This document shows, piece after piece, positions 1 to 64,000 of a stretch of DNA of 64,000 nucleotides (the stretch's first letter is position 1; each line of letters begins with the position of its first letter). The DNA comes from Thiothrix subterranea (lineage in GTDB: Bacteria; Pseudomonadota; Gammaproteobacteria; Thiotrichales; Thiotrichaceae): the NCBI RefSeq assembly GCF_016772315.1, contig NZ_CP053482.1, positions 62,001 through 126,000 on the forward strand, read 5' to 3'. The notes beneath the pieces are model-generated. The model saw only the letters and a program-made list of their open reading frames with translations, was not told the origin of the DNA and searched no databases. Position numbers and translations under genes: made by a program.

Positions 1-1
1 C

Positions 2-952
2 TTGCAGTCGGTCGATCAATGGCAAACCGTCCTCGCGCAAGTAGCGAAGATGGACGGGGTTAGCGTCGTTGCCCCAGTGGTATCGGGTGCGGGTTTTATC
101 GTGCGCGGCGAGGCTAACAAAGCCGTTGGCTTGACCGGCATTGAACCAGAAACCTATTTGCAACTCATCGCCCTCAATAGCAAAATCATCGCAGGCACAG
201 CCAATATTACTGGCACGGACATCTTGATCGGCCTAGATTTGGCGAAAGATTTGGGCGTGTGGACAGGCGACAAACTCAATTTGCAAACCGCTTCTGGCGG
301 CACGGCAACCTTGAGCATTCGCGGCATTTTCGATTACGGCAATAGCGGGATGAATTCACGCTCGGTGTACATTGCGTTACGCACCGCGCAAAGCCTGCTC
401 GATTTGGCGGGCGGTGTCACCAGCGTCGAAGTCAATCTGGATGCGCCGTTTACTGCCGAAACCATGGCGCAAACCATTCAGGCACAAACCGGCTTGAAAG
501 TTGACAGTTGGATTGCCACCAATGCGCAATTCTTTAGCGCACTGGAAGCGCAAGGTATGTCAAATAATGTGATCCGCTTTTTCGTCGGGTTGACTGCTGC
601 CTTGGGCATTGCCAGCGTGTTGGTGGTATCAGTGGTGCAAAAATCCAAAGCGATTGGCATCTTGCGGGCGACGGGTACATCGCGGCGGCAAATCCTGCGG
701 CTGTTCTTGCTGCAAGGCGCATTGACGGGTTTGATCGGTTCGCTGTTGGGTGCATTCGTCGGTTGGCTATTCTTAATCGCGTGGCGCACTATCGCCATTA
801 ACGCGGACGGCACGCAACTTTTCCCGATTACGTTTGACCCGATGCTGTTTGTGTACGCAGCCGTAGGCGCAACACTGGTGGGGATACTCGCTGCCTTGTT
901 CCCTGCCCTGCAAGCGGCGCGGCTTGACCCAGCGGTGGCCATTCGTGGCTGA
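2..952 (+). CDS. ABC transporter permease, FtsX/MacB-type (5' end outside window)
   Basis: This is the C-terminal part of an FtsX-family permease of the kind that works with LolD/MacB-type ATPases on envelope substrates (lipoproteins, lipids or peptides). The first ~180 residues look like the soluble periplasmic domain. Then come three hydrophobic segments, around residues 190-215, 235-265 and 285-305, with the cytoplasmic coupling stretch [20 protein letters not shown] between the first two. It ends with the typical FtsX tail [12 protein letters not shown]. The reading frame is open at the window edge, so the first membrane helix and the true start lie upstream; the TTG at position 2 is not a credible start. 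It overlaps the ATPase gene that follows by 8 bases, so the two form one unit. The substrate cannot be told from sequence. Confidence 0.85.
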
Positions 953-1661
953 CTTTAACGCCATTACCCTGCAACTCAAAGGCATCCGCAAAGCCTACAA
1001 CGTCGGCTTGCCTGCTGAAACCGAAGTGCTACACGGGCTGGATTTAACCATTGCACGCGGCGAATTTGTCGCGCTGATTGGTCCCTCTGGGTCGGGCAAA
1101 AGCACGCTGTTGAACATGATTGGCTTGCTCGACAAACCGACGGCGGGTGAATTGTTGATTACGGGGCAGCCGACGACGCAATTGCAGGATCGGGAACTGA
1201 CCTTGTTACGCGCCAAAGCGATTGGTTTTGTGTTCCAGTTCCACAATCTGTTGCCCGAATTTACCGCATTGGAAAACGTGATGTTGCCGTTGCTGGCGGC
1301 ACGGGGTCGACCCGATGAGGCGATGCGTTTACGTGCTGCCGAATTGATTGAGCAAGTGGGGCTGACCGACGTGGGCAAACACATGAGCAATGATTTATCC
1401 GGTGGTCAACAACAGCGCGTCGCCATTGCCCGTGCGCTGGTGATGCAACCAGCACTGGTGCTGGCGGATGAACCGACCGGCAACCTTGATACCAAAGCCG
1501 CCGACAATGTGTTTGATTTGCTGCGCCGCGTGAATGAAGCCAGCGATACCAGTTTTTTAATCGTCACCCATGACCCGCGCTTGGCGCAACGTTGCGACCG
1601 CATTATTGAACTGGTGGATGGGCGCATTGATTCGGATAAAGCCAATGTTCGCGCATGTTAG
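945..1661 (+). CDS. ABC transporter ATP-binding protein, LolD-like
   Basis: This is the nucleotide-binding subunit that powers the upstream FtsX-type permease. Walker A is GPSGSGKST, the signature is LSGGQQQR, and Walker B with the following residues is [12 protein letters not shown]. These, with an H-loop histidine in IVTHDPRL, are typical of the LolD/MacB branch. I place the start at the GTG at 945, which gives [18 protein letters not shown] and overlaps the permease stop; a TTG at 924 would add seven residues that look like read-through of the permease end. The 3' end overlaps the convergent gene at 1658 by 4 bases. LolD itself cannot be claimed because the partner permease is only partly visible. 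Confidence 0.88.
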
Positions 1662-3445
1662 CACGCTTCCCACAACACCCGCTCAAACCCCAGTGCCACC
1701 ACCGCCAGACAGTGCAGACGCTCAGGTTGCTGGTATTTGGTTTCCAATGCTTGGCGATAATCCCGCAACTGGGTTAACGCCGCCTGCATTGCCGTTTGCA
1801 CCACAGGTAACGCTGCCAAGGTTTCGCGTGATTGCCCGCGCACCTGCTCCGCTGTGAGTTTGGCATCTGCCAGTGACACGTATTTGAATTCCAATACAAT
1901 ATCTTTCAGCAGCGGGAAACGCCGCATATTGGGGCGAATAATCATCAGCAGGTCGGAATAACGCCGCTGAATCACCGCTTCCGAATCCATAATGTAATAC
2001 AGATCGTTGAACAGCAGCGTCATGAAGGCGGTTTTCACCGTGAGTTCGTTGCTCCAGCGGTAATCACGGTTGCTGAATACGGCAAAATATTTATTCTCGA
2101 CGAATTCGACCAAGGGCTGCAAATCAGCCGTCTGGTAAAAGTTTTCTGCCAAGTGTTGCGCGGTTTGCTGGTCTTCAAAGCGCGGCAAGGTTTGTTCTTT
2201 GAGTTGCTCAACATACACACCACGGATGACCAAATTGGGAATTGCCAACACCAGCCGCCCCATGCCATCCACATCCGCTATGGTTAACACGCCAAAAAAA
2301 TACAGCAGGGAGAGCATGTAGGTCGGGTCATGTTGCACCCGTTGCAATTGTTCTACCCCGAAGCGGGTTTCCAGTTGCCGCAGAGGGGTGGTACGGGTTT
2401 CATCCAGAATTTGGTCAATCACCGCCGCGCCTGCTGGCAGGTTGGCAATGTAACGGATGCGCCCCGCATCCATCGCTAGATTGCCGTCGAGCATTTGATC
2501 GGGCAGTTGCGCTTTTTTCTGGTAATGGCGCAAAGCGTAAAAGCACAAGGTTGGGTTATACACCGTGGCTTGGGTCAAATCATTGCAGAAGCGATAGCCA
2601 TTGTAAAAGCGGCGCAATGTTTCCATGACTTCGGCAATTGATGTTTCGGCTAAACCATGACCTTGCTGGATTTGTTGCACCAGCCCCTGTAATTCTGCTT
2701 CATGGATACCGCAAAGCGCATTGAAGTCTTCTTCCAAATAAATGCTGGTGGCTACATTGTAGCCACTGGTCATGTCGCTCAACACCACAGGGGAAACGCC
2801 CGTAATGAATACCCGCGAAATTTTGCCTTCGGACGCACTCGCTTTAATGACTTTGAACAAGGTTTTCAACACGCCCTCGCCTTCCAGCAAGTCGTGGTAA
2901 CGTAACCTATCATGCGGGTCACTGGTGAGAATTTCATTAGCGAAATTGTCGTATTCGTCAATCAGCAGGTAGACGGTATGCCCGCTGTTTTTCACACTAT
3001 TGGCTAAAGAATCAAAACTCGCCAGCGCATCCTCTGGATAAACCGTAATCGGGAACTGGATCAGTGCCTGATATTTTTGGGCAAAACCCTTGATGCACTC
3101 GTTCAGGTGGCGGAACAGGTTGCTAGTAATCGCGGCAAGATCCCCCTGAGCCGAGACTTTGGAAAAATCCCAACGCAGAATCAGGTACTGGTTACGTTCG
3201 GCGGTAGGATTTTTACCGATGGCAAGATCGCCAAATAGCGCTGGAAATTCATCTGCCGTGTGGCGGTCGTAGTAATTCGCCAGCGTTGACAACAGCAGGG
3301 ATTTCCCGAACCGGCGCGGGCGCAAGAATACCAACTGATCCCCAGCGGCTTCTATCGCGGGGATGTGCGCAGTGCGGTCAAGGTACAACATGCCTTGGGA
3401 GCGAATGCGTCGGAAATCACTGATACCGTAAGGAAACTGGATCAT
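1658..3445 (-). CDS. AAA-ATPase-like / PD-(D/E)XK nuclease-like protein
   Basis: The 595-residue protein belongs to the AAA-ATPase_like (PF09820) plus PDDEXK_9 (PF08011) family, common in multiple copies in Thiothrix-type and anaerobic genomes. Residues 42-49, RPRRFGKS, form Walker A; the hhhhDE Walker B is in [14 protein letters not shown]. The conserved [17 protein letters not shown] follows. Near the C-terminus RYSDLLMI and DIVLEFKYV supply the D and ExK of a PD-(D/E)XK fold. The role is not established experimentally; the family is suspected of mobile-element or defence functions. It has a paralogue at 22701. The gene ends convergently with the ABC ATPase, overlapping by 4 bases, and lies beside the AT-rich DUF262 genes but has backbone-like base composition. 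Confidence 0.85.
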
Positions 3446-3512
3446 AATATGGCAATATTTGGGTTGGGGTATGCAGAGAGTTTAGCACGAGCTATCACAA
3501 GTCTGAGGTCAT

Positions 3513-5930
3513 TCATGCAACAACCTCTGCATAACTATCGACCACTTTATTTTTATCTAATGGATTTTCTAGCTGATATAATTCGCAGATAAAAGCAACG
3601 GCAACTTCGATCATATCCATGGTTTCAGTTGGCTTTAGATAAAAATAACCATTACTGTCCTCTATTGGTTTAACTTGACTACATTGGTTAATAGAGGATA
3701 GAGCAGGGTTAACTCTCCATCCCTTATCTTCACAAAATAATTGTAGATAATAGCCCCGAACATTACCATTAACAACGCGCCCAATAGCACCCGCCCCGGT
3801 CGCCAGATAATAGCCGCGAACATAACCATTAACTTGGCACTTGTAAGTAAAATCATTTTTCTTTAGCTCCAGTGGGCTGCGGTCACTTGTTTTACTGCGA
3901 GAACTATCTATGCAACAAATCTTTTGATCATTGATTATATTGATTACCGTTCTTACATAAGGATTAATATGATAACCATTAAATTGATATTGGCTTAAAT
4001 GTCTAATTGAAAAACCATTTTTCTCACTGGGAATCCATGCATACAAAAGATGATAGTCTTTTGCTTTTGTCATACTGGAATAGTTTACAAAATAGTAACG
4101 CCAATCTTTTTGCGTAGTTGTGTCAAGTAAATATTTGCACTTAATTGATTCTAAACTAGAGCACTCATTATAAACATCTAAAAACTTTACCAACTTATTA
4201 TTTTTCTTGAAAAAAGTTAGTATAGATCGCCAACCACCATCACCACCAAAGAATTTGCCATGTCCATTCCATATATCCACAGAATAATCAATAATACCCA
4301 GAAAGCTTTCCACTATCTCTCGGTCTCTATTAGATTTTTCAGCACCCCATATATCAAAAAACGCCCGCACACGACCTTCTAACAATTTTATATCTTCTAG
4401 ATAAAAATTATGAGTTGATCCTTTAATTAAACGATGATCTTCTAACTTAAAAATAATTTTCCGCATTGCATTATTATTGACAATAATCGAAGCTTTTTCC
4501 CTCTCATAATTGAAATACTCACCTTTGAAAGCCTCTGTTGCAGCATTTAGAACTTGAGCCGATGAAAGTATTTCGTAAATGTTTCTGCGGCTAACAAAAT
4601 TATTGAAAATGGCTTTTAAAATCAAATGATATTTAGATGTATCTAGCTCTAGTTTAAACTGAGCCTTATTATCTCTCCACTCTCTAACTTGATGTAATAA
4701 ATTTCTAATAACTCGAATCAGATCACGCAAATTATCTGTAAATTCCCGATAATCAAAAGATAATTCATTGACATAGAAAACTATTGTAAATAATGTTAAT
4801 TTCTCATAATCTGTTAGTTTTTCATTTTCTACTGATCTAGTTAGAAAATTATACTCTTTTTTGAAAAGAGCCACTCTATTTTTACCAGAATTATCTTGAT
4901 TATAGGAACATGTCTCCTCGATTTTTTCATTTAAAATCTTAATGTTATTTAAAGATTGAAACAAAAACTCTACTGAGGAAGAATCTTGGTAAACCAAATT
5001 AATAAGATCATAGTCAATTACTGGATTACCATCTGTATCATAAGAAAACGTATTTTTCTCTTCAAGATTATTCTTAAAATAAAGCATTTCAGTAATATAC
5101 CAAAAGAAACGCATAAATGCTTCATCAATAGTTTTATATAACATTCCGCAAATGCTTTTTTCTGTTTTATAATCCCAGAAGTTCTCTACCCAGTCAGTTT
5201 CAATTTTTCTTGAGAAATAATTCCTCAAGGTTTCATTGGTATCTACAAAAAGCTTATTTTCTAAGTTTTCTGACTCAAGAATTTTTTCAAACTTGGCTTT
5301 AAAGTTTTCAAACGGTGTCAGTGGAACACCTCTTGCATTCATTTTTATATACAAATCATCAGTCAGCTTAAAATCATCAAGATTTATAAAATCGAATGTT
5401 ATCTTTTTAAGATTTACTAAGGAATCAATTTTGCTACCAAACTTCTCATGAATTGCATCTAGCATTACTAACATTGCTGATACTGTTGGGTCATGTTCCC
5501 AAGATGAAAAAAACCATGTGCAATCTTTGATTTTTTCACTAAGTTTTTTCTTGGATGTATTTTTTATTGTGATACTTCCAATACTATCAACCAGTGCTGT
5601 AATGAAATCTGTAGAACTTATTCTTGTTTCGTATCGAAATTTTTTCAGCTTATCCTTTTCATTCAAATGCTTACCTCTTGCTGCTACATACCAATGCAAT
5701 AGAAATAACGTTGTTAAACGTTGCTGACCATCTAAAGGCGTAAATATGAGCAGATTCTCATCAACAGAACCGTATATAAAATCAAGATGCAAACCAGTAT
5801 CAATTTTTTTAATTATGCAAGACAAAATGTCTTCTCTAATTCTTTCTTCTGATTTTCTTCCCTGGGCATAATCACGTTGGATCATAGGTATCAAAATGGT
5901 ATATTTATCGATAAGTTTATAAAAATTCAT
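3513..5930 (-). CDS. DUF262 domain protein (GmrS-like), partner of the next gene
   Basis: The 805-residue protein carries an N-terminal DUF262 (ParB/Srx-like) domain: IPMIQRDYAQGR near residue 15 and LDGQQRLTTLFLLHWY near residue 68. In GmrSD enzymes these motifs bind and hydrolyse nucleotides. No HNH/DUF1524 motif is evident in the remaining ~650 residues, which I do not recognise. Residues ~699-729 contain a duplicated VNGxVRGYYL unit. The start codon overlaps the stop of the upstream DUF262/HNH gene (ATGA), so the two are surely co-translated. The coding strand is strikingly AT-rich compared with flanking genes, a sign of recent transfer. I infer an antiphage or restriction role from family and context; which step this subunit performs is unknown. 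Confidence 0.8.
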   Translation of the reverse strand: MNFYKLIDKYTILIPMIQRDYAQGRKSEERIREDILSCIIKKIDTGLHLDFIYGSVDENLLIFTPLDGQQRLTTLFLLHWYVAARGKHLNEKDKLKKFRYETRISSTDFITALVDSIGSITIKNTSKKKLSEKIKDCTWFFSSWEHDPTVSAMLVMLDAIHEKFGSKIDSLVNLKKITFDFINLDDFKLTDDLYIKMNARGVPLTPFENFKAKFEKILESENLENKLFVDTNETLRNYFSRKIETDWVENFWDYKTEKSICGMLYKTIDEAFMRFFWYITEMLYFKNNLEEKNTFSYDTDGNPVIDYDLINLVYQDSSSVEFLFQSLNNIKILNEKIEETCSYNQDNSGKNRVALFKKEYNFLTRSVENEKLTDYEKLTLFTIVFYVNELSFDYREFTDNLRDLIRVIRNLLHQVREWRDNKAQFKLELDTSKYHLILKAIFNNFVSRRNIYEILSSAQVLNAATEAFKGEYFNYEREKASIIVNNNAMRKIIFKLEDHRLIKGSTHNFYLEDIKLLEGRVRAFFDIWGAEKSNRDREIVESFLGIIDYSVDIWNGHGKFFGGDGGWRSILTFFKKNNKLVKFLDVYNECSSLESIKCKYLLDTTTQKDWRYYFVNYSSMTKAKDYHLLYAWIPSEKNGFSIRHLSQYQFNGYHINPYVRTVINIINDQKICCIDSSRSKTSDRSPLELKKNDFTYKCQVNGYVRGYYLATGAGAIGRVVNGNVRGYYLQLFCEDKGWRVNPALSSINQCSQVKPIEDSNGYFYLKPTETMDMIEVAVAFICELYQLENPLDKNKVVDSYAEVVA
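3745..3833 (-). repeat. 60-bp-period direct repeat inside DUF262 gene
   Basis: Bases 3745-3773 and 3805-3833 match at 27 of 29 positions and are exactly 60 bp (20 codons) apart, so the protein holds two copies of VNG(Y/N)VRGYYL in frame. The bases between the copies are more GC-rich than the surrounding gene. Confidence 0.85.
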
Positions 5931-7783
5931 TTATTTTTACCTTCATCAGCTAGCAATGATGCTTCTAAAGTTACTTTAATGGCCTTTATATAATCATCCG
6001 CATCATTTTTACCCCAGTAATAAAACTGAGAGGGATATTTAGTAAAATATTTCATAAAGACATACCGAGTACATGGAGGGACAAAAATACGTGATCCAGC
6101 TTTATCAATATCAATAATATTTTGGCGTTTTACTATAAAAATTGAATTACTCAATTTTGTATTTGAACGACTATCCAATAATGCAAGATTACCTATTCCG
6201 TGTAGATTATGATGAAAGCATTTATCAAATAAGGAAAAAACCATATCTTTAATTTTTGAATACTGATCTATAATGTCACGACTAATTTCCTGCTCATCCT
6301 TAAGTTCACTTATTCCATTTAATTTTTCGTTTTCATCATCATAAAAATTTGATAATTCATGAATAATTTTATCAACTTCCTTTTTATCAATTTCACTTTG
6401 AAGATTTGTTTTTTCCTGCAACTCTTTTAAAACACCATGATGATCTTTAAACCAGCGTTCCCATTCCTTTTTGGTTTTCAACTCTTCAGAATTTTGAGCA
6501 TGGATATGCTCCAAACTCCATGATATATTCTCACGATTATAATATCCAAATGGGAAGCGATATATTTTATTATTTTCATATTGAAGGGATGTATGCTTTA
6601 TATTGAACCACAACAGAATATTTTTAATTAATTCCTTGTTTTTATCGTAACTTAATCCATCGATAAAATCCGATTTTGGCTTACTGAGTTCTAGTGTATT
6701 TTTTATCTTTTCTTTCAAATCCGTCTTAAAGTCAACTTTTGACTTAGTTTCATATTCTATCTTCAAGTCACTAATTTCACACTTTTTTGCTGCAATCAGA
6801 AAACCAACCATTTGATAAAGCTCATCATCTTCAAACCACTCTCTGAAAACTAAGTGATAATTCTTCACTTTCATCCATTCTTCATGAAGATCCTTTGATA
6901 ATTGAATCCCATTTTTCGCTTTTAATTCACCGTAAAAGTACCTAAATGAATGGTCTTTATCACTTTTTTCTTGTTTTTTTGAAATCAAATCAAAGATAAA
7001 CTCAATTATGGTCGGTGTTTCGCACTTCTTCTTATTCAAAAAATACCAAAAATCATCATCTTGCAGAGAAAGTTCAATCGTATCCCACTCCATAGCTATT
7101 TCGAGTTGTTTACGTCTAATAGTTTCCGCATGATCACCAAAATTCTTTTGTTGCAAGAACAATGCTTTAATAAGTTCCGCATTGGTCAGTTGGATTTTTC
7201 CCATATTGAAGCGGGCAAAGACCTCATGTGAATCTTCTTCTTTATTAACATCATACCAAATAAATTTGACGTTATTTAGCAGATCACCAACATTAATCTC
7301 ATATATTTCACACCATTTTTCTATGGTGTTATAGGCATAAAACATATGTAAGAAATCTACATTATTTTCTGATTCAGGCTTTGACTTTTCATTGATTTCT
7401 TTCAAGAAAACCGCACTACTATGTCCTTGTTGCTCTCTAGTTTCATAACGAATTTCAAAATTTTCAAGATCAATACAAACAGGGAGTTTTTCTTTGAATG
7501 ATAAATAACTAAAAATAATATGTATAGTTGTCAAACGTTGCTGACCATCTATAACCTCCCAAAAACCTTGATATTCACCATTTTCTATTTCTTTAACAAT
7601 TAAAGGTTGTAGGCAATAGTAACTGTCTACATTATTTTTGGAGAATTCTAAAATATCATCAAGCAAATCATTGACCTGACGACATGTCCAACGGTAGCCG
7701 CGTTGGTAGGAGGGAATCAAGAATTTTTTATTCAATAAATCCTTAACTGGTACAAGTTTATCGTTCGCAATCTGTTCTGACAT
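5927..7783 (-). CDS. DUF262 and HNH (DUF1524-like) protein, GmrSD-type
   Basis: This looks like a complete GmrSD-type enzyme. The N-terminal DUF262 domain has IPSYQRGYRW at residues 23-32 and IDGQQRLTTI at 78-87. Near residue 425 SLEHIHAQ matches the DUF1524 HNH-like nuclease motif, and near residue 528 GIGNLALLDSRSNTKLSN matches its conserved second half. GmrSD family members are type IV restriction enzymes that cleave modified phage DNA; the target here is not known. I choose the ATG at 7783; a TTG at 7801 would add six residues. It is the first gene of the pair and overlaps the next by 4 bases. Very AT-rich, like its partner, so probably acquired together. It is divergent from the P-type ATPase; the 189 bases between them are AT-rich and hold no other gene. 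Confidence 0.82.
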   Translation of the reverse strand: MSEQIANDKLVPVKDLLNKKFLIPSYQRGYRWTCRQVNDLLDDILEFSKNNVDSYYCLQPLIVKEIENGEYQGFWEVIDGQQRLTTIHIIFSYLSFKEKLPVCIDLENFEIRYETREQQGHSSAVFLKEINEKSKPESENNVDFLHMFYAYNTIEKWCEIYEINVGDLLNNVKFIWYDVNKEEDSHEVFARFNMGKIQLTNAELIKALFLQQKNFGDHAETIRRKQLEIAMEWDTIELSLQDDDFWYFLNKKKCETPTIIEFIFDLISKKQEKSDKDHSFRYFYGELKAKNGIQLSKDLHEEWMKVKNYHLVFREWFEDDELYQMVGFLIAAKKCEISDLKIEYETKSKVDFKTDLKEKIKNTLELSKPKSDFIDGLSYDKNKELIKNILLWFNIKHTSLQYENNKIYRFPFGYYNRENISWSLEHIHAQNSEELKTKKEWERWFKDHHGVLKELQEKTNLQSEIDKKEVDKIIHELSNFYDDENEKLNGISELKDEQEISRDIIDQYSKIKDMVFSLFDKCFHHNLHGIGNLALLDSRSNTKLSNSIFIVKRQNIIDIDKAGSRIFVPPCTRYVFMKYFTKYPSQFYYWGKNDADDYIKAIKVTLEASLLADEGKNK

Positions 7784-7972
7784 AGCCCTATTTTCCGCCA
7801 AAATGAATTCAATCTGAACACTTTATCATCAACGCGCTGACGTACTCAACCATAGCAAATACTTATTGCTATTACTGAATAATTACTGATTGAAATTTTT
7901 TTCAACTCAATGATTTCAAAATTCATAACTTATTGATTTCCATATATCACTCGACCGGTGTATAACAAGACT

Positions 7973-10492
7973 ATGAACAAAAACTTAACTGGCCTTACCC
8001 AAGCCGAAGCCGCCCGCCGTTTGGCAAGCGACGGCGAAAACATGCTCCCCGGCAGCGTCCCCAAATCCATGTTTGCCATCGCCTTGAGCGTATTTACCGA
8101 ACCCATGTTCCTGATGCTATTGGGTGCGGGTGGCATTTATTTTGCGTTGGGGGATCGTGCCGAAGCCTCATTCCTGCTCGGTTTCGTCTTCGTTGTGATT
8201 GGCATTACCCTGGCGCAAGAACGCAAGACGCAACGTGCGCTGGAATCCTTGCGCGACCTGTCTGCGCCGCGTGCCTTGGTGGTACGTGACGGGCAGGAAA
8301 TCCGCATTCCGGGGCGTGAAGTGGTACGCGGCGATGTGCTGGTATTGCACGAAGGCGACCGCATCCCCGCCGATGCTTTGCTGCTGGATGGGCAATTGAG
8401 CGTGGATGAATCGCTGCTCACGGGTGAAGCTGTGCCGGTCAATAAGTCGCCTTCAACCACCTTATCTGCCAGCACCGTCGTCACCAAAGGCGTGGGGATG
8501 GCGGAAGTCAGCGCGATTGGTGTGAATACCGCTGTCGGGCGCATCGGGCAAGCCTTGGCCTCGACGCAGGAAGCCCCATCCGGTCTGCAACAAGCTTCGC
8601 GCAAGCTCATTATCATCCTGACCATCGTGGGTTTGACCTTCGCCACGCTGCTAGTATTGCTGGGCTGGCTGTGGGACGGACGGGCGTTTCTGGACAGTTT
8701 GTTATCCGGCATTGCGCTGGCAATGGCGATTTTGCCGGAAGAAATTCCCGTCATCCTGACCGTGTTTCTGGCGTTAGGTGCATGGCGCATTTCCAAGCAA
8801 AAAGTTTTGACGCGGCGGGTGTCAGCGGTCGAAGCCTTGGGCGCAATCACGGTGCTGGCGGTGGATAAAACCGGCACGCTCACCCAAAACCGCATGAAGA
8901 TGGAAGAACTGGTGGCAGCGGGTACAACTTTCCGCAATGAAGGCGCAAACGCCCTGCCAGAAACTTTCCATGAACTCGCCGAATTCACCCTGTTAGCCAC
9001 GCCGCTCGACCCTTTCGACCCAATGGAAAAAGCCATTCGGGTATTCGCGCAACAGTGGCTGAAGGGTACGGAACATTGGCATTCGCAAGCACCCGAATTT
9101 CAGTACGACCTGTCAGCCGAAATACTGGCGATGACGCAGGTATTTTCCAGCAATGACCCCAACACGCATTTGCTGGCGTGCAAAGGTGCGCCCGAAGCCG
9201 TGGCGGATTTATGCCATCTGCCCGCTGCTGAACGCGACACGATCCACCAGCAAGTGTTAAGCATGGCAGAGCGCGGCTTGCGCGTGTTAGGCGTTGCCAA
9301 AGGTCAGTGGCAAAGCAAGGAATTGCCGCCCAGCCAACACGATTTCACCTTTACCTTTCTGGGACTGGTGGGATTTGTTGACCCGCCACGAACAGAAGTA
9401 CCCGCCGCGATTGCCGAATGCCGTGCCGCCGGGGTACGCATTATCATGATGACGGGCGATCACCCCGCCACCGCACGGGCGATTGCGCAACAAGTCAACT
9501 TGAGTACCCGCACGGCGGTGATGACGGGCGCGGAAGTGGCGGCACTCAGCGATGCCGAATTGCACGAACAGTTGCAGCAAGTGGATATGTTCACCCGCTT
9601 GCAACCCGAACAAAAACTGCGGCTGGTGCAGATACTGCAACAAAACGGTGAAGTGGTCGCCATGACCGGCGATGGGGTCAACGACGCACCCGCACTCAAA
9701 GCCGCCAATATTGGCATTGCCATGGGCGAACGCGGCACGGATGTTGCCCGCGAAGCCGCCGCCTTGGTGCTGCTGGATGACAGTTTTGCCAGCATTGTCG
9801 CGGCGATTCGGCAAGGGCGGCGCATTTATGACAATATCACCAAGGCCACCGCGTTCACCTTCGCGGTACACATGCCGATCATTGTGTTGGCACTGATTCC
9901 GGCGTTATTGCATTGGCCGATATTGTTGCTGCCGGTGCATATCGTGTTGCTGGAATTGCTGATCGACCCTGCCTGTTCGATTGTGTTCGAGGCGGAACCG
10001 GAAGCCAGCGACATTATGACGCGCCCGCCGCGCAAACTAAGCGATTCACCGTTTGCGTTTAGTGCGCTGCTTTACCCGTTGCTACAAGGCATTGCGGTGG
10101 CGGAAGTGTTGCTGTTGGGGTATTGGCTGCTGGATGGGCAAGGCTTTCAGGCTGAAGAAATACGCGGGGCAATGTTCATGGGCTTGGTGCTGGGTTTGTG
10201 CCTGCTCATTCTTGCCAATCGTGATGCGGCGCGGACGCTGCTGCATGGTTTGACGGCAAGTAATCCGTGGATTTGGCGGATGTTTGGCGCGGTGGGATTA
10301 TTGCTCGTGGTGGTATTTACCGTTCCCGTGCTGCGCAACATTATGGGGTTTAGCATCATGGGTATTCCCCAACTGGTGGCAGGCATGGCTTTGGTGTTGG
10401 GGATTGGTGTGAGTCTGGAAGTTTTGCGTTGGGTCAGTGGTCATGTGAAGAGGGCGTATACAATACGCCCCTACGAAAACCATCCTCTGTAG
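7973..10492 (+). CDS. P-type cation-translocating ATPase
   Basis: This is a P2-like ATPase that moves a cation across the inner membrane. In order it has the N-terminal cation-ATPase domain (GLTQAEAARRLASDGENMLP), the actuator motif LTGEAVP near residue 148, the helix-4 motif PEEIP near 254, the phosphorylation site DKTGTLT near 297, MMTGDHPATA and TGDGVNDAP near 564, then C-terminal helices. It lacks the CPC motif of heavy-metal (P1B) pumps; the ion cannot be assigned. I prefer the ATG at 7973 over the GTG at 7958. The last residues, about AYTIRPYENHPL, and the TAG stop are encoded by a dispersed palindromic repeat at 10447-10516, so the original C-terminus has been replaced or extended. Confidence 0.9.
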   Translation: MNKNLTGLTQAEAARRLASDGENMLPGSVPKSMFAIALSVFTEPMFLMLLGAGGIYFALGDRAEASFLLGFVFVVIGITLAQERKTQRALESLRDLSAPRALVVRDGQEIRIPGREVVRGDVLVLHEGDRIPADALLLDGQLSVDESLLTGEAVPVNKSPSTTLSASTVVTKGVGMAEVSAIGVNTAVGRIGQALASTQEAPSGLQQASRKLIIILTIVGLTFATLLVLLGWLWDGRAFLDSLLSGIALAMAILPEEIPVILTVFLALGAWRISKQKVLTRRVSAVEALGAITVLAVDKTGTLTQNRMKMEELVAAGTTFRNEGANALPETFHELAEFTLLATPLDPFDPMEKAIRVFAQQWLKGTEHWHSQAPEFQYDLSAEILAMTQVFSSNDPNTHLLACKGAPEAVADLCHLPAAERDTIHQQVLSMAERGLRVLGVAKGQWQSKELPPSQHDFTFTFLGLVGFVDPPRTEVPAAIAECRAAGVRIIMMTGDHPATARAIAQQVNLSTRTAVMTGAEVAALSDAELHEQLQQVDMFTRLQPEQKLRLVQILQQNGEVVAMTGDGVNDAPALKAANIGIAMGERGTDVAREAAALVLLDDSFASIVAAIRQGRRIYDNITKATAFTFAVHMPIIVLALIPALLHWPILLLPVHIVLLELLIDPACSIVFEAEPEASDIMTRPPRKLSDSPFAFSALLYPLLQGIAVAEVLLLGYWLLDGQGFQAEEIRGAMFMGLVLGLCLLILANRDAARTLLHGLTASNPWIWRMFGAVGLLLVVVFTVPVLRNIMGFSIMGIPQLVAGMALVLGIGVSLEVLRWVSGHVKRAYTIRPYENHPL

Positions 10493-10535
10493 GGGCGTAT
10501 TGTATACGCCCTCTTCGGGAAGTTGTTTCATGCAC
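10447..10535. repeat. Long palindromic repeat, copy 1, with conserved flank
   Basis: Perfect 28-base inverted arms at 10447-10474 and 10489-10516 enclose a 14-base loop. Each arm itself contains a GGGCG-TATACAATA-CGCCC palindrome. The flank 10520-10535 (AAGTTGTTTCATGCAC) is also present, with two differences, after the second copy at 63582. The element carries the stop codon of the P-type ATPase and lies just before the convergent ferritin-like gene, where it could also act as a two-way terminator. Confidence 0.9.
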
Positions 10536-10540
10536 CTCGC

Positions 10541-10828
10541 TTAGTGATGCGCGATAGGTTTTTCAGTGAACAAATAATCGTTGAGTTCTTTGGAAAACCG
10601 TGTGTCTTTACGCCGAATCCATTCCAGCACCATCGAGGCATGTTCTTTTTCCTCATCACGGTTGTGCTCCAGAATGGCTTTGAGTTCTTGATCCTTACAC
10701 ACATCCGCCCGCTGATTATACCAATCCACCGCTTCCAGCTCTTCCATGAGCGACACGATGGCACGGTGCATATCGCGGGTTTCAGCGGAGAGTTCTTCCG
10801 CAGGTTCGTGATAACCGACACTAGACAT
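10541..10828 (-). CDS. Encapsulated-ferritin-like protein (EncFtn family)
   Basis: The 95-residue protein matches the EncFtn ferroxidase family, known from Rhodospirillum rubrum, whose members form ring-shaped decamers that oxidise Fe(II) inside an encapsulin shell. The metal ligands appear conserved as E30, E60 and H63, with W36-Y37 beside the site and E29/E32 near the entry. The helix-loop-helix pair HRAIVSLMEELEAVDWYNQR and HNRDEEKEHASMVLEW is diagnostic. The C-terminus stops at TEKPIAHH with no encapsulin cargo-loading peptide, and no shell gene is nearby. AGGAG lies 5 bases before the ATG. It follows the DUF2189 gene by 10 bases and is probably co-transcribed. I infer iron storage or detoxification. 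Confidence 0.9.
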   Translation of the reverse strand: MSSVGYHEPAEELSAETRDMHRAIVSLMEELEAVDWYNQRADVCKDQELKAILEHNRDEEKEHASMVLEWIRRKDTRFSKELNDYLFTEKPIAHH

Positions 10829-10838
10829 TTTCTACTCC

Positions 10839-11651
10839 TTAATCTTTAACTAAATCACGGTAAGCGTGCCAACTGGCATGAGCCACTAACGGCATCGCTA
10901 TAATCAAACCGATATAAAACGTCGCAATACCCAAGCCGATAATCGCCACAATGGTCATTGCCCACAGCAGCATGGTTTTAGGGTTCTGCTTAACAACACG
11001 AATGCTGGTGACACTCGCCGTCATAATGTCGATCTTTCTGTGCAACAACAAAGGTACAGTCACCACACCCGTCGTAAAAGCGATGCTGGCAAATAACAAG
11101 CCTACGCCAATAAAACCGAGAATGAACAGCCAACCGTTATCCATCGTTAGCAAACTTGTAAACAAGTGACCATAACCGTCGCCAGTGACGGTTGTACTCG
11201 TCGCCATTAAGCCAGCAAATACCGTAGTAATACGCACCCAAGATAACATGACAAAACTCAGCGCGACGGCATAAATACCCAGACCAAATACATTGTGGCT
11301 AATAACAGACAAAGAATGCATAAAAGTCGGTGGCTGACCGTGTTCAATACGTCTGCTTAAGTCATAAAGACCTACCGCAATAAACGAACCAACTAATAAA
11401 AAACCGGTGGATAGCGTAATAACAAAAACAGGATTACTACGAAATATCAGCGTAAGCACAATGCCCACTAGCGCAAAAATAATCCCATAGGACAAACTTG
11501 CCGCAGGGGTTTTCCAAATATCTTGCCAGCCTGCGCTAAGCCATTCTTTAATAGCACTTGGATTGACGTGATTAACGGCTAATCCTGTAAATAACTTCTC
11601 GGTGGGACGGGATTCGTCCGCCATTGGTTGTTTTGCAACAAAAGATTCCAT
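10839..11651 (-). CDS. DUF2189 family inner-membrane protein
   Basis: The 270-residue protein has a charged N-terminus of about 45 residues and then five or six hydrophobic segments (roughly residues 52-72, 74-95, 115-140, 175-200 and 230-260). The segment around WKTPAASLSYGIIFALVG and the overall length match DUF2189 (PF09955). No function is established for this family. A clear AGGAG lies before the ATG at 11651, and the EncFtn gene follows 10 bases after the stop. The about 100 bases upstream are AT-rich and probably hold the promoter of the pair. Confidence 0.8.
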   Translation of the reverse strand: MESFVAKQPMADESRPTEKLFTGLAVNHVNPSAIKEWLSAGWQDIWKTPAASLSYGIIFALVGIVLTLIFRSNPVFVITLSTGFLLVGSFIAVGLYDLSRRIEHGQPPTFMHSLSVISHNVFGLGIYAVALSFVMLSWVRITTVFAGLMATSTTVTGDGYGHLFTSLLTMDNGWLFILGFIGVGLLFASIAFTTGVVTVPLLLHRKIDIMTASVTSIRVVKQNPKTMLLWAMTIVAIIGLGIATFYIGLIIAMPLVAHASWHAYRDLVKD

Positions 11652-11755
11652 TTTGAATTTCTCCTGAATTAAAATTATTGGATTAATTATTCAATTCCAG
11701 AATAATCCGATAAAAAACAAATAGCCAGCACTCTTTTGTTATTGAGAATTAAAGC

Positions 11756-12076
11756 TTAACGTTTAATGACCCTATTGGGGCTATTTCGCAAAACTTTAAT
11801 TTCATCAAGCAATTCTATTGCCAAAGCAGCGCCTGCCAAATTAACACCTAAATCGCGCTGAAGCCGGATTACAGTACGCACCCGCACCACGCTATTGCCT
11901 GCAAACAGCCAACTCGTGGTGGTTTGCTGGTAATCAATGGGTTCAATAATCCCCTCGTCCACCATTTCCAAAAGCTGTTCGGGTAGCAGGCTGCAAGAAC
12001 GGCACAATTCCTCTAGCGAAAACAGTGCATCGTCTTCCAGAATCCTGCCGATTATTTCATTCAAAGCGGTTTGCAT
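11756..12076 (-). CDS. cbpM: CbpM-like chaperone modulator
   Basis: CbpM binds the J-domain of CbpA and inhibits both its DnaK co-chaperone and DNA-binding activity. The protein shows the MerR-like family pattern: FSLEELCRSCSLLPEQLLEMVDEGIIEP near the N-terminus, then the helical stretch RLQRDLGVNLAGAALAIELLDEI. At ~106 residues it has the usual family length. It directly follows cbpA: the cbpA stop at 12080 is followed by GTG (12079) and ATG (12076); I choose the ATG. The cbpA-cbpM order is the usual one. Confidence 0.88.
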   Translation of the reverse strand: MQTALNEIIGRILEDDALFSLEELCRSCSLLPEQLLEMVDEGIIEPIDYQQTTTSWLFAGNSVVRVRTVIRLQRDLGVNLAGAALAIELLDEIKVLRNSPNRVIKR

Positions 12077-12079
12077 CAC

Positions 12080-12964
12080 TCACACTCCCATTCCGGCACG
12101 CGGATTAAAGGTTTGTTCCAGCGCCAATTCACTGTACAGGGCTTTGGCCTTGTCGCTGAGGGTATCCGGCATCACTACTTTGAGGGTGACGTAAAAATCG
12201 CCCGGTGTTTGCGCGGGAATGCCGCGCCCTTTCAAGCGCAACTTGCGCCCTGTGGATGAATTGGGCGGAATCTTCATATCCACCGCGCCGTCTGGGGTTG
12301 GTACTTTGACACTGCCACCTAACGCGGCTTCCCACGGGGCAATCGGCAATTCCAGATAAACATCCAGTTCCTCGGCGCGGTACAGTGGATGCGGGTTGAA
12401 AGCGATTTCCAGATACAAATCGCCCGCCGCACCACCGTTAATGCCGGGGCTGCCCTGCCCTTGCAAACGAATGTGCTGACCTTGCTTGACCCCTTTGGGG
12501 ATTTTGACGTTGAGGGTGCGTTCTTGCTGGAGAGAGCGCAAATTCAAGCTGCGCGTCGCCCCTCGATAAGCATCTTCCAAATCAATCGACACCTTGAAGT
12601 GACTGTCTTCACCCTGCATGGATTGTGTCCGCCCCGCATTAGCACGCCCACGTTGACCAAACAGGTTGGCAAGGAAATCATCAAAATCGGCAGACTGACC
12701 CGTTCCCGCAGTACCACTGGGCGGCGGACGGACATCACGTTGGGCTTTCAAGTCTTCGCCCAACTGGTCATAGGCGGCGCGTTTTTCCGGGTCTTTCAGG
12801 ACTTCGTAGGCTTCGCCCACTTCCTTGAACTGCTCCTCGGCATTCACTTCCTTGCTGATGTCGGGGTGGTATTTCCGCGCCAATTTGCGGTAGACACGCT
12901 TAATGTCATCCTGCGTAGCTTCTTTGGTCAAACCCAGAACTTGGTAATAATCCTTATATTCCAT
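12080..12964 (-). CDS. cbpA: DnaJ-family co-chaperone / curved DNA-binding protein
   Basis: The 295-residue protein has an N-terminal J-domain (about residues 4-70) with the catalytic HPD in RKYHPDIS, a glycine/serine-rich linker (about 75-125) and the two beta-rich C-terminal substrate-binding domains ([37 protein letters not shown]). The DnaJ zinc-finger cysteines are absent, which sets CbpA apart from DnaJ. It stimulates DnaK and can bind curved DNA. The ATG at 12964 is preferred; a GTG one codon earlier is possible. It is followed without gap by cbpM, which regulates it. Confidence 0.92.
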
Positions 12965-13032
12965 CACACACTCTGCCGTTTAATAGGATTAATCATCTGA
13001 TACCACAATACAGTGGCATTGTATGTTTTAAA

Positions 13033-13608
13033 TCAATCATTAGAGTAAGAACGTATTTTCCATACCACAAAAAGCAAAACCAGTGCGATTAATACCACGG
13101 CGGCTAATAGAATAATCCACAGAAATTGTCCAACATAAGCAGCCATTAATAACGTTAACAATAATAGCGCACCTACCACGTACAATTTCCACGACACCAG
13201 CATTCCGTCAACGAAGGTAGCGAAAGTCAGCATCAATAATACCAATAGACCCGTCGTATCCACATTAATACGCCCCGCCTCAAGCAGTCGGTAAATGACC
13301 GCCACAGCAACCAATGCCGCACCCCACAAAATAGCTTGCTGATACAATAGCTTACCGCCCTTTAACAGCCCCAGCTTTTTAGAGCGCCAGCTTCCCCACG
13401 CTGTCGTCATCAACGCTAGAAATACCAGCATATAGCTCCAATAGCTGTAAGCATTGTCTACGCGGTAATTGGTAATACCCACGCCCAACAAAGCCAGAAA
13501 AATAATGCCGATAAACAGCACAGCATCCACTTTTAAAACTTGTTTAAACGTAGCACCCGGTTCTGCTACGGGCAGATTAGCGCGAGGCTCAGAAACAGCA
13601 GTGTCCAT
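13033..13608 (-). CDS. Hypothetical multi-pass membrane protein
   Basis: About 191 residues with a soluble N-terminus of ~30 residues and six likely membrane segments, including VLFIGIIFLALLGVGI, SYMLVFLALMTTAWG, ILWGAALVAVAVIYRLL, LLVLLMLTFATFVDG, LYVVGALLLLTLLMAAYV and LWIILLAAVVLIALVLLFVV. I recognise no named family. GGAGAAA precedes the ATG at 13608. It stands alone upstream of cbpA on the same strand, with ~70 bases between. Confidence 0.65.
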   Translation of the reverse strand: MDTAVSEPRANLPVAEPGATFKQVLKVDAVLFIGIIFLALLGVGITNYRVDNAYSYWSYMLVFLALMTTAWGSWRSKKLGLLKGGKLLYQQAILWGAALVAVAVIYRLLEAGRINVDTTGLLVLLMLTFATFVDGMLVSWKLYVVGALLLLTLLMAAYVGQFLWIILLAAVVLIALVLLFVVWKIRSYSND

Positions 13609-13850
13609 CACTTTCTCCCTGTAATGATTATTATGTTACGGAAATATGTATTTTATTAAAATAAGTAGATTCTGTATTAAGAATGACAGAAGCTTGCAAC
13701 ATAAGCAAATTTAGCGCCTAATGAAAACCAACCTAGTTTTTATTATTATCTAAAAAACTATCTAGCATTCAGTGTAAAAACTTATGTGTTTTTATCGAAA
13801 ATCATAGAGCATTGTTATGTTCAAAAAATACCGTTTAAAAAGGTGTCGTC

Positions 13851-14216
13851 ATGTCAAATCTTGGCCCAAAAAATGAAAGGCTGCTGTACCACTCGATTGA
13901 AGACGTATCGTTGACAGAAATTCACCAGCGGGTAAAGCAAAATGCCGCCTCCCTGAATGTTACCCCCAGCGCAGCAGTGCTTGAAGTGGTGGACACCCTG
14001 TTCAAGCATTATCAGGAAAATACCGACAATGACCAGAGTCAGGAGATTCACAACGATGTGCGTTTCCTCGATCAGGCTTTTGCCCATAAAGGTGGTAGCA
14101 AGTATCTGGAAGAACTGTTTCCAACCGGACAAGGCGTGATCCGCACCATCCATGCTTTAGCCGGTTTACCCTCATTGCAAATGGATGTCGATAAAGGCTT
14201 TGGGACGGCGTTATGA
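13851..14216 (+). CDS. DsrC/TusE-like protein lacking all cysteines
   Basis: The 121-residue protein shows the DsrC/TusE C-terminal pattern: HYQENTDND..., VRFLDQAF, then GGSKYLEELFPTG and AGLP. DsrC and TusE carry sulfur on conserved C-terminal cysteines; this protein contains no cysteine at all and ends [11 protein letters not shown], so it cannot act as a sulfur carrier in the usual way. Cysteine-free DsrC homologues in sulfur bacteria have been suggested to be regulatory. AAGGTG lies before the ATG, and the stop overlaps the transaldolase start (ATGA), tying it to a carbon-metabolism operon. The 242 bases upstream are AT-rich and gene-free; they contain a 7-bp stem hairpin (13775-13794) and probably the operon promoter. 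Confidence 0.72.
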   Translation: MSNLGPKNERLLYHSIEDVSLTEIHQRVKQNAASLNVTPSAAVLEVVDTLFKHYQENTDNDQSQEIHNDVRFLDQAFAHKGGSKYLEELFPTGQGVIRTIHALAGLPSLQMDVDKGFGTAL

Positions 14217-15304
14217 ACCACAATCCCCTGCATCAATTATTAACCTTCGGTCAGTCCATCTGGCTGGATTACATCCGCCGCGACTTGATTACTAGCGGCG
14301 AACTGCGGCGTTTGATTGAGGAGGACGGACTACGCGGCATCACCTCAAACCCTGCGATTTTCGAGAAAGCGATTAGCGACAGCCAAGCTTATGACACTGC
14401 TATTCGCGAGCTGGCACAGCAAGGCAACAGTGCCGAAGCCATCTACGAAACCCTCAGCCAGCAAGACGTGCAAAGCGCCGCTGATGCCTTCCGCCCACTT
14501 TACGACCGCACCAACGGCAAAGACGGCTACGTTAGTTTAGAGGTCAACCCGCACCTTGCGCACAATACCGACGGCACATTGCAGGAAGCACGCCGCTTGT
14601 GGGTAGCCTTGAACCGCCCGAATGTCTTCATCAAAATCCCCGCGACTACCGCCGGATTACCCGCCATCCAACAACTCATCAGCGAAGGCATTAACGTCAA
14701 CGTCACCCTGCTGTTTGGCTTGCCGCGCTATCGGCAGGTAGCAGAGGCTTACATCGCTGGCATTGAAGCCCGCCTCGCGCAAGGCGAACCCGTGCAGCAA
14801 GTCGCCTCCGTCGCCAGTTTCTTTGTTAGCCGCATTGATGCGTTGCTAGACCCGCTGTTAGAAACCCCAGCGGCACAAGCATTACGCGGGCAAGTCGCGA
14901 TTGCCAGCGCGAAAATCGCCTATCAAATCTACCAAGAAATCTTTAATAGTGATCGTTTTGGAATCTTGGAAGCTCAAGGCGCAAGCGTCCAACGGCTGTT
15001 ATGGGCGAGTACCAGCAGCAAAAATCCCGCATTCAGCGATATAAAATACGTCGAAGCCTTAATCGGCGCAGATACGGTCAACACCCTGCCGCTGGAAACC
15101 CTGAACGCCTACCGCGATCACGGCGAACCGCAAGCGCAGCTCGAACAAGGTGTCGCCGAAGCCCGCCACGTATTGGCACAACTACCCGCGCTGAGCATCG
15201 ACCTTGACCAATTAACCCAACAGCTTGAAGACGAAGGTGTCGAAAAATTCAATAAACCGTTCGACAAGCTGCTAACAATATTGGCGCAACGTAATGCCGA
15301 ATAA
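14213..15304 (+). CDS. tal: Transaldolase
   Basis: Transaldolase moves a dihydroxyacetone unit between sugar phosphates in the non-oxidative pentose phosphate pathway. At 363 residues it fits the longer transaldolase group (actinobacterial/cyanobacterial type) rather than the ~317-residue TalB type. [33 protein letters not shown], the Schiff-base lysine in [16 protein letters not shown], and [14 protein letters not shown] are visible. It overlaps the DsrC-like gene by 4 bases and is followed 13 bases later by phosphoketolase, so sugar phosphate interconversion and cleavage are encoded together. Cytosolic. Confidence 0.93.
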
Positions 15305-15317
15305 GGAATTTCAAACC

Positions 15318-17699
15318 ATGACTACCACTCTTTCCCCCGAACTACTAGGTCGGATGGACGCTTACTGGCGTGCCGCTAATTACCTCTCCGTCGGACAGAT
15401 TTACCTGTTCGACAACCCGCTGCTCAAACGCCCACTGACACTGGCGGATGTGAAACACACTCTGCTGGGGCATTGGGGTACAACGCCCGGACAAAACTTC
15501 ATTTACGTGCATTTAAATCGCATTATCAAACAATACGATCTCGACATGCTCTACATCTCTGGCCCCGGACACGGCGGGCCAGCGGTGGTGAGCAATACCT
15601 ACCTCGAAGGCACGTACAGCGAAATCTACCCCGACATCAGCCAAGACGAAGCGGGGTTGCAAAAGCTGTTCCTGCAATTTTCGTTTCCCGGCGGTATTCC
15701 CAGCCATGCCTCGCCGGAATGCCCCGGTTCAATCCACGAAGGCGGCGAACTGGGCTATTCGCTGAGCCATGCGTTCGGCGCAGTATTCGACAATCCCGAT
15801 CTGCTGGTGGCTTGCGTGATCGGCGATGGCGAGGCGGAAACGGGGCCGCTGGCAACGTCTTGGCATTCCAACAAATTCCTTGATCCGGTGACGGATGGCG
15901 TGGTGCTACCGATCCTGCACCTCAACGGCTACAAGATTGCCAACCCAACCGTGCTTGCCCGCATCAGCCGCGAGGAACTGGAACAGTTATTGCGCGGCTA
16001 CGGCTGGACACCGTACTTCGTGGAAGGTGACGAACCGACGTTGATGCACGCAGCAATGGCAGAAACGCTCGACACGGTGACAGCGCAAATTAAAGCGATC
16101 CAGAAAGCAGCGCGTATCCACGGCGATTTGACCCGTCCGCGCTGGCCAATGATCGTGCTGGTATCCCCCAAAGGCTGGACAGGGCCAAAAGTAGTTGATG
16201 GCGTACCAATCGAAGGCACATTCCGGGCGCATCAAGTACCCCTTTCCAACCCAGTGGCGCACCCCGAACACCTCCAATTGCTGGAAGATTGGCTCAAAAG
16301 CTACCGTCCCGATGAGCTTTTCGATAAACACGGACGATTGCAGCCGGAACTCGCGGAACTTGCCCCCACGGGTGAACGGCGTATGGGTGCAAATCCCCAT
16401 GCCAACGGCGGCATCTTGCTGCGCGATTTGCGGATGCCGGATTTCCAAAATTACGCGGTGGATGTACCCACGCCGGGTGTAAGCGGTATTGGCGATACCC
16501 GCGTACTGGGGCGTTTTTTGCGCGATGTGGCAACATTGAACGGTGAACAACGCAATTTCCGCATCTTCGCCCCTGACGAAACACTGTCCAACGGCCTCGA
16601 AGCCCTGTTTGAAGTCACCCAACGTCAATGGGATGCTGCAACTGTAGCAAATGACGAATTCCTAGCCCCCAGCGGGCGGGTGCTGGACTCGATGCTCAGC
16701 GAACACCAGTGCGAAGGCTGGCTGGAAGGCTATTTGCTGACCGGGCGGCACGGGCTGTTCACTTGCTACGAAGCCTTTATCCACATCATTGATTCGATGT
16801 TCAACCAACACGCCAAATGGCTGAAAGTCACTGCAAACCTACCCTGGCGGCGCAAGATTGCCTCGCTGAATTACCTGCTGACTTCGCACGTCTGGCGGCA
16901 AACTGCCAACGGTTTTACCCACCAAGACCCCGGCTTCATCGACCATGTAGTAAACAAGAAAGCCGAAGTTGTGCGGGTGTATTTTCCGCCGGATGCCAAC
17001 TGCTTGCTGTCGGTAATGGATCATTGCTTACGCAGCCGCCATTACGTCAATGTGGTGATTGCGGGCAAACATCCTGCCCCACAATGGTTGTCGATGGAAG
17101 CCGCCGTCAAACATTGCACCCAAGGCATCAGCATCTGGCAATGGGCAAGTAACGACCAAACCGACGAAACCGATGTAGTCATGGCGTGTTGTGGCGATGT
17201 GCCGACGCTGGAAACGTTGGCGGCGGTATCAATCTTGCGCGAACACTTACCCGACCTAAAAATCCGCGTGGTCAATGTCGTCGATTTGATGAAACTGCAA
17301 CCGCAAAGCGAACATCCGCACGGCTTGAGCGATGCCGATTTCGACACGATTTTCACCAAGGATAAGCCGGTGATTTTCGCCTTCCATGCCTATCCGTGGC
17401 TAATTCATCGGCTGACGTACCGCCGTACCAACCATGAGAATTTCCATGTGCGCGGCTACAAAGAAGAAGGCACGATCAGTACACCGTTTGACATGACGGT
17501 GGTGAATGATCTTGACCGCTTCCATTTGGTGATGGATGCCATTGACCGCTTGCCGCAAACAGGGGATAAGGGGAGTTACCTGAAGCAGCAACTCAAGGAC
17601 AAGTTGATTGAACACAAACAATACATCGGCAAATACGGACAAGATATGCCAGAAATTCGCGATTGGGTGTGGGGTATAACGGCTGATGCAACGCTATAA
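15318..17699 (+). CDS. xfp: Phosphoketolase (xylulose-5-P / fructose-6-P)
   Basis: This thiamine-diphosphate enzyme cleaves xylulose 5-phosphate (and often fructose 6-phosphate) with phosphate to acetyl phosphate plus a triose or tetrose phosphate. Family signatures are present: [13 protein letters not shown] near the N-terminus, [54 protein letters not shown], and the ThDP-binding [13 protein letters not shown]. About 793 residues, the usual length. I choose the ATG at 15318, with AAGGA upstream and after the tal stop, over the ATG at 15294. No acetate kinase or phosphotransacetylase gene is in the window. Its last 14 bases overlap the next gene. Confidence 0.95.
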
Positions 17700-18534
17700 A
17701 ATCCTACACCGCACCTATTACAACTTCCCCGGCATGGTGCGCCTCGAACCGCACACCTTGCGCTTACGCCCCCGCGAAGGCTACGAATTACGCATCGAAT
17801 CCTCCAACTTAAACATCACGCCTGCCGCCACCCTGCGCTGGCATCGGGATGTGGAGGACAATTCGGTCGCCATTGCCACGTTCAAAACCCCGACCACGCA
17901 ACTGGTGATAGAAAGCACCATCATCATCCAGCAATACAACGAAGCCCCACTGGATTTTTTGGTCGCCGATTACGCCACCTATTACCCGTTCACCTACCTG
18001 CCGGATGATCAAGCGGTATTAGCCCCCTACCGACAAGCAGGCGATCCACCCAGTGCCTTGCTGGAAAAATGGGTCGCAAGCCTCTGGCAACCGGGTGAAA
18101 AAATTCAGACGTACAGCTTATTAAAACGCCTTGCCGAACGCATCCAACAAACCCTGAAGTATCAGTTACGTGAAGAGCCGGGCGTGCAATCCGTGAACGA
18201 CACGCTCACCCGTGGTACGGGGTCGTGCCGTGATTCGGCGTATCTGTTTATGGAAACGGCACGGCGTTTAGGTTTTGCCGCCCGCTTTGTCAGCGGCTAC
18301 CTGCACGCACAACTGGCACCGACCGATTTCGGCGCAACCCATGCCTGGGCAGAAATATTCCTACCCGGCGCAGGCTGGAAAGGCTTCGACCCCACCGTCG
18401 GCACCATCGTGGGAACCGACCACATTGCGGTAGCTGTCGCCCGTCAGCCCGAATCCGTGCCACCCGTGGCAGGCGCATTCATCGGGCCTGCGGGTGCAAC
18501 GCTGACGGTAGGTGTTTGGGTGACAGAAATATGA
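17686..18534 (+). CDS. Transglutaminase-like cysteine protease family protein
   Basis: The 282-residue protein has the bacterial transglutaminase N-terminal region ([27 protein letters not shown]) and a transglutaminase-like core with the catalytic triad in [13 protein letters not shown] (Cys), [11 protein letters not shown] (His) and WKGFDPT (Asp). The C-terminal [21 protein letters not shown] is normal for the family, which argues that the gene really runs to 18534. Members are predicted peptidases or amidases; the substrate is unknown and no signal peptide is seen. Its start overlaps phosphoketolase by 14 bases, and its end overlaps the opposite-strand gene at 18444 by 91 bases. Confidence 0.85.
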
Positions 18535-21500
18535 GGCTGCCACAAACCGCCGTGGTTAATGGCAGTCCAGCCCCAACGCAACCACCCCAGCAAGGCAACA
18601 GCTAACCACAACGCCCAAGCCAACATCAGCAAGCGGTAATACAAAATCGGCACACTGATCACACCTGCCTGTGGCAATACCCCTGCCACGCGATCTTGAT
18701 ACCATTGCAATTGTTGTGCCCACGAACCGTTGCCAGTGATTTGCATATCCGGCGACCCCAGCAAGCCATTGGCAACCGCCCCCACCAAAGTCGCTAACGC
18801 CACCAAGGTCAAGCCTGCCAAACCCACTTGCATCAGATTAAATTGCCAATAAGGTCGCGCCCAGTCAGCGCGTGACACTTTGCTCCGCAACGCCAAAGCA
18901 ATCAGCCAAAACGCCATTAACACCATCAAAAACGGCGTACTTTGGCTCAAACCAATGCCCAGCAAGAACCATTGCCAGCTTTTTAGCGGGGTAATTTTGG
19001 AACGCCCCAACACCAGCGCAAACACCAGCAACACCACGACCATGCCCCAGAACAGCACCGCAGGCCCCAGCAAAGGCCCATGCGTCCACAATACCCAACG
19101 GTCTTGCGGCACTTGCAAGCGTGATTCGCTATTAACACTCGGCAAACCCAAATCGACCGCCGGGAAGGTGTAATGCAAAGGCAATGCGCCGTTTTCCTGC
19201 CATTCCAGCACCGCCTCTTGTTTGCGCGGCAATAACGGCAGGATCACCTTGCCCGCTTGCTGTTGAATCGCTTGTTTCGTGCCATCAATCGTCAAGCTTT
19301 GCACCACCGCGTCTTCTGGCAGGCTAATGCTGTGTTGTGAACCCCGGCTGCTGTGCAAATTCAGGCGCAAGCTGACATCACGGGCGCGTTTGCCAATCTC
19401 GACCTGCATCTGGCTGGCAAGCAGCGTCACGGTTTGCCCGGCAGTGCCTTGCGGACGGTTAACCGCCAAACTCAAGGTTTCGCCTGCCCACGGCTTCCAC
19501 AATAACGTGCCTTGTGCGTCGGCTTCTTCATAAGCATTGGCAGGCAAACCCGTGGCATCGACGTGCCATACCGGGCTGGCAGCAATGCGCCATTCTTCCA
19601 ACCAAGCGTTGTTTTGACTGGCGGTAAGCTGCAATGCTGCGGTCTGCGGCAGCCGTGATGTCCATTCCAACGTGTTTTGCTGCGGTTTGAGATTGATTTG
19701 CAGTGCCTGATCTTTGAGGGTGAATTGCTCACTCAACGGTTGTTCGCCCGCCAGCAACGGAATCGCCAAGCTGATCGGTGCGGCACTGTCAGACACGCGG
19801 CTGATGGTGGTAGTAACATACCAATCCAACCCCAAATCCAAGCGTCGCGAAATTTTGACGAACGCGGGCAAGGTTGGCATGTCTTGCACGGTGTTATCGC
19901 TGCTGACGGTGGTGCGGTTCAGTTGAAGCTGGGCTTCGGGTACACCGTTGTCGCGGATACCGTCCACCTGCCAGCCATCGCCTTGCCAAGTCACGCGATG
20001 CGGTTTCAGCGGCAAAGGTAACGCGATGCTGCTGCGCGTGGGAATAGCGCCTTGCAAGACCACCTCGTGCTGACCTTGCGCCAAGACTACCCACAATTGT
20101 TGCTCAGCATCACGGCGCAAGGCTTGCGTCAGTTGCGCATCCACCAATACGGTTTGTGGCAACCACGTGCTTTGGCTACCCGGCAATGGCACGGCAACGG
20201 CGGTAGCCGTGTGTACCCGCAGCCGGATTTGCAAGCCGTCATTCCCCACATTCAGGTACATTTGCTCGATTTGCGCACAATTAGGCAAACACTCCGGCGC
20301 ACGTAGCAAACGTTCTTGCAAGGTTTCCAGCAGACTGGGGTCGGGTGTATTGCTGGCGGGTGCAACAGGCATGGCGGCAACAGCAGGCGATTCTGCCAAG
20401 GCAGTTTGCGGCAGTGTTACTATTACCCACGGTACGGTCATCGCCAGTAACAACGTCACGGACAAACCGCGTTTGGCGGATTGGGTCGCTTGCCACAACG
20501 CCGCCAATTTGCCGGAAACCAACGCCAAACGTGCCGCCAAAATCAGCATAATAATCACCCCCAACACTTTGAGCAGCGAATGTGCTACCGGCGAAATCAG
20601 CCACAAACCCATGCGTTCGTCGGGTTGAATCACGCCTGACCATTCCAGACGCACCTGATTCCATTGCCATGTGGGTAAGCCGGGGCCGGTTTGAATCATG
20701 CTATTCGGGTCGATTTCACGCAGATTGGCCTGCTGTTTGGCGGGTCGTGCCTCAGGATACGCGCTGATGTTTGCCAAACTACTCATTTTCTCACGCGCAT
20801 AATTCTCCGATTTCATCATGGGAGCAGGCGCTGGAGCAGCAGGCATAGTGGCTTGATCTGCCATCATTACCGCATCTGCATCCATCGCTTCCTCAGCGGC
20901 AGGCGCGGCGGCTGAGGTATAGACCACGCCATTCATGCCACCACTGGTGCTGTATTCCAACTGCGGGTACAGCGCCAAACGCACCGTATCAATGGTGTAT
21001 GGCAAAATCACCAGCACCAATCCCAGCAAGCTCAACCAGCGGTAACGCCCCAGCCAACGTTGAATCGCTCCTTCCGGCACGGAACGCAGCAACGCCGTGA
21101 CCGCCAACAGATTCAACCACAACAAACGTGGCGCATTCGGTTGATGCCAAGTCAGCAACAAGGCAAACCCTGCCACCGCTCCCCATTGCCAGCCAAATAA
21201 ATAGCCAGTTGCCACCGTAGTCAGCAATACCAGAAACAAATCCAGCAGGCTCCATTGCTGCAACCAAGTCATCGGCAAATTGTCCGTGCCACTCGCCGCA
21301 AACAGCAACCAGCCGGGCGGCAAGTGCAAAGTGGTGGTCACTTGCTGCAATTCCTGTTGCCAACCGCTGACCGGCGGGCTGGAACGCGCTGCCTCGTAAC
21401 GGCTATCGGCTTCGAGTGCCAGATTACGCTGGCGCACTTCCACGCCAGCGGCTTGTCCTGCGGCTTGTTGGGTAATCAATTGCGGTGTGCCATCAATGCT

Positions 21501-22658
21501 GACCCTGCCGAGGTGAATATCGGACAGCACTTCCAGCCGTGACTGTTGCGCCAGCGTTCCCGTCAACTGGTCTTGCAGGGTGTAGCCATTGCCGTCGAAA
21601 TCCAGCCACAGTTGGCGGGTTAAATTGAGTTGCGCGGGGCTGTCTGCCATGCCGCGATGTTGTTCTGCCAAGGTCATTTTGCTGCCACTGGTGAGCAGAT
21701 AGGCAGGCAAACTTGCCGAAGTATCCGGCAAGCGGGTTTGGCTGGGGTCAACGCTATTCACGCCTTCGACCTGCACTTGGCGCATCGTCGGGTCGGCTTC
21801 AAATACCCAAACTTCTTCGCTAGGCCAAGGGGTAGAACTCACGGGCAAGGCTAATTCGGTGACATTGGTGAGGGCGCGTCCGGTGAGTTTGAGTGTCCAT
21901 TCGCCGGGGCGCAGTTGAACTTGCAGCTTGCCGTCCTGCCCCATGCGCGTGGGTAAGGGACTATCGAGGTGCAGCGGGATAAAACCGTCCAGCAAGACCG
22001 GGGTGAATTCGGCGTAGCGTTGCTTGCCTGCGACACGCAATTGAATGTGGGTAGTGACTTCGAGAGGGTGCGAATCCAACACTTTGCGGAAGACTTGCAC
22101 TTCGAGGTTGTCTTCGCTGGCTTCTTGGTTGGTTTGGCTGAGCCATAAACTGCCAGTGGCGTTGAATTCGGGAGTGGCGATGTTTGCACTATTGACGCTG
22201 AGTTGCACCAAGCCGCTGGTCGGGGCAACGAAGAGCGCTTCGGGGAGTTTGTCCCAGACGAATTGTCCGCTGAGATCGTGGCTGCCTGCGGGGAGCGTGA
22301 CAACCGGATAGCCGTCTTTTTCGAGTACTGCCAAGGGGGTGTTGGTGCTGTTTTGCACTTGCTGAGGCCAGTGTTGCGCATCACCGGGCAGGCGTACTTG
22401 GGTTTCGCCGTAGACGTCCCAGTGTTGGGTGAACGTGCCGCCCGTAGCAGTAAGCTGCAAATCTAAACGTCCCGGCCAAGCGCATTGGCGTTCTTCGGCG
22501 TTGAAGAGGTAGGGGCATTGCAGGTCTTTTTGCCCATCCAACACCCAGCCTATCCACGCTTTGAGCGGTTCGGGGACGTTTTCGGGGGCAAGCGGGTTGG
22601 CGTGTGCGGTGGTGAGCAAGAATAGCCAGAGGGGGAGGAGGCGCAGAAAATGTAACAT
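18444..22658 (-). CDS. Large membrane protein of unknown function (1404 aa)
   Basis: A signal peptide (LPLWLFLLTTAHA) is followed by about 450 residues that look like exported beta-rich sequence, a membrane cluster of about three or four helices (residues ~475-570), a Met/Ala/Pro-rich linker, two more helices (~700-760), a second beta-rich region (~780-1190) and four or five C-terminal helices. I do not recognise a named family. The layout, two extracytoplasmic regions alternating with helix clusters, suggests a large inner-membrane protein with periplasmic domains. The last 91 bases overlap the convergent transglutaminase gene and encode a low-complexity Pro/Ala/Thr/Gly tail, so the C-terminus may be a recent extension. 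Confidence 0.72.
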   Translation of the reverse strand: MLHFLRLLPLWLFLLTTAHANPLAPENVPEPLKAWIGWVLDGQKDLQCPYLFNAEERQCAWPGRLDLQLTATGGTFTQHWDVYGETQVRLPGDAQHWPQQVQNSTNTPLAVLEKDGYPVVTLPAGSHDLSGQFVWDKLPEALFVAPTSGLVQLSVNSANIATPEFNATGSLWLSQTNQEASEDNLEVQVFRKVLDSHPLEVTTHIQLRVAGKQRYAEFTPVLLDGFIPLHLDSPLPTRMGQDGKLQVQLRPGEWTLKLTGRALTNVTELALPVSSTPWPSEEVWVFEADPTMRQVQVEGVNSVDPSQTRLPDTSASLPAYLLTSGSKMTLAEQHRGMADSPAQLNLTRQLWLDFDGNGYTLQDQLTGTLAQQSRLEVLSDIHLGRVSIDGTPQLITQQAAGQAAGVEVRQRNLALEADSRYEAARSSPPVSGWQQELQQVTTTLHLPPGWLLFAASGTDNLPMTWLQQWSLLDLFLVLLTTVATGYLFGWQWGAVAGFALLLTWHQPNAPRLLWLNLLAVTALLRSVPEGAIQRWLGRYRWLSLLGLVLVILPYTIDTVRLALYPQLEYSTSGGMNGVVYTSAAAPAAEEAMDADAVMMADQATMPAAPAPAPMMKSENYAREKMSSLANISAYPEARPAKQQANLREIDPNSMIQTGPGLPTWQWNQVRLEWSGVIQPDERMGLWLISPVAHSLLKVLGVIIMLILAARLALVSGKLAALWQATQSAKRGLSVTLLLAMTVPWVIVTLPQTALAESPAVAAMPVAPASNTPDPSLLETLQERLLRAPECLPNCAQIEQMYLNVGNDGLQIRLRVHTATAVAVPLPGSQSTWLPQTVLVDAQLTQALRRDAEQQLWVVLAQGQHEVVLQGAIPTRSSIALPLPLKPHRVTWQGDGWQVDGIRDNGVPEAQLQLNRTTVSSDNTVQDMPTLPAFVKISRRLDLGLDWYVTTTISRVSDSAAPISLAIPLLAGEQPLSEQFTLKDQALQINLKPQQNTLEWTSRLPQTAALQLTASQNNAWLEEWRIAASPVWHVDATGLPANAYEEADAQGTLLWKPWAGETLSLAVNRPQGTAGQTVTLLASQMQVEIGKRARDVSLRLNLHSSRGSQHSISLPEDAVVQSLTIDGTKQAIQQQAGKVILPLLPRKQEAVLEWQENGALPLHYTFPAVDLGLPSVNSESRLQVPQDRWVLWTHGPLLGPAVLFWGMVVVLLVFALVLGRSKITPLKSWQWFLLGIGLSQSTPFLMVLMAFWLIALALRSKVSRADWARPYWQFNLMQVGLAGLTLVALATLVGAVANGLLGSPDMQITGNGSWAQQLQWYQDRVAGVLPQAGVISVPILYYRLLMLAWALWLAVALLGWLRWGWTAINHGGLWQPHISVTQTPTVSVAPAGPMNAPATGGTDSG

Positions 22659-22700
22659 GGCAGTGCCTTTGGATTTTTATTGTTTTGAATTATACCCGTA

Positions 22701-24389
22701 TCATTTTAACTTCACCACTTCCACACACACGCCATCGCTAACGAGTAGCCACGCACTCAGTTTGGGAAGTACGGCAATATCAGGTAACTGCAAATATCCC
22801 TCTACTTGGGTAATACCGGCTTGGCGTTTAGCTGCCCAACCCGCCTCACCGTCGGATTGTTTGCTGTATTTCAGTTCGATCAAATGCTGGTGATCCACCA
22901 CAATTGGGCTACGTTCCAGCAGCAGAATGTCGGGGTATTTACGGTTCATTTCCCGCTCGCTCTGAATGAAATACACCGAGGTTTGGTACAGCAAGGTGAG
23001 CAACAGCACTTTAACGTGCTTTTCATCCATTCCCATCGCATCGCGGTTGGAGAGCAATTGCAGCGCCCGTTCCATTTCGGTGATCAACGGTTGGATGTCG
23101 TCTTGTAACGCCAACACTTCGACCGCCAACGCAATCGCCCGATTGGAAATCGTCATTTGGTTGCGGCGTTCCAATTCCACTTTGAAATACTGGAAGTACA
23201 ACTCACGCATCACGTAATTGGGAATGCTGAATACCTCGCCCGCCAAGGTTTTGCGCTGCAACGACACAAAGCCCATATACGCTAACAAGCTAATGAAGTC
23301 GTCACGCTCGAAGCCTTTTTCAAAGTCAAATTTGCGGCGTTGTTGCGCTGTCACTTCCCCGTTCGTCATCAGCTCATCCAGCACAGCGAAATTGGTATCG
23401 CGGTTGCCGATGCTGAACATGCCGAGAATTTTGCCGTAATCGGAAGCAATGTTTTCATCCAACATCGGGTCAGGATAAGCACAGTGTTTTAGGCGGAAGT
23501 TTTTGACGAAATACAGCACCATATTGGCGTTGAATACGGTGTCAGTTGCAGGCGCGAAGCGGTAGCCGTTGTACCAGCGGGTGATGTCCGCCAACAAGGT
23601 AGCGGGTTCAAGGTTGCACGCTTCCACCAAAGGCTGGAGCAAAGCCGCCACTTCTGTTTTGGTGAAACCGATGGCTTCATTGAAATCTTCGTGTAGGGAA
23701 AGGTTTTCGCCGATATTGAAGCCGCTGGTCATGCTGTCGAGCATGATTGGGGTTACGCCAGTGATGTATAAACGGTCAACTGTACCGCGTTGGGTAGCGG
23801 TTTTGATGGTTTCGTAGAAGCTGCGCACGAAGCCACCTTTGCCGACGACACGTTGGAACAATGTCAGGTCATCCGCCAAAATGGTATTAGCAAAGTGGTC
23901 GTATTCGTCGATCAGCAACAGGATTTTTTGCTCGCTCATGACTTCAAAAAAATATTCCATTTTGGCAGCGGGTGAAGTTTTCAGCTCGATTGTCGCCCCC
24001 AGCGCCTCTGCATAACCGTAGCGGCGCAGGAAACCTTGCAAGCTGGTGGCAATTTTTTCATTAAAGCGCTGATAAATCCGTGCTTCACCTTCCCCTGTGT
24101 CGATGCCGCTGAACTCCATGAACAGCACTTGGTAGCTGTTTTTGAGGGGGGTTGGGTGTTTGCCGAGGTATAAGTTGCCGAATAGAGTATCGAATTCTGC
24201 CGCGTGTTGGGTGTCGTAGTAATATTCCATTGCAGACAGCAGCAGGCTTTTACCGAAACGGCGTGGGCGTAACAGGATAATGTGGCGACCGCTGTCTTCC
24301 AACTTGGCGATGTAGTCGGTTTTGTCTACGTAGGCGTAGCCATCGGTGATGACTTGTTTGAAATTGCTTAGACCGTAGGGGATTTTCAT
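22701..24389 (-). CDS. AAA-ATPase-like / PD-(D/E)XK nuclease-like protein (paralogue)
   Basis: This 562-residue protein belongs to the same PF09820/PF08011 family as the gene at 1658. It has Walker [13 protein letters not shown] near residue 42, Walker B in LLLIDEYDHFANTIL, the conserved YITGVTPIMLDSMTSGFN, and a C-terminal nuclease-like part with KYPDILLLE and HLIELKYSK (D...ExK). The nuclease residues appear intact. It sits next to the FGE/toxin-antitoxin/conflict genes, but a functional link is only suggested by position. Two genomic copies in 22 kb fit the known tendency of this family to multiply. Confidence 0.85.
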   Translation of the reverse strand: MKIPYGLSNFKQVITDGYAYVDKTDYIAKLEDSGRHIILLRPRRFGKSLLLSAMEYYYDTQHAAEFDTLFGNLYLGKHPTPLKNSYQVLFMEFSGIDTGEGEARIYQRFNEKIATSLQGFLRRYGYAEALGATIELKTSPAAKMEYFFEVMSEQKILLLIDEYDHFANTILADDLTLFQRVVGKGGFVRSFYETIKTATQRGTVDRLYITGVTPIMLDSMTSGFNIGENLSLHEDFNEAIGFTKTEVAALLQPLVEACNLEPATLLADITRWYNGYRFAPATDTVFNANMVLYFVKNFRLKHCAYPDPMLDENIASDYGKILGMFSIGNRDTNFAVLDELMTNGEVTAQQRRKFDFEKGFERDDFISLLAYMGFVSLQRKTLAGEVFSIPNYVMRELYFQYFKVELERRNQMTISNRAIALAVEVLALQDDIQPLITEMERALQLLSNRDAMGMDEKHVKVLLLTLLYQTSVYFIQSEREMNRKYPDILLLERSPIVVDHQHLIELKYSKQSDGEAGWAAKRQAGITQVEGYLQLPDIAVLPKLSAWLLVSDGVCVEVVKLK

Positions 24390-24467
24390 CAGGTGCTCGT
24401 GGGGTTGCGCGGTTAAGGGGAGTTTAGCACAAGCGGGAAATGACTTGCCCGCGTCAGAGCCGTTCGC

Positions 24468-25328
24468 TCACGTCTTCCCTTGGAGGCGCTTCGCATCATG
24501 CTGGGCTGACTGTAACTCAAGACCTATGGCAAGCCGAAAGCCTAAGAGAGCGCGACGGTCATTACGATAGAACTTATGACGGGAGGCAGAACGCGCGAAT
24601 CCGCCGTTGGAGCCCCACGAACCACCACGAACGACTTGCAGAATACTAGCTTCTTGGTCGTCTCTGGCAACAGCTTTCGGGTTTGAGACGACATCTTTAC
24701 CCAAATGATCTCGCCACATATCTTCGCACCATTCCCATACGTTGCCATGCATTTCGTACAAGCCCCAAGCGTTGCAGGGGTAGGTTTTAACATCCTTGGT
24801 TTCCCCCTTAATGTCAGAATCGTCCCACTTGCCTGAGTAGTTCACTTTTTCGAGTGTTAAATCTTGCTTGTCACCGAAGTTGAACAGGGTTTTTGTTCCA
24901 GCACGGCAGGCGTATTCCCATTCGGCCTCCCACGGCAAGCGCACGCTTAAATCGGAGTGGATTTGGTTAAGTTTGTCGATGAAGGCATGGCTATCCTCCC
25001 AACTTACGGTTTCGACAGGGCGTTTGTCACTTTTAAAGTGGCTGGGATTTTCACCCATAGTGATTTGCCACAGGGCTTGGGTGACGGTAGTTTCGGCGAG
25101 CCAAAAACCTTGAGTGATAGTAACTTTGTGCAAATCTTCGTCGCTATCGCGACCTTCTTCAGCTTCAGGAGACCCCATCATGAACGTGCCAGGTTGAATC
25201 CAGCGGAAGGCATGGCGCACGTTTTTGTAGGTGAAAGCTTGCCATAGGCCGTAGCGGTCTTCGCCCCAGTCGGAAGCCCAAGCGTAAGGGAAAACAGGGG
25301 GAGAGAGATGGTTGCGGTAGGCACTCAC
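24468..25328 (-). CDS. FGE/SUMF1-like domain protein
   Basis: Nearly the whole 286-residue protein is a formylglycine-generating-enzyme (SUMF1, C-type-lectin-like) fold: FRWIQPGTFMMGSPEAEEG, QGFWLAETTVTQALW, PVETVSWEDSHAF, RLPWEAEWEYACRAG, GLYEMHGNVWEWCEDMW and RGGSWGSNGG...LLGFRLA. The paired active-site cysteines of true FGE are not present in the C-terminal motif, so sulfatase activation is unlikely; a binding role is more plausible. It starts with GTG only 3 bases after the stop of the PIN toxin gene, so it is the third gene of a toxin-antitoxin operon. The C-terminal ~40 residues resemble a diversity-generating-retroelement variable region. Confidence 0.85.
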   Translation of the reverse strand: MSAYRNHLSPPVFPYAWASDWGEDRYGLWQAFTYKNVRHAFRWIQPGTFMMGSPEAEEGRDSDEDLHKVTITQGFWLAETTVTQALWQITMGENPSHFKSDKRPVETVSWEDSHAFIDKLNQIHSDLSVRLPWEAEWEYACRAGTKTLFNFGDKQDLTLEKVNYSGKWDDSDIKGETKDVKTYPCNAWGLYEMHGNVWEWCEDMWRDHLGKDVVSNPKAVARDDQEASILQVVRGGSWGSNGGFARSASRHKFYRNDRRALLGFRLAIGLELQSAQHDAKRLQGKT

Positions 25329-25331
25329 CAG

Positions 25332-25805
25332 CTATTCCCCAACCAATTGCAATGCTTCCTGCAACACAACGTCTGACAGGAAAATACCAGCTTGTTGGAT
25401 AGCCAGTAAGCCAGAGCGGATTTCACCCACATGCCCATAATCTTTTGCCCAGATCAGCATACCGACGCTGCCGATGGTGTTGAGTTTGTTGAAAATGGCA
25501 ACTTTGCGGGCGCGGCGATCATCTATCAGCAAAAAATCAGCGTGCAAGTGCTTATAAAGCGACATGGCTTCCAGTTCGCCATCGCCTAAACCCGCAGGGG
25601 TGATGATCGTTTCACACAAGTCGATGGGAATCGTTTTGCCCTGCAAATAGTCACGGAGTGTGTCGGCTTTGGGTTTTCCCGCAACTGTGCATTCGTTGAA
25701 GACGGCAACTGGCACACGCACTTCCTGAAAACGGATGTCCAACCAATGCAAGCCATCACATACCGCCACTGCAACCAGTGCGGAGGAATCAGCCACAACC
25801 AGCAT
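25332..25805 (-). CDS. DUF3368 / PIN-domain toxin-like protein
   Basis: The 157-residue protein matches DUF3368, a PIN-like nuclease group partnered with UPF0175 antitoxins. Acidic positions expected in the PIN active site are visible in VVADSSALV, VFNEC, GDGELEAM and LLIDDRRAR. A ribonuclease toxin role is inferred from the family. The ATG overlaps the stop of the antitoxin gene by one base (TGATG), so the two are translationally coupled, and an FGE-like gene follows after 3 bases. Confidence 0.85.
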   Translation of the reverse strand: MLVVADSSALVAVAVCDGLHWLDIRFQEVRVPVAVFNECTVAGKPKADTLRDYLQGKTIPIDLCETIITPAGLGDGELEAMSLYKHLHADFLLIDDRRARKVAIFNKLNTIGSVGMLIWAKDYGHVGEIRSGLLAIQQAGIFLSDVVLQEALQLVGE

Positions 25806-26059
25806 CAGGATGCCTTTCTGAAAGCTGCAACCTCAGCCGCCAGCTCACCCGGCTCGTAATTGATCATGGCGATATTGTGCTTTTTACACTCAGTAATGAA
25901 GGTAAAGCGGTCAACTCCCGCAAACTCACAAGCTGCACCAGCAGAGAGGCTACCCGACTGGTACATGGTCAGGGCTGCATAGAGTTTAATACGCCGACCC
26001 AGCTCTACGGGTGAAAATTCCATGCAGAATTGTTCAGGTACATCCAGCGTGATTTGCAT
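25805..26059 (-). CDS. UPF0175 family antitoxin-like protein
   Basis: The 84-residue protein shows the UPF0175 pattern: ITLDVPEQF at the N-terminus, ELGRRIKLYAALTMYQSGSLSAGAACEFAGVDRFTF with a helix-turn-helix-like segment, and a C-terminal toxin-contacting tail. It is the first gene of a three-gene unit with a DUF3368 PIN protein and an FGE-like protein. As in other antitoxins, it probably represses its own promoter, which must lie in the 116-base gap before the divergent gene at 26194. Confidence 0.87.
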   Translation of the reverse strand: MQITLDVPEQFCMEFSPVELGRRIKLYAALTMYQSGSLSAGAACEFAGVDRFTFITECKKHNIAMINYEPGELAAEVAAFRKAS

Positions 26060-26193
26060 GAGTAGGCTCCTATCGTTAGATTATGGATCTGATTATAGCG
26101 TTATCATACCGCCAAGGCTGCTTCCATTGCCACCTGCACCAGCGCATGATGTAACTACACTTTTGTAAGGATTTAATGATGGAAGGAGGTTTT

Positions 26194-26523
26194 ATGAAAA
26201 CCGAGGCGGATAAGGAATGGGAATATCTGGTCAATATGCCGGATGAGGAAATCGACTTTAGCGACATCCCCAAAACAACAGCGGAGATGTGGAAAAATGC
26301 CGAAGTTGGCAAGTTTTATCGCCCTGTGAAGAAGCAGGGTACAGTTAGGATTGATGCTGATATTTTGGCTTGGCTACAATCTGATGGGGCTGGGTATCAG
26401 ACACGGCTGAATCAATTGTTGCGGGATGCGATGCTGCAAGCGCCGAAGAAACCGGGTGAATTAGAGAAAATACGGCTCATGATGATGAAAACTTGTGTTT
26501 CATTTTTTACGTTTCTTTCTTGA
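26194..26523 (+). CDS. BrnA-like antitoxin, partner toxin absent
   Basis: The sequence MPDEEIDFSDIPKTTAEMW and the ribbon-helix-helix-like VRIDADILAWLQSDGAGYQTRLNQLLRDAM match the BrnA antitoxin family (partner toxin BrnT). The ATG at 26194 has a strong GGAGG five bases upstream (GGAAGGAGG at 26180-26188); the ATG at 26176 lacks one. No BrnT gene lies upstream or downstream, so it is an orphan or a relic, possibly regulating another toxin. The last ~18 residues (RLMMMKTCVSFFTFLS) are unlike the family and probably derive from read-through into unrelated sequence. Confidence 0.78.
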   Translation: MKTEADKEWEYLVNMPDEEIDFSDIPKTTAEMWKNAEVGKFYRPVKKQGTVRIDADILAWLQSDGAGYQTRLNQLLRDAMLQAPKKPGELEKIRLMMMKTCVSFFTFLS

Positions 26524-26611
26524 TTCACCCGCTCCCAGTGCTGCCACAATCTGGCTCGGCATCCCGCTCGCGCCTGTCCTGTAACTCCGCCATCCGATCC
26601 TAGCCTTGAGA

Positions 26612-29425
26612 TCAAGACATAGATAGGGCAAGACGAAAACCAAGGTCGTTGTTACGGTAAGTGGGATCTCGCCTGAGACGAAAGGCAGAACGCACGCTCC
26701 CACCGTCATCACGCCACGAGCCGCCGCGAACGGCGTACCCAAGACCTGCCTGCTTGACGTCTCCGGCAACACCATCTGGGTCTGTAACCGGCAAAGCCGG
26801 TAATTTTTCTTGCCACACATCATGGCACCATTCCCACACGTTGCCATGCATTTCATACAAACCCCACGGATTGGCTGAAAGTGATTTAACGGGAACAATC
26901 TCTTCTCTATATAAACCTTTTTTGCCATTCGCATAGGGGTGATTTCCGTCGTAATTGACTTGTTCTGGGGTAATATTATCACCGAATGAAAATGGTGTGG
27001 TCGTGCCCGCGCGGCAGGCGTATTCCCACTGGGCTTCGGTAGGGAGTTTGGCTTGTACACCGGAAATGAAGGCATTGAGCTTTTGGAGATAATATTGAAT
27101 GTCGTTCCAGCTTACTTTCTCAACGGGGTTTTTTAGATTGTCTCTGAAATTGCTGGGGTTGTCGCCCATGACGGATTTCCATTGATATTGGGTGATGGTG
27201 CTGTCTGCCAGCCAAAAACCTTGAGTTAGGGTAACTTGGTGTTGAACTTCGTCATCGTAGCGTTCTGCTTCGGATTCGGACGAACCCATGAGGAATGTGC
27301 CGGATTCAATCCAGCGGAAGCGTTGGGGGATGATGACTTCTATGAAGCCTTCTTTGCCAAAACTTCTTCCAGTCTCTTTTATATCGAGATCAGCATACAG
27401 ACCGTAATCATCAAACCCCACACCCTCATTCGTATTGCAAACCCAGTGACCAGCAAATCCATTACCAGAACGTGAATATTCACCCTCCGCCCAAAAGAAG
27501 CGGTAATGCTTACCGGCGAACGGCATAACCGCTTCCAAGCCTGTCGGGGTGCGAATGATTTCAGATGCCCAACCGGGTTTAGTCAATGGCGTTATCACCA
27601 ACCTTTCCAAACCCGTATCTAGTGTTACCATCTGACCTTGCAGATGACAAACTCTCAACCCCTGCCCCACATCTTGTAACCGGAACGGATAAGCCTGTTC
27701 CGCCTGAACCATTAGCGTGTCATGGTGCATTTCAAACTCAGCCAGACGCGCCCAAGTCACCAAAGCAGCGGGTTCAAGATGGGTTTCCCGAACTTCTAAA
27801 TATTCCCCCCGTTGTATCAACTCGTAACGTTTTGGCTCAACCCGCTTCCGCACCATCGCCAACACCATATCCGCATCATACTCGGCGGATACCGCCCCAC
27901 CCTCACGCAACTGCTCATGATATGCCAAACTGTACAAGGCATACGCATAGCTATCGTTGTAAAGTGCCTTACCCTCCTCATCCTTACCCAACCGCTGCAA
28001 ATGCCGCCGCGCAAACTGCGCCATTCCCTCATGCCTGCTCTGCCCCGCAAAACTGCGCGTAAACCGCACCATGAATTTCTCCGCCCACGCTGCATCATCC
28101 AGTGTAAACACGGTCAGCGGCTTGGCATTCAACACCGTTTCCGCCCACACCGCCGGAAACTGCCCAATATGATGCTGGCGAATCACTGCCAACACTTGCC
28201 GCTGCAAACTGGCTGGCTCTTGCCGAAATAGTGCCTGATACGCCGCACGCTTGTCTGCCCGCAACGTCATCGCGGTATAGCCCCACACCACATCCGGGTG
28301 CAGATACACCGCAGCCTCTACCCCACTATCCGCCTGAATCGCGGGCAAACACCCCAAAATGGCGCGTAATAATTCCGGCTCTACATGCACTGCCACCGAC
28401 AGCAAACTCAACACCCGTTGCACATGGCTGGTGTGTTCTTGCTGTTGCTGATTCGGCTTTTGTGGCTTAAACCGACTCAGCCTACCCCACGGTATCTGAT
28501 CGACCAAAGCGGTGAATGGCGCGTACTGCTGCGCGGGCGACACTGGGCTTAACACCAGCGGGCGAATACCTTGACGCGCTAATTGCTGGGCAAAACGCAA
28601 CCAGCCTTGGCACACCACACTGCCTTGCGTACTAAGCTGCCCCATATCACTGACAATCAACACCACACTCGGCACTTTCAATGGCTGCCAAGCTTTCACG
28701 ACTTGCTGCTGATCAAACCAATCGTAATAACGCCCACCCGGCTGATCTTCAAGTACTCGAATCTCCAAGCCATTTTTGCCGTGTTGACACGCCAGCAAAT
28801 CACACAAATCATGCGCATCTTGCCAAAACGGTAACAGGCGCTTATTCAAATCCAGCAAGACATACACCCGACCGGCGGGCAGCACATGCGGACGGCGCGG
28901 GATACGCTGCAAGGCTTGCAGGCGAGCAACCTGCTTCACCAAACGCGGAACATCCAACCGCTGCCCCAAAGGGTAGGTCAACGCTTGGCGCAAAAAAGGC
29001 AAGAGCCGCTGTTGGGGAACAAGCGGCTGATGCGCTAACGGTTCACCTTGTTCGAGCGGGCGCAAATCTGCCGCTGACAGCGGTTCGATACCCCGCAAAC
29101 ATTCGGGTAAATCATCGTCTGGCTGATCAGGATCAGCGTATTGTTCGCGATGTTTGAGTGCGTAAAATGCTTCGGGTGGGCGCGTTATCGCAGCGGGTTC
29201 TTTATCTTCCTCTGGATGCGGACTCAGTGACTCATCATCCGGTGATTCAGGCTTGAAATCACCCTGATCTCCGTTACTAACAGTAATCTTGAGATTGACG
29301 TTAGCTTGCGGCTCTAACCATTCATAGCCCAGTATCTCTGCCGCCAATTGTTTTTCAGCAGGCGTATGACAGCGCCGCATCCAGCGCAACAAATCGGCAC
29401 GGCTGGTCTGGCTGGTGGGCTGCAT
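26612..29425 (-). CDS. vWA-like / FGE-like fusion, effector of MoxR conflict system
   Basis: The 937-residue protein starts with a helical, acidic region (1-135), followed by a von Willebrand A-like fold (~185-335). It has a first strand VYVLLDLNKR at 187-196 and a second acidic strand VVLIVSDMGQLSTQG ending near 268. The metal site DxSxS reads DLNKR, so it is degenerate. Residues ~340-690 are unassigned. The C-terminal ~245 residues are an FGE/SUMF1-like domain: RFRWIESGTFLMGSSESEAE, QGFWLADSTITQYQW, KLPTEAQWEYACRAG, MHGNVWEWCHDVW and RGGSWRDDGG...DLGFRLA. FGE active cysteines are missing. The ATG directly abuts the stop of the MoxR ATPase gene (TGA|ATG). With that gene, the protease and the Trypco2 protein it makes a MoxR/vWA conflict operon. 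I infer that the FGE domain recognises the target. Confidence 0.8.
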   Translation of the reverse strand: MQPTSQTSRADLLRWMRRCHTPAEKQLAAEILGYEWLEPQANVNLKITVSNGDQGDFKPESPDDESLSPHPEEDKEPAAITRPPEAFYALKHREQYADPDQPDDDLPECLRGIEPLSAADLRPLEQGEPLAHQPLVPQQRLLPFLRQALTYPLGQRLDVPRLVKQVARLQALQRIPRRPHVLPAGRVYVLLDLNKRLLPFWQDAHDLCDLLACQHGKNGLEIRVLEDQPGGRYYDWFDQQQVVKAWQPLKVPSVVLIVSDMGQLSTQGSVVCQGWLRFAQQLARQGIRPLVLSPVSPAQQYAPFTALVDQIPWGRLSRFKPQKPNQQQQEHTSHVQRVLSLLSVAVHVEPELLRAILGCLPAIQADSGVEAAVYLHPDVVWGYTAMTLRADKRAAYQALFRQEPASLQRQVLAVIRQHHIGQFPAVWAETVLNAKPLTVFTLDDAAWAEKFMVRFTRSFAGQSRHEGMAQFARRHLQRLGKDEEGKALYNDSYAYALYSLAYHEQLREGGAVSAEYDADMVLAMVRKRVEPKRYELIQRGEYLEVRETHLEPAALVTWARLAEFEMHHDTLMVQAEQAYPFRLQDVGQGLRVCHLQGQMVTLDTGLERLVITPLTKPGWASEIIRTPTGLEAVMPFAGKHYRFFWAEGEYSRSGNGFAGHWVCNTNEGVGFDDYGLYADLDIKETGRSFGKEGFIEVIIPQRFRWIESGTFLMGSSESEAERYDDEVQHQVTLTQGFWLADSTITQYQWKSVMGDNPSNFRDNLKNPVEKVSWNDIQYYLQKLNAFISGVQAKLPTEAQWEYACRAGTTTPFSFGDNITPEQVNYDGNHPYANGKKGLYREEIVPVKSLSANPWGLYEMHGNVWEWCHDVWQEKLPALPVTDPDGVAGDVKQAGLGYAVRGGSWRDDGGSVRSAFRLRRDPTYRNNDLGFRLALSMS

Positions 29426-30394
29426 TCAGACCGCTTTCCTGAGCACAAAATCACGGATGTCATCCAGCAATGTCGTCTGGTAGGCAGTACGTGCGTCACC
29501 TTGCAAGCCCACCTCAGTCATCTCGTCCAATGCGGTCAGCAGGTCAAGGTATTCCGCCAAACCCGCTTTCACCATGCCATGCCTCTCGGCTTCGTCGCGG
29601 TCTTTTTTGAGTTCTTGCGCCGCGTAACGTTTGATGGCTTGGCAACATTGCGTATCGTTGATATGCACATCGGCACGCTCGATCAACCACTCTTCAAAGC
29701 GGTTTTCCTCCACCTTCAGCGATAACACCAGACAACGGCGCAGGAAAGCAGGCGGCAATTCACGTTCGTTGTTGGTGGTAATGATCACTAACGGCGGCTG
29801 TCGCTGCGGCTCACTACCAACCGTTTCACCTAGCATGGGGACTTCAAAACCGCCGTTGCCCAACACTTCCAGCAAACTATTGGGGAGCGAAGGCTCGGCT
29901 TTGTCGATTTCATCAATCAGCAACACGATACCGTTGTCCAAATTGCCATCGTCACAGATTTGCGGGCGGTAGACTTTATGGCGGCAAACGTCGTTGTATT
30001 GTTTAGCCGCACTGTTCCAGCCAAACACCCACCACAATACGCCGGGGTTGAGGTAATGCGCGGGATTCAGTGCATCACCTTCCTGCTTGGTTTGAGCATC
30101 ATTCAACCGTGCCACTGGATCATAACGCCACAGCAAATCCTGCCCTTCGGTGTTGATATTGATGACTTCAGCGACAAACTTACGCTTCAACTTGGCAGCG
30201 GCGGCGCGTGCCAGATAGCTTTTTCCCATGCCGGGTTCGCCTTTCACCAACAATGGGCGACGGGTTGCCAACGCCATTTCCAACGCGAAAGCAGAAGGCT
30301 TATCCAGCAGGTAATTGCCACCTTGCCACGAACCACAGGTGTTGAAGTCGATGATGTCGCCGGGGTGGAAATTTTTCAGGGTTGGGTTAGTCAT
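29426..30394 (-). CDS. MoxR-family AAA+ ATPase
   Basis: The 322-residue protein has the AAA+ core: Walker A LLVKGEPGMGKSYLAR near residue 50, Walker B VLLIDEIDKAEPSLPNSLLEVL, sensor 1 PLVIITTNNERELPPAF and the arginine finger in LRRCLVLSL. MoxR ATPases act as chaperone-like remodelling engines with vWA proteins. It lies 4 bases after the protease gene and abuts the vWA/FGE gene, so it is the motor of the operon. In conflict systems the MoxR-vWA pair is thought to hold the effector in an ATP-controlled inactive state; that role is inferred here. Confidence 0.88.
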   Translation of the reverse strand: MTNPTLKNFHPGDIIDFNTCGSWQGGNYLLDKPSAFALEMALATRRPLLVKGEPGMGKSYLARAAAAKLKRKFVAEVININTEGQDLLWRYDPVARLNDAQTKQEGDALNPAHYLNPGVLWWVFGWNSAAKQYNDVCRHKVYRPQICDDGNLDNGIVLLIDEIDKAEPSLPNSLLEVLGNGGFEVPMLGETVGSEPQRQPPLVIITTNNERELPPAFLRRCLVLSLKVEENRFEEWLIERADVHINDTQCCQAIKRYAAQELKKDRDEAERHGMVKAGLAEYLDLLTALDEMTEVGLQGDARTAYQTTLLDDIRDFVLRKAV

Positions 30395-30398
30395 AACT

Positions 30399-31853
30399 TC
30401 AACTGTATTGCTGGATTATTCGGAAAAACTCGTTTACTTGTGCGTATAAGTCTGCTTCTAAATCTGCATCTTTGTCAGCAGCTTCTAAGCCGTAGCGGAC
30501 AATGGGTAGATTAGGCAAACATGTCGGATGATGCAATGCAGCGCAAACCGCCTCATCATGCAAAGGATGGGTTTTCTTCAACATATCGGTCGTTTCAATT
30601 TCAAACCGTATCAATTCAGGGTGTTTATTTTTACGGCGAGTCAACAATGTCGTATTTAATGCACGTAGATCGAACCTGCCCAATGTTTCTTTGGGTTCAC
30701 TACCATGCACCCGCTTATAAGCCTTATTCACCGCCACATTGACGACCTTGATAATTTCTTTAGTATTGTCTTCAGTCTTCCAACCTACTTCCCGTAAACA
30801 CTCATCATCAATCACGTAACAGCCAACAACATCGTTTTTTCCCGGTACTCGCTTCAAATCGGGACGAACCTTGTAATGAGTTGCCAACGACACTTCAACC
30901 ATCATGCGGGAATATACCGCCAAGTTGTGGATATTCTGATCATTTGCCGGATTTTTTGCAGTTATCACGCCTAATAACAGACAGAGCAACGTTTTGGCAT
31001 GTTCCGCACTTGCATGATCTTTTGTCATGACAGGTTCAGCTAACAAGCGTAACTTTTCGATGACAGCAACAGGATCATTTTCCACCGCTGTTTGAATACC
31101 ATTCAATAGGATTGCAGCACTGGGCTGCAATCCCTTTTCAACAAAACCTGTTATCAGTGCTAGAAATAGCGGCGAATCATTGATACTGTCCAAGTAAATG
31201 CCACATTCATCAAGAAAAAATTGCTGAGTTCGATTGCTCTCAGCGTAACCAACAGCCTCGCGAAATGTAGTAATATGCTCCAGCAAGTAAGGAATAGAAA
31301 CTGCGTACAAATACCGATCTATCGTCTTGTATTTAATCGTAATGACCGCACTCAGGCAACCATTAATAAAAACAGGCGCACCAGACAACCCCGCCCAGTC
31401 CCCTTCAACTTTGATCGGTGTAGTAGCAAGCAATTCAAGCTGATCAGCTTCGCAACCACCGTTCACACGCCCCGAAGCAGAAATAGCGACATGCCCTTTA
31501 TCATCTTGCCCCGCCAATGGAAAACCACGACATTGATAAGCATCATCTGGTTTCGGAAAACGTTGTGCCAGTCTCGGATAAAACCTTGCATCAGCCAAAG
31601 GCGTTAAGCAGTGCAATAGGGCAATATCGTGCTCACTTGCACACGCATGAACCGCATCAGGCGTTAGCGTTTCATCAGGTTGGTCACAATAAGGCCATTG
31701 CACCAGAATACCTTTCTCAATATTCTGATTTTCGATGCTCACCACATGCAAAGCCGTCAGCAACACCCCAGTCTGAAGCGGATAGCCAGTCCCTACAAAC
31801 AGCTCATATTTATGATTCCAAACATAAATACGAGCAACAAACTGCTCATCCAT
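30399..31853 (-). CDS. Trypsin-like serine protease with unknown C-terminal region
   Basis: The first ~220 of 484 residues form a chymotrypsin-fold protease without signal peptide, so it is cytosolic. The triad is apparent as H36 (LLTALHVV), D76 (SEHDIALLHC) and S157 (WAGLSGAPVF). The C-terminal ~260 residues are mostly helical and I do not recognise them; they may sense or bind the partner proteins. The gene lies 21 bases after the Trypco2 gene and 4 before the MoxR gene. Cytosolic trypsin-like proteases with Trypco partners are known from NTP-dependent conflict systems, where they probably activate effectors by cleavage. Confidence 0.85.
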   Translation of the reverse strand: MDEQFVARIYVWNHKYELFVGTGYPLQTGVLLTALHVVSIENQNIEKGILVQWPYCDQPDETLTPDAVHACASEHDIALLHCLTPLADARFYPRLAQRFPKPDDAYQCRGFPLAGQDDKGHVAISASGRVNGGCEADQLELLATTPIKVEGDWAGLSGAPVFINGCLSAVITIKYKTIDRYLYAVSIPYLLEHITTFREAVGYAESNRTQQFFLDECGIYLDSINDSPLFLALITGFVEKGLQPSAAILLNGIQTAVENDPVAVIEKLRLLAEPVMTKDHASAEHAKTLLCLLLGVITAKNPANDQNIHNLAVYSRMMVEVSLATHYKVRPDLKRVPGKNDVVGCYVIDDECLREVGWKTEDNTKEIIKVVNVAVNKAYKRVHGSEPKETLGRFDLRALNTTLLTRRKNKHPELIRFEIETTDMLKKTHPLHDEAVCAALHHPTCLPNLPIVRYGLEAADKDADLEADLYAQVNEFFRIIQQYS

Positions 31854-31874
31854 CTACAGCCCCCTAATCTTGTA

Positions 31875-32210
31875 TCAGGCGATACGGGTTGCTTTCCCTG
31901 AAATTCGTGCCTTGTTAGACGTTTTAGCCTCGCCAGACTCGCTAGTTTCTGTGGAAGACACAATCGGACTCAGTTTCAGCTTAATGGTATGACTAACACT
32001 TTCTTTTTCGTTAAAACCGCCGCCGAACTTAATCACGCTGAAATTGAAACCGCCATCGGCAGTTTTGCCCTCTTCCAGCACGGTCTTCAGTTCAACTTCA
32101 ATTTCGTTGACATCAAACTGCAACACCTCAGCGTTGCCAGCTTCAATTGCAGCGCTCAGATCAGCACGTAATGCCTTAATGACTTCTACCAAATTTGATT
32201 TCTGACTCAT
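31875..32210 (-). CDS. Trypco2 domain protein (trypsin-co-occurring)
   Basis: The ~111-residue protein matches the trypsin-co-occurring domain 2 pattern: LVEVIKALRADLSAAIEAG, then LQFDVNEIEVELKTVLEEG, and a glycine-containing strand NFSVIKFGGGFNEKES followed by HTIKLKLSP. Such small proteins accompany cytosolic trypsin-like proteases in conflict systems; their exact role (inhibitor, adaptor or substrate) is not known. The Ser/Thr/Lys-rich tail (~85-111) looks disordered. GGAGAAG precedes the ATG at 32210; a GTG at 32216 is an alternative. It is the first gene of the four-gene operon. Confidence 0.82.
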   Translation of the reverse strand: MSQKSNLVEVIKALRADLSAAIEAGNAEVLQFDVNEIEVELKTVLEEGKTADGGFNFSVIKFGGGFNEKESVSHTIKLKLSPIVSSTETSESGEAKTSNKARISGKATRIA

Positions 32211-32282
32211 GTTCACTTCTCCAGCCCGTAAAAATTATTTTTCTTTATAGCGGCTGAACAAAGGATGCGCAAGGAAAGAATC

Positions 32283-32370
32283 GCTTGCAGGGCAAGCTCC
32301 TACAACAGAAGCTCGCCACTACATTCTTACTCCCCCTCTACCTCCGGGAGAGGGGGCTGGGGGGTGAGGG
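32283..32370. repeat. Cluster of REP-like palindromes
   Basis: Two palindromic motifs fill the gap between the conflict operon and guaA. One is GCTTGC-AGG-GCAAGC with the flank TCCTACAA (32283-32305). The other is CCCCCTCT...AGAGGGGG (32332-32356), followed by a G-rich CTGGGGGGTGAGGG. The second resembles the element inside epmB at 40469. No gene is present in this gap. Confidence 0.7.
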
Positions 32371-32374
32371 TCTT

Positions 32375-33952
32375 CTACTCCCACTCAATCGTAGCCGGAG
32401 GTTTCCCCGAAATATCATAAACCACCCGAGAAACCCCGCGTATCTCATTGATAATCCGCCGCGACAATAGATCCAGCAACTCATACGGCAAATGCGCCCA
32501 ACGCGCCGTCATAAAGTCGATCGTCTCCACCGCCCGCAACGCAATCACGTAATCATAACGCCGCCCATCGCCGGTCACACCCACCGATTTCACCGGCAAA
32601 AACACCGCGAACGCCTGCGAAGTCTTGTCATACAAATCATGCTTGCGCAGTTCTTCAATGAAAATATGGTCAGCCAGCCTCAGCAAATCCGCGTATTCCT
32701 TCTTCACCTCACCCAGAATCCGCACGCCCAAACCAGGGCCGGGGAACGGATGGCGGTAAACCATTTCCGGCGGCAAACCGAGTTCCACCCCCATCACGCG
32801 AACTTCGTCCTTAAACAATTCACGCAATGGCTCGACCAGCCCCAGCTTCATGTTTTCCGGCAAACCGCCGACGTTATGGTGCGACTTAATCAAATGCGCC
32901 TTGCCGGTTTTTGCCCCCGCAGACTCGATCACATCCGGGTAAATTGTACCTTGCGCCAACCATTTCGCCGAAGTCAGCTTGGAAGATTCCTCATCGAAAA
33001 TGTCGATGAACAACCCGCCAATGATCTTGCGCTTTTTCTCTGGGTCAGTGACACCCGCAAGGGCTGACAGGAAACGTTCCTCCGCATCCACCCGGATTAC
33101 TTTCACGCCCATGTGTTCGGCGAACATCGCCATCACCTGATCGCCTTCGCGGTAACGCAGCAAGCCGGTATCCACAAATACGCAGGTCAATTGCGTACCA
33201 ATCGCCTTGTGCAACAACGCCGCGACCACCGACGAATCCACACCACCCGACAAGCCGAGGATGACTTCATCCGTGCCAACTTTCTCACGCACGGTGCGAA
33301 TGTTTTCGTCGATGATATTCGCCGTCGTCCACAACCCCGCACAACCACAAATGCCCTGCACAAAGCGTTGCAAAATGCGCTTGCCCTGTTTGGTATGTGT
33401 CACTTCGGGGTGGAATTGCAGCGCGTAGAAATGCCGCGTTTCATCCGCCATCCCCGCAATAGGCGCGGAATCGGTGCTTGCCATCAGCTTAAAGCCTTCC
33501 GGCATCGCGGTGACTTTATCGCCATGCGACATCCACACATCCAGCAACCCAAAACCGTCAGCGGTCACATGGTCTTCGATTTCACGCAACAATTCGGTGT
33601 GCCCACGCGCCCGCACTTGCGCATAGCCAAATTCGCAATGGCTGGACGATTCCACCGCCCCGCCGAGTTGCACCGCCATCGTCTGCATCCCGTAGCAAAT
33701 GCCCAGCACTGGCACACCCAGCGTAAACACATTCTCAGGTGCTTTCGGCGGTTCAGCATCCGTCACCGATTCAGGGCCACCGGACAAAATAATGCCTTTC
33801 GCACCGAATGCAGCAACCGCTTCCGCTTCCACATCCCACGGGTAAATCTCACAATAAACCCCAACCTCGCGCACACGCCGCGCAATCAACTGCGTATATT
33901 GCGAACCGAAATCGAGGATCAGTACACGATCCGCATGAATATTCTGTGTCAT
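32375..33952 (-). CDS. guaA: GMP synthase (glutamine-hydrolysing)
   Basis: GuaA converts XMP to GMP using ATP and glutamine. The N-terminal class I amidotransferase has the catalytic cysteine in [11 protein letters not shown] and the histidine/glutamate in HPEVTHT. The ATP-pyrophosphatase domain has the P-loop LSGGVDSSV. The C-terminal dimerisation domain ends in PPATIEWE, as is standard. About 525 residues, the usual length. The ATG at 33952 is preferred over a TTG one codon earlier. It follows guaB by 3 bases, the common guaBA operon. Confidence 0.97.
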
Positions 33953-33955
33953 CAA

Positions 33956-35449
<1,494 letters not shown>

Positions 35450-35562
35450 TCATTATAGGGTTTGACCTCCAGTCGGTAAACTGCTATCAATACGCTCCAG
35501 AGTATTTCAAGTAATTTGATATATCTCATTGACGTATTTTTTAGGAGAGGAGGAACTCATTG

Positions 35563-35964
35563 ATGAACTTAAAAGCACTATTCGCAGCACTTGCACTGTC
35601 CCTGATGGCATCCGTTGCTTTTGCGGCTGACGACAAAAAAGCAGAAGCCAAAAGCGACAAGCCAGCGGAAGCTAAAAAAGAAGAAGCGGTTGAACTGAAA
35701 GCCGATGTTGATGCTAAAGTAAAAGCGGCTATCGAAACGGCAAAAACTGCCAATGATGCGGCGAAAAAAGCCGGTTTTGAATGGTACTGGGATAATAAGC
35801 CTGCTGGCAAACATCTGGAAGCTGCGATCAAAGCCGCTAACGATGGCAAAAACGACGATGCCATGAAAATTGCTAAAGCCGTTGAAACCGCTGGCGTACA
35901 AGGTCAAGAACAAGCAGAAAAAGCTAAAACGGCTGGCCCTGCCGCTCCCGGTGCAAAAAGCTAA
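35563..35964 (+). CDS. Small exported Ala/Lys-rich protein, SoxXA-binding (SoxK)-like
   Basis: The 133-residue protein begins with a clear signal peptide (LFAALALSLMASVAFA, cleaved before ADDKKA), then a lysine/alanine/glutamate-rich stretch and a helical core (DAKVKAAIETAKTANDAAKK, GFEWYWDN, HLEAAIKAANDGKNDDAMKI). The spacing of an aromatic EW motif with helices rich in AxxA.K.A recalls the SoxXA-binding protein SoxK of thiosulfate oxidisers, but the match is loose and no sox genes are nearby. A strong RBS, GGAGAGGAGG, precedes the ATG, suggesting high expression, and a strong terminator follows. It is monocistronic. Confidence 0.6.
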   Translation: MNLKALFAALALSLMASVAFAADDKKAEAKSDKPAEAKKEEAVELKADVDAKVKAAIETAKTANDAAKKAGFEWYWDNKPAGKHLEAAIKAANDGKNDDAMKIAKAVETAGVQGQEQAEKAKTAGPAAPGAKS

Positions 35965-35990
35965 ACGCTGATTGCAACCAGCCAATCTTG

Positions 35991-36020
35991 AAAAAGCCGA
36001 GCAATGTCTCGGCTTTTTTT
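35991..36020 (+). terminator. Rho-independent terminator
   Basis: The stem AAAAAGCCGAG / CTCGGCTTTTT with loop CAATGT is followed by a run of T residues, 26 bases after the stop of the small exported protein. It ends that transcript just before xseA. Confidence 0.92.
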
Positions 36021-36033
36021 ATACAGTTAGCGA

Positions 36034-37371
36034 ATGCAAAACGAACGAATCACTTTCAGTGTCTCTCAACTCAACGCCGAAGTTGGGCAACGCCTGTCCC
36101 AAGGCTTCCCTGCCCTGTGGGTAGAAGGCGAAATATCCAACTTTACCCGTGCAAGCTCTGGGCATTTGTACCTCAGCCTCAAAGATGCCGGAGCGCAAGT
36201 GCGCTGTGCCATGTTCAAAGGACGCGCCTCCAGCCTGAAGCTTATTCCCAAAAACGGTTTGAAAGTGTTGGTGCGCGGCAAAGTCGGTTTGTACGAACCA
36301 CGCGGTGAATACCAGTTCATTATCGAACACATGGAAGATGCCGGGGTTGGCGCATTGCAACGCCAGTTTGAAGAACTCAAACAGCGCTTGCAGGCACAAG
36401 GCTTATTCGCCCCCGAACACAAGCAAACCCTGCCCGCGTTTCCGCGTTGTATTGGGGTCATCACCTCACCGACAGGTGCGGCGATTCGCGACATCCTCAA
36501 CGTATTGAAACGGCGTTGCCCACAAATTCCTGTACTGGTTTACCCCGTGCTCGTGCAGGGCGAAGGTGCAAAAGACCAAATTGCCAACGCCATCCGCCAA
36601 GCTGACAGGAAAAAACATTGTGATGTGCTAATTCTGACACGCGGCGGCGGCTCGATCGAAGACTTGTGGTCGTTCAATGAAGAAGTGGTGGCACACGCAA
36701 TTTATACCTGTTCCCTGCCCATTATCAGCGGGGTCGGTCATGAAATCGACTTCACGATTGCGGATTTTGTGGCGGATGTCCGCGCACCTACGCCATCAGC
36801 AGCCGCTGAATTGGTCAGCCCCGATATGGCAGCGCTGCAAACCCACGTGCAACGGCTGCTATTCCAACTCCAACGCCATCAGCAACGGCGCTTACAGACT
36901 GCCAGCGAACACCTGCAACGTTTGCAACAACGCTTAGAAAACCAACGCCCGACCAATCGCTTACAACAGAAAGTGCAGCGCTTGGATGAACTCGATATGC
37001 GCTTACAAGCTGCCCTCCAGCGTTATTTGCAAAGCCAGCAACAGCGCGTAGCAAATCTATCCTCGCGCTTACAGTTGCAATCCCCGCAACGCCAAATACA
37101 ACAGCAGCAAGTGCAATTGTCACGCTGGCAACAATACCTGCACGTATTAATCCAACAACGTTTGGAAAAAGCGCGTAACCGGCTACAAATGCAAGCGAGG
37201 CAATTACACGCCCTGAGTCCATTGGCAACGCTAGAACGCGGCTATGGCATTGTGCGCCATCAAGAAACCGGAAAAGTTGTGCGTAGCACCACTGCACTAC
37301 GCCTAGGACAAACGGTTGCCACGCAACTGCCCGACGGCAGTTTTGAAAGTATTGTTACTCGCGTTCCCTAA
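36034..37371 (+). CDS. xseA: Exodeoxyribonuclease VII large subunit
   Basis: XseA with XseB degrades single-stranded DNA. The N-terminal OB fold (FPALWVEGEISNFTRASSGHLYLSLKD), the central catalytic domain with GVITSPTGAAIRDILNVLKRR, TRGGGSIEDLWSFNEE and GVGHEIDFTIADFVADVRAPTPSAAAEL (quoted in part), and a long glutamine/leucine-rich coiled coil (~residues 275-395) are visible. The C-terminal LATLERGYGIVR is standard. The partner xseB is not in the window. The end overlaps the convergent gene at 37355 by 17 bases. Confidence 0.96.
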   Translation: MQNERITFSVSQLNAEVGQRLSQGFPALWVEGEISNFTRASSGHLYLSLKDAGAQVRCAMFKGRASSLKLIPKNGLKVLVRGKVGLYEPRGEYQFIIEHMEDAGVGALQRQFEELKQRLQAQGLFAPEHKQTLPAFPRCIGVITSPTGAAIRDILNVLKRRCPQIPVLVYPVLVQGEGAKDQIANAIRQADRKKHCDVLILTRGGGSIEDLWSFNEEVVAHAIYTCSLPIISGVGHEIDFTIADFVADVRAPTPSAAAELVSPDMAALQTHVQRLLFQLQRHQQRRLQTASEHLQRLQQRLENQRPTNRLQQKVQRLDELDMRLQAALQRYLQSQQQRVANLSSRLQLQSPQRQIQQQQVQLSRWQQYLHVLIQQRLEKARNRLQMQARQLHALSPLATLERGYGIVRHQETGKVVRSTTALRLGQTVATQLPDGSFESIVTRVP

Positions 37372-38362
37372 GCTGTTCCCACGTAGCACGACGGGTTTGC
37401 CAAAACTTCCAAGCAGGCGTGGGCTGGCAATGCAAAGTACGCCCATCGCAAGCCGTCAAGCTGACTGAAAACTTGCCGGATTGCAGCCCCGCCAATGCAG
37501 GTGCAAACCAGTATTCATCCATTAAATCAAGTGTTTGTTGCCAGCTTTGCATGTCGTCACTCACACTCGGTACGTGCAAAGCATCCAGAACCAGCGCATA
37601 CGTTTTGCCAGTTTCCAACCCAGCTTCCGACAGTGTGGTTGGCGCTTGATGTGGCGTATTGCTTGCCAATGCCATCACCTGACTGGTCAGCGTTATACCA
37701 ATAAATCCGTCGAATGCGTTTGCGGACACGGGAACAATGGAAGCAGGATTTGCCGCCCCCCACAGCCACAACGCATTCACCGCAGGACTTTCACACGTGT
37801 GCAATAACATCTGAATTTCATTGAGTAGACGATGCCAATAACGTTTATCACCTTGTGGCAGCAGCGCAAAAATGCTTTGCCCCAAAGCTTGCGAGAGCGG
37901 CACAGTGCGCAAGCTTGCATCAGCTTGCACCCGTTCCCCCAGCAAGTACCAACGCTGCGGATGTTTGGCGACCAATTGCAAACCGTCTTCCTGCAAATGC
38001 CGATTCAGTACCGCCAGTAAGCGCGTCACCTCATCCAGCGTCAGGGATGGCAATTCCGGTTGCATCACCACGCTATCCAACCCACTTTTCAACCATACCG
38101 GATCGGCACACAACAACGCGGTTGGCGGCGGCGAACCAAAATCGGCGCAATAACGGTAATGGGCAAACGGGATTTCAGTCCCCGCCGCTTGCCCATAATC
38201 ATGAAACAGCGTCGCTTCCAAGCCCTGCACCGGCACGGTAGTGATGCTGCTATTAGCACACAAACGCAATAGATTGCTGGCGGCGGGTTGAAAGGCAAAG
38301 TCTTTGCACCATAAATCCAGTGGCTGGAATAAACCGGGCAGGTAAAAATACAGTTTGATCAT
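37355..38362 (-). CDS. Conserved hypothetical protein, phosphoglycerate-mutase-like annotation
   Basis: The ~335-residue protein begins IKLYFYLPGLFQP and contains FAHYRYCADFG, ALLCADPVWLKSGLDSVVM, LLAVLNRHLQEDG and WLWGAANP. These fit a conserved gammaproteobacterial family sometimes labelled cofactor-independent phosphoglycerate mutase-related or RpfE-like; I see no intact alkaline-phosphatase-type metal site, so the enzymatic label is doubtful. The ATG at 38362 overlaps the stop of the DUF938 methyltransferase (ATGA), favouring it over an ATG seven codons earlier. Its end overlaps xseA by 17 bases. Confidence 0.65.
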   Translation of the reverse strand: MIKLYFYLPGLFQPLDLWCKDFAFQPAASNLLRLCANSSITTVPVQGLEATLFHDYGQAAGTEIPFAHYRYCADFGSPPPTALLCADPVWLKSGLDSVVMQPELPSLTLDEVTRLLAVLNRHLQEDGLQLVAKHPQRWYLLGERVQADASLRTVPLSQALGQSIFALLPQGDKRYWHRLLNEIQMLLHTCESPAVNALWLWGAANPASIVPVSANAFDGFIGITLTSQVMALASNTPHQAPTTLSEAGLETGKTYALVLDALHVPSVSDDMQSWQQTLDLMDEYWFAPALAGLQSGKFSVSLTACDGRTLHCQPTPAWKFWQTRRATWEQLRERE

Positions 38363-38967
38363 GCCTGCATACGCCGCTGCCACACCAATAAACGGTTATT
38401 CACCGGCATCGTGTAATCCTGTTGCAGGTGCATTCCCGCCTGTTCTGCTAACCGATTCAAATCGGCAAAATCGCGAATTCCACTGCGCGGGTCACGCATC
38501 TGCAACCATTGATCAAACCGCGCATTGCTCTCGCTGGTATATTGCCCATTATAATTAAACGGGCCGTATAGCAAGAATAAACCACGATCTGGCAATAACT
38601 TACCGACTCCGGCAAACAATGCTTCAACCGCATCCCACCCCATAATATGCACGGTATTCGCGGAATACACCGCCTGCACGTTTACTTCAGGCCAAGGGTC
38701 ATGCATCACATCCAGCGGCAAGGGGTTGCGGGTATTCGGCAAATTTGCCTCATCCAACCAACACTGAATACCCGCATGATGCTCGCGTACATCGCTGATG
38801 TGCCAAAGCAAATGCGGCATCTGTGCAGCAAAATGCACCGCGTGTTGCCCCGTGCCACTGCCGATTTCCAGCACCGCCGCGCAATCCTGCAAAAGCGGCT
38901 GAATCACGGCTAAAATCGGCGCTTTATTTTCTTCACAAGCTTCAGAAAAGGGTTTTGCTGTCATCAT
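38359..38967 (-). CDS. DUF938 family SAM-dependent methyltransferase
   Basis: The 202-residue protein is a class I methyltransferase fold. Motif I is VLEIGSGTGQHAVHFA near residue 36, an acidic end of strand 2 is in WHISDVREHH, and the DUF938-typical AVYSANTVHIMGW and LLYGPFNYNGQYTSESNARFD follow. The substrate is unknown. It is translationally coupled to the gene that follows. Confidence 0.87.
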   Translation of the reverse strand: MMTAKPFSEACEENKAPILAVIQPLLQDCAAVLEIGSGTGQHAVHFAAQMPHLLWHISDVREHHAGIQCWLDEANLPNTRNPLPLDVMHDPWPEVNVQAVYSANTVHIMGWDAVEALFAGVGKLLPDRGLFLLYGPFNYNGQYTSESNARFDQWLQMRDPRSGIRDFADLNRLAEQAGMHLQQDYTMPVNNRLLVWQRRMQA

Positions 38968-39015
38968 CGGACATCCTCAGGTTAGAATTACGCCCTTATC
39001 CATGGCGCAACCATT

Positions 39016-39573
39016 ATGAAAAAATACCTACCCATTATCCTAACTACCCTACTATTGACGGGCTGTCTCGACCGTTTTGACGCGCAGCCCGACGACAAAC
39101 TGCAAGCGCAATTGCCACCGGGCGCACGCATTACCGACGACGGCACAATGTTGGCGCAAGGGCGCGTAGTCGGCGTTAGCGATGGCGACACCTTGACCGT
39201 GTTAGCCAGCAACAAGCGCACTTACAAAATTCGCTTGCAAGGGATTGACGCGCCTGAAACCAAGCAAGCGCACGGGCAAAAATGCAAAGAAATGCTCATG
39301 ACCCGCGCCGTCAATCTCACCGCCGAGGTCGAAGCGTACAAACTCGACCGTTACGGGCGCGTCATCGGCAAAGTCACGGTAGAAGGCAAGGATGTGGCGT
39401 TGGAACAAATCAAAGCCGGTTGCGGCTGGCATTATGACGCCTACGCCAAAGAGCAAAGCGCTGACGATCAAGCCGCGTATGCCGCTGCGGAAAAACAAGC
39501 GCGTAAAGCCAAACGCGGCTTATGGCGCGACAAACAACCGCAAGCCCCGTGGGATTTCCGCAAGCAACAATAA
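39016..39573 (+). CDS. Thermonuclease (SNase-like) lipoprotein
   Basis: A lipoprotein signal peptide (LPIILTTLLLTGC, lipobox LLTGC) anchors the protein, most likely to the outer or inner membrane facing the periplasm. The staphylococcal-nuclease fold follows: VSDGDTLTVL, YKIRLQGIDAPE with the Arg and Glu matching R35 and E43 of SNase, LDRYGRVIGKV with the second catalytic Arg, and a C-terminal AKRGLWRDKQPQAPWDFRK. It probably degrades nucleic acid outside the cytoplasm. Upstream lies the divergent methyltransferase. Confidence 0.9.
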   Translation: MKKYLPIILTTLLLTGCLDRFDAQPDDKLQAQLPPGARITDDGTMLAQGRVVGVSDGDTLTVLASNKRTYKIRLQGIDAPETKQAHGQKCKEMLMTRAVNLTAEVEAYKLDRYGRVIGKVTVEGKDVALEQIKAGCGWHYDAYAKEQSADDQAAYAAAEKQARKAKRGLWRDKQPQAPWDFRKQQ

Positions 39574-39579
39574 GCGCAG

Positions 39580-40611
39580 CTAGAAAAGCGGTGTTTTGGC
39601 TTTTTCCCCCGCCACTTCACGCACCAATTTCGGCACGAGGAAACCGGGCAATTGTTGACGCATGTCATCCACCATGCGGATTGCCTCGGTTTCTGCCACC
39701 TCAAAATGTGCCGCCCCCGCCACCCGATCCAACACATGCAAGTAATACGGCAAAACGCGCTCGGCAAATAACGCCTCGCTCAACGCCACCTGTGCCTGCC
39801 CACTGTCATTCACTCCGCGCAACAGCACCGCCTGATTCAACAAAGTCACACCCGCCGAATGCAAAGCGGCTAAAGCGTGGCGCACATCATCTGCTGCTAA
39901 CTCCTGCGCGTGATTGGCGTGAATCACCATCACCACTTGCTGACGAATACTTGCCAACACCTGCAAAAATCCCGCATCAATCCGTGACGGCAACACCACC
40001 GGAAAACGGGTATGAAAACGCACCCGCTTTACATGCGGAATACCGTTCAACTGTTTGAAAAATAATGCCAAGCGCTCATCAGCAAGCGTCAGCGGATCGC
40101 CCCCACTCAAAATCACTTCGCACACATCAGGATTAGTGCGGATATACGCCAACGCCCCTTCCCATTCGCCCTTCACCGGATTCGCGTCGCTGTACGGAAA
40201 GTGCCGCCGGAAACAATAACGGCAATGCACCGCACACGCGCCCGTCGTCACCAGTAACACGCGCCCGTGATACTTGTGCAATACACCATCGGCTACCAAT
40301 GCCTGATTATCACCCACTGGGTCAGCGTGAAAACCGTCCACCACTTGCAACTCAGCATCCAGCGGCAATACTTGACGTAACAGCGGGTCATTCCAATCGC
40401 CCTTTTTCATGCGTGCGATATAGCTATGCGGAACCAGCAAGCGAAATTGCCGCGCCGCCTCTTCCGCTCCCTTCACCCCTTGCGGGGGAAGGGCTGGGGA
40501 TGGGGGGTGCTCTTCCAACCCCAACACCTGCATTAACACCAACGGATCACGCACCGCACCCGCCAATTCACGCTGCCAAACAGTTACCGGCGTTTGTTTA
40601 TAAAGCAACAT
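39580..40611 (-). CDS. epmB: EF-P beta-lysylation protein (lysine 2,3-aminomutase)
   Basis: EpmB is a radical SAM, PLP-dependent enzyme that makes (R)-beta-lysine for EF-P. The iron-sulfur motif CxxxCxxC is in GACAVHCRYCFRRHFPY; EVILSGGDPLTLADERL and RVRFHTRFPVVLPSRI are typical. I choose the ATG at 40611; the reading frame is open upstream to 40698 but that part lies inside the PIN toxin gene. Residues ~35-51 (HPPSPALPPQGVKGAEE) are encoded by a REP-like palindrome inserted in frame and have no counterpart in usual EpmB. Its partners efp and epmA are divergent at 41391, with a vapBC pair in between. Confidence 0.93.
   Translation of the reverse strand: MLLYKQTPVTVWQRELAGAVRDPLVLMQVLGLEEHPPSPALPPQGVKGAEEAARQFRLLVPHSYIARMKKGDWNDPLLRQVLPLDAELQVVDGFHADPVGDNQALVADGVLHKYHGRVLLVTTGACAVHCRYCFRRHFPYSDANPVKGEWEGALAYIRTNPDVCEVILSGGDPLTLADERLALFFKQLNGIPHVKRVRFHTRFPVVLPSRIDAGFLQVLASIRQQVVMVIHANHAQELAADDVRHALAALHSAGVTLLNQAVLLRGVNDSGQAQVALSEALFAERVLPYYLHVLDRVAGAAHFEVAETEAIRMVDDMRQQLPGFLVPKLVREVAGEKAKTPLF
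40469..40515. repeat. REP-like palindrome inserted in epmB
   Basis: CCCTTC-ACCCC-TTGC-GGGG-GAAGGG forms a stem (40469-40493), followed by CTGGGGATGGGGGGTG. The arrangement repeats that of the element at 32332-32370. It is read through in frame by epmB. Confidence 0.75.
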
Positions 40612-40990
40612 AAGTAATATCCGAATGGTTGAAATCATCACCCTTGAACAATAGCGGCTCACCGGTGTACTTCGCCAGCGCATACGAACAGCAATCACCG
40701 ATATTCAATGCGGCACGATGCCGCCCCTTACCAAACTGCCGCCAACCTGCGCGGGCAAGTTGCGTCTGCTCCTCGTTCATATCCACGATCTCAACCTGCA
40801 AGCGGTACAGCAGCAAATCCAGCTCACGCCCACCAGCTTCACCTTTGCGACTTTCAATCACAATACTGCATTCCAGCAAGGAAAAAGCACTCATCAAACG
40901 CTTGGGGTCATCTAAAATGGCTTTGGAAAGGGCTTCAGCTTCTGGTTCGCCCAATAAAATAGCGATAATGGCAGACGTATCAATTACCAC
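40598..40990 (-). CDS. vapC: PIN-domain ribonuclease toxin, VapC-type
   Basis: The 130-residue protein starts with VIDTSAIIAILLGEPE, has SAFSLLECSIVIESR (second acidic position), NIGDCCSYALAKYTGEPLLFKGDDF (third and fourth acidic positions): the full VapC PIN pattern. Such toxins cleave tRNA or rRNA. The start overlaps the vapB gene by 7 bases and the end overlaps the epmB start by 14 bases. Confidence 0.93.
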   Translation of the reverse strand: MVIDTSAIIAILLGEPEAEALSKAILDDPKRLMSAFSLLECSIVIESRKGEAGGRELDLLLYRLQVEIVDMNEEQTQLARAGWRQFGKGRHRAALNIGDCCSYALAKYTGEPLLFKGDDFNHSDITYVAL

Positions 40991-41244
40991 AGGGTATTTA
41001 CCCCGTGTTCGTCATAACCGAGGATGTCGTCAGCACTGCGCGTATCCAGATCGGGCAAGGCACTACAGCGCCGCGAAATGACCATAATTTCATCCAGCTT
41101 GCCATTCACTCGGCGAAAACGTTGCAGACGCTCTAATTTTTCTTCTAAAGCCATAATAATCGCGGAAGTCATATTGTAACCCGTCAGTTGCGCGATTTCG
41201 CGGGCTAACTGTTCGGCGCGTTCGTTGCGGATACTGAGTGCCAT
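40984..41244 (-). CDS. vapB: VapB-type antitoxin (Rv0623-like)
   Basis: The 86-residue protein begins MALSIRNERAEQLAREIAQLTGYN, the N-terminal ribbon-helix region of Rv0623-like (PSK-type) antitoxins, followed by MTSAIIMALEEKLERL and a tail that would wrap VapC (DTRSADDILGYDEHG). It probably represses its own promoter together with VapC; a 14-base palindrome lies 31 bases upstream of its start. Confidence 0.92.
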   Translation of the reverse strand: MALSIRNERAEQLAREIAQLTGYNMTSAIIMALEEKLERLQRFRRVNGKLDEIMVISRRCSALPDLDTRSADDILGYDEHGVNTLW

Positions 41245-41274
41245 CTCACATCACCGTTGTATTGAATATAAAGG

Positions 41275-41288
41275 ATTGTATATACAAT
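41275..41288. promoter_or_regulatory. Palindrome, candidate VapB operator
   Basis: ATTGTATATACAAT is a perfect 14-base palindrome upstream of vapB in the divergent vapB/efp gap (41245-41390). Position and symmetry suit an autoregulatory site; it also overlaps TATA-like sequence. No binding data support it. Confidence 0.45.
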
Positions 41289-41390
41289 ACGGCATTATGC
41301 GACTTCATGCCAATTTCTACCTGATTTTTTATCTGGATTCCGGTTATCATAGCGGGCTATTTTAAGTTCAGATGATTTGGAGACGGACTA

Positions 41391-41960
41391 ATGGCCACCT
41401 ATGGTAGCAATGATTTAAGAGTTGGTGTGAAGATTATCCTCAATGGCGACCCTTACACCGTCGTAGACAGCGACTTTGTAAAACCCGGTAAAGGTCAAGC
41501 CTTCACCCGCGCCCGCGTCCGCAACCTCAAAACCGGGCGTACCATTGAACAAACCTTCAAATCCACCGAAACCCACGAAGGGGCTGACGTGGAAGACCGC
41601 GATATGGAATACCTCTATACCGACGGCGAAAACTGGACATTCATGGACAGCAGCTCCTTTGAACAGCTAGAAGCAGGCGCAACCGCCATGGCTGATGCCG
41701 TCAAATGGTTGAAAGGCAATGAAAAATGCGTCGTCACTTTATGGAACGGCGTACCATTACAAGTCACCACGCCCAACTTTGCCGAATTGAAAATCACCCA
41801 AACCGATCCCGGTGTCCGTGGTGATACGGCGACTGGCGGCACAAAACCTGCCACACTCGAAACCGGCGCAGTCGTGAAAGTACCGCTTTACATGGAAGAA
41901 GGCGAAATCCTCAAAATCGACACCCGCACTGGCGAATACGTTTCCCGCGTCAAAGCGTGA
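41391..41960 (+). CDS. efp: Translation elongation factor P
   Basis: EF-P relieves ribosome stalling at polyproline. The modification site K34 lies in [13 protein letters not shown], the usual loop for EpmABC-type beta-lysylation. The KOW-like N-terminal domain and OB domains ([13 protein letters not shown]...; [22 protein letters not shown] in part) are complete at 189 residues. GGAG precedes the ATG. It overlaps epmA by 4 bases, so the factor and its modifying ligase are made together. Confidence 0.97.
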
Positions 41961-42877
41961 ATCTAGCCGCTTTGCACGAACGCGCATCCCTGAACCAGCA
42001 GGTGCGCGTTTTTTTTGCCGAACGCGATGTGCTGGAAGTCGAAACCCCAGCACTTTCGCAAGCGGGTAACACCGACCCGTTCATTGATAGCTTCAGCGTC
42101 AATACACCGCACGGTTTGCGTTATTTGCACACTTCGCCGGAATACCCGATGAAACGCTTGCTGGTCGCGGGTGCGGGTGATATTTACCAACTCTGCAAAG
42201 TGTGGCGGCGTGATGAAAGCGGCAAACGCCATAACCCCGAATTCACGCTGTTAGAATGGTATCGGCTGGGTTTCACTTGGCAACAATTGATGCACGAAGT
42301 CGCCGATTTATTGCACACGCTGATTCCACACCTGCAAAAACCCCCGCGTTTTTGCAGTTATCGTGAGGCATTCCTTGAAAGCGTGCAGCTTGACCCCCAT
42401 CTTGCCACAGAAGCCGAATTGTCGGCTTGTGCGCAAGCTCACGGCATCGCCATCAGCGGTGAAATGCCGGTGCAAGCTTGGCGGGATTTGCTGTTAACGC
42501 ATTGTGTGGAAACGCAATTCCCTACCGACCAATTGACGTTTCTGTACCATTACCCCGCCAGTCAATCTGCGCTGGCAAAAATACAGCAGGTGGATGGGCA
42601 GGCGGTGGCGGAACGTTTCGAGGTGTATTTAGGTGCCTTGGAGCTTGGCAATGGTTATCAGGAACAAACCGATTCAGCGCAGAATCGCTTAATTCTGGTA
42701 CAAGATGCGCACACTCGCGGGCATGACATCCCCGTCGATGAACGTTTTCTTGCGGCACTCGAACACGGCTTGCCAGAATGCGCAGGCGTTGCCCTCGGCA
42801 TCGACCGGATTCTGCTGTGCAGGATGCAACGCGATGACCTGAAACAGGTTATCGCTTTTTCATGGGAGGTGGCATAA
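41957..42877 (+). CDS. epmA: EF-P--(R)-beta-lysine ligase
   Basis: EpmA is a truncated class II lysyl-tRNA synthetase paralogue that attaches beta-lysine to EF-P. Motif 2, [20 protein letters not shown], and motif 3, [12 protein letters not shown], are present, and the anticodon-binding domain is missing, as expected at 306 residues. The GTG start overlaps the efp stop (GTGA). It works with EpmB, encoded at 39580 on the opposite strand. Confidence 0.95.
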
Positions 42878-42911
42878 TAGCCGCCGACAATAACAGTCAA
42901 GGAGATTGAAC

Positions 42912-43241
42912 GTGGACTTTCTGATATCTAACGCTCATGCCGAAGGTGCAGCCGCACCCGCAGGTGGTGGCATTGAAATGTTGCTGATGATGGGCGTATT
43001 TTTCGCCATTATGTATTTCATGATTATCCGCCCGCAGCAAAAGCGTGCCAAAGAACATAAAATGATGATCGAATCCCTCAGCAAAGGCGATGAAATCGTT
43101 ACCGGCGGCGGCGTGATTGGTAAAATTGCTGGCTTAGGTGATAGCTTCGTCGACCTGACAGTTGCGGATAATGTCACCATCAAAGTACAAAAACAGGCTG
43201 TTGCTTCTGTCCTGCCCAAAGGCACGATGAAAGGCGCATAA
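42912..43241 (+). CDS. yajC: Preprotein translocase subunit YajC
   Basis: The ~109-residue protein has one membrane helix (EMLLMMGVFFAIMYFMII) followed by RPQQKRAKEHKMMIESLSKG and GDEIVTGGGVIGKI, the YajC signature. It associates with SecDF at the inner membrane. AAGGAG lies 8 bases before the GTG at 42912, which decides for this start over a TTG at 42906. It is followed by secD and secF. Confidence 0.95.
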   Translation: MDFLISNAHAEGAAAPAGGGIEMLLMMGVFFAIMYFMIIRPQQKRAKEHKMMIESLSKGDEIVTGGGVIGKIAGLGDSFVDLTVADNVTIKVQKQAVASVLPKGTMKGA

Positions 43242-43297
43242 ACGGTAAGTGGGGGGATTTTCCCCCTCACCTCCAACCCACACGGAATCCTATAACA

Positions 43298-45151
43298 ATG
43301 AATCGCTATCCACTCTGGAAGTACCTCATGATCGCAGTCGTGCTGCTGATCGGGGTTATCTACTCTGTTCCCAACTTTTTTCCTTCCGAACCGGCGGTGC
43401 AATTAAGCCCTAAAACCGAACAGGCTATCGACCCGGCAACCATGCAGCGCTTCGAGCAAGCGTTACAGGCACAAGGCTTAACCATTCGCGCCAGTGAGAA
43501 CAACGGTCAACAAGCCTTATTCCGCTTTGAAGACACCGATGTGCAACTCAAAGCGTCGGAAGCCTTGAAAGAAGCGGTCGGCGATCAGTTTGTGGTAGCG
43601 CTCAACCTTGCGCCCTCCACGCCAAGCTGGTTACGCGCATTGAATGCGAACCCGATGTTTTTAGGGTTAGATTTGCGCGGCGGGGTACATTTCCTGATGG
43701 AAGTAGACATGAAAGCGGCACTGGATAAGCAGATTGACCGCTATGAAGACGAATTCCGCGATTTCCTGCGCGAACAAGACATCAAATATCTGGGCATTGC
43801 CCGCGAAGGTGACACCGTACTGGCAAAATTCCGCGATGCCGCCAGCCGCGATGCTGCCAGTGCTGCACTTGGTAAGGAATACCAAAATAGTCTGCAATTC
43901 ACCGCACTGCCCGACACCAATGATTTGCAAGCCAGTATTTCGCAAACCGCAATGCTGGATATTCAAAAATTTGCCCTGCAACAAAACATCACCACTTTGC
44001 GCAAGCGAGTGAATGAACTGGGCGTCGCCGAACCGGTTATTCAGCAACAAGGTGCTAATCGCATCGTGGTGCAACTTCCCGGTGTGCAAGATACCGCCCG
44101 TGCCAAAGAGATTCTGGGCGCAACCGCCACCCTCGAATTCCGTTTGGTTGATGAGCAAAATGACCCAATGCAAGCGCAACAAAGCGGGCGTGCACCGCTT
44201 GGCTCACAGATTTACAAAGAGCGTAGCGGCGATCCGATTCTGCTTAAACGTCAAGTGATGCTGACGGGGGATTACATTATTGACGCCTCTTCAGGCTTTG
44301 ATGATAACAATCGTCCGGCGGTACACATTACGCTGGATGGCAAAGGTGCGACCCGTTTCAATAAAGTGACCGGCGAAAACGTTCAAAAATTGATGGGCGT
44401 GGTCTTCATTGAAAACAAAATTGAGACCAAAGAAGTCGACGGGCAAGCGGTTAAAACCAGCACGACGACTCAAGAAGTCATTAACGTTGCCCGTATTCAG
44501 GAGCAATTGGGCAAACGTTTCCAGATTACGGGATTAGATTCACCGAAAGAAGCGCGTGACCTTGCCTTATTATTGCGGGCAGGTGCATTAGCCGCGCCGG
44601 TTTATATTGTGGAAGAACGCACCGTCGGCCCTAGCATGGGTAAAGAAAACATCGAGAAAGGCTTTAACTCCAATATTTGGGGGTTTGTGGCAGTGGTGTT
44701 ATTCATGGTGATTTACTACCGCGTCTTTGGCGTTATTTCCAGCGTAGCGCTGGCTATTAACGGCTTCTTCCTGTTCGCGCTGCTTTCCATGATTCAAGCA
44801 ACCCTGACCTTACCGGGATTGGCGGGCATTGCCTTGACGCTGGGCATGGCGATTGATGCCAACGTATTGATTAATCAACGGATTCGTGAAGAATTACGCG
44901 CGGGTGCTTCGCCACAAGTCGCTATCAATATCGGCTATGAGCGTGCTTGGGGTACGATTATTGACTCTAACTTGACGACGTTGATTGCCGGTATTGCGCT
45001 ATTTTTATTGGGTTCTGGCCCAATTAAAGGCTTTGCCGTGGTGCTGTGTTTGGGGATTTTGACCTCGATGTTCAGTGCGGTAACAGTATCACGGGCAATG
45101 GTTAACCTCGTTTATGGTTATAAACCACACCTGCAAAAATTGGCGATTTAA
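43298..45151 (+). CDS. secD: Protein translocase subunit SecD
   Basis: SecD uses the proton gradient to pull exported proteins through SecYEG. The N-terminal helix (LMIAVVLLIGVIYSVPNFF), the DLRGGVHFLMEVD motif, the large periplasmic P1 region, and the C-terminal helices with LTLGMAIDANVLINQRIREEL are present. At 617 residues it is the usual length. It stands between yajC and secF. Confidence 0.97.
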   Translation: MNRYPLWKYLMIAVVLLIGVIYSVPNFFPSEPAVQLSPKTEQAIDPATMQRFEQALQAQGLTIRASENNGQQALFRFEDTDVQLKASEALKEAVGDQFVVALNLAPSTPSWLRALNANPMFLGLDLRGGVHFLMEVDMKAALDKQIDRYEDEFRDFLREQDIKYLGIAREGDTVLAKFRDAASRDAASAALGKEYQNSLQFTALPDTNDLQASISQTAMLDIQKFALQQNITTLRKRVNELGVAEPVIQQQGANRIVVQLPGVQDTARAKEILGATATLEFRLVDEQNDPMQAQQSGRAPLGSQIYKERSGDPILLKRQVMLTGDYIIDASSGFDDNNRPAVHITLDGKGATRFNKVTGENVQKLMGVVFIENKIETKEVDGQAVKTSTTTQEVINVARIQEQLGKRFQITGLDSPKEARDLALLLRAGALAAPVYIVEERTVGPSMGKENIEKGFNSNIWGFVAVVLFMVIYYRVFGVISSVALAINGFFLFALLSMIQATLTLPGLAGIALTLGMAIDANVLINQRIREELRAGASPQVAINIGYERAWGTIIDSNLTTLIAGIALFLLGSGPIKGFAVVLCLGILTSMFSAVTVSRAMVNLVYGYKPHLQKLAI

Positions 45152-45162
45152 GGGGCTACACC

Positions 45163-46113
45163 ATGTTTGAGTTATTTCCATTTAACAAAGCCATTCCGTT
45201 CATGCGGTACGGCAGAACCACGACGGCTATTTCACTGGCAACGTTCCTGTTCTCGGTATTCGCACTGTTTTTCTACGGTCTGAATCTGGGGGTCGACTTT
45301 ACCGGCGGCACGGTGATGGAAGTGCGTTACGCGCAATCCGCGCCTATCGACACCATTCGTGAAGCCATCAAATCCACCGGCTATCATGAGGTAGCGGTGC
45401 AAAACTTTGGTTCGACACAGGATGTGTTGATCCGTTTGCCATTGAAAGAAGGCGTTTCCAGCGCTCAAGTCAGTGAGCAAATCATGAGCGTGCTGAAAAC
45501 CGGAACACCCGATGTCACGCTCAGTAAGGTCGATTTCGTCGGTGGGCAAGTCGGGCAGGAACTGTATGAAAACGGTGGTTTAGCCCTGATTTTAGTCGCG
45601 GCTGGCATTATTATTTACTTGGCATTTCGCTTTGAATGGCGCTTTGCAGTTTCCGCTGCGATTGCCAACCTGCATGACGTGGTAATCATTCTTGGCTTAT
45701 TTGCGTTCTTCCAATGGCAGTTTGACTTGACAGTTCTGGCGGGTATTTTGGCGGTACTGGGCTATTCAGTAAACGAATCGGTGGTCGTATTTGACCGGAT
45801 TCGGGAAAACATCCGCACCATGCGCGATGAAACTATCCCGGACATTATCGACAGCGCAATTACCAGCACCATGTCACGTACCATTATAACCCACGTATCA
45901 ACCCAGATTATGGTGTTGGCAATGTTGTGGTTTGGCGGCGAAGCCCTGCATAACTTCGCACTGGCGCTGACCATCGGGATTATGTTTGGAATTTATTCAT
46001 CGGTATTGGTCGCCTCGCCGCTGTTACTGCTGTTCGGCTTGAAGCGCGAACACATGATTCCGCAGGAAAGCGAAAAGATGGAAGGCATGAACGCCGACGG
46101 TTCGATCGTTTAA
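45163..46113 (+). CDS. secF: Protein translocase subunit SecF
   Basis: SecF forms the complex with SecD and YajC. NLGVDFTGGTVMEVRY near residue 40, the six membrane segments and LGYSVNESVVVFDRIRENIR are typical. It begins 11 bases after secD. The last 4 bases overlap the convergent ychJ gene. Confidence 0.97.
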   Translation: MFELFPFNKAIPFMRYGRTTTAISLATFLFSVFALFFYGLNLGVDFTGGTVMEVRYAQSAPIDTIREAIKSTGYHEVAVQNFGSTQDVLIRLPLKEGVSSAQVSEQIMSVLKTGTPDVTLSKVDFVGGQVGQELYENGGLALILVAAGIIIYLAFRFEWRFAVSAAIANLHDVVIILGLFAFFQWQFDLTVLAGILAVLGYSVNESVVVFDRIRENIRTMRDETIPDIIDSAITSTMSRTIITHVSTQIMVLAMLWFGGEALHNFALALTIGIMFGIYSSVLVASPLLLLFGLKREHMIPQESEKMEGMNADGSIV

Positions 46114-46487
46114 TAATCCCCGTCCACGTAAAACCACTTCCCACCCTCCTTCACAAACCGGCTTGTTTCATGCAATGAGCCGGTTTGCTCCCCTTCACGG
46201 TAGCGGGCAATGAATTCCACCGTGCCGCTGTTATCCTGTTCCCCGCCCTGCGTGGTGCGCACGATTTCCAACCCTAACCAATCCGTCGCCGGTAATTGCA
46301 GCAAGCCTTTTTTGTTCGGGCGAGTGCTGCTGTGCCAACTGCGGTGTAAATACGCGCCATTGCGCAGCACATACGCACTGTAACGCGAACGCATTAACGC
46401 TTCCACCGTGGGCGCGATTTTGCCGTCATGATACTGGCGGCAACATTGGTTATAGGTTTGTTCTGAACCACACGGGCAGTTATTCAT
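46110..46487 (-). CDS. ychJ: YchJ family protein (UPF0225)
   Basis: The 125-residue protein starts with the zinc-binding SEC-C-like motif CPCGSEQTYNQCC and continues with APTVEALMRSRYSAYVLRNGAYL and the NTF2-like WFYVDGDY end. This is the short YchJ form with only one SEC-C motif. Its function is not known. It overlaps secF convergently by 4 bases. Confidence 0.9.
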   Translation of the reverse strand: MNNCPCGSEQTYNQCCRQYHDGKIAPTVEALMRSRYSAYVLRNGAYLHRSWHSSTRPNKKGLLQLPATDWLGLEIVRTTQGGEQDNSGTVEFIARYREGEQTGSLHETSRFVKEGGKWFYVDGDY

Positions 46488-46559
46488 CGTTGCTCCTGTT
46501 TGTTGTCAGCGGGGTGTATGCCACAATACGCTTTTGAATCACGGTTACGTTACCTTATT

Positions 46560-47297
46560 ATGCCCATGCAAATCCAGAATCCGACGGCTACCACCCGTTG
46601 CAACGAACTCGACTTAATCGCCCAGCACCTACCGCTGGAAAACGCTATCGTGTTAGAACTCGGTTGCGGCAAAGCCCAAATGACACGCCGCATCGCGGAA
46701 CGTTTCCCCACCGCACGCATCATTGCCACCGAAGTCGACCAAATCCAACACGCCCACAACGTCGCCCAACAACACTCCCTGAGCGAAGTCGAAGGGATAC
46801 ACAATATCGAATTCAAGGCAGGCGGCGCACAAGCCATTGATGCACCCGACAACAGCATTGACATCGTATGCATGTTCAAATCGCTGCACCACGTTCCCCG
46901 TGAACTCATGGCGCAATCCCTGCAAGAAATTGCCCGCGTGCTCAAGCCGGGTGGCATGGCATGGATTTCCGAACCCGTGTATGCGGGCGATTTCAACAAG
47001 ATTTTACGCTTGTTCCACGATGAAAAAGTGGTGCGTGAACTCGCCTTCCAAGCCGTGAGTGATGCCGTCACTGCCGGTACATTGGAACTGGTGGAACAAA
47101 TTTTCTGCAACACCGAATCGCGTTTCGCCGATTTCAACGAATTCGACGAACGCATTATTCAGGTCACGCACACCAATCATCAATTGGATGACGCGCTGTA
47201 CCAAACCGTCAAAACCCGTTTTAACGCGCATGTAGGTGCAGACGGCGCACGCTTTGCTAACCCTGCCCGTTTCGATGTGTTGCGCAAACCTGTATGA
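46560..47297 (+). CDS. Class I SAM-dependent methyltransferase
   Basis: The ~245-residue protein carries motif I in IVLELGCGKAQMTRRIAERF, the acidic strand-2 end in IIATEVDQIQHAHN, and DNSIDIVCMFKSLHHVPRELM. The substrate is unknown. I place the start at the ATG at 46560; ATG 46566 is equally possible. An in-frame REP-like insert encodes residues about HSLSEVEG, between strand 2 and the following IEFKAGGAQAI. The stop overlaps the next gene (ATGA). Confidence 0.85.
   Translation: MPMQIQNPTATTRCNELDLIAQHLPLENAIVLELGCGKAQMTRRIAERFPTARIIATEVDQIQHAHNVAQQHSLSEVEGIHNIEFKAGGAQAIDAPDNSIDIVCMFKSLHHVPRELMAQSLQEIARVLKPGGMAWISEPVYAGDFNKILRLFHDEKVVRELAFQAVSDAVTAGTLELVEQIFCNTESRFADFNEFDERIIQVTHTNHQLDDALYQTVKTRFNAHVGADGARFANPARFDVLRKPV
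46777..46796. repeat. REP-like sequence inside methyltransferase gene
   Basis: CCCTGAGCGAAGTCGAAGGG is a well-known type of short repeat (complement CCCTTCGACTTCGCTCAGGG) found dispersed in many bacterial genomes. Here it is read in frame. Confidence 0.7.
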
Positions 47298-48607
47298 ACG
47301 TTTGGCTGTATCCATTCCTGATTGCCCTGTTAGTGTTTACGCCACTAAGCCACGCTAACGAACCTGATGCACTGCTGGAAATTACCGTCAGCGCTGACAC
47401 CAGCATCAGCATTGCGCGGTTCGGCAATAGCGGGCAGCGCGTCTTATGGCTACCCTCAGAACAAGGGCTGGACAGCAGCAAAGCTTACCCCTTGGCGCAG
47501 CGCATGGCGGCACAAGGCATGGAAATCTGGCTGGCGGATTTACACGGTAGCTATTTCATCAGTCCGGGGCGCACCAGTCTGGATGATATTCCCGCCGCCG
47601 CTATCGCCGCTTTGATCCAACAAAGCTTGCCCGATGCGCCGCAACAACTGTTTCTGCTCACCAGCGGACGCGGGGCAGCGCTTGGCTTAAATGGCTTGCA
47701 ACACTGGCAAAACGCACACCCCACGGACAAACGCTTTGGTGGCGCAGTATTGCTACACCCCAACCTGATTGCAGGCATCCCCGAACCCGGCAAGCCGGAT
47801 GAATGGTTGCCCATCGCCACACAAACCCAAACATTGCTGTTTGTGGTGCAACCCGAAAAATCGGGCAGACGCTGGTATTTGGGTGAATTGCTCGACACCT
47901 TAGAAACCGGCGGCAGTCGCGTCTACGCCACCTTGATCAAAGGCGCAGGCGATGGCTATTTAACCCGCCCCGAACGCAGCGCGGATGAAATCAAGCAAGC
48001 CGATGCCTTCCCCGTGTTACTGCGCCACGCCCTGAATATATTGAGTAAGACCGAAGGCAAAACAAGTATTGTTACCGCGCAAACACCTCTGCCCAAACCC
48101 AGCAATCCAAGCGCTGAAGCGCAAGCTTCTGTTCCTAAAACCGGCTTGCAACCGTTTCCCGGCGAAAAACGTGCACCAGAATTGCGTTTAACCGCCACCG
48201 ATGGCAACACCTATGACCTGAAAGATTATCGCGGCAAAGTGGTATTACTGAATTTTTGGGCGACTTGGTGTCCGCCGTGTGTGGAAGAAATCCCCTCATT
48301 GGGGCGCTTGCAACAACGGTTTTCACCCGATGACTTCAGCGTGGTCAGTGTTGATATTGGTGAAACGGCAGCGGATGTAGAAGCTTTTCTAAAAATCGTC
48401 AAAGCGGATTACCCGGTCTTGTTGGATTCGCAAGGCAGCGCGGTGAAAACGTGGGGATTACGTGCTTTCCCCACCACGTTTGTGTTGGATCGGGACGGTT
48501 ACGTGCGCCTCGGCTATTTTGGCGGGCTGACTTGGGATGACAATAGCGTCATCACCACCCTCACCGAACACATGAAAATTACGCCCTTACCCACCCCAAC
48601 TCCATAG
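47294..48607 (+). CDS. Exported fusion: alpha/beta-hydrolase-like and TlpA-type thioredoxin
   Basis: A signal peptide (FLIALLVFTPLSHA) is followed by a ~230-residue region with alpha/beta-hydrolase character (VLWLPSEQGLDSSKAYPLAQ, LFLLTSGRGAALGLNGLQHW, GGAVLLHPNLIAG), where the nucleophile position reads SGRGA, so catalysis is doubtful. After a Pro/Ser linker comes a TlpA/redoxin domain (~290-430) with the active site NFWATWCPPCVEEIPSL and the cis-proline in RAFPTTFVLD. It probably reduces or exchanges disulfides in the periplasm. The ATG overlaps the methyltransferase stop. Confidence 0.82.
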   Translation: MNVWLYPFLIALLVFTPLSHANEPDALLEITVSADTSISIARFGNSGQRVLWLPSEQGLDSSKAYPLAQRMAAQGMEIWLADLHGSYFISPGRTSLDDIPAAAIAALIQQSLPDAPQQLFLLTSGRGAALGLNGLQHWQNAHPTDKRFGGAVLLHPNLIAGIPEPGKPDEWLPIATQTQTLLFVVQPEKSGRRWYLGELLDTLETGGSRVYATLIKGAGDGYLTRPERSADEIKQADAFPVLLRHALNILSKTEGKTSIVTAQTPLPKPSNPSAEAQASVPKTGLQPFPGEKRAPELRLTATDGNTYDLKDYRGKVVLLNFWATWCPPCVEEIPSLGRLQQRFSPDDFSVVSVDIGETAADVEAFLKIVKADYPVLLDSQGSAVKTWGLRAFPTTFVLDRDGYVRLGYFGGLTWDDNSVITTLTEHMKITPLPTPTP

Positions 48608-48674
48608 CTTTATTGTGATTTGGGAGGCGTCGTGTAAACTGCGATGAAAGGCAACACCATGACAAGGATAACGC

Positions 48675-50162
48675 ATGAACTACCATTTTGATTCTTCCGC
48701 CAATGCCGCTGAACTGCACACCGATTGCGTCGTGGTAGGTGTTTATAAACACGCCAAACTCTCGGCGGCGGCGGCGCAAATTGATGCTGCCAGCGCGGGC
48801 GCGATCAGCCAACACTTGGATTTCGGCGACTTTACCGGCGATAAAAACCGCACCAGTATGCTTTACAACCTGCCCGGCGTCACCGCCAAACGGGTGCTGC
48901 TCATCGGCATGGGCGAAAAAGACAAACTCACGCTGGAAACCCTAACCCTAATGACACAAGCAGCGGTCAACCTACTCAAAACCGCCAAAGTAAACAACGC
49001 CGTGTCATTTTTGACCGACGAAATCGCCAGCGAATACATTGAAGCCGCCGTGCGCCAATCGGTCATCGCCGTGGCTGACACGCTGTACACGTTCGACACG
49101 TACAAAAGCAAAAAAGACGATGCGCCGCGCACCGCGTTAGAAAGTTGGACAGTTGCGCACACGATTGCCGGTGAATTCACCAACCCGCTGTTGCAAGGCA
49201 ATGCCATTGCCGAAGGAATGCGCGTCAGCCGTGACCTTGCCAATAGCCCCGGCAATGTTTGCACTCCCACGTATCTGGCGGATATTGCGCAAGAACTGGC
49301 GAATTCTTCCAATAAAGTCGACATCAATATCCTCGAAGAAGCCGATATGGAAGCCCTCGGCATGGGTTCATTCCTTTCCGTCTCCAAGGGCAGCGCCGAA
49401 GACGGCAAAATGATCATCCTGCAATACCACGGCGGTAATTCGGGTGATGCGCCATTTGTGCTTGTTGGCAAAGGCATTACTTTTGACACTGGCGGCATTT
49501 CGCTCAAACCCGGCAATGCGATGGATGAAATGAAATTCGACATGAGCGGTGCTGCCAGCGTGATCGGCACACTGACCGCGTGTGTCGCCATGCAATTGCC
49601 CATGAACGTGATTGGCGTGATTGCCGCCGCCGAAAACATGCCCGGCAGTAAAGCCAGCAAACCCGGCGACATTGTTACCAGTATGTCAGGCAAAACCATT
49701 GAAATTCTCAACACCGACGCGGAAGGTCGCTTGGTGCTGTGCGATGCGCTGACGTATGTGGAACGCTTCAACCCCGTTGCCGTGGTCGATATTGCGACGC
49801 TGACCGGCGCGTGTATTACCGCATTGGGCTATCACATCTGTGGCTTACTGAGTAATAACGAGGCACTCGCGGACGAAGTGCTCGCGGCGGGCAAACAAGC
49901 CAATGACGAAGCCTGGCGCTTGCCGATGGGTGAAAAATACCACGATCAACTCAAAAGCAACTTCGCCGATCTTGCCAATATCGGCGGGCCACCGGGCGGC
50001 ACAATCACTGCCGCGTGCTTTTTGTCACGCTTTACCGAAAGCTACCCCTGGGCGCATCTCGACATTGCCGGTACAGCTTGGAAAAGCGGCGCAGCCAAAG
50101 GTGCAACGGGTCGCCCTGTTCCCTTGCTGTGCCAATTGCTGATTAATCGCGCCAAAGCATGA
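48675..50162 (+). CDS. pepA: Leucyl aminopeptidase
   Basis: PepA is a two-metal M17 aminopeptidase, in some bacteria also a DNA-binding factor. The signature NTDAEGRLVL, metal ligands in VGKGITFDTGGISLKPG and FDMSGAASVIGT, and the C-terminal PWAHLDIAGTAW are intact. At 495 residues it is the usual length. AGGA precedes the ATG. It overlaps holC by 4 bases. Confidence 0.96.
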   Translation: MNYHFDSSANAAELHTDCVVVGVYKHAKLSAAAAQIDAASAGAISQHLDFGDFTGDKNRTSMLYNLPGVTAKRVLLIGMGEKDKLTLETLTLMTQAAVNLLKTAKVNNAVSFLTDEIASEYIEAAVRQSVIAVADTLYTFDTYKSKKDDAPRTALESWTVAHTIAGEFTNPLLQGNAIAEGMRVSRDLANSPGNVCTPTYLADIAQELANSSNKVDINILEEADMEALGMGSFLSVSKGSAEDGKMIILQYHGGNSGDAPFVLVGKGITFDTGGISLKPGNAMDEMKFDMSGAASVIGTLTACVAMQLPMNVIGVIAAAENMPGSKASKPGDIVTSMSGKTIEILNTDAEGRLVLCDALTYVERFNPVAVVDIATLTGACITALGYHICGLLSNNEALADEVLAAGKQANDEAWRLPMGEKYHDQLKSNFADLANIGGPPGGTITAACFLSRFTESYPWAHLDIAGTAWKSGAAKGATGRPVPLLCQLLINRAKA

Positions 50163-50587
50163 CCAAAATAGATTTTTACGTCGGAAAAACCAACAGCTTG
50201 CAGGCGCGGTTATTACTCGCCTGCAAGGTGGTCATGAAAGCGCATCAGCAACAATTGCATACCTACATTCACACCGATGCGCCGACGACCAGCAGCAAAT
50301 TGGATGAATTATTGTGGACGTTTAACGAACTCGCGTTCATTCCCCACGCGCTTGCGCCCACAAAAGATCAAAACGTGCGCATTTTAATCGGTCACGACCA
50401 TGAACCGATGGAAAATTGCGGGTTGCTTATCAATCTTTCCAACGAAATACCCACTTTTTTCTCACGTTTTGAGCGTTTAGCCGAAATGTTAGATCAAGAA
50501 GAAGCCGTACTACACGCTGGTCGTAAACGCTACCAGTTTTACCGTGACCGGGGCTATAATCTGGACTACCATCAACTTAAGATTTAA
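50159..50587 (+). CDS. holC: DNA polymerase III subunit chi
   Basis: HolC links the clamp loader to SSB. IDFYVGKTNSLQARLLLACKV at the N-terminus, LDELLWTFNELAFIPHAL and a C-terminal GRKRYQFYRDRGYNL match the family; the length of 142 is typical. It lies in the conserved pepA-holC-valS order. Confidence 0.94.
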   Translation: MTKIDFYVGKTNSLQARLLLACKVVMKAHQQQLHTYIHTDAPTTSSKLDELLWTFNELAFIPHALAPTKDQNVRILIGHDHEPMENCGLLINLSNEIPTFFSRFERLAEMLDQEEAVLHAGRKRYQFYRDRGYNLDYHQLKI

Positions 50588-50599
50588 TAACCCGGAATA

Positions 50600-50941
50600 A
50601 TGATGCGCGAAGACTTCGACAAAACCATTCGTATTCCCGTCGTTACTGATCTGGTACGCGCAGGCGACGCCGCCATTGTCGAGCAAGTAAAAAACCCCTA
50701 CGCTCGCCAGCAACGCCGTCAGGTATTTGAGCAACGCCTCAAAGAACGTATCGACGAACTCAAATCCGCCACCGGACAAGACGAATATTCGGGTTTAGCC
50801 CGCGCCCACGCCATCCGCTCAGAAGGCCATCAACAAGCAGCAACACAAGCTCACAGCTCCCGCATCGACCCTTCGGTAGAAAAACACATTGATAAAGCCC
50901 GCGACGACCTCATCCGCGAGCTTTCCACTTTGTTGAAATAA
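50600..50941 (+). CDS. Hypothetical helical protein between holC and valS
   Basis: The 113-residue, charged, largely helical protein begins MMREDFDKTIRIPVVTDLVRAGD. This opening recalls small uncharacterised proteins seen next to holC/valS in related bacteria (IPxLTDLV..G). It has no membrane segment, signal peptide or enzyme motif. Position suggests the same transcript as pepA-holC-valS. Function unknown. Confidence 0.75.
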   Translation: MMREDFDKTIRIPVVTDLVRAGDAAIVEQVKNPYARQQRRQVFEQRLKERIDELKSATGQDEYSGLARAHAIRSEGHQQAATQAHSSRIDPSVEKHIDKARDDLIRELSTLLK

Positions 50942-50994
50942 GTATTTTTGCGTTATAATGCCGCTCTTTTCCGACTTCAAAAAAGTAGCGGCAC

Positions 50995-53820
50995 ATGGAC
51001 AAGACCTACCAACCTCAAGACATCGAACAACGCTGGTATCAGCATTGGGAACAAAGCGGCTATTTCGCCCCGAAAGGCGAGGGCAAGCCGTATTGCATCA
51101 TGATCCCGCCGCCGAACGTCACCGGCACGCTGCACATGGGGCACGGTTTCAACCAGATGGTGATCGACACCCTGATCCGCTACCACCGCATGAAGGGCGA
51201 CAAAACCCTTTACCAACCCGGCACTGACCACGCGGGCATCGCCACGCAAATGGTGGTGGAACGCCAATTGCTTGCGCAAGGTGTGACCCGCCACGATCTG
51301 GGGCGTGAAGCCTTCCTCGAAAAAGTCTGGGAATGGAAAGGCCAATCCGGCGACACCATCAACCGCCAATTGCGCCGTTTGGGCACAACCCCCGACTGGT
51401 CACGCGAACGCTTTACGATGGACGAAGGCTTGTCAGAAGCGGTACGCGAAGTGTTCGTGCGCCTGCATGAAGAAGGTTTGATCTATCGCGGCAAACGCTT
51501 GGTGAACTGGGATACCGTGCTGCACACCGCCGTTTCCGACCTTGAAGTCGTGTCTGAAGAAGAAAACGGCAATATGTGGCACTTCCGCTACCCGCTGGCG
51601 GATGCGGCGGGCAATGCCACCGACGAATTCCTGATCGTTGCCACCACGCGCCCGGAAACCATGCTGGGTGACTCCGCCGTAGCGGTGAACCCGAAGGACG
51701 AGCGTTACCAGCATTTGATCGGCAAAAACGTAGTGCTGCCGCTGGTGGGACGCTTGATTCCGGTGGTGGGCGATGATTACGCTGACCCAGAAAAAGGCAC
51801 GGGTTGCGTGAAGATTACTCCGGCGCACGATTTCAACGACTATCAGGTGGGCAAGCGTCACAACCTGCCGCTGATCAATATTTTCACCATTGATGCCTGC
51901 ATCAACGATGTTTCACCGGAAAAGTATCAAGGGCTGGAACGCTTTGCGGCACGTAAGCAAATCGTTGCGGACATGGATGCGCTCGGCTTGCTGGATAAAA
52001 TCGAAGACCACAAGCTGATGGTTCCGCGCGGCGACCGTTCTGGCACGGTGATTGAACCGTACCTGACCGACCAGTGGTACGTGGATTTGACCCGCGAAAC
52101 GCTGGACGACGGGCGACCTGGCGGCAAAACCGCGATTGCGCAACCCGCGATTGACGTAGTGGCGAGTGGCGAAGTGCGCTTCATTCCGGGCAACTGGGTG
52201 AACACCTACAACCATTGGATGAACAACCTCGACGACTGGTGTATTTCACGCCAATTGTGGTGGGGGCATCGCATTCCGGCGTGGTATGACGAGGTGGGTA
52301 ATGTCTATGTAGCGCGTTCCGAAGAAGAGGTGCGCAACAAATACAACCTGCCTGCTGACCTTGCGTTGCGTCAGGATGAGGACGTGCTGGATACGTGGTT
52401 CTCCTCCGCGCTGTGGCCGTTTTCTACGCTCGGCTGGCCGAATGTGGATGATGAAGCGTTGAAAGCGTTTTACCCCACGCAGATGCTGATGACCGGTTTC
52501 GACATCATCTTCTTCTGGGTGGCGCGGATGATCATGTTCGGCAAGAAATTCATGGGCGATGTGCCGTTCCGCGACGTGTACATCCACGGGCTGGTGAAGG
52601 ATGCGGACGGGCAGAAAATGTCCAAATCCAAGGGCAACGTACTCGACCCGCTGGACATTATCGACGGCATCGACCTCGAAGCACTGGTTGCTAAACGCAC
52701 CAGCGGCATGATGCAGCCGCAACTTGCCGCCAAAATCGACAAAGCCACCCGCAAGCAATTCCCCGATGGCATTACCCCGCACGGCACGGATGCGCTGCGC
52801 ATGACGTTTGCCTCGTTCGCCACGGCTGGGCGCGACATCCGTTTCGACATGCAACGGCTGGAAGGCTACCGCAATTTCTGCAACAAGCTGTGGAACGCAG
52901 CGCGTTACGTGCTGATGCAGTGCGAAGAGCAGGATACCGGGCTGGACGATACTTTGCCGGTGGAATTATCGGCGGCGGATCGCTGGATCATTTCATTGCT
53001 GCAACAGACTGAGGCGGAAGTCGCTGACCACATCGACAACTACCGCTTCGACCTTGCTGCCAAGGCGATGTATGAATTTGCGTGGCACGAATACTGCGAC
53101 TGGTATCTGGAGCTGACCAAGCCGATTTTGGGCAAAGCCAACGACAACCAAGCTGCCAAACGTGGCACGCGCCGTACCTTGGTGCGCGTGCTGGAAGCCG
53201 CGTTGCGCCTGATGCACCCGATCATGCCGTTCATTACCGAAGAAATCTGGCAGAACATCAAAGGCTTGGCGGGCGTGTCCGGCGATTCCATCATGCTGCA
53301 ACCCTACCCCGTCGCCGACACCGCGCTGGTTGATCAGGCAGCACTGGCGGAAATCGAATGGGTGAAAGCTTTCATCATGGGCATCCGCCGCATCCGTTCC
53401 GAGATGGACATCAAGCCGGGGCAAGTGCTCGACGTGCTGCTGCAAAATTGGAGCGACACCGACAAGGCACTGTTCACCACCAGCGAAGCGTTTGCGCGGA
53501 CGCTGGCGAAAGTCGGCAATGTAACGTGGCTGGAAGTGGGTGCGGATGCGCCGGAATCGGCTACGGCACTGGTTGGCGAAATGCAAATCCTGATCCCGCT
53601 GGCGGGGCTGATCGACAAAGATGCGGAAATTGCGCGTTTGAGCAAGGAAATCGAGAAGCTGCAAAAGAACCTCGGCGGGCTGGAAGGTCGGCTGAATAAT
53701 CCAGCGTTTGCGGACAAAGCTCCGGCAGCAGTGCTGGAACAGACGCGCAAGCAGGCGGATGAGCAGCGGGCGGCGTTGGGGCAGTTGGTGGGGCAGTTGG
53801 AGAAGATTCGGGCGTTGTGA
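50995..53820 (+). CDS. valS: Valine--tRNA ligase
   Basis: ValS is a class I synthetase. The HIGH-type motif is in [16 protein letters not shown], the KMSKS motif in [15 protein letters not shown], the editing domain carries [15 protein letters not shown], and a C-terminal coiled coil (~residues 870-940, rich in KLQKNL and [10 protein letters not shown]) completes the 941-residue protein. Its GC content is higher than in neighbouring accessory genes. Confidence 0.98.
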
Positions 53821-53851
53821 TTAATTAACTGAGCACAAACACCCCCCACTT

Positions 53852-54676
53852 CTACTGGGTTTGTTCAGTCAGCTCTGAACAAACCTCGTCCACATTAGAC
53901 TCGCATGAAGATAGAATATATTTTTGTCCATTGAACTCATAACTAATGGTTGCAGAAAACTCCTTAGACTGAATTTCTCCATTTTTCTTCACTACAACAT
54001 CGTACAATCCTGTATTCTTAAGCACAAAATCATAAGATGCCTCCCAATCAGTATCAGCGTCTGCACCACCATTGTCTTCTCTGATGTTTATATCTAAAAC
54101 ATTATGAAAAGAGTCTCCTAATTTTGTGTAGATAGACACACTGTCCGTTGTTCGTCCATGGTTCATGAAGCTGCCAGCTATAGGAATACCAAATTTATTA
54201 TCACCGATGGCTTTAGTTCCTCCAAAATCTTCTTTATCAAAACTTCCCCAAGCCCCACTTGGAGAAGATGCTATGTCAGAAGTTATCAGCTTCCAACCAG
54301 CTTCTTTTTTTTCAAATTCAAAAAAACTTAAATATGGCGCACAGGCATGACAACTTCCCCCCAAATCACCGGAAACCATAGCAAGAACATAAGTTTCTCG
54401 GTCTCTATACGGTAAATTATATTCACCAATGAGTTCATGAGGTGGACGACATGGCTCATCTATGCAGAGTTCTGGATGCTGATCCCAGTTATGTTTTTCT
54501 AATGATGTAAAGGCAAGCATCTTCGCCTGCTCAAGATTCCATGAACCTTTAATATCAACAGGTTCTTCTATAGTTCTAGGGTTGTAATACGTAAAAACAC
54601 TCCACCCAAGACCCAATATGAATGCAGCAATCGCAGCAACCCATGAAATTTTTTCTAAAGAGGAACGCTCGCTCAT
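53852..54676 (-). CDS. Hypothetical membrane-anchored protein, AT-rich
   Basis: The 274-residue protein has one N-terminal helix (ISWVAAIAAFILGLGWSVFTYY) and a large extracytoplasmic part with five cysteines, including a CHAC motif in GGSCHACAPYLSFFEF. The CxxC might bind metal or heme, but a CxxCH heme motif is not present. I recognise no family. It is clearly more AT-rich than valS and lies beside a restriction-modification system, so it is probably part of an acquired segment. Confidence 0.65.
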   Translation of the reverse strand: MSERSSLEKISWVAAIAAFILGLGWSVFTYYNPRTIEEPVDIKGSWNLEQAKMLAFTSLEKHNWDQHPELCIDEPCRPPHELIGEYNLPYRDRETYVLAMVSGDLGGSCHACAPYLSFFEFEKKEAGWKLITSDIASSPSGAWGSFDKEDFGGTKAIGDNKFGIPIAGSFMNHGRTTDSVSIYTKLGDSFHNVLDINIREDNGGADADTDWEASYDFVLKNTGLYDVVVKKNGEIQSKEFSATISYEFNGQKYILSSCESNVDEVCSELTEQTQ

Positions 54677-54736
54677 TAACTACCTCATAAAACAATCAAA
54701 CTACTAAGTGCTGACAAACATAGCACAGACAGCCAT

Positions 54737-55741
54737 TCACGCAAACAACAACTGCTGCCCCACCCGCTCCGCCGCCAACCCCGCCAAATCAACACTTTTG
54801 CGGTTCAAAATCGCATTGTAGGCACGGCGAACCTCCTGTTCCGCAGGGCTATCCATAAACCGCAGCACCGAAGCGGCGACATATTCCCGCTCCAACTCGA
54901 AGCTGAGCCATTGCCGATCCAGCGTTTCCGCCACCGACCCCGTGGTATTCGACCCGCCAAAAATATCCACCACCAAATCCCCCGGTTCGGTCAGGAACTT
55001 GATGAAAAACTCCGGCAACTTGGCAGGAAACCGCGCCGGATGGCTTTTGACCCCCAGCAACTTGCAGCCGGATAGATACCCGCCATTCGATTCCGTATTG
55101 GGAATTTGCAGCAGGTTGGACGGAATAGCCCCGCCATTGTCCTTGCCAAAACTGCTCGAAATGTCATGCCCAGACGGACGTTTCGCCGGGGTATAAAACG
55201 CCTCCGGTGCTTCCAGCAGCTTTTTCATGCGCGAACTGTATTCCGCCAACACCTTGCTGACATCCGCCTTCGGCCATTCCGTTTTGCTGAACCACCAGAC
55301 CGTATTTACCGAATCCTTCGCCCGCAACTTGCGCTTGTTCACCCACTCAATCGGGCTGGGCAGCTTCGACGGGTTGTACCAATAAAAATCTTCCGCCAGC
55401 GTAAACCCCAACTCATCGCAAAACTTCAGCAACACCCGGAAATTGTACAAACTCCGCGCAGGCACACCCTTCTCATACGCCCCGCCCAAATCCAGCACAA
55501 AACTGCCATCCGACTTCAGCTTCTGGAACACCAACTTGCCAAACGCCGCCAGCCACTCCACGTATTCATGCTGATCCTTGTTGCCGTACTCCTTCTTGCG
55601 TTGCAGCGCAAACGGCGGGCTAGTCATCACCAGATTCACGCTCCCATCCGGCAACTTCGCCAGCATCTCCAACGAATCGGCACAATACATCGCACCACGC
55701 GCCGAATGGTAGGCAGGCTGGATACCAAGATCAAAAAGCAT
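54737..55741 (-). CDS. PvuII-type N4-cytosine DNA methyltransferase
   Basis: The 334-residue beta-class methyltransferase closely follows the known M.PvuII sequence as I recall it. Catalytic motif IV is NLVMTSPPFALQRKKEYGN, then FYWYNPSKLPSPIEWVNKRK, NTVWWFSKTEWPK, SHPARFPAKLPEFFIKFLTEP and the SAM-binding VVDIFGGSNTTGSVAETL. M.PvuII makes CAG(m4C)TG; the same target is inferred. It is divergent from the endonuclease gene with a 43-base gap, the arrangement of PvuII but without the controller gene. It protects the host from the neighbouring enzyme. Confidence 0.93.
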   Translation of the reverse strand: MLFDLGIQPAYHSARGAMYCADSLEMLAKLPDGSVNLVMTSPPFALQRKKEYGNKDQHEYVEWLAAFGKLVFQKLKSDGSFVLDLGGAYEKGVPARSLYNFRVLLKFCDELGFTLAEDFYWYNPSKLPSPIEWVNKRKLRAKDSVNTVWWFSKTEWPKADVSKVLAEYSSRMKKLLEAPEAFYTPAKRPSGHDISSSFGKDNGGAIPSNLLQIPNTESNGGYLSGCKLLGVKSHPARFPAKLPEFFIKFLTEPGDLVVDIFGGSNTTGSVAETLDRQWLSFELEREYVAASVLRFMDSPAEQEVRRAYNAILNRKSVDLAGLAAERVGQQLLFA

Positions 55742-55784
55742 GGGGCTATTCCTTAAGCAAACTGTTTAACTTACAATCAACAAG

Positions 55785-56267
55785 ATGAAAATACATCCAG
55801 ACAAACAACTACTTGATGCCCTGTTTCCACACATCCGCCAATATCAGGCGTTAGCGGAAAAGCACGGCATTAATGACATTTTTCAGGACAACGGCGGCAA
55901 ACTGCTGCAAGTCATACTGACTACCAGCCTTGAAGTGTTACCGGGGCGTGAGGGTAATGATGCCAGAGATGCGGCTGGAAACGAATACGAACTTAAATCC
56001 GTCAACACCTCGCTGACCAAGAGCTTCTCCACTCACCACCACATGAACCCGACGATTATAGCCAAATACCGCCGAGTCGATTGGATATTCGCTGTTTACC
56101 AAGGGATTGAACTGCAACAGATTTTCCTGTTGACACCCGCACAGATGGAGCCGTTCTACGCAAAATGGGAAAAGAAATGGCATGATGACGGTGGCAAGGA
56201 CATAAACAATCCGAAGATTCCGCTGAGCTATGTGCAGAATAATGGCAGGCTGATTTTTGAGGCTTAA
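55785..56267 (+). CDS. PvuII-like type II restriction endonuclease
   Basis: The 160-residue protein is strongly similar along its length to R.PvuII (157 aa), which cuts CAG^CTG to blunt ends. [60 protein letters not shown] and KDINNPKIP are shared. By alignment with R.PvuII the catalytic residues are D59, E69 and K71, and the DNA-contacting histidines H84-H86 are kept, so the enzyme is probably active and has the same specificity. The end overlaps the broken Uma2 gene on the other strand by 4 bases. Confidence 0.94.
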
Positions 56268-56507
56268 AGTGTACCTGCGTAAATCGCCGCCACACTCAAC
56301 ACCATATCCAAATAAGGCAGCGTAATTTCATCATCCAACCGATCGAACTGCTGTAATCCCCAGCTACCGTCTGCCAAACGCACCAGCATATCCACCTGTA
56401 CTTTATCCTGCGCAACAACCAGATAAGCTTGCAGCGGCAAGTTTTTCACCTTCCAGATACTCAGCCTCGCTAAGGTATTGCCCCGATATTTGACGCGCTA
56501 AAGGCAT
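56264..56507 (-). pseudogene. Uma2-family (DUF820) remnant with internal deletion
   Basis: A start with GGAG upstream (ATG at 56507) opens MPLARQISGQYLSEAEYLEGE, the N-terminus of Uma2-type PD-(D/E)XK proteins. After ~20 codons the frame is lost, and from about 56449 another frame encodes LQAYLVVAQDKVQVDMLVRL...IYAGTL, the family's C-terminus. About 100 central residues, including the catalytic ones, are missing. It is therefore a decayed gene beside the restriction-modification pair. Confidence 0.78.
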
Positions 56508-56596
56508 AACATTCTCCTACAACACCCGCCGATAAATACCTACCACTGTTGAACATAGCACGGCTGGCAAAGCCTCGCCATCTCACCTAACACCCA

Positions 56597-57874
56597 TCAA
56601 GACCGCCGCAACCCCGCCAACTTCTCCCGAATCTTAATCTCCAATCCCCGCTCGACCGGTTCATAATAACGCCGCCCTTTCAGCTCATCCGGGAAATAGT
56701 TTTCCCCCGCCACATACGCATTCTGCTCATCGTGGGCATAGCGGTAATCTTTGCCGTAATCCAACGCCTTCATCAGCCTGGTCGGCGCATTACGCAAATG
56801 CAACGGCACATCCAACGAACCCGACTGTTGCGCATCCGCCCGCGCCAGTTTGTAAGCCGTGTACACCGCATTGCTTTTCGGCGCACATGCCAGATACACC
56901 ACCGCTTGCGCCAGCATCAACTCCCCTTCCGGGCTGCCTAAACGCTCGTAAGCGTCCCACGCATTCAACGCCAACTGCAAACTGCGCGGGTCGGCATTGC
57001 CAATATCCTCACTCGCCATGCGCACCACCCGCCGCGCAATGTACAAAGGGTCACAACCGCCATCCAGCATCCGACACAACCAATACAACGCCGCATCGGG
57101 GTCAGTGCCACGCACCGACTTGTGCAAGGCTGAAATCTGCTCGTAAAACAAATCACCGCCCTTATCGAAACGCCGCAACGATTCCGCCACCACTTCCTGC
57201 ACGGTAGCAGCCGTAATCCGCGCTCCCTCCGGCGTGTCTTCCGCCAAATCCGCCGCAATTTCCAACCAATTCAACGCCCGTCGTGCATCGCCATCGGCTG
57301 CGGCGGCTAATGCCTCCAACACCCCCTCACTGGCCTGCACATGCAGCGCCCCCAAACCTTTGTCACTGTCCTGCAACGCACGTTGCAACACCCGCTGAAT
57401 ATCATCCGGCAACAGGGAACGCAACACGTAAGTACGCACCCGTGACAACAACGCATTATTCAATTCAAAAGAAGGGTTTTCCGTGGTTGCACCAATAAAC
57501 AATAACGTGCCATCTTCAATATGCGGCAAAAACGCATCTTGCTGCGCCTTATTGAAACGGTGAACTTCATCCACAAACAACACGGTGGTGCGTCCGAATT
57601 GCGCCCGGTTTTGCCGCGCCACCTCAACCGCCGCACGAATCTCCTTCACCCCCGCCAATACCGCCGATAAGGTGAGGAATTCTGCCTTCCAATAGTGGGT
57701 AATTAAACGTGCCAGTGTGGTTTTGCCGGTTCCGGGAGGCCCCCAGAACAGCATCGAGTGCGGTCGGGATTCTTCGATGGCTCGCCGCAGCGGTTTGCCA
57801 ACGGCAAGCAAGTGAAGCTGCCCGGCGTACTCATCGAGCGTCGCCGGGCGTATCCGTTCAGCTAAGGGAATCAG
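56597..57874 (-). CDS. rarA: Replication-associated recombination protein A (RarA/MgsA)
   Basis: RarA is a clamp-loader-like AAA+ ATPase acting at stalled replication forks. Walker [17 protein letters not shown], Walker [22 protein letters not shown], sensor 1 [16 protein letters not shown] and the C-terminal tetramerisation region ([20 protein letters not shown]) are present. The conserved N-terminal [17 protein letters not shown] lies upstream of any ATG, GTG or TTG; the frame is open only to a CTG (57874) or ATT (57871) that overlaps the lolA stop. I therefore extend the gene to 57874 and propose a non-canonical, coupled start. The TTG at 57811 would remove this conserved segment. Confidence 0.85.
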
Positions 57875-58506
57875 GAAGCTTTCCCAATCACGTCAGCCCC
57901 TTTAGGTGGCGTGAAACTGAAACGGCTCTTGTCGATGTCAATATCGGTACGCAAGCCTTGAAACTTAATGTAGGTTTGTTGCCCGAATTTATCGCCCAAG
58001 ATCATTTCTTCCACGCCGGTAGCACTAATGCCCAAATCCATTGAAGTGAAATCAGAATCCTGTTTTTTCGGCGTCAAACGAAACCATTCCAAGGTGCTGC
58101 CTTCGGCCTCCATTTCCTGCACATTGAATTGTTTATCAACGGCCTGCTTTTGGGTCAGCATCCCGACCGGCGCAGAAGACAAGGCTTGCGTCATCGGCTT
58201 GACCGTAACTTGATCCAATTCCACGTCGTAAATCCACACGTTTTTACCGTCTGCCACGATTTCATGCTTGTCGGGTGCGGCGTATTCCCACCGGAATTTG
58301 CCGGGGCGTGACAGAAAGACGTTACCACTGGACGATTGACGCACCGCGCCTTTTTCATCAATCACTTGCTGGGTGAAAGCCGACTGCATGGTGTCGATTT
58401 TGGTAAAGAAATCGTCAAGTTTTTCACGACCGCCAGCCCATGCACTGCTGCTCATTAAGCCCGTCGCCAACAGTACTGCCAGTGTTTTAGTGAACGTTGT
58501 TTTCAT
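57871..58506 (-). CDS. lolA: Outer-membrane lipoprotein carrier LolA
   Basis: LolA shuttles lipoproteins across the periplasm from LolCDE to LolB. A signal peptide ([17 protein letters not shown]) precedes [20 protein letters not shown] (part of the first strand), [16 protein letters not shown] and the [12 protein letters not shown] end. Of several possible starts, ATG 58506 is 7 bases after GAGG; ATG 58509 and 58518 also fit. Gene order ftsK-lolA-rarA is conserved in gammaproteobacteria. Confidence 0.94.
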
Positions 58507-58523
58507 CATTAACCTCATGTTAT

Positions 58524-62128
<3,605 letters not shown>

Positions 62129-62137
62129 AGGAACGGC

Positions 62138-62893
62138 GTGTTACCACGATCACTCAGCCTCACCTTACTCAACCCCACTTGGTCGGAAGAACCTTTCCCA
62201 CCTGTGGAAATGGCGTGGGAAGAACCCAACGGCTTGCTGGCAGTCGGCGGCGATTTAAGCATTGCCCGCTTGAAAAATGCTTACCGTGCGGGGATCTTCC
62301 CCTGGTTTGGGCCGCGTGAACCGATCTACTGGTGGTCGCCCGACCCGCGCACGGTGCTGTTTCCGCACAAAATCCGCATGACCCGCAGTTTGCGTAAATC
62401 GTTACGCAACAAAGGTTATCGGATCAGCTTCGATACCTGCTTCTCCGATGTCGTAGAAGCCTGCGCCGCGCCGCGCTCTTACACCGCCGAAACCTGGATT
62501 ACGCACGAAATGCACACCGCTTATTGCATGTTGCACGCGCATGACATCGCGCATTCGGTGGAAGTGTGGAATCCGGCAGGTGAACTGGTTGGCGGCCTGT
62601 ACGGTGTGACTACCGGCGGGGTATTCAGCGGCGAATCCATGTTCAGCCGCGAACCGGATACCTCCAAAATCGCAATGGTGGCACTGGCTTGGCACGTACA
62701 GCACTGGGGCTTTGCGGTGATTGACTGCCAAATCGAAAACCCGCATTTAATGAGCATGGGCGCGGAAAACATTTCACGCGATGACTACTTGAAAATTTTG
62801 CACGCTAATTTACACGTTCCGCCGCCGCGCTATTGGCTGGCGGACAACAGCGTCGATTTATCGCGCTGGCAAACGGAAACCGATCCCCGTTAA
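62138..62893 (+). CDS. aat: Leucyl/phenylalanyl-tRNA--protein transferase
   Basis: Aat adds Leu or Phe to proteins with N-terminal Arg or Lys and marks them for ClpAP (N-degron pathway). LLAVGGDLSIARLKNAYRAGIFPWF, PIYWWSPDPRTVLFP, GGLYGVTTGGVFSGESMFS and FAVIDCQIENPHLMSMGA (quoted in part) are typical. The GTG start lies 10 bases after trxB. Confidence 0.96.
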   Translation: MLPRSLSLTLLNPTWSEEPFPPVEMAWEEPNGLLAVGGDLSIARLKNAYRAGIFPWFGPREPIYWWSPDPRTVLFPHKIRMTRSLRKSLRNKGYRISFDTCFSDVVEACAAPRSYTAETWITHEMHTAYCMLHAHDIAHSVEVWNPAGELVGGLYGVTTGGVFSGESMFSREPDTSKIAMVALAWHVQHWGFAVIDCQIENPHLMSMGAENISRDDYLKILHANLHVPPPRYWLADNSVDLSRWQTETDPR

Positions 62894-62916
62894 TTCATAC
62901 CACAGGGCTACGCATT

Positions 62917-63573
62917 ATGTTTGATGACGAACAACCCCGACCACCGTTTAGTGCTGAAGAACTACGCATTCTTGGCAGCTTAATGGAAAAACAACTCACC
63001 ACCCCCGCCAGCTATCCGCTCACTTTTAACTCGCTGACAGTGGCGTGTAATCAAAAAAGCAGCCGCGACCCCGTGATGAATTTGACCGAAGGCGTGGTAG
63101 GGCATACCGCCAAAGTGCTAGTCGAAGGCGGCTGGACAAACATCCAATACAGCGAACGCGCCCAACGGGTAGAGCACAAAGTTGAGCGCAAACTCAAACT
63201 GAATCGCCAACAACAAGCGGTGCTGTGCGTATTATTACTGCGCCGCCCCCAAACCTTGAACGAAATCAAAACCCGCACCGAACGCATGGCAGATTTTGCC
63301 AGCACCGACGAAATCCGCGAGATTTTGGAAGCGTGGATGGCACTCGATAAGCCCTTGGCAGTGCGTTTGCCTGCGGGTGGTGGACGGCGCGAAGACCGCT
63401 ATTTTCACGCCCTTGGCACCGAAACGCTGGATGAATTGCACACCACCGAAGCCGCCAGCCCTGGCACTACCAGCCACCACAGCAGCCCCCGCCAAGACCA
63501 TTACGCGCAATTAGAAGCACGGGTGGCAGAATTAGAAAAACGCCTCGCCGCCTTAGAAACACAATTGTACTGA
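62917..63573 (+). CDS. YceH family protein (UPF0502/DUF480)
   Basis: The ~218-residue protein starts FDDEQPRPPFSAEELRILGS and has LMEKQLTTPASYPLTFNSL, ACNQKSSRDPVMNLTEG and LLLRRPQTLNEIKTRTERM, the tandem winged-helix pattern of DUF480. The C-terminus is a short coiled coil (ARVAELEKRLAALETQL). Its role is not known; a regulatory function is suggested by the fold. The ATG at 62917 is chosen because homologues start here; the earlier ATG lies within aat. Confidence 0.92.
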   Translation: MFDDEQPRPPFSAEELRILGSLMEKQLTTPASYPLTFNSLTVACNQKSSRDPVMNLTEGVVGHTAKVLVEGGWTNIQYSERAQRVEHKVERKLKLNRQQQAVLCVLLLRRPQTLNEIKTRTERMADFASTDEIREILEAWMALDKPLAVRLPAGGGRREDRYFHALGTETLDELHTTEAASPGTTSHHSSPRQDHYAQLEARVAELEKRLAALETQLY

Positions 63574-63581
63574 CAAAAAAT

Positions 63582-63662
63582 GGGGCGTATGCAATACGCC
63601 CCTACGAAAACCCTTGTAAGGGCGTATTGCATACGCCCTTTTTGAAAAGTTATTTCGTGCAC
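63582..63662. repeat. Long palindromic repeat, copy 2, with conserved flank
   Basis: Arms GGGCGTATGCAATACGCCC (63583-63601 region) and its complement (63619-63638) flank a loop with CTACGAAAACCCTTGTAA, close to copy 1 at 10447. The flank AAGTTATTTCGTGCAC (63647-63662) matches copy 1 at 14 of 16 positions. It separates two convergent genes and could terminate both. Confidence 0.85.
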
Positions 63663-63667
63663 ATTCC

Positions 63668-64000
63668 TTATTTTTTCTCAGGAGCAGGCACAGCGGCTTC
63701 GCCCACGGCTGGCGTCGCTTCGATTTTCACTTTCTCGACGTCGCCATCACAATAGCTCCACTGGGCTTCCCAACGTGAAGGGAAACTTTTATCGAGGAAC
63801 TTGATCTCGTAGCGCCCCCAATAGCGGGTCATTTCACCGAAAATACCGGGGCGTTCCGTGGTACATTCCACCTTGGCTTTCTTTTTTGCCCAGTAACCGT
63901 CATAGGTTCCACGGTTTTCGTACACTTTCGCCAAACCTAAAATGTATACCACACCCGGATCTTCCGCAGGGCCATAAGCAAATACGGCGGTTGGCCCAAT
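63668..64000 (-). CDS. Hypothetical protein (5' end outside window)
   Basis: The frame is open from its stop at 63668 to the window edge, with VFAYGPAEDPGVVYILGLAKVYENRG, YDGYWAKKKAKVECTTERPG and WEAQWSYCDGDVEKVKIEATP as visible parts, and a Pro/Ala-rich end. The GTG at 63952 lies inside the apparent reading frame, so the real start is probably upstream, outside the window. No family recognised; two cysteines could form a disulfide if exported. Confidence 0.65.
   Translation of the reverse strand: MGPTAVFAYGPAEDPGVVYILGLAKVYENRGTYDGYWAKKKAKVECTTERPGIFGEMTRYWGRYEIKFLDKSFPSRWEAQWSYCDGDVEKVKIEATPAVGEAAVPAPEKK

Follow-up and report, generated by a model that had tools for sequence, protein, structure and literature searches.

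A MoxR-centred operon of Thiothrix subterranea with the hallmarks of an NTP-dependent conflict system, an exchangeable warhead and a lectin-type putative sensor

Several conflict systems built around a MoxR-type ATPase have been described in bacteria, and the wider class to which they belong is covered by Kaur 2020 (PMC7159879). In the sections of that work dealing with ternary systems, the VMAP arrangement combines MoxR with a partner of variable C-terminus, often of FGE fold and accompanied by a DGR, and with a third component whose N-terminal trypsin comes with Trypco1 or Trypco2. The iSTAND arrangement, present in proteobacteria, combines MoxR and a vWA partner with a third component bearing an N-terminal TIR, trypsin or caspase. 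A related set of loci, named DGR 8, DGR 9 and clade 5A in Thiohalocapsa PB-PSB1 and its relatives, has been described by Doré 2024 (PMC10907252). In the loci presented there, MoxR lies directly beside a target protein composed of an N-extension without known domains and a C-terminal C-type lectin, together with trypsin and Trypco adapters; Trypco1/2, TIR and trypsin are often found nearby, DGR 9 carries a trypsin-like peptidase without a canonical VMAP, and most clade 5A loci contain a second, short, lectin-only target. According to the abstract of the same work, the use of retroelement-diversified bacterial lectins as antigen sensors is still to be tested.

The window analysed here is a stretch of 64,000 nucleotides from Thiothrix subterranea (contig NZ_CP053482.1), in which the following features are relevant to the comparison:
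31875..32210, minus strand: Trypco2 gene (trypsin-co-occurring domain 2), 111 aa from ATG or 113 aa from a GTG at 32216
31269..31853, minus strand: trypsin-like peptidase domain, N-terminus of the protease gene, residues 1 to ~195, with H36/D76/S157
30402..31247, minus strand: C-terminal shared domain (C-domain) of the protease gene, residues 203-484, putative docking module of the third component
29426..30394, minus strand: MoxR-type AAA+ ATPase, 322 aa, with an AAA_5 match and Walker motifs
27356..29425, minus strand: N-terminal extension (N-extension) of the 937-aa protein, residues 1-690, with a possibly degenerate vWA domain at ~165-315
26612..27355, minus strand: FGE/C-type-lectin domain of the 937-aa protein, residues 691-937, putative sensor
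25332..26059, minus strand: UPF0175 and DUF3368 gene pair, toxin-antitoxin-like, by Pfam
24468..25328, minus strand: FGE-only gene, 286 aa, partner 'short target' (PF03781, E=5.4e-44)

The operon is genuine, and consists of Trypco2, a trypsin-like protease, a MoxR ATPase and a 937-aa protein that ends in an FGE/C-type-lectin domain. The four-gene order and the gaps of 21, 4 and 0 bases given in the first-pass annotation are confirmed by the open reading frames; none of the four is interrupted, and the catalytic and Walker motifs are in place. Pfam models match the Trypco2 protein (PF19631, E=3.5e-19), which is encoded in a single copy across the genome, as well as the MoxR protein (AAA_5, E=1.4e-15; Walker A at 52, Walker B-like LLIDEID at 158) and residues 705-933 of the 937-aa protein (PF03781, FGE-sulfatase, E=7.3e-45), while the Trypsin_2 match to the protease lies under the Pfam cut-off (E=5e-4). 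The annotated H36/D76/S157 triad is nonetheless present, and its three positions are conserved among 29 aligned relatives (D in all 29, H and S in 28 each, with one gap apiece). The cytosolic location assigned to the protease also stands, as judged by simple hydropathy only: the highest 19-residue value among the operon products is 1.57, and therefore no clear membrane span or signal peptide is present. The genes form a unit that shows the hallmarks of an NTP-dependent conflict system centred on MoxR. Our main reading, to which we give a probability of about 0.6, is that it is a cytosolic and modular member of the DGR-linked conflict systems, and that this copy has no retroelement of its own.

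The suggestion that this gene order might be undescribed has to be withdrawn, as the arrangement already appears among the loci of Doré 2024 (PMC10907252). As in those loci, MoxR adjoins an N-extension/lectin protein, a lectin-only target is present (24468-25328), and the trypsin-like peptidase occurs without a canonical VMAP, as in DGR 9. The likeness to DGR 8 and DGR 9 is one of gene arrangement, not of sequence. Unlike the loci described there, the window has neither an RT nor a template of its own, its variable region has drifted from sibling templates, and the adenine bias of that region is seen against a sibling template only. In the siblings L085, L087 and L097, the place of the UPF0175/DUF3368 interval is taken by the DGR cassette (RT and template).

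That the genes would recur as a unit is borne out by their distribution. In all 98 distinct listed loci, which come from at least five phyla, MoxR is encoded on the strand of the N-extension and at most 2 kb upstream of it (69 fetched via MoxR, 28 via the N-extension, and the window), including 28 of 28 of those fetched with the N-extension as query. At family level, no protease homologue was found apart from MoxR and the 937-aa type of protein: all 16 matches beyond that of the window fall inside a MoxR/N-extension locus. These counts leave out L174, which lacks the N-extension, ten near-duplicates (>95% identity), two N-extension places (G410:C121 and G413:C80) and a class-level protease match (G286); the contig-derived loci are the best 80 of 247 relatives, and the frequencies are therefore not unbiased. 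A search of 72,556 plasmid records and 50,697 phage records gave no match for the N-extension, and scans of virus contigs gave none for the protease and one short match for MoxR (residues 42-69). Two copies in Thiothrix fructosivorans reside on a 446-kb replicon labelled as a plasmid, which also carries guaA.

It could be argued that the locus encodes a housekeeping chaperone system of the RavA-ViaA type, in which the FGE domain and the protease would serve quality control or cofactor assembly, and MoxR proteins with vWA partners indeed have assembly and chaperone roles (PMC10585395). The system is patchily distributed, with the N-extension present in 21 of 63 family genomes and the protease in 4 of 369 class genomes, which, like the effector swapping and hypervariable sensors described below, does not suit such a function, and we consider it very unlikely. 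The label 'vWA-like' previously given to the 937-aa protein could not be confirmed. No vWA model from Pfam or NCBIfam, nor any PDB sequence, matched the first ~690 residues or the 53 aligned members at E 0.1, and comparison of the N-extension profile with VWA_CoxE yielded a non-significant probability of 0.4%, below that of the best decoy (the protease C-terminus, 0.6%). In favour of a vWA domain, the VWA_CoxE alignment spans 139 columns and follows the correct topological order, whereas the five decoys align over 3-29 columns. Residues D158, P176, D203 and W275 are invariant in the 53 members.

The 260-residue C-terminus, first regarded as the unknown part of one protease, is actually a shared part of the third component: an iterated profile detects it in 64 of the 80 genes longer than 300 aa upstream of MoxR in the listed family loci, where it follows trypsin, TIR, phosphoesterase or SIR2 domains, and the same profile misses it in the other 16. 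The upstream gene was defined as the longest same-strand open stretch ending at most 400 bases from MoxR, a rule that takes a fragment in L080, L082 and L097, where the trypsin piece and Trypco2 sit further up. Among the 80 genes Pfam identifies TIR_2 (40), Trypsin_2 (28), Metallophos (6) and SIR2_2 (2), and PADLOC effector models, among them bSEFIR, LmuA, Avs1b and ThsB, match many of them; NCAB1 matches a single full-length protein (E=0.002). The C-domain has no family match in Pfam, PADLOC or PDB sequences, and does not figure in the passages on the DGR loci in Doré 2024 (PMC10907252). Its identity with VMAP-C is not supported, PF20028 being found in 0 of 71 C-domains at E 0.1 and the profile comparison giving 0.06% with a thin VMAP profile (five VMAP rows, at least one in the wrong frame); one of the 71 matches VMAP-M8 (E=0.05). 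PF20028 occurs in 3 of the 38 genomes carrying the system. The N-terminal trypsin with Trypco2 is shared with the VMAP ternary system, from which the window system differs by having no VMAP-C in its third component, and the family also differs from the iSTAND system, as no STAND-type family matches the 71 C-domains at E 0.1 in sequence-profile searches. Both the domain shared by the warheads and the manner in which they are swapped seem to be undescribed.

Sequence comparison indicates that warheads are swapped between strains at one chromosomal site. In the pair L083/L084, which occupies the same site, the C-domain agrees at 98% and MoxR and the N-extension at 96% each, with the peptidase domain at 20-56%. 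Between the window and its orthologue G419, MoxR agrees at 89% and the N-extension at 86%, with the two protease halves at 32% and 31%. One further feature delimits the exchange in this second pair:
32199..32276, minus strand: upstream stretch common to the window and the G419 orthologue, 91% over 78 bp

This stretch is the final homologous block ahead of the swapped Trypco2-protease cassette; the G419 locus carries Trypco2, overlaid by a longer reverse-strand ORF. The tree requires 21 changes of effector type, as few as in the lowest of 300 shuffles (mean 26.9), and the distribution of effector type on it is not fully random. Trypco2 is shown to be a protease-specific partner: among the listed family loci, 19 of 29 trypsin types have it directly upstream, against 0 of 44 TIR, phosphoesterase or SIR2 types, and of the ten trypsin types without it in that position, Trypco1 was found in all 8 tested. 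Its role would probably be that of an inhibitor, chaperone or activator.

PADLOC models match the window protease in its peptidase half only (LmuA, E=1.2e-7; Avs1b, E=0.0017), the likeness ending near the peptidase end (residues 166 and 193), and match neither Trypco2 nor the 937-aa protein. The partners in the Avs1b and LmuA systems are a STAND ATPase and an SMC-like protein, both of which are absent among the identified window genes.

In 7 loci of the genus Thiothrix the system adjoins guaA, and the allelic variation at this one site resembles that of incompatibility loci. Together with the fact that Doré 2024 (PMC10907252) raised the same alternative for the class, this would accord with a function in kin or self recognition, in which variable lectins would tell apart cells that are not kin within filaments or rosettes, with the protease enforcing incompatibility. 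Such a role is unlikely in our judgement, because the products have no clear membrane span or signal peptide, so that contact with a ligand of another cell needs an extra step, and because many family effectors match phage-defence models. A 56-bp repeat after guaA, which recurs downstream in G419, was considered as an att site and discarded; similar copies occur at several places and in both orientations in L072, L083 and L084, and it is therefore read as a dispersed intergenic repeat.

The FGE domain is fused to the N-extension in 82 of the 98 listed loci. Among the 58 listed loci with at least 3.5 kb of downstream sequence, 52 have a second FGE gene downstream and 18 a DGR-type RT. Over the whole set an RT is seen in 21 of 98, some contigs being short, and many members may therefore not diversify. 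In 15 of the 21 RT-bearing loci a template was found, and the target differs from it mainly at template adenines (e.g., 20 to 0, 18 to 1). Two variable regions can be delimited in the window by comparison with the same T. fructosivorans template repeat:
26621..26749, minus strand: variable region of the fused FGE domain, apparent DGR-target relic
24521..24652, minus strand: variable region of the FGE-only gene

In the former, 17 of 30 adenines and 16 of 99 other positions differ from the template (p=2.7e-5), and in the latter 22 of 32 and 21 of 100; template-to-template controls gave 4 of 41 and 4 of 41 for adenines, and 17 of 130 and 19 of 130 for other positions. Sibling templates have AAC codons at exposed sites, so that normal divergence there may account for part of the adenine bias in the window. 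On this evidence the fused FGE domain seems to have once been a DGR target. No RT is present in the window, and the only DGR template found in the genome, at 3.87 Mb, is 60% like the long variable region and does not match it; therefore the locus is an RT-less relative and not an active DGR locus. Two further RT genes are located in this genome at 0.20 and 2.62 Mb. The best explanation is that the window copy lost, or never had, its own retroelement, and that its sensor is fixed, unlike that of siblings with an adjacent retroelement and a matching template.

These same absences, of a template matching the window variable region and of an RT, would also be expected of a non-functional remnant whose retroelement is gone and whose operon is drifting, and two relatives (G074:C5 and G423) are in fact broken by internal stops. 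The intact reading frames and motifs of the window, and the degree to which MoxR and the N-extension are kept in G419, make such decay rather improbable here. The Pfam name FGE-sulfatase invites still another interpretation, namely that the domain is an enzyme modifying Trypco2 or the protease instead of a sensor. Active FGE carries paired active-site cysteines. None of the 82 fused and none of the 71 short domains shows the corresponding pattern, but neither do the four genome paralogues examined, so that its sensitivity is unproven; moreover, the domain occupies the position of the DGR variable region in siblings, and we regard enzymatic activity as extremely unlikely. Sensing stays the best reading of the FGE domain, as proposed in the first-pass annotation, which missed both the FGE-only gene and the link to retroelements that explains the domain.

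In the conflict system that we favour, the FGE/C-type-lectin domain, probably with the FGE-only partner, would bind a ligand of the invader, and the N-extension, linked to MoxR at the gene level, would couple this sensing to the ATPase ring. The C-domain of the third component may dock on the MoxR/N-extension core, because both the linkage and the swap boundaries point to it, leaving an N-terminal effector that can be exchanged, in this case an intact trypsin-like protease. On sensing, ATP-driven remodelling would expose the protease, which could then cleave host or phage proteins and stop the infection by growth arrest or death. The release of the protease proposed beforehand is postulated; what the swaps demonstrate is limited to the peptidase being replaceable and to the C-domain being able to remain with the core.

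More tentatively, the family might stand next to VMAP and iSTAND as a third class of MoxR ternary system, set apart by a new C-terminal docking domain that lets one core serve trypsin, TIR, phosphoesterase or SIR2 warheads, and its copies that lost the retroelement might keep a once-hypermutated sensor as a fixed, vertically inherited specificity; this is possible, if somewhat doubtful. If true, these copies would amount to a memory of an adaptive receptor encoded in the germ line. The C-domain offers a handle to find the third component where VMAP has been reported missing, and the four-gene operons of Thiothrix make the family a compact test case for the question of lectin sensors, with natural pairs (L083/L084 and window/G419) that differ chiefly in warhead and sensor domain, and with copies that have or lack the diversifier at the same chromosomal site.

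The operon lies on the minus strand; its genes, together with a related gene downstream, are:

31875-32210, minus strand: Trypco2
30399-31853, minus strand: trypsin-like protease, 484 aa
29426-30394, minus strand: MoxR ATPase, 322 aa
26612-29425, minus strand: 937-aa protein with a terminal FGE domain
24468-25328, downstream of the operon: second, FGE-only gene

The tight packing of the first four genes described in the first-pass annotation is confirmed, the intergenic gaps being 21, 4 and 0 bases. Just upstream is a gene that we take, by eye, to be guaA, preceded by a 491-aa gene that on the same grounds is presumably guaB, and two toxin-antitoxin-like genes accompany the FGE-only gene downstream. 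Searches with the protease, Trypco2 and the N-extension (residues 1-690 of the 937-aa protein) give a copy number of one in the 4.08-Mb genome. A BrnA antitoxin is encoded at 26176-26523 (+ strand), in a region conserved in the comparison genome G419. Elsewhere in the window, two overlapping AT-rich genes at 3513-7801 (~30% GC versus ~52%) both carry GmrSD_N domains, the second additionally GmrSD_C, and are likely an acquired type IV restriction-like pair. Two genes (1658-3445 and 22701-24389) display an AAA-ATPase_like/PDDEXK_9 architecture, and a 1404-aa ORF at 18444-22658 has zero Pfam matches at E 0.001.

Of 369 genomes sampled from the class, 4 hold a relative of the protease; among the 63 family genomes 14 do, with the genome of the window included in the counts, and 21 encode the N-extension. 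At family level, homologues of the protease do not sit apart from MoxR and the N-extension: all 16 matches beyond the window share their locus with both. Recurrence in unrelated genomes is likewise borne out. Genome contigs were scanned with a MoxR alignment, keeping the best 80 of 247 relatives, and the 109 loci examined were reduced to 98 by removing one without N-extension (L174) and ten near-duplicates. MoxR lies within 2 kb upstream of the N-extension on the same strand, usually adjoining it, in 98/98 loci, 69 of which had been fetched via MoxR (from the best 80 of 247 relatives) and 28, from the family, via the N-extension; MoxR is present in all 28 of the latter. These 98 loci, partly drawn from the best 80 of 247 MoxR relatives, cover gamma-, beta- and alphaproteobacteria, Myxococcota, other former deltaproteobacteria, Acidobacteriota, Planctomycetota and Verrucomicrobiota. 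T. fructosivorans carries two different system copies (L157, L164) on pTfr446, a 446-kb replicon labelled plasmid, on which guaA is also found.

Kaur 2020 (PMC7159879) describes ternary systems in which MoxR occurs together with Trypco, trypsin and FGE-fold domains linked to DGRs, and Doré 2024 (PMC10907252) describes loci where MoxR adjoins an N-extension/lectin target, a trypsin without VMAP (DGR 9), and a short second target with Trypco (clade 5A). The arrangement is therefore known, and the proposal that the gene order might be an undescribed variant is not supported: the arrangement appears in Doré 2024 and its wider class in Kaur 2020. Among the other open-access journal papers listed, we found no account of the arrangement and no experimental test. 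What is added here is a shared C-domain, a near domain-precise swap of warheads, and retroelement-free copies.

The C-domain (protease residues 203-484) was searched with iterated profiles seeded with the protease C-terminus. Of the 89 genes that immediately precede MoxR, 67 have it at their C-terminal end; of 12 more profile matches in other segments, the six listed all fall within these loci. The first-pass description of this C-terminus as unknown holds in that it lacks a known-family match, but it is not peculiar to the window protease, being common to 64 of the 80 upstream genes longer than 300 aa. With a threshold of E 0.001 the C-domain has no PADLOC family match; each Pfam family matched at most one of 71 members, and nothing among PDB sequences scored better than E 0.3. 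Identity with VMAP-C is not supported at profile level, either by the Pfam search or by profile comparison; VMAP-C is present in 3 of 38 system-carrying genomes.

Across the same 80 genes, Pfam assigns TIR_2 (40), Trypsin_2 (28), Metallophos (6), SEFIR (3) and SIR2_2 (2). The catalytic triad is kept in the 29 aligned trypsin types, with a single gap each at H and S. Trypco2 is the immediate upstream neighbour of 19/29 trypsin types and of 0/44 types with TIR, phosphoesterase or SIR2. Another 16 genes upstream of MoxR are short or unassigned; in three of these (L080, L082, L097), Trypco2 and a trypsin fragment lie farther upstream. Trypco1 occurs in 8/8 tested of the ten trypsin types without a directly preceding Trypco2 (L109 and L178 outside the test). 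Trypco1 and Trypco2 thus accompany trypsin and are mutually exclusive, as they are in VMAP systems according to Kaur 2020 (PMC7159879). Two loci (L178, L167) contain two C-domain-bearing stretches each, possibly two warheads serving one MoxR core.

The boundaries of exchange are visible between close relatives. In G415 (L083) and G422 (L084), in both of which the operon adjoins guaA, the DNA is 97% identical across most of Trypco2 (protein 88%), fails to align over the following 600-640 bases, and beyond these bases is 96% identical through the C-domain, MoxR and the N-extension. Since effector identity is low only over residues 1-200 (20-56% per 25-residue step, versus 92-100% in the remainder), little beyond the peptidase domain has been replaced. 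Between the window and G419, DNA alignment is absent from 32199 to 30394, spanning Trypco2 and the whole protease, whose halves are 32% and 31% identical as protein, and identity reaches 89% in MoxR, 86% in the N-extension and 91% in the upstream stretch; the replaced unit here is Trypco2 plus the entire protease. On an N-extension tree of 68 sequences, the window clusters with G419, Methylomonas fluvii, G398 and Oceanospirillum beijerinckii (support 100), every member being a trypsin type. The N-extension tree, a quick tree with many long branches, requires at least 21 changes of effector type; in 300 shuffles the mean was 26.9 and the lowest value 21. Exchange is therefore frequent, though some influence of ancestry remains.

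A downstream RT match was found in 21/98 loci, one of which (L085) has an HRDC-domain gene preceding the RT. In 15 of these 21, a template differs from its target mostly at template adenines (adenine versus other differences: 20 to 0 in L085; 18 to 1 and 18 to 0 in L108), the bias being weaker in L145, L148, L167 and L175; no such template was found in the remaining six RT-bearing loci. The RT is absent from the window. Compared with the T. fructosivorans template, the long variable region (VR, in the fused FGE domain) of the window differs at 17/30 adenines and 16/99 other bases (p=2.7e-5), and the short VR, in the FGE-only gene, at 22/32 and 21/100. Template-to-template controls lack adenine bias (4/41 and 4/41 adenines, 17/130 and 19/130 other bases), as does the corresponding comparison for the template of the window's genome (2/29 and 28/94). 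G419 is a sharper case, its two operon VRs differing from the template at 19/32 and 15/33 adenines and 1/100 other bases each. Searching that genome with the template gave three matches, all diversified targets (the third with 18/33 adenines and 2/100 other bases different) and no template among them; hence the writer was either lost recently or is present but missed.

At 3.87 Mb the window's own genome carries a DGR, separate from the operon (G000:C1:3869766-3875014; L017 7952-11878), with a TIR-like protein, an FGE target, a small gene that is HRDC-like by eye, an RT and a template repeat. This template matches the neighbouring FGE gene at 90% and the long VR of the window at 60%. The genome has two further RT genes, at 0.20 and 2.62 Mb. 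Two single proteins of the same genome (L018 7754-10645, L020 8770-10083) combine a terminal FGE domain with a start that is TIR-like by eye. A motif can be recognised in 68 of the 82 fused FGE domains; in these, RGG-x-W...R..-R forms an invariant frame around hypervariable positions.

The sequence data show that the genes are linked and their motifs intact, where modules were exchanged, that there is an adenine imprint, and that Trypco is specific to trypsin. The N-extension may, as we would expect, be a degenerate vWA: D192 follows a hydrophobic stretch, SDMG lies near 260, and a weak alignment, scoring not above the best decoy, spans the VWA_CoxE domain. In the mechanism that we propose, the lectin domain would bind a ligand of an invader, with MoxR and the N-extension serving as the switch; the effector would be docked through the C-domain, and the activated protease would arrest the cell.
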